Shown piece after piece: positions 1-21,765 of a stretch of DNA of 21,765 bases. The notes beneath the pieces were generated by a model. It was not told the origin of the DNA. It saw only the letters and a program-made list of their open reading frames with translations, and made no database searches. The stretch is from Candidatus Tectimicrobiota bacterium (GTDB taxonomy: Bacteria; JACPSX01). Numbering within the stretch: position 1 is the stretch's first letter; each line of letters starts with the position of its first letter. Both the position numbers and the translations under genes were made by a program. The DNA is taken from the NCBI GenBank assembly GCA_016193065.1, contig JACPSX010000092.1, forward strand, positions 1 to 21,765, written 5' to 3'.

Positions 1-717
1 AAATTAGCGACATACAAGCGGTAACTGCATACACCCAGAGTCCGTCGGGAAGGCTATAAAGGAACCATACGGGTAATGCGGCACGTAAGGGCTCGGACGC
101 AGCTCTTAGGTTGGAAACCTGTTCAGCACTCATCAACAATTGCGCCCAATGGGAAAGGTAAAGAGTGGTGGACCGCCATAGGAGATAGATCATACCTCCA
201 AGAAAAATTGGAAACACAACGTGCGTTGAGTACAGGGAAGCTATCGGACACCATCTCTGGGAAGCTGCTTGATACGGTGTTTCCAATGCGGACCGGATGC
301 GACAAGATCCTTCAGCATCCAGTGTGACAGCGGAGAAGGAGACAATAATCCTACCGTCTCTACTGAGCCGGGTCTGAAGCGGAGTCATCGTGCCCTCCGA
401 ATCCCCTCTTGGAGTTTTCTCAGGGCCGAAAAAGCGTTCAATTTGGCGGTGATCGGATTTTACGCTTCGCTGCCTTCTGAGAGCAATCTTATTTTCCCTA
501 TGGGTGACCTGCAAAACCCCCGTCCGCCTGGTTCGACACAGCTCACCACAGGCTTCGACGTGGCTCAGAGCGAACGGAGTTTAGTCCATCCTCCTCCGGC
601 CGGCCCCCAGCGGGTAGTGCAAATGCCTCAGTTGCCATTTGCATCCAAAGCGCTTACAAGATTCCTATCGGGAGGGGTCAACCGTCCGAAGTTTGTGCGA
701 CTTCCATAGGTTGGCCT
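1..717. other. No supported gene
   Basis: I see no convincing gene here. Plus-strand open frames at 76-327 and 269-709 give compositionally odd proteins without recognisable motifs, and no good ribosome-binding site precedes them. Base composition is less GC-rich than the kinase gene that follows. The stretch probably contains the promoter of the two-component genes, but I could not identify convincing -35/-10 or -24/-12 boxes. Confidence 0.5.
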
Positions 718-2574
718 TTGAGGATCAAGGGGTTTCATCAGAGCTTACGCTTCAAGGCAACTGCGGGGATCGTGGTGGCCGTCGTGGCCATCATGTCGAT
801 CTTCTACAGCTTCCAGGTTTTCGCCTTCCGCAACGAACTCATCAAGAACCTGAGGGACTCCAGCACCCACTACCTGAGCGATGTCATCAAGGGGAGCCTC
901 AAGCACGCCATGATCAACCGGGATCTGGGCGAGGCCCGCTACATCATCGAGACGGTCGGCAAACAACGGGGTGTGGACAACATCTTCCTGGTGGACAAGC
1001 GCGGAGAGATCATGATGTCCCCGGAGATGAGGAGGGTCGGGGAAATCCTCAACCTGAACGACTACACCTGCCAGATCTGCCACCAGTTCAGCCCCGAGGT
1101 GCGAAACAAAACCGTTATATATAAGGAAGAGAACGGCCAGCGCATCTTCCGCAACGTGAACCCCATCTTCAACGAGCCCGAGTGCTACGGCTGTCACAGC
1201 CCCCTGACCAAGGTCAATGGCGTCCTCATCACCGACTTCTCCATGGCCGACATTGAAAAGCAGATCGCCACGAAATTCAAAGAGGTTCTCCTGTCCATGG
1301 GGTTGATGATCATCACCTCGGTGATCGTCCTAAGCTTTTTGCTGAACCGCCTGGTGATCAACCGTCTGGAAAAGCTCGTGGGTCTCACGAAGTTCTTCGG
1401 TAAGGGGGATTTCGACAAGAAAGTTACAGGGGAAGGAGAAGACGAGATCGGTGTCCTGGCCGAATCCTTCAATGAGATGGCCGGCGCCCTGAAGCGCTCC
1501 ATCGAGATCCGGGACAAGAAAGAGCTTCTGGAGCGGGTGCTCGGCAACGTGCGCGAGTCCATCATCGTCATGGACCCCAACGGCACCATTCTCTTCTTCA
1601 GCCACGGGGCCGAGGAGATGCTGGGTTACGGCGCTCTGGAATTGACCGGTGAGCCGTACTCCTCCCGGGGAGAGGCGCAGGGTCAGGTCTGGAAGAGCGT
1701 CGAACGGGAGGGCTCCTTCCGGGGCGAGATCCAGCTTCTGCGCAAGAGCGGAGGAGCCTTCCCCGCCTTCGTGAACGTGAGCCATCTGCGAGACGAGCAC
1801 GACCACATCCTGGCCTACGTCGACATCACCTACGACCTGACCGAGGAGAAGAGCCGGGAATCCCTGCAAAAGCAGCTCATCCACTCCGAGCGCCTGGCCG
1901 CCACGGGGCAACTCGCCGCCGGCGTCGCTCACGAGATCAACAACCCCCTGGGCAACATCCTGCTTTACTCCAAGCTGGTCCTGGAGGAGATCTCCCCTCA
2001 GGACCCTCATTACAAGAACATCAACAAGATCGTGGACAACGTGGTGCGCAGCAAGAAAATCGTCTCGGACTTGTTGGATTACACCCGCAGCAGCGACACG
2101 GACAAGAAGCCTAACGATGTGAACCGGATCGTCCAGGCCGCCAACAGCATTCTGGCCAACGAGATCCGGATTAATAATGTGGAGTGCCACCTGCGCCTGC
2201 AGTCCGATCTCCCCCCGGTCATCTGCGACCGCAGCCAGATCCAACAGGTTCTGGTCAACGTCATGCAGAACTCCATCCAGGCCTTCCAGGCCGGAGGACG
2301 GATCGAGGTGATCACCCGGGCTCCGGATCCGGACTGGGTCGTCGTGACGGTCAGGGACAACGGGCCCGGCATCCCCAAGGCCCTGCAGTCCAAGGTGTTC
2401 GAACCCTTTTACACAACCAAGGACAATGGCACGGGTCTTGGCCTCTCCATCTGTTACGGGATCATTCAGAGGCACGGGGGGCACATCTGGATCGAAAGCG
2501 GCAACGGCGAGGGAGGGACGGCGGTGGTCTTTCGACTGCCGGTGGCGGCCAGCGTGGCTGCGGCACCCGTATAG
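718..2574 (+). CDS. Membrane sensor histidine kinase with two haem-c motifs, HAMP and PAS domains
   Basis: This 618-residue sensor kinase should autophosphorylate and pass phosphate to the regulator encoded 12 bp downstream. Domains in order: first membrane helix about residues 16-36; extracytoplasmic sensor about 37-185 with CQICH (C118, C121, H122) and CYGCH (C156, C159, H160); second helix about 190-210; HAMP about 210-262; PAS about 270-375; HisKA with H405 in the motif AHEINNPLGN; and an ATPase domain with an N-box (NVMQNSIQAF), G1 (DNGPGIP) and G2 (GTGLGLSI). The CxxCH pairs imply covalent haem c outside the membrane, so the signal may be redox state or a haem ligand; that is inference. 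The start is TTG at 718 with only a weak upstream AGG, so the exact start is uncertain. The family assignment is secure. Confidence 0.93.
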   Translation: MRIKGFHQSLRFKATAGIVVAVVAIMSIFYSFQVFAFRNELIKNLRDSSTHYLSDVIKGSLKHAMINRDLGEARYIIETVGKQRGVDNIFLVDKRGEIMMSPEMRRVGEILNLNDYTCQICHQFSPEVRNKTVIYKEENGQRIFRNVNPIFNEPECYGCHSPLTKVNGVLITDFSMADIEKQIATKFKEVLLSMGLMIITSVIVLSFLLNRLVINRLEKLVGLTKFFGKGDFDKKVTGEGEDEIGVLAESFNEMAGALKRSIEIRDKKELLERVLGNVRESIIVMDPNGTILFFSHGAEEMLGYGALELTGEPYSSRGEAQGQVWKSVEREGSFRGEIQLLRKSGGAFPAFVNVSHLRDEHDHILAYVDITYDLTEEKSRESLQKQLIHSERLAATGQLAAGVAHEINNPLGNILLYSKLVLEEISPQDPHYKNINKIVDNVVRSKKIVSDLLDYTRSSDTDKKPNDVNRIVQAANSILANEIRINNVECHLRLQSDLPPVICDRSQIQQVLVNVMQNSIQAFQAGGRIEVITRAPDPDWVVVTVRDNGPGIPKALQSKVFEPFYTTKDNGTGLGLSICYGIIQRHGGHIWIESGNGEGGTAVVFRLPVAASVAAAPV

Positions 2575-2586
2575 AGGGAAAAGTTC

Positions 2587-3969
2587 ATGGAACTGCCCCG
2601 CAAGCGCATCCTGATCGTGGACGACGAGGAAGACACCCGGGACGCCTGCACCCAGGCCCTCAAGAAAGAGAACTACGAGGTTGTGACCTGCAGCAACGGC
2701 TTCGAGGCCCTCGAGCGCTTCCGGACGGATGCTTTTGACATTGTCGTGGCCGACATCAAGATGCCCAGGATGAGCGGCATCGAGCTCCTGAGATCCCTCC
2801 ACAAGATCGATCCCCAACTGGCGGTCATCATGATCACGGGTTACGCCGACGTGGACACGGCAGTGGAATCCATGCGGGAGGGGGCCGTGGACTACGTCCC
2901 CAAGCCCTTCACTCCCGACGAGCTGCGGCTGGTGATCAAGAACGCACTGGAGCGCCAGCACCTCCTTCAGGAAAACCGGGCTCTCAAGGAAGCCCTGCGC
3001 CGTTCGGTGAATGCCGGGGAGATCATCGGCGAGAGCGAGCCCATCCAGAAAGTCCGCCAGCTCATCGACAAGGTGGCCGGCACCGACTCCACAGTTCTCA
3101 TCCTGGGGGAAACGGGAACCGGCAAGGAGCTCGTGGCCCGCCAGATCCATCAGAAGAGCAGCCGGGGCAACAGCCAGTTGGTGGTCGTCAACTGCGCCGC
3201 GATTCCGGCCGATCTTCTGGAAAGCGAGCTTTTCGGCCACGAGAAGGGCGCCTTCACGGGGGCCCTGCGCCGCAAAAAGGGGTTCTTCGAGCTGGCCGAC
3301 GGCGGCACCCTTTTCCTGGACGAGGTGGGGGACATGAGCGTCGATCTGCAGTCCAAGCTCATGCGGGCCTTGCAGGAGAGGGAGATCCAGCCCGTGGGGA
3401 GCGAGCGCAAGGTCTACGTGGACGTGCGCATCGTGGCGGCCACCAACCGGGACCTGAAGGACGCCATCCGCCGCGGCACTTTTCGGGAAGACCTCTACTA
3501 CCGCCTGAACGTCATGCCGATCGTGCTCCCTCCCCTGCGGGAGCGGCCGGGGGATATTTCCCTGCTGGCCGATTATTTTCTCGGGAAGTACAACGCCGAT
3601 CTGAAAAAACGAGTGAGAGGGTTCACCCCGGGGGCCCGCGCCCTTCTGGAAAGCTACCCGTGGCCCGGAAACGTCCGTGAGCTGGAAAACGCCGTCGAGC
3701 GAGCCGTGATCCTCAACGAGGGGGAGATGATTACGGTGGACAGCTTCAGCCAGCTCAGCAGCGAAGCGGCGCCCGCCTCAGCGGCTGCAGGAGATGGGGC
3801 CAAGGAAGTGAACCGATACCCCTCTCTCAAGAAGGTCGAGCAGGACTACATCCTCGAGGTGCTGCAGGCCACCCGCTGGAACCGCAAGAAAGCTTCCGAG
3901 ATCCTCGGGATCAGCACCGTGACCCTGTGGCGCAAGATTGAGGAGAGACAAAAAGACATTAAAGAATGA
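2587..3969 (+). CDS. NtrC-family sigma-54-dependent response regulator
   Basis: This 460-residue cytoplasmic transcription activator is the likely partner of the preceding kinase. An N-terminal receiver domain (about 1-120) has the acidic pair D12/D13, phosphoacceptor D56 (VVADIKMP) and the conserved lysine in PKPF. The central AAA+ domain (about 140-370) has Walker A GETGTGKE from G174, the sigma-54-contacting GAFTGA motif at residues 221-226, and Walker B GGTLFLDEVGD. The C-terminus carries a Fis-type helix-turn-helix (ASEILGISTVTLWRKI). Length and layout are normal for AtoC/ZraR-like regulators. The promoter at 4091-4106, just downstream, has the -24/-12 form this protein class activates, so the operon from 4141 is its probable target. 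TGAAA at 3967 and TTTCA at 3992 form a weak inverted pair that might be a binding site. Confidence 0.95.
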   Translation: MELPRKRILIVDDEEDTRDACTQALKKENYEVVTCSNGFEALERFRTDAFDIVVADIKMPRMSGIELLRSLHKIDPQLAVIMITGYADVDTAVESMREGAVDYVPKPFTPDELRLVIKNALERQHLLQENRALKEALRRSVNAGEIIGESEPIQKVRQLIDKVAGTDSTVLILGETGTGKELVARQIHQKSSRGNSQLVVVNCAAIPADLLESELFGHEKGAFTGALRRKKGFFELADGGTLFLDEVGDMSVDLQSKLMRALQEREIQPVGSERKVYVDVRIVAATNRDLKDAIRRGTFREDLYYRLNVMPIVLPPLRERPGDISLLADYFLGKYNADLKKRVRGFTPGARALLESYPWPGNVRELENAVERAVILNEGEMITVDSFSQLSSEAAPASAAAGDGAKEVNRYPSLKKVEQDYILEVLQATRWNRKKASEILGISTVTLWRKIEERQKDIKE

Positions 3970-4090
3970 AATGATCCCTTGCAAGAATTCGTTTCACTTT
4001 TGTTGTTCCTTCCTCTCCAAATTTCCTGAGCAACCTTCCGACCCTCAGACACCCCAGCAAATATAAGGCATTGGCAGATTCCCTTCCCCG

Positions 4091-4106
4091 TGGCACGCAA
4101 CCTGCA
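4091..4106 (+). promoter_or_regulatory. Sigma-54 (-24/-12) promoter of the molybdoenzyme operon
   Basis: The sequence reads TGGCACG-CAAC-CTGCA. It matches the sigma-54 consensus TGGCACR-N4-TTGCW at every defined position but one, and keeps the invariant GG and GC dinucleotides 10 bp apart. The expected transcription start is near 4117, followed by a strong ribosome-binding site and ATG at 4141. It lies 121 bp after the sigma-54 activator gene, which makes a functional link likely. It also argues against an upstream GTG start at 4090 for the next gene. Confidence 0.8.
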
Positions 4107-4140
4107 CTTCTCTCCGGCAACACTCATAGAGGAAGGGCTC

Positions 4141-4572
4141 ATGAACGGATTGATGGATCTCCTCGGGAAAAAGTTCTTCTCCAGGGGCAGCGGCGATACG
4201 GGAAGGCCGGAGGTCCGGCGCATCCTGCTCGTTCACAACGAGCAGGACCAGTGCGAGTCCCTCACGGACTTCCTGGAAGAGGAAGGCTACCGGGTCTCCC
4301 GCACCCGCCAGGGCCGCAAGGCCGTCTCCATGGTTCTCAACGGAGGAGTGGACGCGGTCATCATCAAGGGGAAGCTGCTGGATCTTTCCGGATACGAAGT
4401 AGCTTCCATCGTGCGCCGGCTCGACCCCGAGATCCGTGTGATTCTCACTGTGGGCGACGAGTCGGAACTTTACGGTGGCGAAAGAGAGCAAGTGGATTTC
4501 TTCCCGTGCCTGCTCGAACCCTTCCAGCCGCGCCAGATTTTGCGGGCCCTGGAGGGGGGCGCACAGAAATAG
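4141..4572 (+). CDS. Degenerate receiver (pseudo-receiver) protein
   Basis: This 143-residue cytoplasmic protein has a CheY-like receiver fold at about residues 26-140. The usual chemistry is missing: the acidic pocket reads H32-N33-E34 instead of two aspartates, the phosphoacceptor position is K76 (AVIIKGKLLDLSGYEV, where DxxxPxxxG is normal), and the switch lysine of the KPF motif is glutamate (LLEPF). It is therefore unlikely to be phosphorylated and may act as a protein-interaction module. I chose the ATG at 4141 because AGAGGAAGGG lies just upstream; the in-frame GTG at 4090 would place the start within the sigma-54 promoter. It is the first gene of the respiratory operon, an unusual place for a receiver. 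Its role is unknown. Confidence 0.8.
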   Translation: MNGLMDLLGKKFFSRGSGDTGRPEVRRILLVHNEQDQCESLTDFLEEEGYRVSRTRQGRKAVSMVLNGGVDAVIIKGKLLDLSGYEVASIVRRLDPEIRVILTVGDESELYGGEREQVDFFPCLLEPFQPRQILRALEGGAQK

Positions 4573-4581
4573 GAGCGGGCC

Positions 4582-5037
4582 ATGAATCGACGAGCACTGC
4601 GTCTGCAACTGAAAATCGGCGCCGTCGCCGGTGCCGCGGCCTTTCTCTTCGTGGGAGTTCCCTGGGGAATATTTTACGGGGGCTCCTTCGGCCTGCTCTC
4701 GGCGGTCAGCATCATGGGCTCCCCCTTGCCGGAGCGCAGCGTCGTCACCCTCTTCGTGATCGGCGGCATGGCCCTCGGCGTGGCCGCGGCCTGCCTCTTC
4801 TGGCTGGCCGTAGGCTCCCTGGTCGCGCTGGCCGTGGGAACCGTCACCAAGCATCTCGTCAACAAATCCCTGGAGAGGATCGACTCGCGGGAAACTCTCG
4901 ACTCTGCAGATTCCTCCGGGCCCACCCCCTTCATTATCGGGCTCAGGACTGTGCAGCACTTCTTTTCCTCTGAGGACACCCCAAGGGTTCAGAGTCCTGC
5001 GGAGACCATGAAAGGAGGAACCGGTGACCTGGCTTAA
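4582..5037 (+). CDS. Membrane protein with two predicted helices, unknown function
   Basis: This 151-residue protein starts at an ATG preceded by AGGAGCGGGCC. Hydrophobic stretches at about residues 12-45 (rich in Gly and Ala, possibly a helical hairpin or a helix plus re-entrant segment) and 56-87 predict inner-membrane insertion. The C-terminal third (about 95-151) is hydrophilic and probably cytoplasmic. I do not recognise a family. It sits between the pseudo-receiver and the Fe-S subunit, and its 3' end overlaps the next small gene by 14 bp, so it is co-transcribed and probably translationally coupled. An assembly or accessory role for the respiratory complex is plausible inference only. 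Confidence 0.75.
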   Translation: MNRRALRLQLKIGAVAGAAAFLFVGVPWGIFYGGSFGLLSAVSIMGSPLPERSVVTLFVIGGMALGVAAACLFWLAVGSLVALAVGTVTKHLVNKSLERIDSRETLDSADSSGPTPFIIGLRTVQHFFSSEDTPRVQSPAETMKGGTGDLA

Positions 5038-5146
5038 ACTCTTCTTGATGTACGGCGGAATCTTGTTTGCGGTGGCGCTGTTTGCCGCCTGGAGCTGGCA
5101 CGCATCCGGCGGGCAGGGGAAGAACCTTTCTGAAAAAGGGAAGTAA
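5024..5146 (+). CDS. 40-residue single-pass membrane peptide
   Basis: A GTG at 5024 opens a 40-codon frame ending in TAA at 5144-5146. AAAGGAGG at 5011-5018, six bases upstream, is one of the strongest ribosome-binding sites in the operon, and it lies inside the end of the preceding gene. The peptide begins MTWLKLFLMYGGILFAVALF, giving one hydrophobic helix at about residues 4-24, followed by a short polar tail rich in Gly and Lys. The next gene starts two bases after the stop. Small single-helix subunits are common in membrane oxidoreductases, so a structural subunit of the NrfD-containing complex is a reasonable guess. I do not recognise a family. Confidence 0.7.
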   Translation: MTWLKLFLMYGGILFAVALFAAWSWHASGGQGKNLSEKGK

Positions 5147-5148
5147 TC

Positions 5149-5754
5149 GTGGAAGGTAACGGCTCCCGCAAGAAAGGCAAACGCTACGCCATGCTCATTG
5201 ACTTGAGGCGCTGCCTGGGCTGCCACTCCTGCGCGGTGGCCTGCAAGAGTGAAAACGACGTTCCCCTGGGAGTCTACCGGACCTGGGTCAAGATCGTGGA
5301 GAAGGGGTCCTACCCCAACGTGCGCCGGGTCTTCGTCCCCAGCCTGTGCAATAACTGCGAGCGCCCCGTGTGCCTGAGCGTGTGCCCGGTGAAAGCGACT
5401 TACCGCAGGCCTGACGGCATCGTCATGATCGACGAGCACCGCTGCATCGGCTGCAAGTACTGCATGGCCGCCTGCCCTTACGATGCCCGGCACGTGAACC
5501 CGATCAAGAAGATCGTGCAAAAGTGCTACTTCTGCTTCCACCGGGTGGACGCCGGGCTGGTTCCGGCCTGTGTGAACACCTGCCCCGGCGGGGCCCGCGT
5601 GTTCGGTGACGTGAACGACCCCGAAAGCGAGATCTCCCGCCTGATCGCCACGAACCCAGTCCAGGTCCTCAAGCCCGAGAAGGGGACCGAGCCCCGGGTC
5701 TACTACATCGGACTCGATGAGATGGCCGCCAAGGCAAAGGTAGAGGAAGCCTGA
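5149..5754 (+). CDS. Electron-transfer Fe-S subunit of a PSR/DMSO-reductase-type complex, four [4Fe-4S] clusters
   Basis: This 201-residue protein starts at GTG, with AAGGGAAG upstream. It carries sixteen cysteines in four ferredoxin-type sets: C22/C25/C28/C32, C67/C70/C75/C79, C99/C102/C105/C109 and C126/C129/C141/C145. This is the standard arrangement of the PsrB/PhsB/TtrB/NrfC family. It should relay electrons between the NrfD-type membrane subunit and the molybdopterin subunit. It has no signal peptide of its own; in this family the subunit usually crosses the membrane bound to the Tat-exported catalytic partner encoded at 7678. It is separated by one base from the next gene. The family is certain; the exact enzyme is not. 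Confidence 0.93.
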   Translation: MEGNGSRKKGKRYAMLIDLRRCLGCHSCAVACKSENDVPLGVYRTWVKIVEKGSYPNVRRVFVPSLCNNCERPVCLSVCPVKATYRRPDGIVMIDEHRCIGCKYCMAACPYDARHVNPIKKIVQKCYFCFHRVDAGLVPACVNTCPGGARVFGDVNDPESEISRLIATNPVQVLKPEKGTEPRVYYIGLDEMAAKAKVEEA

Positions 5755-5755
5755 G

Positions 5756-6655
5756 ATGATCGAAGTCCAGACGATTTACAACGTCCCTTACGGAGAGGCA
5801 TTGGGGGTCCCCATCGCCGTCTACTTTTACCTCACGGGTCTCAGCGCGGGCTCCTTTATCCTGTCCACCCTGGCCTACGGTTTCGGCATGGCCAGGTACA
5901 AGCCCCTGGGGAAGATCGGCGTCGTGCTGGCAACCCTGCTCCTGGTCGTGGCCCCCGTGAACCTGATGATCGACCTGGAGCAGCCCTGGCGCTTCTGGGA
6001 GCTCTTCTACTACATCAACCTCACTTCTGCCATCTCCTGGGGCTCGTTCCTGCTCACCCTCTACCCGATCAACTGCGTGATCTACGGCACCTTCATGTTC
6101 ATGGGAAAAGCCCGGCTCACGAAAATTTTTGGTCTCATCGGCATCCCGCTGGCCCTGTCGGTGCACGGCTACACGGGCTTCATCCTGGCCCTGGCCAAGG
6201 CCCGCATTTTGTGGAACACGGCCTTGATGCCTTTCATCTTTCTGGTGTCGGCCATGGTTTCCGGAATCGCCATGATGATCCTGGTGGCGATCGTCCGGGA
6301 CAAATACTTCAGCGCCGAGCGCAAGATTAACATGGACCTCATCAACGGCCTGGTGGTCATGTTGATCGGATCCATCGTGGCCGATCTCACTCTGATCGGC
6401 ACGGACATCCTCGTTCTTTTGAACTCCCACGACGAAGCCTACGAGGCCGCGCAACTGATCCTCACAGGGGCCTTCCGAAATATCTTCCTGGGAGGCGAGA
6501 TTTTCCTGGGGGCGCTGATCCCCCTGGCTCTCTTGAGCAACCGCATCACCCGGACTCCCTTTGGCATCACGGTGGCCTCGGTCCTGGTCATGATCGGAAT
6601 TTTCGCCATGCGCTACACCATGGTGATCGGCGGACAGGCGATTCCCCAACATTGA
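5756..6655 (+). CDS. NrfD/PsrC-family quinone-interacting membrane subunit
   Basis: This 299-residue protein has about eight hydrophobic helices spread over its full length and the family-typical start (EALGVPIAVYFYLTGLSAGS) followed by a conserved turn with LEQPWRFWELFYY. NrfD/PsrC proteins anchor the Fe-S and molybdopterin subunits and exchange electrons with quinol or quinone in the membrane, sometimes with proton translocation. The ATG at 5756 follows the stop of the Fe-S gene by one base, so the two are translationally coupled. Length is normal for the shorter eight-helix PsrC type. Nothing in the sequence separates quinol oxidation from quinone reduction. Confidence 0.92.
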   Translation: MIEVQTIYNVPYGEALGVPIAVYFYLTGLSAGSFILSTLAYGFGMARYKPLGKIGVVLATLLLVVAPVNLMIDLEQPWRFWELFYYINLTSAISWGSFLLTLYPINCVIYGTFMFMGKARLTKIFGLIGIPLALSVHGYTGFILALAKARILWNTALMPFIFLVSAMVSGIAMMILVAIVRDKYFSAERKINMDLINGLVVMLIGSIVADLTLIGTDILVLLNSHDEAYEAAQLILTGAFRNIFLGGEIFLGALIPLALLSNRITRTPFGITVASVLVMIGIFAMRYTMVIGGQAIPQH

Positions 6656-6682
6656 GCTATAAACCACGCAAGGAGGAACTGA

Positions 6683-7675
6683 ATGATGGAATCGAGTACC
6701 AAGCAAGAGATCCGGCGCGCTGCCAAGAGACAGCAGGATGAGTTTGAGGCCCAGAAGATCCGGGCCGGTACACTGCGCCCGAATCTCCTCTCGGCCACCT
6801 TGTTTATCCTATGCGCCCTGGCGGGAGTGGGGGCGTTCGTCCTCACCAACAACCCGATCCCCACCGGGATCCTGCTGGTGGCGGGCGTGTTCATCCTTCT
6901 GGCTCTGAAGGTCGCAGCTCAGTGGGAGCGGGCTATCGTCCTGCGCCTGGGGAGATTCCACCGGATGGCGGGCCCGGGACTTTTCATCATTTTTCCCTTG
7001 ATCGACACGATCCCCTACTGGATTGACCTGCGGCTAACCGCTACCGGCTTCCGGGCCGAGGAAACCTTGACCAAAGACAACGTCCCCGTGGACGTGGACG
7101 CCGTCTGCTTCTGGAAAGTCGTCAACCCTGAAAAAGCGGCACTGGAAGTCACCGACTACTACGACGTGATCAGTTGGGCATCTCAGACGGCTCTGCGGGA
7201 TGTGATCGGCAAGAGCGAGCTCTCCGATATGCTCGTGGGGCGTGAGAATATCGACGAGCAGATCAAGAACCTCATTGACAAGCGCACCGACGGCTGGGGC
7301 CTTCAGGTCCTCTCCGTCGAAATCCGGGACGTGATCATCCCGGCCTCTCTCCAGGACGCCCTGTCGATCCAGGCCCAGGCAGAGAGAGAGCGTCAGGCCC
7401 GGGTTATCCTCGGACGATCGGAGACTCAGATTGCCCAGATGTTCGCCGAGGCAGCCGAATCCTACAAGGATAATCCCACGGCCCTTCACCTGCGAGCCAT
7501 GAACATGCTCTACGAAGGCCTCAAGGAGAAGGGCTCCATGGTCATCGTTCCGAGCTCGGCCGTAGAGACCATGGGGCTGGGAGCTCTCATGGGAGTGACC
7601 GCTCTCAATAAGATCACCAACGGCGGCAACGATGAAAAGACGGACGGCAACGGCAGCCATCCAGCGAGTGAATAA
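6683..7675 (+). CDS. SPFH/band-7 protein of the slipin (stomatin-like) type
   Basis: This 330-residue protein follows AAGGAGG. Two adjacent hydrophobic segments (about residues 32-55 and 60-78) form a membrane hairpin. The band-7 domain (about 79-240) has the typical WERAIVLRLGRFHRMAGPGL entry, IDLR, the VPVDVDAVCFWKV strand and the QTALRDVIGKSELSDML helix. A coiled, Ala/Glu-rich stretch (about 235-280) and a hydrophilic tail follow. Slipins oligomerise in the inner membrane and are linked to membrane microdomains and protein quality control, often beside an NfeD gene, which is absent here. Placement between the membrane subunit and the catalytic subunit of a molybdoenzyme is unusual and suggests a scaffold or assembly role; that is inference. 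Confidence 0.9.
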   Translation: MMESSTKQEIRRAAKRQQDEFEAQKIRAGTLRPNLLSATLFILCALAGVGAFVLTNNPIPTGILLVAGVFILLALKVAAQWERAIVLRLGRFHRMAGPGLFIIFPLIDTIPYWIDLRLTATGFRAEETLTKDNVPVDVDAVCFWKVVNPEKAALEVTDYYDVISWASQTALRDVIGKSELSDMLVGRENIDEQIKNLIDKRTDGWGLQVLSVEIRDVIIPASLQDALSIQAQAERERQARVILGRSETQIAQMFAEAAESYKDNPTALHLRAMNMLYEGLKEKGSMVIVPSSAVETMGLGALMGVTALNKITNGGNDEKTDGNGSHPASE

Positions 7676-7677
7676 CG

Positions 7678-9936
7678 ATGATTGATCGCAGAGGGTTTAT
7701 CAAAGTTGGGGTCGGCGGGGCGGGAATGCTGGCCCTGGGGGAAATGCTCCCCCTGGCCAGCCTCGGCCAGGAGCTCAAGCCCGGGGGTGAGGGGGTCTCG
7801 CGCACCACGGGCAAGTCCCGGGTGGCTATCCCCAGCACCTGCTTTCAATGCGCGGCGGGCTGCGGCATCCTGGGCTATGTGGACACGAGCTCCGGGCGGC
7901 TGGTGAAAATCGAGGGAAACCCGTTGCACCCGAACAACCGGGGCAAGCTCTGCGCCCGGGGCCAGGCCGGCACCAATCTGGTCTCCAATCCGGACCGCCT
8001 CCTGTTCCCCCTCAAGCGCGCGGGCAAGCGCGGGGAGATGCGCTGGGAGCAGATTTCCTGGGAGCAGGCAATTCAGGAGATCTCGACAAAGCTCCAGGAT
8101 CTCAAGAAGAAAGGGCAGGCGGACCGCTTCATCCTGCAGGGAAATTTCAAGGCCAAGGAGAATGCCACGCTGAACTTCGTGCGGCGCTTCCTGCACGCCT
8201 ACGGAGCATCTTCGGACACGTTGGAAACTTCCCTGGGAGGCGCCAGCCGGGAAACTGCCTCGCTCCTCACCTACGGTGAAGACGTGGTGATTCCCGACAT
8301 CGGCCGCAGCAAGTACATCCTCAACTTTGGAGGCAATCCTTACGAGGCCTACCTTTTTCATCTGCCCCTCATCCAGCGCCTCAACGAGGCTCGCCTGAAC
8401 GGCGCCCGTCTGGTCACCTTCGACGTGCGCATCTCGAACACCTCGGGGCGCAGCGATGAGTGGTACCCGATCACTCCGGGCTCCGACAGCTTGGTGGCCA
8501 TGGCCATGGCCCGCACGATCATCGAGGAAGGACTGCACGACCGGGAGTTTTTAGAAAAGTGGACCAATTTCCCCCTGGTCCATCTGCGCCGCCACCTGGA
8601 GCCTTACACACCTGAAGCCGCCGAAAAGGTCAGCGGAGTGCCGGCAGCGGTGATCCGGCGGCTGGCCCGCGAGTTCGCCACCACCCGGCCGGCGGTGACG
8701 CTTACGGGACGCGGGGTTTCCATGCGGCAACAGGGAACACAGAACGAGCGCTGCATCGCGCTCTTAAACGCCGTGGTGGGCAACATCGACGTGCCCGGCG
8801 GCTCCTGTTTCCCCAGGCGGGCCGAGATCCCGGACCTTTCTCCAATGCCTTCCAAAACCGGCCGGACATCCCCCTTCCGCCACAACAACCTGTTCCCGGA
8901 CATTGCCCGAGGGAAGATCAAGGTCGGAGTCTACGTGGCCTACACTGCCAACCCCGTTTACGCCTCTCCCGACTCGGGGACCATTACCGAGATCCTCAAA
9001 AATGAGAGGCTCATTCCCTACTCGATCGCAGTGGACACGTTCATGAGCGAGACCGCGATCCTGTGCGACCTGGTGCTGCCCGACGCCACCTACCTTGAGC
9101 GCTGGGATCTGGAATCAGGCCCCAGCTTCGAGCTGGTCCCGTACGTGAGTTTGCGCCAGCCCCTTGTCGCACCTCCTCCCAAGGTAAAGCCATTTACCGA
9201 GGTGTGCCTGGAGCTGGCGCGCCAGATTCCCGGGGTCGAGCCGTTTTTCCCCTACCGGAGTTTCGAGGACTACCTGGAGAAGGTGGTGCAGAGGATCGAC
9301 GGCCTGGCCCGGGCCGGCGGGTTTGAAACCCTGAAGCAAAAAGGGGTGTGGTTTGACGAGAAGGCGAAACCCCGCTTCCGGCAGTACCGGGAAAAAGGGT
9401 TCAAGACCGCCTCGCGCCGCTTCGAAGTCTACTCCGAAGCCATGCACCGCCAGGGGTTCGCGGGCTTGCCCAGCTATGAGCCCGAAAAAAACGGGCGCAC
9501 GAACGGCCGCCTCATGCTCGCCACCTTCAAGGGGAACGTGCGCGGGGGCTCGCGCACCGCGCCCTGTAAATGGCTCGCCGAGATCCAGCACGACAACCCC
9601 CTGTGGCTCCATCCCCAAACGGCCGCGGCGCTGAACGTGCGCGAGGGGGATCGGGTGCACCTGAAGACGGCGAACGGCACGGTGACCCAGAAGGTGCGCA
9701 TCAGCCAGGGGGTTCACCCCCAAGTGGTCGCCTGCTCGGAAGGGTTCGGCCACTGGGGACACGGCCGCATTGCCCGGGGCAAGCGCTTCAAGAGCAGCGA
9801 CCCGGACACCCGTCTGGTCTGGTGGGAGGGGCACGGCAGCGGAGTGTATCTAAATGCCATCGTCCCTAAGAAAGAAGACCCGGTGAGCCAGGAATATGCC
9901 TGGATGGAAACCGAAGTCGAAGTAGCCAAAGTCTAG
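7678..9936 (+). CDS. Tat-exported molybdopterin (Mo-bisPGD) oxidoreductase catalytic subunit, PSR/PHS-like
   Basis: This 752-residue protein has a twin-arginine signal (DRRGFIKVGVGGAGMLALG), so it acts on the periplasmic side. The N-terminal [4Fe-4S] motif is C55-x2-C58-x3-C62...C92 (KLCARGQAG). The central molybdopterin domains and the C-terminal dinucleotide-binding domain (NPLWLHPQTAAALNVREGDR) are complete, and length is normal for polysulfide/thiosulfate-reductase relatives. The region that normally carries the Mo-ligating Cys or Sec instead reads LETSLGGASRETA (from L182), with serines (S185, S190) but no cysteine. The metal may be ligated by serine or by no protein side chain. The gene overlaps nothing, but its ATG lies two bases past the slipin stop. 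The substrate is unknown; sulfur compounds, oxyanions, or oxidation of an electron donor are all possible. Confidence 0.9.
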   Translation: MIDRRGFIKVGVGGAGMLALGEMLPLASLGQELKPGGEGVSRTTGKSRVAIPSTCFQCAAGCGILGYVDTSSGRLVKIEGNPLHPNNRGKLCARGQAGTNLVSNPDRLLFPLKRAGKRGEMRWEQISWEQAIQEISTKLQDLKKKGQADRFILQGNFKAKENATLNFVRRFLHAYGASSDTLETSLGGASRETASLLTYGEDVVIPDIGRSKYILNFGGNPYEAYLFHLPLIQRLNEARLNGARLVTFDVRISNTSGRSDEWYPITPGSDSLVAMAMARTIIEEGLHDREFLEKWTNFPLVHLRRHLEPYTPEAAEKVSGVPAAVIRRLAREFATTRPAVTLTGRGVSMRQQGTQNERCIALLNAVVGNIDVPGGSCFPRRAEIPDLSPMPSKTGRTSPFRHNNLFPDIARGKIKVGVYVAYTANPVYASPDSGTITEILKNERLIPYSIAVDTFMSETAILCDLVLPDATYLERWDLESGPSFELVPYVSLRQPLVAPPPKVKPFTEVCLELARQIPGVEPFFPYRSFEDYLEKVVQRIDGLARAGGFETLKQKGVWFDEKAKPRFRQYREKGFKTASRRFEVYSEAMHRQGFAGLPSYEPEKNGRTNGRLMLATFKGNVRGGSRTAPCKWLAEIQHDNPLWLHPQTAAALNVREGDRVHLKTANGTVTQKVRISQGVHPQVVACSEGFGHWGHGRIARGKRFKSSDPDTRLVWWEGHGSGVYLNAIVPKKEDPVSQEYAWMETEVEVAKV

Positions 9937-9946
9937 GGAGAAAAAA

Positions 9947-10513
9947 ATGAACCTTCACATCCCTCACCGCTGGCGCGGTCCTATCCTCCTGGGAGGAGTG
10001 GCCGCGGTGGTTTTCGGCATAGTCGGTACTCTGTCCCTGATCCGCTACTCCTCCGGCAACCCCAGCTTCTGCCTGACCTGCCACGGCCAGGGACCCACCG
10101 CGCTGGCCGTCTCCAACACGGGGCATACTGCCAAGATCCCCTGCATCGGCTGCCACGGCAAGGCCAAGTTCCCCATCGCCCAGGGCTTCCCCCAGAGCTT
10201 CTCAGCAGACCCCGCGGACGTGGATAAGAAGTGCCACAGTTGCCACAAAGAAGTGGGAGATGGCGAGCCCCGGGTCATGCGAGCAAATGTACAAGGGATC
10301 AACATCCCCCACAAGCTCCACGTGAGCGGCATGGGAGTCGCCTGCGTGCAGTGTCACGTGAACATCGCCCACGACGCCAAGGCCCAGCCCACGAACCGGC
10401 CTCCCATGGCGGTCTGTTCCAGTTGCCACAATGTCCAGGAAAAATGCGATAGCTGTCACCGCAAGGAGCCCACGGCCATGGCTCCGGCAGGCTCAGGCGG
10501 ATCGGCGGGGTAG
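9947..10513 (+). CDS. Membrane-anchored hexahaem cytochrome c
   Basis: This 188-residue protein starts at an ATG after GGGAG. An uncleaved N-terminal helix (about residues 11-32, preceded by basic residues) anchors it with the bulk in the periplasm, as in NapC/NrfH-like cytochromes. Six CxxCH motifs begin at C42, C66, C96, C133, C157 and C167; further histidines (H60, H122, H125, H142) could be distal ligands. It closes the operon and probably carries electrons between the NrfD/Fe-S/molybdopterin complex and a periplasmic partner. The tail after the sixth haem is a short Ala/Gly/Ser stretch. The last 30 or so codons reappear in two repeats at 14245 and 17306. The exact cytochrome subfamily is uncertain. 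Confidence 0.9.
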   Translation: MNLHIPHRWRGPILLGGVAAVVFGIVGTLSLIRYSSGNPSFCLTCHGQGPTALAVSNTGHTAKIPCIGCHGKAKFPIAQGFPQSFSADPADVDKKCHSCHKEVGDGEPRVMRANVQGINIPHKLHVSGMGVACVQCHVNIAHDAKAQPTNRPPMAVCSSCHNVQEKCDSCHRKEPTAMAPAGSGGSAG

Positions 10514-10688
10514 CTGAACTTGGAGCCGTAGGCATCCGGGTGCCAACGATCATTGCCCACGTTTTCCACTACCTACGCTGAACGGAAACAATCACCGTAG
10601 CATTAATCCGGACGAAGCCATCGCGCCTTCGGCATCAACTGCACGGCTCCCGGCTGCGGCTGCTGCATGCCTTCGTTAAGCACCCACA

Positions 10689-10706
10689 AGCGGTCTATAG
10701 ACCGCT
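10689..10706. repeat. Perfect 18-bp palindrome
   Basis: AGCGGTCTATAGACCGCT is its own reverse complement. It covers the TAG stop of the minus-strand gene ending at 10695. It could form a short 6-bp stem behind that gene, but no T-tract follows, so a classical intrinsic terminator is not supported. It may equally be a protein-binding site. Confidence 0.5.
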
Positions 10707-10964
10707 GGCGAAAGTTTTTGCGAGTTTTACGACCGCGCCACTGACCTTGCCGATCTTCTCAATCAACTCCGCCTTCTTGGAGTTCTCATCTGCCGTGGAA
10801 TTTACGATTCGCAGCAGTTCAACCAGCTCGTCCCTGTCGCTCTTTGTTGGAAACAGGGCCTTGATTTCCGCGACCGTGAGACTCGTGTAGCTGGAGAGCT
10901 CCTCGCCAAATTCCGCCTTTGTCTCTTTACTAGCAAGTTCGCCGATCTTACTTTTCTTTGGCAT
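10695..10964 (-). CDS. Small hydrophilic protein, unknown function
   Basis: This 89-residue protein starts at an ATG preceded on the minus strand by GGGGAGGATGCG, a good ribosome-binding site. It is rich in Lys, Glu and Ser, has no signal peptide or membrane helix, and looks mainly helical (for example SDRDELVELLRIVNSTADEN at about residues 42-61). I recognise no family. It is the last gene of a minus-strand cluster, 28 bp after the lipoprotein gene, and its stop codon lies in an 18-bp palindrome. Confidence 0.6.
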   Translation of the reverse strand: MPKKSKIGELASKETKAEFGEELSSYTSLTVAEIKALFPTKSDRDELVELLRIVNSTADENSKKAELIEKIGKVSGAVVKLAKTFASGL

Positions 10965-10992
10965 CGCATCCTCCCCAGATTTCTTGTGAAAT

Positions 10993-11562
10993 TCAATTGG
11001 AAAGTCCGGATATCTTCTCCTTCGCCTTTTCTATCGCTTTGTCGACCGCCTTTTCCACAGAGTCTAACGAGAGCCCGGGATTGACCGCATCAAGCAGGCG
11101 GCCAATAGCCTCCCGGTGAGCCGCGTCCAGCTTTTCAAGGCTGTTGATCCATCCGCCAACTGCTTCATGAGCAGCGATTGCATGACGGTACTCGCGAGAT
11201 ATGGCGTCCCGCAGATCCTTTCGGATGTTTTCGATTGGTGCGATTTCAGTTTGGTACTCAGCCACAAGGTCGCTGTAGAGCAACTGGAAATCGCGGTTTT
11301 CATCGTAATCACGGCCATACGCGGCTTTGAACGCCACTCGCCAGTGTTTCAGGTACGCCGGACCGTAATTCTTGAAGAAGAATGACTCGAAGACCGATAT
11401 CTTCTGATCCACATACGCATCCACCATAGCTGTGTGGGACTGCTGGAGCGAGTTAATGATTTCAAGCTCCTTCTTGTGCGTCTGGGCAATTTGCGGAGGC
11501 ACAGAAGCACAGCCGCTCGATAGAGATAGGGCGAGGGCGAGGGTTACCCAGCGAAATCTCAT
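10993..11562 (-). CDS. Predicted lipoprotein with helical periplasmic domain
   Basis: From the ATG at 11562 the product is 189 residues and opens with a textbook lipoprotein signal (MRFRWVTLALALSLSSGCAS) with the lipobox cysteine at residue 18, so it is probably attached to a membrane facing the periplasm. An ATG at 11610 in the same frame would add 16 residues that spoil the signal; AGGAG lies upstream of the 11562 start. The mature part is charged and helical throughout, ending in an amphipathic Lys/Glu stretch (SVEKAVDKAIEKAKEKISG) that looks like a coiled coil. No recognised family. It is followed by the 89-residue protein gene. Confidence 0.7.
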   Translation of the reverse strand: MRFRWVTLALALSLSSGCASVPPQIAQTHKKELEIINSLQQSHTAMVDAYVDQKISVFESFFFKNYGPAYLKHWRVAFKAAYGRDYDENRDFQLLYSDLVAEYQTEIAPIENIRKDLRDAISREYRHAIAAHEAVGGWINSLEKLDAAHREAIGRLLDAVNPGLSLDSVEKAVDKAIEKAKEKISGLSN

Positions 11563-11801
11563 TACACGCACTCCTGGTATCGGCCTGGATGCCTTACGTA
11601 TTGTGTTCATCTTCTACCTTTCCCTCCAGTGACCTGTAGTTTCTGCCACTCATCTGAACGCCTAATCGGGATAGAGGAAAGCCTCGCGGCGGGCAGCCCT
11701 CGCCCTTCTCCTAGCCTTGGCTCCACGATTACCTGGTACGTGGACTTTCAATCACTTCGCTAGTTCTGTGCCACGCTTGCCCACACGCTGGAATTCACCG
11801 G

Positions 11802-11815
11802 CCGCCTACAGGCGG
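11802..11815 (-). other. Small hairpin behind the 11838 gene
   Basis: CCGCC-TACA-GGCGG forms a 5-bp stem with a 4-base loop, 23 bp past the stop of the minus-strand membrane-protein gene. No T-tract follows on the minus strand, so it is at best a weak or factor-assisted end of transcript. The rest of the 275-bp gap from 11563 to 11837 shows nothing I can name. Confidence 0.3.
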
Positions 11816-11837
11816 TCCGTGGAATGACAGCTTAGGG

Positions 11838-12203
11838 TCAGGTCTCCTTGGTTTCTTTTCCTAAAAGGTATCCAGCGATAGTACCCAGCAGGCCCATCAC
11901 AGGAGCAATTTGCGTATCGGTGTAACCTGCGACAACGAGAAAGACAGCGACCATCACTATGAGGATCGTCCCGAATATTCGGAGAACAGCCTCCGTATGC
12001 TTTCCGGCGCGAATCAAGTAGGTTGCGAGCAAAATTACAAGCAGGCCAAACACCAAGACACTCGCACTGATTGTCATGGCGTCTGTAACGGACCACCATG
12101 ATGACGCAGCAGTGCCAACCGGGGCGGGAGATGAAGATGTCGACAGGCCGTCGATTATTACATTCTTCTTCTGCAGTGCCAGGTTAATCTCCTCAAGTGT
12201 CAC
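11838..12203 (-). CDS. Small inner-membrane protein with two helices, unknown function
   Basis: This 121-residue protein starts at GTG; its first bases overlap the stop of the upstream gene (GTGA, 12203-12200), so translation is coupled. Two hydrophobic segments, about residues 45-65 and 76-93, are followed by a third weaker one near 98-113 (IAPVMGLLGTIAGYLLGKET). That last element resembles the end of small phage-like or pore-associated membrane proteins, but I would not assign a family. Its partner upstream is an exported coiled-coil protein, suggesting a two-component envelope unit. Confidence 0.65.
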   Translation of the reverse strand: MTLEEINLALQKKNVIIDGLSTSSSPAPVGTAASSWWSVTDAMTISASVLVFGLLVILLATYLIRAGKHTEAVLRIFGTILIVMVAVFLVVAGYTDTQIAPVMGLLGTIAGYLLGKETKET

Positions 12204-12463
12204 TTTTGCCCCCCCTTAGCCTTCTTGAGATCAGCTTCCAAGAGCTTCACTTTCTCCTCAAGAAGAGCAATCTTCTCCTTCTGCGCTATTACCAAAGCGT
12301 TCAGGCGAGATATCTCGGCATCCACCTTTTGGTTTTGCTCACCAGGAAACTGCTTCTTATGCCCTCCAGGATCCGCGTCACTGAATCGGCCGGGCATCTG
12401 CTGAGCGCCAACTGATAAGGTGAAGAGAACGAGCGTTACAGCTATAAACGCAATGCGAAGCAC
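12200..12463 (-). CDS. Exported coiled-coil protein, unknown function
   Basis: The best start is GTG at 12461-12463, six bases after AGGAGG. The product is then 87 residues with a clear signal peptide (MLRIAFIAVTLVLFTLSVGA, cleavage about residue 20). In-frame starts further upstream (12481, 12634) would bury that signal. The mature part has a short polar linker and then a heptad-rich coiled coil (about residues 47-82: ISRLNALVIAQKEKIALLEE and on). It ends KAKGGQK, overlapping the next gene by 4 bp. It probably acts in the periplasm in oligomeric form. It is the first gene of the minus-strand cluster; I found no convincing promoter for it. Confidence 0.65.
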   Translation of the reverse strand: MLRIAFIAVTLVLFTLSVGAQQMPGRFSDADPGGHKKQFPGEQNQKVDAEISRLNALVIAQKEKIALLEEKVKLLEADLKKAKGGQK

Positions 12464-12795
12464 GGCAATCCTCCTTTCCATGGATAGGCTGCAGCCTTTT
12501 GCAGCCCTCACGCTAGGCCCCAGATACCACAACGGACGTTGACAGACAGATGCCGGGCCCGGCAACCGATCCTCCGGGCTGCGGAGCGCTCCCGGATCGG
12601 AGTTCAGGGCATACGGGCAGATCAACTGGGCCATCCCAGCTGCCCATCCAGCAGAAAGTGTTGGGCCGATGAAATTCAGGACTTCCGAAAACCGGCATAC
12701 CCTTGCCCCCCTCCAGGGACAGGAAGCCTATCCGGAGAACCACCAAAGAAATGACCTATGAGAATGCCGGATCTTACTTCGGGGTGGCGCGGGCG
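12464..12795. other. Intergenic stretch without a supported gene
   Basis: No frame here has a credible start and product. A GGCTGC/GCAGCC inverted pair (12487-12506) contains one CTGCAG site. The boundary at about 12796 is where the helicase fragment loses similarity to its family, so part of this stretch may be sequence joined on by the deletion. Confidence 0.45.
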
Positions 12796-13128
12796 TCAAG
12801 GAAAAATTCCCGCCCCAACAGGAACTTGGAAGGCAAGCTGCTTTAGCAGGAAGTCCCGAGGTGGATCAAAGTCTCCTCTGACCAGCCGCTCCCAGAGGTC
12901 CGGAACCGGTTCCAGGCGATCCAACGGGAAGGTCTCCAGCTTTTGCCCGTCCAGACCTTCAAAGACCACATCCGCCCGATAGAGTCCTAAGGATTTCGCG
13001 ACCCGGAGAACCTCTCCAACGCCGAGATCCGCCCGGCCGTAGATCCGAACCCGCTGGTTAACCCGGGGCATTATTGAGTTCACTATCTCTTCCAAAGTCT
13101 CTACGTTTCGATTACTCGTTGGGACCAC
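12796..13128 (-). pseudogene. N-terminal remnant of a SNF2-type helicase
   Basis: The 110-residue frame carries the N-terminal region of large SNF2-family helicases found in bacterial defence loci: VGEVLRVAKSLGLYRADVVF, the LETFPLDRLEPVPDLWERL block and FDPPRDFLLKQLAFQ. In complete members these lead into the helicase core with Walker A. Here the frame stops nine residues later and no helicase motif follows in any frame, so at most about a tenth of the usual protein remains. The GTG at 13128 and first 20 or so residues may not be native, since they overlap the end of the PIN remnant. Family recognition is from memory of the motif pattern. Confidence 0.6.
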
Positions 13129-13285
13129 TCAGTGCGTCAAGAAAGGCGCGGGCTCGAATCACAGAGATGCCAGCAAATGTTCCCAGACCCAGAAGGTGGT
13201 GATCGCCAGAGACGATATACGTGGCTCCGGAGACCTGAGCCGTTTCAAGGAATTTATCGATGTTGGTGTCCAGGACAACCTTCAC
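13112..13285 (-). pseudogene. PIN-domain toxin with internal in-frame deletion
   Basis: The GTG at 13285 opens a 57-residue frame: MKVVLDTNI, then directly DKFLETAQVSGATYIVSGDH and HLLGLGTFAGISVIRARAFL. Intact PIN-family toxins of this type (about 130-140 residues) start with the VLDTN strand and end with the DDKFLE...ADYIVSGDxHLL block, with some 70-80 residues between. The middle, including the second conserved acidic position, is missing, while both ends stay in frame. It should be inactive as an RNase. Its start overlaps the stop of the antitoxin-like gene as in an intact operon (TAAGTG). Confidence 0.75.
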
Positions 13286-13525
13286 TTAAGCGCCCGCGTG
13301 GAGAATTTCATCTACCAGTGCCTCGCGCTCTTCCTCCGTAAGTCGGGAAAAGTCCAGTCCTCGGTCGCGGCAGATGGTCTCAATCTTTTCCCGGTTTCGA
13401 TCCACCAGACGGTCGAGCCTTTCCAGGCCGCCAATAAGCTTGGCGAGTGCGAGCCGTCTGGCCGCCGGAGAAAGCTGCTCCAGGGCAATCAGAATTTGCT
13501 CCTCGTTTACCTCAATCTTCGGCAT
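13286..13525 (-). CDS. Antitoxin-like protein paired with PIN toxin
   Basis: The ATG at 13525, after GGAGGAGACA, gives 79 residues; an ATG four codons earlier (13537) is possible but would include the ribosome-binding site. The protein is helical and charged (ILIALEQLSPAARRLALAKL at about residues 10-29), ending with a LTEEEREALVDEIL motif. Short proteins of this pattern commonly precede PIN-type toxins and are taken as their antitoxins. The reading frame is intact although the toxin beside it is not. It has no clear DNA-binding domain that I can point to. Confidence 0.65.
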   Translation of the reverse strand: MPKIEVNEEQILIALEQLSPAARRLALAKLIGGLERLDRLVDRNREKIETICRDRGLDFSRLTEEEREALVDEILHAGA

Positions 13526-13611
13526 TGTCTCCTCCATATCTCACCGAGGGCGCTTTGACCAAGCGCCTGGAGAATAAGTCAGAAGTCAATTTGCCCTCGT
13601 CAGGAATGAGC

Positions 13612-13800
13612 CTACGGATGTACCATCCAACTGATGAATCGTAACTGTATATCCGGCTTGCCTGGCCCGATGCCGCTTGCCGCGCATTCCGCTTGCGAAA
13701 TCATATTCGGCACGCATCCCGTTATCTTTCCTTCGGGCCGCGTTAGGCGGTACTTTAGGAAGCGCCGGGCCTTGTGGATCAAGCCTTTCCGTTCAATCAT
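13612..13800 (-). pseudogene. HEPN-domain toxin, truncated after about 16 residues
   Basis: The frame begins MIERKGLIHKARRFLK, the usual start of HEPN proteins paired with MNT nucleotidyltransferases (normally continuing with SAELLL..., about 130 residues, and the RxxxxH active site). After K16 (near 13753) the sequence changes to an unrelated, low-complexity translation that stops at 13612. The catalytic part is therefore lost. Its ATG overlaps the MNT stop as ATGA (13800-13797), as in a working operon. Confidence 0.65.
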
Positions 13801-14153
13801 GCGGCCTTACCTTCCCGGCGCACGTTGCGCCAGAAAGGGCCGTCGCCGTTCTTGAAAGTCCGTTCATGTACGGGGAGAACCGACAGGAGCACTCCGTATC
13901 GCAGGTTAAAATCGGCCAGCAGGTCGGCAATCCGGTCAATCTCTTTTGAAGGCCGGATCTCCCCCCGCAGGATCAACAAAAGGTCAACGTCTGATTCATC
14001 GTGAGCCCGACCGCGGGCCTGGGAGCCATAAAACCAGAGGTTCACAAAGTTTCCCCCATATCGTTCTTTGAGTGCATGCGCAAGCTCCCGAAGAATCTCC
14101 TTGAGAGATGGCCGGCTACTCTTCACGTGCCTGGATCTTGCCACAACAAGCAT
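13797..14153 (-). CDS. MNT-domain nucleotidyltransferase (antitoxin of a HEPN/MNT pair)
   Basis: This 118-residue cytoplasmic protein has the minimal nucleotidyltransferase signature GSQARGR (from G43) followed by SDVDLLLIL with catalytic-type aspartates D55 and D57. MNT antitoxins neutralise HEPN RNases, in characterised cases by adenylylating them. The frame looks intact and of normal length. A GTG at 14126 is an alternative start, since the run of G before the ATG at 14153 leaves no proper spacing. The HEPN gene that follows in the same operon is cut off, leaving this an orphan antitoxin. Confidence 0.85.
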   Translation of the reverse strand: MLVVARSRHVKSSRPSLKEILRELAHALKERYGGNFVNLWFYGSQARGRAHDESDVDLLLILRGEIRPSKEIDRIADLLADFNLRYGVLLSVLPVHERTFKNGDGPFWRNVRREGKAA

Positions 14154-14244
14154 CCCCCCCTAGTGATGATCACTTCCCAACACGATTCCCGCAGCCGTCC
14201 GTTCCCACATTCCAACGAGGAACAATCTGCGAACATAATCCTTT

Positions 14245-14419
14245 GAAACAACTCTATTTCCTTGTCCACGCAATGTCAAGGCTGATTACCGCGGCCCTCT
14301 GCGGAGGAACTATGTGCCGCCATTTCGGTGGTCACAACGTCCAGGAGAGCTGCAAGAAATGCCACCGCAAGGAGCCCACGGCCCTGGCCCCTGCGGCATC
14401 GGGCAGTTCGGCGGGATAA
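14245..14419 (+). repeat. Direct repeat copy A containing a cytochrome gene tail
   Basis: These 175 bp align without gaps to 17306-17480, about 85 percent identical by eye. The left half begins GAAACAACTCTATTTCCTTG and has no counterpart in the cytochrome gene. The right half matches the 3' end of the hexahaem cytochrome gene, including 21 identical bases (10458-10478, 14363-14383 and 17424-17444). With copy B it brackets the restriction-modification genes in direct orientation. Confidence 0.85.
14273..14419 (+). pseudogene. Cytochrome c tail fragment with one CxxCH (possible mini-protein)
   Basis: The ATG at 14273 opens 48 residues: MSRLITAALCGGTMCRHFGG, then HNVQESCKKCHRKEPTALAP and a short tail. 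From HNVQE onward it parallels the end of the hexahaem cytochrome (HNVQEKCDSCHRKEPTAMAP). The position of the cytochrome's fifth haem motif (CSSCH) reads HFGGH here, so one haem site remains. No signal peptide and no clear ribosome-binding site are seen. The frame, length and stop are the same as in copy B, so expression is not excluded, but a duplicated gene tail is the simpler reading. Confidence 0.55.
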
Positions 14420-14503
14420 CGGGAAAGGAGATGATGCCCCGGGCTCGCCGCAGCCCGCCATCGGCTACAGGCCGAGGCCATGCAGCAAGGCAGACCTCCA
14501 GCG

Positions 14504-14704
14504 CTACCCGGCCTTCTTCTTCGCGATCAGTTCGCGGACTGCCGGTACCAGATCCACCGGGACCTCCATGACCGTGTGCGTCGTGGCCTCGTAGGCCGCC
14601 TCATCTTCGGCCACAGCCTCCTCGTCGGTCTGGCTCTCGTAGTGCTCAAGGACGCGGCGGACCCGCTCCTCATCCCAACCAGGGGAAAACTTCGACTGTT
14701 TCAT
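14504..14704 (-). CDS. Small acidic protein of antitoxin-like type, unknown function
   Basis: The ATG at 14704, after GAGGAGAAAGCG, gives 66 residues; the open frame extends upstream to 14794 without a better start. The sequence has a conserved-looking GWDEERVRRVLEHYESQTDE block, an acidic EEAVAEDEAAYE stretch and the ending VMEVPVDLVPAVRELIAKKK. Similar short proteins recur across bacterial genomes, often beside toxin-like genes, but I cannot name a characterised member. No toxin partner is seen next to it here. It lies between repeat A and the restriction enzyme gene. Confidence 0.65.
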   Translation of the reverse strand: MKQSKFSPGWDEERVRRVLEHYESQTDEEAVAEDEAAYEATTHTVMEVPVDLVPAVRELIAKKKAG

Positions 14705-14851
14705 CGCTTTCTCCTCGTCGCCGCCTCCGCCCGCGCAGCCAGCCCACTGTCGTCTCACGATCTCCCTGGTCTCACGCTGGTCGGCTGCAGGCATTTAGCC
14801 GGCCATCGCAGCGCGCCGACATTACTGGCTCTAAACCTCGCGAGTTGCTGA

Positions 14852-15754
14852 TCACGGGTAGGGCCCAAGGAATCGTTCTCCGTTGAAATGGATCATGTGG
14901 TCAGGCGCGTCCGCAACCCACACCTCAGTTTCCCACACAATCTCCCCCAGGTACTTGAGCAGCCCACGACGATCGAGGAAGGCAGTCACGAAGACCAGCC
15001 CTGCTCTGCTGCCCGAGAAGAGGGACTTCAATTCTGACAACCGCTTTGGGTTCACCGGCCCGTGGCTCGTCACGGCCTCAACCACGACAAGCCAGTTCTT
15101 GTCCGTATAGCGCACCACGACGTCTGGCATCTTGCCGTGTTCCCGAACAACGACACTCAGTGAGCGTAAGCCGTCCTCATCGAAGTAGGCCCACTTTTTC
15201 TTTGTGTCTCCCACATATAATGGCCTCGCGCTTGGTGTAAAGCGGGGGCAGAACTCGTCGATGATTTGGCGGACAAGCGCATTCTGCCCACCGGGCGACA
15301 GATCAATCGTCACCCCAGCAGCGAGGACGAGAGGGATACGGCGCATGCTTCGGGCCTGGGCGTAGCGCTGGGCAAGCGTCCGAATGTCCACAAGGTAGCG
15401 CCTCAGCGCGGCAACCCATTTCGTAGTTCCGAAGGTCCGGATGACTGCGAGCGCATGTGGCTCGATCTGGTAGCAATAGTTCGGGCTGTTTGTGGGTCGG
15501 TCAGGCTCATCGGGATTCGCAACAACCAATCCTGCTTGTTCAAATTGATGGAGGGTAAACCGCCGAACGGTCTCGCGTGTGTTTGGTGCCCACTTCTTTC
15601 GGTAGTGCTTCGCTGCGAACTCCATAATGGGCGTTACTCCCATCATGGGATTTGCTGCCTCCGACCAAGCCTTCGTCGGTGTGAGATCGACGAGGGCCAG
15701 CAGAGTGAGGGCGGCGCGAGCGCAAACCCAGCGTGTCAACAACCACAGCGTCAA
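14852..15754 (-). CDS. BsuBI/PstI-family type II restriction endonuclease
   Basis: This 300-residue protein carries the family's N-terminal segment (TLLALVDLTPTKAWSEAANP, GVTPIMEFAAKHY, RPTNSPNYCYQIEP) and C-terminal nuclease domain: GKMPDVVV (P210, D211), WLVVVEAVTSHGPVNPKR (E226), RAGLVFVTAF and WETEVWVADAPDHMIHFNGE. The family cleaves CTGCAG in known cases; the site here is only inferred. The start is unclear: the frame opens at TTG 15754 inside the methylase frame, and the first 13 or so residues look non-native. It appears 20-30 residues shorter than PstI at the N-terminus. The catalytic domain looks complete, so activity is possible. Confidence 0.88.
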   Translation of the reverse strand: MTLWLLTRWVCARAALTLLALVDLTPTKAWSEAANPMMGVTPIMEFAAKHYRKKWAPNTRETVRRFTLHQFEQAGLVVANPDEPDRPTNSPNYCYQIEPHALAVIRTFGTTKWVAALRRYLVDIRTLAQRYAQARSMRRIPLVLAAGVTIDLSPGGQNALVRQIIDEFCPRFTPSARPLYVGDTKKKWAYFDEDGLRSLSVVVREHGKMPDVVVRYTDKNWLVVVEAVTSHGPVNPKRLSELKSLFSGSRAGLVFVTAFLDRRGLLKYLGEIVWETEVWVADAPDHMIHFNGERFLGPYP

Positions 15755-17231
15755 GCGCGTCCTGGCTCGGGATGTTGCCCCGGAGCTTACGCCCCAGTTC
15801 GATCAAGGCGGCCCTTGTCGGATAGCGGAGGGAGCGAAGGTCGGCGGCGTTGACTTGAGTATGGCCGTTGAACTGGCGGAAGTACATGTCGAGAGGCGAA
15901 GAATTCAGAAAGGCAGACAGGCCCCAAGCCAGCAACCGTTCAAGCGCTGCGCCATGCTCATGGAAGTAGTTGAGGTGATTCTCAAAGCCCACGGCTTCAC
16001 AGGCAACAATGCGATCATCGAAAACAGCAGCCACGACTCGACGGCGCTCCTCCTTCGCGGAAAAGCGCTTGACGAGCACATATATTCCGGAAGGGACCGT
16101 AAGTGCTGCGCTGCTGCTGTTGTAAACGATGGCATTCGCTTTCTTGGTCGTCGGCTTCGGCCACTGGACGCCGCCGCCGTCGAAGTGGGTGGGATGGATG
16201 AGCGGAACGGTGTCCGCGCCGGGCTGTGAACGCAGCCAGCGACGAGCGCGAAAGTCCACAACGCGACCGGTACTCACCTCCAGCCCTAGATCGTCCAGCG
16301 TGCAGGGGAGTCTCTCCATGGCGTCGGCGACGGCTTGACCCTCGCGATCTAGGACGAGATGTATGAACGCTTGGGCATCACCAGGCCGGACAACACGTCG
16401 AAAGGGGACGGCTCGCTCTACGACATTCTGGTCCTCAGGGGTGCGGCTCCAGGAGATTCGAACGGTGCGTTCCTGACGGACCCCCTTGACGCCGTGAAGA
16501 ATCACGTTTTCCTGAAGCACGTCGTCGTCACGGAAGGGGTCGTCCCGGGATTCGAAAACGTGAACCCTCCTCAGGTTGACGTTGCTCAGGAGGTGCCTAC
16601 GAAACGGTCGAAAATACGGTCCGTTGCAGAAGCTTCTTGGCGTAATGGCGACGAGCTCTCCCTCATCGTCCAAGAGCATGACGACGAGGGCAAGAAAGGC
16701 CGTGTAAAGGTTGCTCGTTTCTACGCTGACACGGCGGAGGAGTTGACGGGGGCGGGACTCAGCCCGAAACTTCTTGTACGGCGGATTGAGGATCGCCAGA
16801 TCAAAGGCCAGAGACTCGGTGGGAAAGAGGCCCTTGTCGAGAGCGCAGACAGCCGCTTCGATGAAGTCCTCTGCTCGCACCTCCCATTTGCAGGCTATGC
16901 CAACCTCGGCACACGCCCGCTCGCAGGCTGCTAATGTCTGCCGGAGTGGCGGCAGGAGGTCCTGATCTATCTCAAATGCAGTCAGAGCGACCTCCTCGGG
17001 ACGATGTGTGCGCGAGCATATTTCGGCCACCCAGGCTGCTGTCAGTGCTCCAGCTCCGGCGCCAGGATCAAGGAAACGAATGCGCTTACGTCGTGGATCG
17101 GCCAGGGAGGCCATGAAGCGGGCTGTCGTGGGAGGGGTGAAGAACTGCCCGAGGGTGCTTCGGCGCTTTGGATCGAGGGCGCGGCTAACTGCTCTCCTCG
17201 CCTTCTCAGCAGATACCAGTGGGTCCAACAT
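15540..17231 (-). CDS. N6-adenine DNA methyltransferase of a BsuBI/PstI-type system
   Basis: This modification enzyme should methylate adenine in the site cut by the neighbouring endonuclease. The ATG at 17231 follows CAGGGGCAAAC; a GTG at 17249 is less likely. From that start the AdoMet motif FLDPGAGAGAL lies near residue 55, the catalytic NPPY at 149-152, and a target-recognition domain follows. The family-like part ends at VVVDTLGL (about residue 503, near 15723), close to the 507-residue length of M.PstI. The frame then runs on for 60 residues that are just the endonuclease gene read in another frame. This suggests that the native stop was lost by a deletion. Confidence 0.88.
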   Translation of the reverse strand: MLDPLVSAEKARRAVSRALDPKRRSTLGQFFTPPTTARFMASLADPRRKRIRFLDPGAGAGALTAAWVAEICSRTHRPEEVALTAFEIDQDLLPPLRQTLAACERACAEVGIACKWEVRAEDFIEAAVCALDKGLFPTESLAFDLAILNPPYKKFRAESRPRQLLRRVSVETSNLYTAFLALVVMLLDDEGELVAITPRSFCNGPYFRPFRRHLLSNVNLRRVHVFESRDDPFRDDDVLQENVILHGVKGVRQERTVRISWSRTPEDQNVVERAVPFRRVVRPGDAQAFIHLVLDREGQAVADAMERLPCTLDDLGLEVSTGRVVDFRARRWLRSQPGADTVPLIHPTHFDGGGVQWPKPTTKKANAIVYNSSSAALTVPSGIYVLVKRFSAKEERRRVVAAVFDDRIVACEAVGFENHLNYFHEHGAALERLLAWGLSAFLNSSPLDMYFRQFNGHTQVNAADLRSLRYPTRAALIELGRKLRGNIPSQDALDAVVVDTLGLRSRRPHSAGPRRSHTDEGLVGGSKSHDGSNAHYGVRSEALPKEVGTKHTRDRSAVYPPSI

Positions 17232-17305
17232 GTTTGCCCCTGAATTCACCGGGAGGTAGCCCCATCAGCCCACCAAGAGTATAGGACGAAAGCCCCGCCT
17301 CATCT

Positions 17306-17480
17306 GAAACAACTCTATTTCCTTGCTTATTCAATGTCAAGGCTGATTACCGCGGCCTTCCTCGGAGGAACCATGTGCCGCTATTTCGGTGGTCACAACG
17401 TCCAGGAGAACTGCGAGAAGTGCCACCGCAAGGAGCCCACGGCCATGGCCCCATCGCCTCACGCCAAATCGGCGGGCTAA
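17306..17480 (+). repeat. Direct repeat copy B containing a cytochrome gene tail
   Basis: This is the second 175-bp copy, in the same orientation as 14245-14419 and aligned without gaps. Differences cluster in a 6-base block at positions 21-26 of the repeat and in the last 40 bases, while the central part is nearly identical. It starts 75 bp beyond the methylase start codon. Confidence 0.85.
17334..17480 (+). pseudogene. Cytochrome c tail fragment with one CxxCH, second copy
   Basis: Same 48-codon frame as in copy A: it starts MSRLITAAFLGGTMCRYFGG, continues HNVQENCEKCHRKEPTAMAP and ends KSAG. No frameshift or stop separates the two copies. Some differences are silent (ACT/ACC, AAA/AAG), others change residues. 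It has a single haem motif, no signal peptide and no evident ribosome-binding site. Confidence 0.55.
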
Positions 17481-17553
17481 TCCCGAGTTACAAAATCGAA
17501 TGCCGCCTTGAGACACGACCTGGTGCCGCTGGGGTGACCTCTCCTTCCCAATC

Positions 17554-17883
17554 TCAACGGAGGACGATGGGCCGGGCTGCGATGTTCCCACGAATTTGGA
17601 GAGTGTTTCGGTAGAGCAGTCGTTGCCCCCAGTAAATCTCAAGGTAATATGGCTCTGGTCTCAACGGAACATTCGAAAAAAAATAGTGACCAGAGACATC
17701 GGTGAATGATGGTGAGCTTCGGCCAAGCACCGGGTGAACCAGAAAAACGGTCAAGCCGGGAATTCCCCGATTGGAACCGTTTAAGACATTGCCTTGGAGG
17801 GTTTCCGCCCACACTGGCTGGGGAATGATCAGAAGGGCAAAGAAGCTAACTCCGAGGATTGCGACCAGTATTACTTTTTTCAT
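17554..17883 (-). CDS. Exported protein with a carboxypeptidase-regulatory-like beta domain
   Basis: This 109-residue protein has a signal peptide (MKKVILVAILGVSFFALLII, then PQPVWA, cleavage about residue 26). The mature part reads LQGNVLNGSNRGIPGLTVFL, FTDVSGHYFFSNVPLRPEPY and YLEIYWG, the pattern of the small Ig-like carboxypeptidase regulatory domain seen in many exported or outer-membrane proteins. Here the domain stands alone. It lies 11 bp behind the membrane-protein gene at 17895 and is probably co-transcribed with it. Its role is unknown, but periplasmic binding or an envelope structural part is likely. Confidence 0.7.
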   Translation of the reverse strand: MKKVILVAILGVSFFALLIIPQPVWAETLQGNVLNGSNRGIPGLTVFLVHPVLGRSSPSFTDVSGHYFFSNVPLRPEPYYLEIYWGQRLLYRNTLQIRGNIAARPIVLR

Positions 17884-17894
17884 GGTTCACTCTG

Positions 17895-18479
17895 TTAGAA
17901 TTTCCCGCTCTGGTCCAGACCAGGCAGGTTGGCGGGCGCGGATTTAATATTTTCCGCCCTCTCGTTGGGCTTTTCCGCGACTTTGGTGCCACCGTGTATC
18001 TCGCCGAGTAAAACTACCCCCTTTCGCACGTCCTGCGTAAGGATTGTTTTGATGATCTTGGGCGGATTGTAGCCGGGCATAACAATTTCGAAAATAATCT
18101 TGTCCACGTTTGGATAGATCACCTCCTCAATCACGCCTCCTGTCGACGGTGTGGTGTCCTTCAATTTGTTAGAAACAGAAATTGTGGCGGCTGTGGGATC
18201 ATCGGTCAGCAACTTGCCCGAGACTTTCAAGGGTTGTACAGCAGAAGGTTTCGAAAAATAGAGTGCAATGGTGATGAAGGTCAATCCGATAACGAAAATA
18301 CCCAAAGCTGGATAGCGCGTTGTTACGTTAATCATCTTCTTAAACTCTACCTTGATAGCTTCTTCAGGGTTGGACTCTTTGAGAGTAATCGTTCCTTTGT
18401 ACAGTAGGATCATTCCTCCGACGACCATAAGCAAACCACTTATACCCCCAAAAACGATAATGAGATCGAATGCCGGCAT
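17895..18479 (-). CDS. Inner-membrane protein with periplasmic domain, unknown function
   Basis: The ATG at 18479 follows GGGAGGGCTCAAA and gives 194 residues; a TTG at 18494 would overlap that ribosome-binding site. Two membrane helices (about residues 4-26 and 58-76) enclose a short charged loop. A hydrophilic domain of about 115 residues follows (KVSGKLLTDDPTAATISVSN, later VDKIIFEIVMPGYNPPKIIK). Its repeated beta-strand pattern resembles a PEGA-like or carboxypeptidase-regulatory-like fold, matching its downstream partner, but this is a guess. A sigma-70-like promoter lies 60 bp upstream. Confidence 0.7.
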   Translation of the reverse strand: MPAFDLIIVFGGISGLLMVVGGMILLYKGTITLKESNPEEAIKVEFKKMINVTTRYPALGIFVIGLTFITIALYFSKPSAVQPLKVSGKLLTDDPTAATISVSNKLKDTTPSTGGVIEEVIYPNVDKIIFEIVMPGYNPPKIIKTILTQDVRKGVVLLGEIHGGTKVAEKPNERAENIKSAPANLPGLDQSGKF

Positions 18480-18540
18480 TTTGAGCCCTCCCAACGTCTA
18501 CCAAATGACCCTTCTCACCAAGAACGAGGAATGGAATATA

Positions 18541-18569
18541 TATTTACCTTTCGGATCGAGACCTGTCAA
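18541..18569 (-). promoter_or_regulatory. Sigma-70-type promoter for the 18479/17883 gene pair
   Basis: On the minus strand a perfect -35 TTGACA (18569-18564) is followed after 17 bp by TAAATA (18546-18541) inside an AT-rich run (TAAATATATATTCC). The -10 box is imperfect, but spacing and position, about 60 bp before the ATG at 18479, are right. Confidence 0.5.
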
Positions 18570-19215
18570 ATATATCAGCCAGGTTGCACACCCCCTCTTA
18601 TTAGAGCTGCTCGCACATTCGAAACCTGATATTACCCCCTTGGATCAGTCCCTTGGGAACAACCTAGGCTGCTACCAGGGGCGGGGTGCTCGTTGACTTC
18701 ACTAACTGCCTCGGAGGGCCAGGGGATACCGGCTCCTTTTGGGGTGTGGGGCAAAAAACTAAAGGGCCTCAACCCCCAAAACTGCGATACCTTTCTCAGG
18801 TTACTTTTGCGCGCCTGTTTAGGTCCTACACTCCAAACAAAACCAACGCTTGAATACCAATCTATTGAAGCAACTCTATTTCTTTAGCCGGCCAATGTCA
18901 AGGCCAGGCAGTGATGATCACGAAGCCCTCGGGCTCGCCCCCAAAACAAAATCTTTTATTTACAAGTAGACTGCAAGACCGGTAGAATAAAAAGTCAGTT
19001 TCCCATACAAGAACAGGCCAGGCCGGGATTGCACTTATCACCCTTAACCAAGAAGGGGACAAACCTAGTGCCACATTCCTCCCTGGCAAAGCTCCAGAGG
19101 CGAATTTCCTACCTGGCTCAAGGGTCGATGTGGGCCTTCGCATCCTGGAATGCTTCCTGGGGCCCGAAAGAGATTAAGAGAAAAGGAAAACGCTAACCCA
19201 ACTCGTAGGAGACAA
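18570..19215. other. Gene-poor stretch at the right end of the accessory region
   Basis: No credible coding frame is seen on either strand. The stretch contains the 38-bp partial repeat at 18867-18904 and is noticeably less GC-rich than the genes after 19216. It must also carry the promoter of the operon starting at 19216, which I could not identify with confidence. Confidence 0.45.
18867..18904 (+). repeat. Partial third copy (left end) of the 175-bp repeat
   Basis: GAAGCAACTCTATTTCTTTA, a variable 6-base block, then CAATGTCAAGGC match the first 38 bases of copies A and B with the same spacing. Similarity ends there; the cytochrome-derived half is absent. Confidence 0.7.
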
Positions 19216-20343
19216 ATGATGCCAGGCGTGCAACCAATCCCCCTGACTGATGAGCTCGTGCGTGAGGCCCGCGCGATGATCGGAAAGGAAGTCTCCCGAG
19301 CCAAGCCCGGCAATCAATGGAACGAAGAGGCGAGCCGAGATGCCATCCGGCATTATGCCCACGGCATTGGCGACGACAATCCACTCTGGTGCGATCCGGC
19401 CTACGGTAAGAAAAGCGCCTATGGCTGCACAATCGCCCCGCCCACGTTCCTGCACACGGTGGACACCACGATCGTAGCTCCCGGCCTGGGGGGCATCCAG
19501 CTCATCTTTGGAGGGACCGATTGGACTTTCCACGACACGGTGCGTGGCGGCGATGGGATTACTCCCTGTGTAAAGATTGCCGACGTAGAGGAACATCACG
19601 GGAAAAAGGTTGGCCGCTTTCTTATCCAGGTGGGAGAAATCACCTATACACGACAGGATGGAAAGCTCATGGCTCGTGCTCTGGGACGGACGCTGCGCAT
19701 CCCCCGGGTGGGGGCCGAGGGCCAGATGCGCCATGAACAGCGCCGGCAGACCTACACCGAGGAGCAACTGGAAGCAATCCGCCAGGAAGTTCTGCAGGAG
19801 AAAAGGAGAGGGTCTCAAACTCGGTTCTGGGAGGCGGTAGAGGCGGGGGAACTGCTGACTCCGGTTGTGAAAGGCCCCCTCAACCTGATCGACATGGTCT
19901 GTTACATGGCCGGACTCGGCTATCCTACCCCGTTCAAAGCTCTGGAGCGTTCCTACCTTGACCCTTACCAGGGCGACAAAATGTTCTATCGCAATGAGCG
20001 AGGGGATCTGATCAACGCCGCCGTCGGGCACCTGGACGAAAACGTGGCCAGGGAAATCATCGGCATGCCCGGGGCCTACGACGTGGGCCACCAGCGCATA
20101 AGCTGGATGGGCCACCTCCTGACGAACTGGATGGGGGACGAGGGGTTTCTCAAGCGCCTCCAGGTGAAGATCGAGAGGCCGAACCTCTTCGGGGATACGA
20201 CCTGGTGTCGCGGACGGGTCACGGGCAAGCGCCAGGAGGGCGGTGAGTGCCTGGTCGACTGCGAGCTGTGGGCGGAAAACCAGCGCCAGGAAATTACCGT
20301 CACAGGAACGGCCACCGTCCGGCTGCGCAGTCGGGAAGTATAA
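19216..20343 (+). CDS. MaoC/FAS1-like dehydratase-type hot-dog protein
   Basis: From ATG 19216 (a second ATG at 19219, after AGGAG, is equally good) the protein is 375 residues. The N-terminal half has the FAS1-like dehydratase pattern: IGKEVSRAKPGNQWNEEASR, IRHYAHGIGDDNPLWCDP and APPTFLHT. Classical R-specific enoyl-CoA hydratases have Asp and His in GDxNPxH; here the histidine is tryptophan (DDNPLW), as is common in this subgroup. The C-terminal half looks like a second, diverged hot-dog domain (VGHQRISWMGHLLTNWMGDE, VTGTATVRL). An acyl-CoA or polyketide-like hydratase role is the family expectation. It is 21 bp from the amidohydrolase gene, so probably one operon. Confidence 0.8.
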   Translation: MMPGVQPIPLTDELVREARAMIGKEVSRAKPGNQWNEEASRDAIRHYAHGIGDDNPLWCDPAYGKKSAYGCTIAPPTFLHTVDTTIVAPGLGGIQLIFGGTDWTFHDTVRGGDGITPCVKIADVEEHHGKKVGRFLIQVGEITYTRQDGKLMARALGRTLRIPRVGAEGQMRHEQRRQTYTEEQLEAIRQEVLQEKRRGSQTRFWEAVEAGELLTPVVKGPLNLIDMVCYMAGLGYPTPFKALERSYLDPYQGDKMFYRNERGDLINAAVGHLDENVAREIIGMPGAYDVGHQRISWMGHLLTNWMGDEGFLKRLQVKIERPNLFGDTTWCRGRVTGKRQEGGECLVDCELWAENQRQEITVTGTATVRLRSREV

Positions 20344-20364
20344 AGGAAGGGAGGGTCCGAGGTC

Positions 20365-21225
20365 ATGAGGGACTTCCTGGCAATCGATGTGGCGACGGAT
20401 CTCCGCCACGTAGGTGCTCAGCATTCGCAATGGAGCCCGATCCAAAGGGGTGGGCTCGACCGCCTCTTTGGATCGGAGGCCTTCAGCGAGGTCGTGAGTC
20501 CTGAAGTGTCTCTGCGGGAGATGGACGAGGCGGGAGTGGAAAAGACGTTCGTCATGGCAATGACCCGACGGCCGGCCCGAGAGAGAGGCGGAGTATCCTA
20601 TGAACAGGTGGCGGAGCTTGTCGCCCGCCATCCGGACCGGCTCGTGGGCCGTCTGCGCCTGGATCCCCGCAGCGGCGCCATGGGTTACTGGGACCTCGCC
20701 GAAGAGCTCCGGGACATGGAGCGGGCGGTCAAGGAATTCGGCTTCCGCTCCATGTTCTTGACTCCAGGGGAAGTCCGGCGCCCTCCCAATGACAAGGTCT
20801 ACTACCCGTTTTACGCCAAGTGCGTGGAACTCGATCTCGTGGTCAGCATCCATGTCGGTCACGACGGCGCTCTCAGGCCATCCGAGATGAGCCGGCCGCT
20901 GCATCTGGACGAGGTGGCGCTTGATTTCCCCGATCTCAAATTCATCGGATTCCACATCGGTTGGCCCTGGACCGAGGAGATGATCGCGCTGGCCGTGAAA
21001 TTTCCCAACGTCTACATCGATCTCACGGCCCACGCGCCCCGACACTATCCACCCGAGATCGTGACATATATGCGCAGCCGGGGGCAAGACAAGGTGCTGT
21101 GGGGAGCTTTCCACCCGGCCATCCCCTGGAAGCGAGCCCGGGAGGAGTTCGACCAGATCGATCTGAAGGAGAGCGTGCGTCGCAAGATCCTGCGCGAGAA
21201 CGCCCAGAAGCTGTTCAGGTTCTAA
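20365..21225 (+). CDS. Amidohydrolase-2-like protein with eroded metal site
   Basis: This 286-residue TIM-barrel protein belongs to the amidohydrolase-2 family (relatives of ACMSD-type decarboxylases): EMDEAGVEKTFVMA near residue 53, YPFYAKCVELDLVVSIHVGH, LDFPDLKFIGFHIGWPWTEE, FPNVYIDLTAH and the C-terminal RRKILRENAQKLFRF helix. The usual N-terminal HxH is replaced (AIDVATDLRH), and the late aspartate of GSDYP reads GAFHP, so two of the normal metal-binding elements are absent while the middle histidines remain. It may bind metal differently or be non-hydrolytic. The ATG lies after GAGG. Its neighbours are a dehydratase-like gene and a solute-binding protein. Confidence 0.82.
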   Translation: MRDFLAIDVATDLRHVGAQHSQWSPIQRGGLDRLFGSEAFSEVVSPEVSLREMDEAGVEKTFVMAMTRRPARERGGVSYEQVAELVARHPDRLVGRLRLDPRSGAMGYWDLAEELRDMERAVKEFGFRSMFLTPGEVRRPPNDKVYYPFYAKCVELDLVVSIHVGHDGALRPSEMSRPLHLDEVALDFPDLKFIGFHIGWPWTEEMIALAVKFPNVYIDLTAHAPRHYPPEIVTYMRSRGQDKVLWGAFHPAIPWKRAREEFDQIDLKESVRRKILRENAQKLFRF

Positions 21226-21238
21226 GGAGGAATCAATC

Positions 21239-21765
21239 ATGACAACCAGCCATGACAAGATGGACCGGCGCCGTTTTCTTATGACTTCGGGGATCCTGCT
21301 CGGCAGCGCGGCTGTAAATCCCCTGTGGCTGCACTGGGCTTCGGCGCAAGAACTGGCCAGGCAGCAGGTGATCCGCTATGCCAGCAACCATGAGGACATC
21401 AAGTCCATGGATCCCATGGCCGAGACGAACACCGAGGAATACATGATCAGCCGGCTCATGCACGAAGGCCTGGTCGCCTTCCCGCCCGGAAACGACTTTG
21501 CACTGGATAACCTGCAGCCGGGGCTGGCGGAACGCTGGGAGACTTCTGCGGACGGCAAGACCTGGACTTTCTTTTTGCGCTCCGGCGTCGTATTCCACAA
21601 GGGCTTTGGCGAATTGAGCGCTGAAGACGTCAAGTTCACCTACGACCGCATCCGCGATCCAAAACTCGGCTCCTCGCACCGGGGGCGCTACGCGAACATC
21701 CAGGAGGTCAGGGTCCTCGACAAACGAACCGTGCGCTTCTCCCTGGCCAGCCTGGATATCCTCTT
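21239..21765 (+). CDS. Tat-exported family 5 solute-binding protein of an ABC importer (partial, 3' end outside window)
   Basis: ATG 21239 follows AAGGAGG by eight bases. The protein opens with a twin-arginine signal (DRRRFLMTSGILLGSAAVNP, cleavage near ASAQE), then the family 5 (peptide/nickel DppA/OppA-type) start: IRYASNHEDIKSMDPMAETN, IQEV and LAERWETSADGKTWTFFLR, FHKGFGELSAEDVKFTYDRI. About 175 of an expected 500-550 residues are present before the window ends. It should bind a peptide or other small ligand in the periplasm and deliver it to permease genes expected downstream. Use of the Tat rather than the Sec pathway suggests folding before export. Confidence 0.88.
   Translation, partial: MTTSHDKMDRRRFLMTSGILLGSAAVNPLWLHWASAQELARQQVIRYASNHEDIKSMDPMAETNTEEYMISRLMHEGLVAFPPGNDFALDNLQPGLAERWETSADGKTWTFFLRSGVVFHKGFGELSAEDVKFTYDRIRDPKLGSSHRGRYANIQEVRVLDKRTVRFSLASLDIL

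Follow-up and report, generated by a model that had tools for sequence, protein, structure and literature searches.

The kinase at the head of this locus carries an extracytoplasmic Cache domain that is related to the mono-haem Geobacter sensors GSU0935 and GSU0582 and is predicted to hold two haems c. It is followed by a sigma-54-dependent activator and by a sigma-54 promoter-like site in front of an operon for an NrfD-anchored complex. An earlier note had proposed this combination of predicted haem-c sensor kinase, sigma-54 activator and sigma-54 site heading the operon, and the same linkage was found to be kept in other genomes. The conservation of a Met residue and the gene context suggest redox sensing by ligand switching at a Met-ligated haem as the most likely function, with a rough probability of 0.55. 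The window, i.e., the whole stretch of DNA that was analysed, comprises 21,765 nt of Candidatus Tectimicrobiota bacterium (GCA_016193065.1, contig JACPSX010000092.1, positions 1-21,765 of the forward strand), and the assembly consists of 294 contigs with a completeness of 86%. A tRNA scan returned no match, and 16S rRNA was not found. The features of the locus are as follows.

718..2574 (+): sensor histidine kinase, 618 aa, with two TM helices, a two-haem Cache ectodomain (haems predicted), HAMP, PAS, HisKA and HATPase
1069..1083 (+): CQICH codons, residues 118-122 (site 1), an additional predicted haem site that GSU0935 does not have
1183..1197 (+): CYGCH codons, residues 156-160 (site 2), which align with the haem motif in GSU0935/GSU0582
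2587..3969 (+): NtrC-type sigma-54-dependent response regulator, 460 aa, GAFTGA at residue 221
4091..4106 (+): sigma-54 promoter-like site TGGCACGCAACCTGCA (-24/-12), predicted start near 4117
4141..4572 (+): pseudo-receiver, a stand-alone receiver-like protein of 143 aa with Lys in the position of the phosphoacceptor Asp
4582..5037 (+): small membrane protein without Pfam or NCBIfam match
5024..5146 (+): possible 40-aa single-TM protein with GTG start and AAAGGAGG upstream, read by eye
5149..5754 (+): 4Fe-4S subunit, TtrB/DsrO/PsrB-like
5756..6655 (+): NrfD/PsrC-like quinone-interacting membrane subunit
6683..7675 (+): SPFH/Band 7 protein with a close homologue at the L046 locus
7678..9936 (+): molybdopterin-oxidoreductase-family large subunit (MoA), TAT-like RRGFIK start, Gly187
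9947..10513 (+): hexahaem cytochrome c with NrfH-like N terminus

The kinase was read from a TTG start at 718, where the first residues of its closest relative align (MRIK/MGIK). HAMP (208-259), HisKA (397-458) and HATPase (504-610) domains were delimited and a PAS domain is also present. The CxxCH motifs that had been placed at residues 118-122 and 156-160 read CQICH and CYGCH, respectively. The AlphaFold2 model of the ectodomain (mean pLDDT 92) has a Cache fold between the two TM helices, in which the helix of site 1 (116-122) sits between strands 97-100 and 131-136 and site 2 is flanked by strands 142-151 and 166-175. Structural matches of this model were 5is1 (Z 13.3, 131 residues, 2.5 A), 4ywz, 1p0z and other Cache domains, and Foldseek matched it to 3b42 with an E value of 2e-5. 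GSU0935 was not among the 50 structural matches listed by VIA-align and was seen in the Foldseek and sequence searches only, probably scoring low in VIA-align because it is a domain-swapped dimer.

The sensor scored 24.0 bits against PF21563, below the cut-off of 27, and 43 of 59 related sensors matched this family at an E value of 0.01, with PF11845 matched by 6. Queried alone, it gave a weak match to GSU0582 (3b47, E 0.17). The profile of 59 sensors retrieved GSU0935 (3b42) at 1.3e-10 and GSU0582 at 4e-8, with their CxxCH aligned with site 2 and site 1 falling opposite a gap in GSU0935. Since site 1 thus lies in a stretch that GSU0935 and GSU0582 lack, the window sensor is a predicted two-haem variant, and if both motifs bind haem it would not be a typical haem-c Cache sensor.

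Relatives keep both CxxCH sites. Sixty-one related sensors from many unrelated genomes were collected, and since the queries were the window sensor itself and a profile of two-haem sensors, the motif proportions among them are biased. Two attachment motifs occurred in 47 of the 61, combining CxxCH with CX4CH in 36 and with a second CxxCH in 11, the window included. The remainder had CxxCH with CX3CH (2/61), site 1 only as judged by regular expression (2/61) or site 2 only (10/61). The 36 relatives with a single CxxCH were considered as mono-haem proteins and this was ruled out, as their site 2 is CX4CH. Cytochrome c3 provides the precedent for haem c attachment at CX4CH. A single scan of the contigs of the named genomes for close relatives recovered distant kinases only. 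The genome of the window was the sole representative of its phylum in the set searched, and its relatives therefore belong to other lineages.

Met65 and Cys156 were invariant in 59 of 59 sensors and His160 was kept in 57. In GSU0935, the haem motif is numbered Cys140, Cys143 and His144, and Met60 is the redox-labile axial ligand, which has been proposed to signal by leaving the haem on oxidation (PMC8396549). Met65 corresponds to this Met60 by counting along the profile alignment with the GSU0935 numbering of that paper, and it is the predicted distal ligand of haem 2 in the window sensor. Proteins for haem c assembly are encoded in the genome of the window.

The regulator consists of a receiver with its phosphoacceptor in VVADIKMP, a sigma-54 activation (AAA+) domain with GAFTGA and a Fis-type HTH, in agreement with the NtrC-type assignment and the GAFTGA motif of the earlier note. 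The GG-N10-GC promoter that it noted 121 bp downstream is also present, with GG at 4092-4093 and GC at 4104-4105, and 121 nt separate it from the stop codon of the regulator. The sequence at 4091-4106 was the sole match without mismatch to TGGCACGNNNNYTGCW within the window; it fits TGGCACG-N4-TTGCW and, under a sigma-54 matrix with approximate frequencies, reached a score of 17.2 of 18.7. Downstream of it lies the ATG at 4141, preceded by a good ribosome site, GAGGAAGG. A search of 3900-4300 for a sigma-70-like promoter or a terminator revealed none. The best palindrome in the 121-nt gap, sought as an upstream activator site, was no better than those of shuffles, and a search for an activator motif common to the window and L137 gave no convincing one.

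At least 15 sigma-54 activator genes are encoded in the genome of the window. Among the 14 with enough downstream sequence to be counted, 7 had a same-strand sigma-54 site scoring at least 13 within 600 bp downstream. Such a site occurred in 3.9% of random pieces (P 3e-7), and on the opposite strand one was near 1 of the 14. The gene rpoN was not found with PF04552 or PF04963, for which an assembly gap is the likely reason because the genome is incomplete. Contig C274 of this genome carries a haem kinase with site 2 only and an activator, and downstream of them lie a sigma-54 site (15.9) and a further MoA/Fe-S/NrfD operon. In L094 (contig C180), a very strong sigma-54 site (18.3) accompanies a stand-alone receiver gene (624-1193) downstream of an activator-kinase pair, which gives the receiver-first layout of the window with a different kinase. 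L090 (contig C97) encodes at 12691-14398 a protein homologous to the small membrane protein of 4582-5037 as well as a 7-CxxCH cytochrome, both of them behind a further kinase-activator pair that has a sigma-54-like site.

The window sensor forms a clade with those of L046, L137, L138, L139 and L147 (support 100/95), and all six have CxxCH at both sites as well as an adjoining sigma-54 activator gene. The loci L137, L138 and L139 begin with the kinase and activator genes, after which come a sigma-54-like site (15.0, 15.9 and 14.4, respectively) and a stand-alone receiver; in L137 and L139 a cytochrome, MoA, and Fe-S and/or NrfD genes follow. L046 shows kinase, activator, a weak site (10.5), receiver, an 11-haem cytochrome and, last on its contig, the close SPFH homologue (3e-105). 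L147 has a strong site (18.3) upstream of the enzyme operon, and the arrangement of the loci varies in that the kinase and activator genes close this operon. The receiver-like gene stands first in the window and in four related loci (L137, L138, L139 and L046). Its phosphoacceptor Asp is replaced in 4 of these 5 proteins, by Lys in the window and L137, by Ala in L138 and by Glu in L046; L139 keeps the Asp.

Of 54 related sensors in 27 genomes, 28 had an NrfD gene no more than 8 kb away against an expectation of 0.94, a significance that is only indicative as sensors from related genomes are not fully independent. Sensors of this kind adjoin quinone-linked electron-transfer operons far above chance, commonly together with sigma-54 activators. 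Short two-haem Cache proteins of about 224-340 aa were observed near haem kinases or Fe-S/NrfD genes in L158, L160, L161, L166 and L168. They are too short to be full kinases and possibly serve as sensor partners or electron carriers.

The operon at 4141-10513 had been described as a molybdoenzyme operon. Its large subunit does belong to the MoA family, but the name molybdoenzyme has to be qualified, as Gly187 aligns with Cys173, the Mo ligand of PsrA, and no Cys, Ser, Asp or Sec is found there. The MoA proteins of L137, L139 and L056 likewise have no Cys at this position. The window MoA is below every named-family cut-off, reaching 195 bits against 440 for NCBIfam QrcB, and the Fe-S subunit reaches 129 bits against 400 for QrcC. 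The MoA of L056 is above the QrcB cut-off with 470.6, and L137 has QrcA- and QrcC-like genes, of which the latter scores 288 against the cut-off of 400. QrcB contains no redox cofactor (PMC13059093). Because of Gly187, the Qrc likeness of L137 and L056 and the cofactor-free QrcB, the operon may make a Qrc-like quinone-cytochrome oxidoreductase and not a molybdoenzyme. An AioA-like Mo centre without a protein ligand is a possible alternative for the window MoA.

Further features were recorded in the rest of the window. At 14323-14419, 3.9 kb downstream, lies a diverged copy of the final 97 nt of the cytochrome gene (10417-10513) with the same CHRKEPTA.. reading and stop, which is probably a remnant of a second cytochrome or of recombination. 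An ordinary restriction-modification pair, a BsuBI/PstI-type restriction endonuclease and an Eco57I/N6-type DNA methyltransferase, occupies 14852-17249 (-). Tandem FAS1-like/MaoC dehydratase and amidohydrolase-2 genes at 19150-21225 are unrelated to the sensor.

We infer redox or ligand sensing because of the work on GSU0935/GSU0582 and on sCache_heme (PMC8396549, PMC12889525). In the reading that we prefer, redox sensing, the kinase would read the redox state of the extracytoplasmic compartment or of its cytochrome/menaquinone electron-transfer chain, with haem 2 (His160 and Met65) as the switch. On oxidation, Met65 would leave haem 2 and on reduction it would return, and its movement would shift the N-terminal helices and, by way of TM2 and HAMP, set autophosphorylation. 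Haem 1 (His122) would be an added cofactor and possibly the entry point of electrons to haem 2. The phosphorylated regulator would then activate sigma-54 polymerase at 4091-4106 and turn on the operon, whose product, an NrfD-anchored complex of the Psr or Qrc type, would link menaquinone to partners in the periplasm by electron exchange. As the first product of the operon, the pseudo-receiver may exert feedback on the kinase-regulator pair. More tentatively, two-haem Cache sensors may form a widespread "wired" class in which haem 1 receives electrons straight from periplasmic cytochromes or the quinone-linked complex and hands them on to haem 2. If so, the kinase would gauge electron-transport load and not a diffusible ligand, and would set the expression of NrfD-type complexes that feed or drain the pool.

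As the main alternative, a gas, chiefly NO, could be the signal, in that NO would displace Met65 from ferrous haem and so trigger the kinase, as has been proposed for sCache_heme domains fused to signalling modules. This proposal draws on the P. azotoformans sCache_heme, which binds NO with slow release and forms no stable O2 complex (PMC12889525), and on GSU0582 and GSU0935, in which NO and CO bind and replace Met60 (PMC8396549). However, those sensors studied by experiment carry one haem, the recurrent neighbours of the present family are NrfD, Fe-S and multihaem electron-transfer genes, and the window operon showed no recognisable NO-related enzyme. We regard NO sensing as less likely than redox sensing.

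It is more doubtful still that the kinase and activator are a genuine pair with their main target elsewhere, the site at 4091-4106 serving another activator or condition. The number of activators in the genome and the absence of an identified regulator binding site in the gap would be compatible with this, as would L147, where the regulators stand inside the operon and not ahead of it. Against it, the succession of regulator, sigma-54-like site and receiver is kept in L137, L138 and L139, and in L046 with a weaker site. Least probable is that the CxxCH motifs hold no haem and are disulfides, metal sites or relics in a Cache domain that binds a small molecule. Most Cache domains do bind small ligands, and haem in the window sensor is a prediction; yet the near-complete conservation of Cys156, Met65 and His160, the haem c bound in the homologues 3b42 and 3b47, the CxxCH/CX4CH variants that are typical of cytochromes and the haem c assembly encoded in the genome all argue for attachment.

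Precedents exist for one-haem Cache sensors, for sigma-54 two-component systems and for Psr/Qrc complexes, and haem-c Cache sensors were introduced as one-haem domains with NO-sensor properties (PMC12889525). In the literature searched, which covered few subscription journals, no description was found of two-haem Cache kinases, of their tie to sigma-54 activators and electron-transfer operons, or of the co-expressed pseudo-receiver. The window system is a candidate for how anaerobes tune periplasmic respiratory complexes to electron flow, and Met65 and CQICH offer concrete mutable handles.

With the GSU0935/GSU0582 type (PF21563; sCache_heme, PMC12889525), the window sensor shares a Cache domain between two TM helices with HAMP, the site 2 CxxCH, the axial Met (here predicted) and a signalling output. 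Unlike GSU0935, it has a second CxxCH 38 residues upstream, a histidine kinase in place of a chemoreceptor output and a score below the Pfam cut-off. NrfS-NrfR of Desulfovibrio, a sigma-54-dependent system for nitrite and nitrate reduction, is likewise a kinase and sigma-54 activator devoted to an adjoining respiratory operon (PMC5701242). The window target is a Psr/Qrc-like complex instead, and this comparison concerns the gene layout and target and not the NrfS sensor domain. AtoSC, ZraSR and NtrBC share the succession of receiver, AAA+ domain with GAFTGA and Fis HTH as well as activation from a -24/-12 site, whereas the window pair is below each of the named NCBIfam cut-offs and has a haem sensor (as predicted). 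Qrc and Psr/Phs of the CISM family resemble the operon product in their MoA-like large subunit, four-cluster-type Fe-S subunit, NrfD and hexahaem cytochrome, and QrcA has six haems. In contrast to these complexes, the window operon includes an SPFH protein and a pseudo-receiver, and its MoA falls below the named cut-offs with no Cys at the Mo-ligand position.

Follow-up and report, generated by a model that had tools for sequence, protein, structure and literature searches.

The window analysed here, a stretch of 21,765 nt, is a complete contig; the genome bin to which it belongs comprises 2.9 Mb and is 86% complete. It revealed a run of eight genes between positions 4141 and 10513, all encoded on the forward strand and overlapping or separated by no more than 27 nt, for a pseudo-receiver, a small membrane protein, a 40-residue peptide, a four-cluster Fe-S protein, an NrfD-type membrane subunit, a slipin, a molybdopterin-family (Mo-like) subunit, and a hexahaem cytochrome (Table 1). 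The initial annotation had described them as an unbroken operon, and all eight were indeed present in the claimed order and on one strand; the unit is longer than stated there, however, as two upstream regulatory genes, encoding a kinase and a sigma-54 activator, had been missed. The kinase gave a weak match to a haem sensor model in Pfam (PF21563) and is likely a haem-c redox sensor; kinases with two CXXCH motifs were also found upstream in the related loci L029, L034, and L149. Located 36 nt upstream of the ATG of the pseudo-receiver gene is a -24/-12-like sequence. Though matches with up to two mismatches occur in the window at about chance frequency, we read this one as a promoter because the gene for the sigma-54 activator adjoins it. 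Haem-sensing kinase and activator would together turn the operon on.

Table 1. Features of the operon and its upstream region, with the basis of each assignment
Position	Strand	Feature	Basis
718..2574	+	Sensor histidine kinase, HAMP + PAS + periplasmic domain with two CXXCH	Pfam HATPase_c, HisKA, HAMP, PAS
2587..3969	+	Sigma-54-dependent response regulator, receiver + AAA+ + Fis-type HTH	PF00158 (8e-74), PF00072, PF02954
4091..4105	+	-24/-12-like promoter TGGCACGCAACCTGC	One mismatch to TGGCAC-N5-TTGC
4141..4572	+	Pseudo-receiver	PF00072 (2e-12); alignment with intact receivers
4582..5037	+	Small membrane protein without assigned family; two to three helices predicted	Pfam and curated family models; helix prediction
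5024..5146	+	40-residue single-helix peptide	GTG start, strong Shine-Dalgarno, one predicted helix
5149..5754	+	Four-cluster Fe-S subunit, PsrB/QrcC-like	4Fe-4S dicluster PF13247
5756..6655	+	NrfD/PsrC-type quinone-binding membrane subunit, 299 aa, about 8 helices	PF03916 (2.6e-45), hydropathy
6683..7675	+	Slipin (SPFH) of 330 aa; two helices predicted in a long N-terminal extension	Band_7/SPFH PF01145 (2e-34)
7678..9936	+	Tat-exported molybdopterin-family subunit without Mo-ligating Cys (Gly187)	PF00384, PF01568, PF04879
9947..10513	+	Membrane-anchored hexahaem cytochrome c	Cytochrome c7 and c3 Pfam models; six CXXCH

For comparison with other loci, genes in relatives were called with a simple ORF script on sequences from incomplete genomes, and the genomes searched included one of the window's phylum, namely the window's own. 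The first gene product of the operon revealed H-N in place of the acidic pair of receivers, Lys in place of the phospho-acceptor Asp, and Glu in place of the switch Lys, so that all three signature residues are missing, as the designation pseudo-receiver in the initial annotation had implied. Receivers recur near operons of this kind, and stand-alone intact ones were observed 3' of the dodecahaem gene in L031 (position 6712) and L095 (position 14665). Neither the two-helix protein nor the 40-residue peptide matched any family in Pfam or among the curated models, and neither had a sequence homologue at E<1 in all collected loci. In the Chloroflexota locus L207, a two-helix protein of 96 aa without sequence similarity occupies the equivalent place, after a degenerate receiver and before the slipin gene. 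Of the small genes that had been expected in relatives, the two-helix one therefore has a positional counterpart, but the 40-residue gene is without a detectable relative. Its ORF starts 6 nt past a near-perfect Shine-Dalgarno sequence (AAAGGAGGAACCGGTG) and, because of this and the one predicted helix, is probably translated.

Among the solved structures, the best match of the Fe-S subunit was PsrB (2vpw_B, 2e-60). All 16 cluster cysteines as well as Tyr104 are conserved across relatives. Judged from its position within the motif, Tyr104 would be equivalent to Tyr113 of QrcC, a tyrosine between two cluster cysteines that is essential in Qrc (PMC13059093). The NrfD subunit displayed 8 to 9 hydropathy peaks. 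The hexahaem cytochrome, whose six CXXCH motifs are kept across relatives, weakly resembles ActA of alternative complex III (6lod_A, 8k9e_A) and NrfH. The homologous protein of L207 carries a fused class I (CBB3_III-type) cytochrome c domain, an indication of a small partner of the c type. Two downstream repeats of the cytochrome gene's 3' end (10417-10512) were observed, with 74-76% identity over 96 nt, within two longer copies (14239-14419 and 17300-17480) that are 85% alike over 181 nt. The repeats are interspersed with minus-strand genes, among them one for an Eco57I-type methylase (15540-17249) and one of nucleotidyltransferase type (13797-14153); the arrangement resembles an insertion of islands where the cytochrome gene ends.

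The Mo-like subunit carries a Tat motif (RRGFIK) at its start and has intact N-terminal 4Fe-4S cysteines. In an hmmsearch alignment, Cys173 of Thermus PsrA (2vpw), which we take to be the Mo ligand, fell on Gly187 of the window subunit, and the W-ligating cysteine of acetylene hydratase aligned likewise. This substitution, the most telling trait of the operon, had gone unnoticed in the initial annotation. We compared about 100 large-subunit relatives drawn from genome collections. A large group of them, sister to the clade of the window subunit, revealed a near-invariant Cys in the ligand column, typically within the motif NHTSICEGGKW. In the clade of the window subunit, comprising about 30 relatives from Nitrospirota, Nitrospinota, Thermodesulfobacteriota, Chloroflexota, Armatimonadota, and other phyla, this column never holds Cys, displaying G, E, Y, F, N, S, I, L, P, or H instead. 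Most of the 75 columns that show the same residue throughout the Cys clade and in PsrA are retained in the window clade, and those of PsrA Cys173, His215, and Arg332 are among the few that most or all of its members have lost; the window protein itself retains the equivalents of His215 and Arg332. Such conservation would be expected of a subunit in which fold and 4Fe-4S cysteines persist after a loss of the metal chemistry. Many large subunits of the Cys clade (L040-L080) carry Asp in place of their third 4Fe-4S cysteine (CCDC).

The operon had been taken to encode a PSR-like molybdoenzyme, which seems unlikely with the metal-binding Cys gone across the whole clade. A variant of that reading is an active enzyme of the PSR/PHS type that binds Mo without a protein ligand, as in arsenite oxidase, and uses the cytochrome as an extra electron outlet. 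Arsenite oxidase AioA is active without such a ligand, and since the window protein keeps the His215 and Arg332 equivalents and most of the conserved, probably cofactor-binding, residues, its sequence would allow for both cofactor and activity. The intact 4Fe-4S cysteines fit this variant as well, and so does the thiosulfate reductase PhsA as the closest curated family of the large subunit (345 bits). The PhsA cut-off of 694 bits was not passed, however, the ligand position varies freely within the clade, where His and Arg are also lost in most members, and loss of the Cys accompanies a cytochrome gene in two independent lineages. All in all, we regard an active molybdoenzyme as improbable and prefer a Mo-like subunit that may be without Mo activity.

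In the phylogenetic tree, the Cys-less window clade formed a single branch (30 rows, including one duplicate) with an SH-aLRT support of 96, and did so again with other sampling including two more Chloroflexota members (83/88), so that its support varies with sampling. The window subunit was placed as sister to that of L207 (support 99/98, 50% identity). QrcB proteins, which also lack the Cys, formed a separate branch (support 100), and constraining them together with the window clade was weakly rejected (AU p 0.03). As supposed in the initial annotation, the large subunit does not group within a characterised clade with an identical operon.

Likewise, its assumption that the cytochrome is part of the complex was supported by a multihaem gene recurring beside the Mo-like subunit throughout the clade. 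All members with enough sequence have a same-strand gene with at least four CXXCH motifs within about 5 kb, usually to nearly always directly downstream and encoding 5 to 21 haems. The Cys was lost separately in a second small clade elsewhere in the tree, made up of L161, L163 (6817-9234), and L166, each of which has a pentahaem gene directly downstream. Only two relatives with the Cys, L042 and L053, have a multihaem gene in that place, and the singletons L050 and L083 within the Cys clade are Cys-less with no cytochrome nearby. The link between Cys loss and cytochrome is strong by count and, with four independent pairs, not significant. In L163 and L166, the 4Fe-4S cysteines of the large subunit are gone too. 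As to other gene arrangements, several Thermodesulfobacteriota have the genes for NrfD, Mo-like subunit, and hexahaem cytochrome directly after ATP synthase genes (AtpZ-type, subunit a, and subunit c), as identified by Pfam in L152 (2342-4269) and by eye in L153, L155, L156, and L159. L015 (12200-14002) carries a receiver fused to a membrane-anchored 11-haem cytochrome, adjoining Rieske and cytochrome b genes and a Cys-less Mo-like operon.

The slipin displays the features of the SPFH/slipin family, i.e., a Band_7 domain, a membrane anchor (predicted helices), and stomatin matches (3bk6, 8e-41). Its role as a built-in part of the complex had been made dependent on its presence in the operons of relatives. 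There it does recur, across phyla, within such operons of five genomes from three phyla (the window, one of Chloroflexota, and three of Thermodesulfobacteriota); it is an optional part, though, as these five stand among about 31 known clade members, most of which have no slipin. The gene order in the Thermodesulfobacteriota locus L149 is kinase, regulator, heptahaem gene, Fe-S, NrfD, Mo-like subunit, slipin, and dodecahaem gene, and L029 and L034 revealed kinase, Fe-S, NrfD, Mo-like subunit, and slipin up to the contig end. In L207, degenerate receiver, two-helix protein, and slipin are followed by heptahaem, dodecahaem, Fe-S, NrfD, and Mo-like genes.

With identities of 65-91%, the slipins of these relatives fall into a single subfamily. 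Of 395 Thermodesulfobacteriota genomes, the three that carry the operon were the ones in which it was found; since two of them had contributed to the slipin profile, its absence from the others is the only fully independent part of this result. Further copies of this subfamily are located beside other NrfD or molybdopterin operons (L209, L210, and L215), and one, in L208, lies behind a kinase and a regulator at a contig end. The copy in L210 (472-5371; G079, contig C149) adjoins a molybdopterin/Fe-S/delta-chaperone cluster, and that in L215 (G078, contig C245) an NrfD/octahaem cluster near Rieske and cytochrome b-like genes. With about 35% identity to the Thermodesulfobacteriota slipins, the window slipin falls into a different subfamily. 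Its nearest relative found, with 53-55%, is in Armatimonadota (L104), where the surroundings, read in L123, contain no respiratory genes. With about 35% identity and positions on different branches, a single origin of the operon slipins was rejected on present data. Two unrelated slipin subfamilies in one kind of operon suggest recruitment for a function.

Slipin, pseudo-receiver, and small membrane genes might alternatively be passengers in the transcript that have no role in the complex. This would agree with the lack of a slipin in most clade members, with the different subfamilies of the window slipin and those of its relatives, and with a 40-residue gene that has no relative. On the other hand, L207 again combines receiver, two-helix protein, and slipin with the complex and also carries the sister of the Mo-like subunit; the relatives' slipin subfamily is confined to genomes with such operons among the 395 searched; and the occurrence of two subfamilies in the same kind of operon argues for selection. 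We therefore hold the passenger explanation to be doubtful, though worth keeping in mind. Slipin, pseudo-receiver, and small proteins would rather, and probably, provide a platform in the membrane for assembly or local clustering of the complex.

Since the subunit kinds are the same and the Fe-S tyrosine is kept, we infer a function like that of Qrc or alternative complex III, to which the initial annotation had given no thought, and a quinone-cytochrome c oxidoreductase with a structural Mo-like subunit and a slipin platform appears to us the probable product of the operon. Quinone bound at NrfD would be connected via the four clusters of the Fe-S subunit to the hexahaem cytochrome and from there to a soluble or oxidase-linked cytochrome. 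After the loss of Mo chemistry, the Mo-like subunit, which has a 4Fe-4S cluster of its own, may have persisted as the structural core that joins the Fe-S subunit to the cytochrome. The genome revealed four haem-copper oxidase hits and a true alternative complex III (ActB; contig C34, L022), and a search for NiFe hydrogenase gave no hit. Together with the cytochrome fusion in L207, this favours a flow from quinol to cytochrome c, without proving it, and we consider this direction somewhat more likely than the reverse.

Taken further, the data would describe a separate and widespread class of quinone-cytochrome c oxidoreductases derived from a polysulfide-reductase-type enzyme, which lost its Mo site and captured a multihaem cytochrome at least twice, independently of Qrc and complex III, and in several phyla has a dedicated slipin platform; we see the case for this wider proposal as evenly balanced. 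Annotation can easily mark the genes of the clade as those of polysulfide or thiosulfate reductases, which are then taken as evidence of sulfur respiration. If their Mo site is dead, that interpretation would be wrong for a whole multi-phylum clade, and another route between quinone and cytochrome would exist. Large subunits other than standard Mo/W-bisPGD enzymes have been described as going with a ten-helix NrfD (PMC6303296), a pattern that the proposed complex, if true, would contradict. The link with slipins offers a concrete system for asking what bacterial slipins do for respiratory complexes.

The initial annotation could name no described system with such a gene order, and our search of open-licence papers agreed with it, yielding neither an account of a slipin with NrfD or polysulfide reductase nor a Qrc-like complex of such make-up outside Qrc and alternative complex III. 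Compared to slipins paired with NfeD (p-stomatin), the window slipin has the SPFH fold in common but is not located beside NfeD, which adjoins the other slipin of the genome (contig C72, L124). With PsrABC and PhsABC, the operon shares A, B, and C subunits, Tat signal, and fold; it differs in the missing Mo-ligating Cys and in the additional multihaem cytochrome and slipin. Membership in PSR/PHS was rejected on the basis of Gly187 in place of PsrA Cys173 and of the PhsA model. Alternative complex III (ActABCDEF) would be similar in leading from quinone to cytochrome c and in having a Mo-less Mo-like subunit and a multihaem cytochrome. Its long ActB, however, unites Mo-like and Fe-S parts in one fused protein, and the complex contains a second NrfD (ActF), whereas the window has separate genes and one NrfD; membership was rejected with neither ActB fusion nor second NrfD in the operon and the true ActB located on C34.

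Closest in composition is QrcABCD. In Qrc, menaquinone receives electrons from cytochrome c, and the Mo-like subunit is devoid of cofactor (PMC6303296, PMC13059093); the complex consists of a hexahaem cytochrome c, a Mo-like subunit without Mo ligand, an Fe-S subunit, and a ten-helix NrfD subunit (PMC6303296). Both systems have a membrane-anchored multihaem cytochrome c, a Mo-family subunit without Mo ligand, a four-cluster Fe-S subunit, and an NrfD-type subunit, with the same periplasmic side. A true Qrc with extra genes, acting as menaquinone reductase, could be proposed from these four subunit kinds, but is hardly tenable and, as to membership, largely refuted: none of the curated models passed its cut-off (QrcB 195 of 440, QrcC 129 of 400, and QrcD 37 of 570 bits), the QrcB proteins form their own supported branch, the NrfD is short, with about 8 helices instead of 10, and the genome gave no NiFe hydrogenase hit. 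In addition, the window differs from Qrc in the intact Fe-S motif of its Mo-like subunit, in its slipin, pseudo-receiver, and small membrane genes, and in a clade spread over many phyla. Altogether, the comparison places the operon outside Qrc, alternative complex III, and PSR and supports the distinct quinone-linked complex proposed in the initial annotation.
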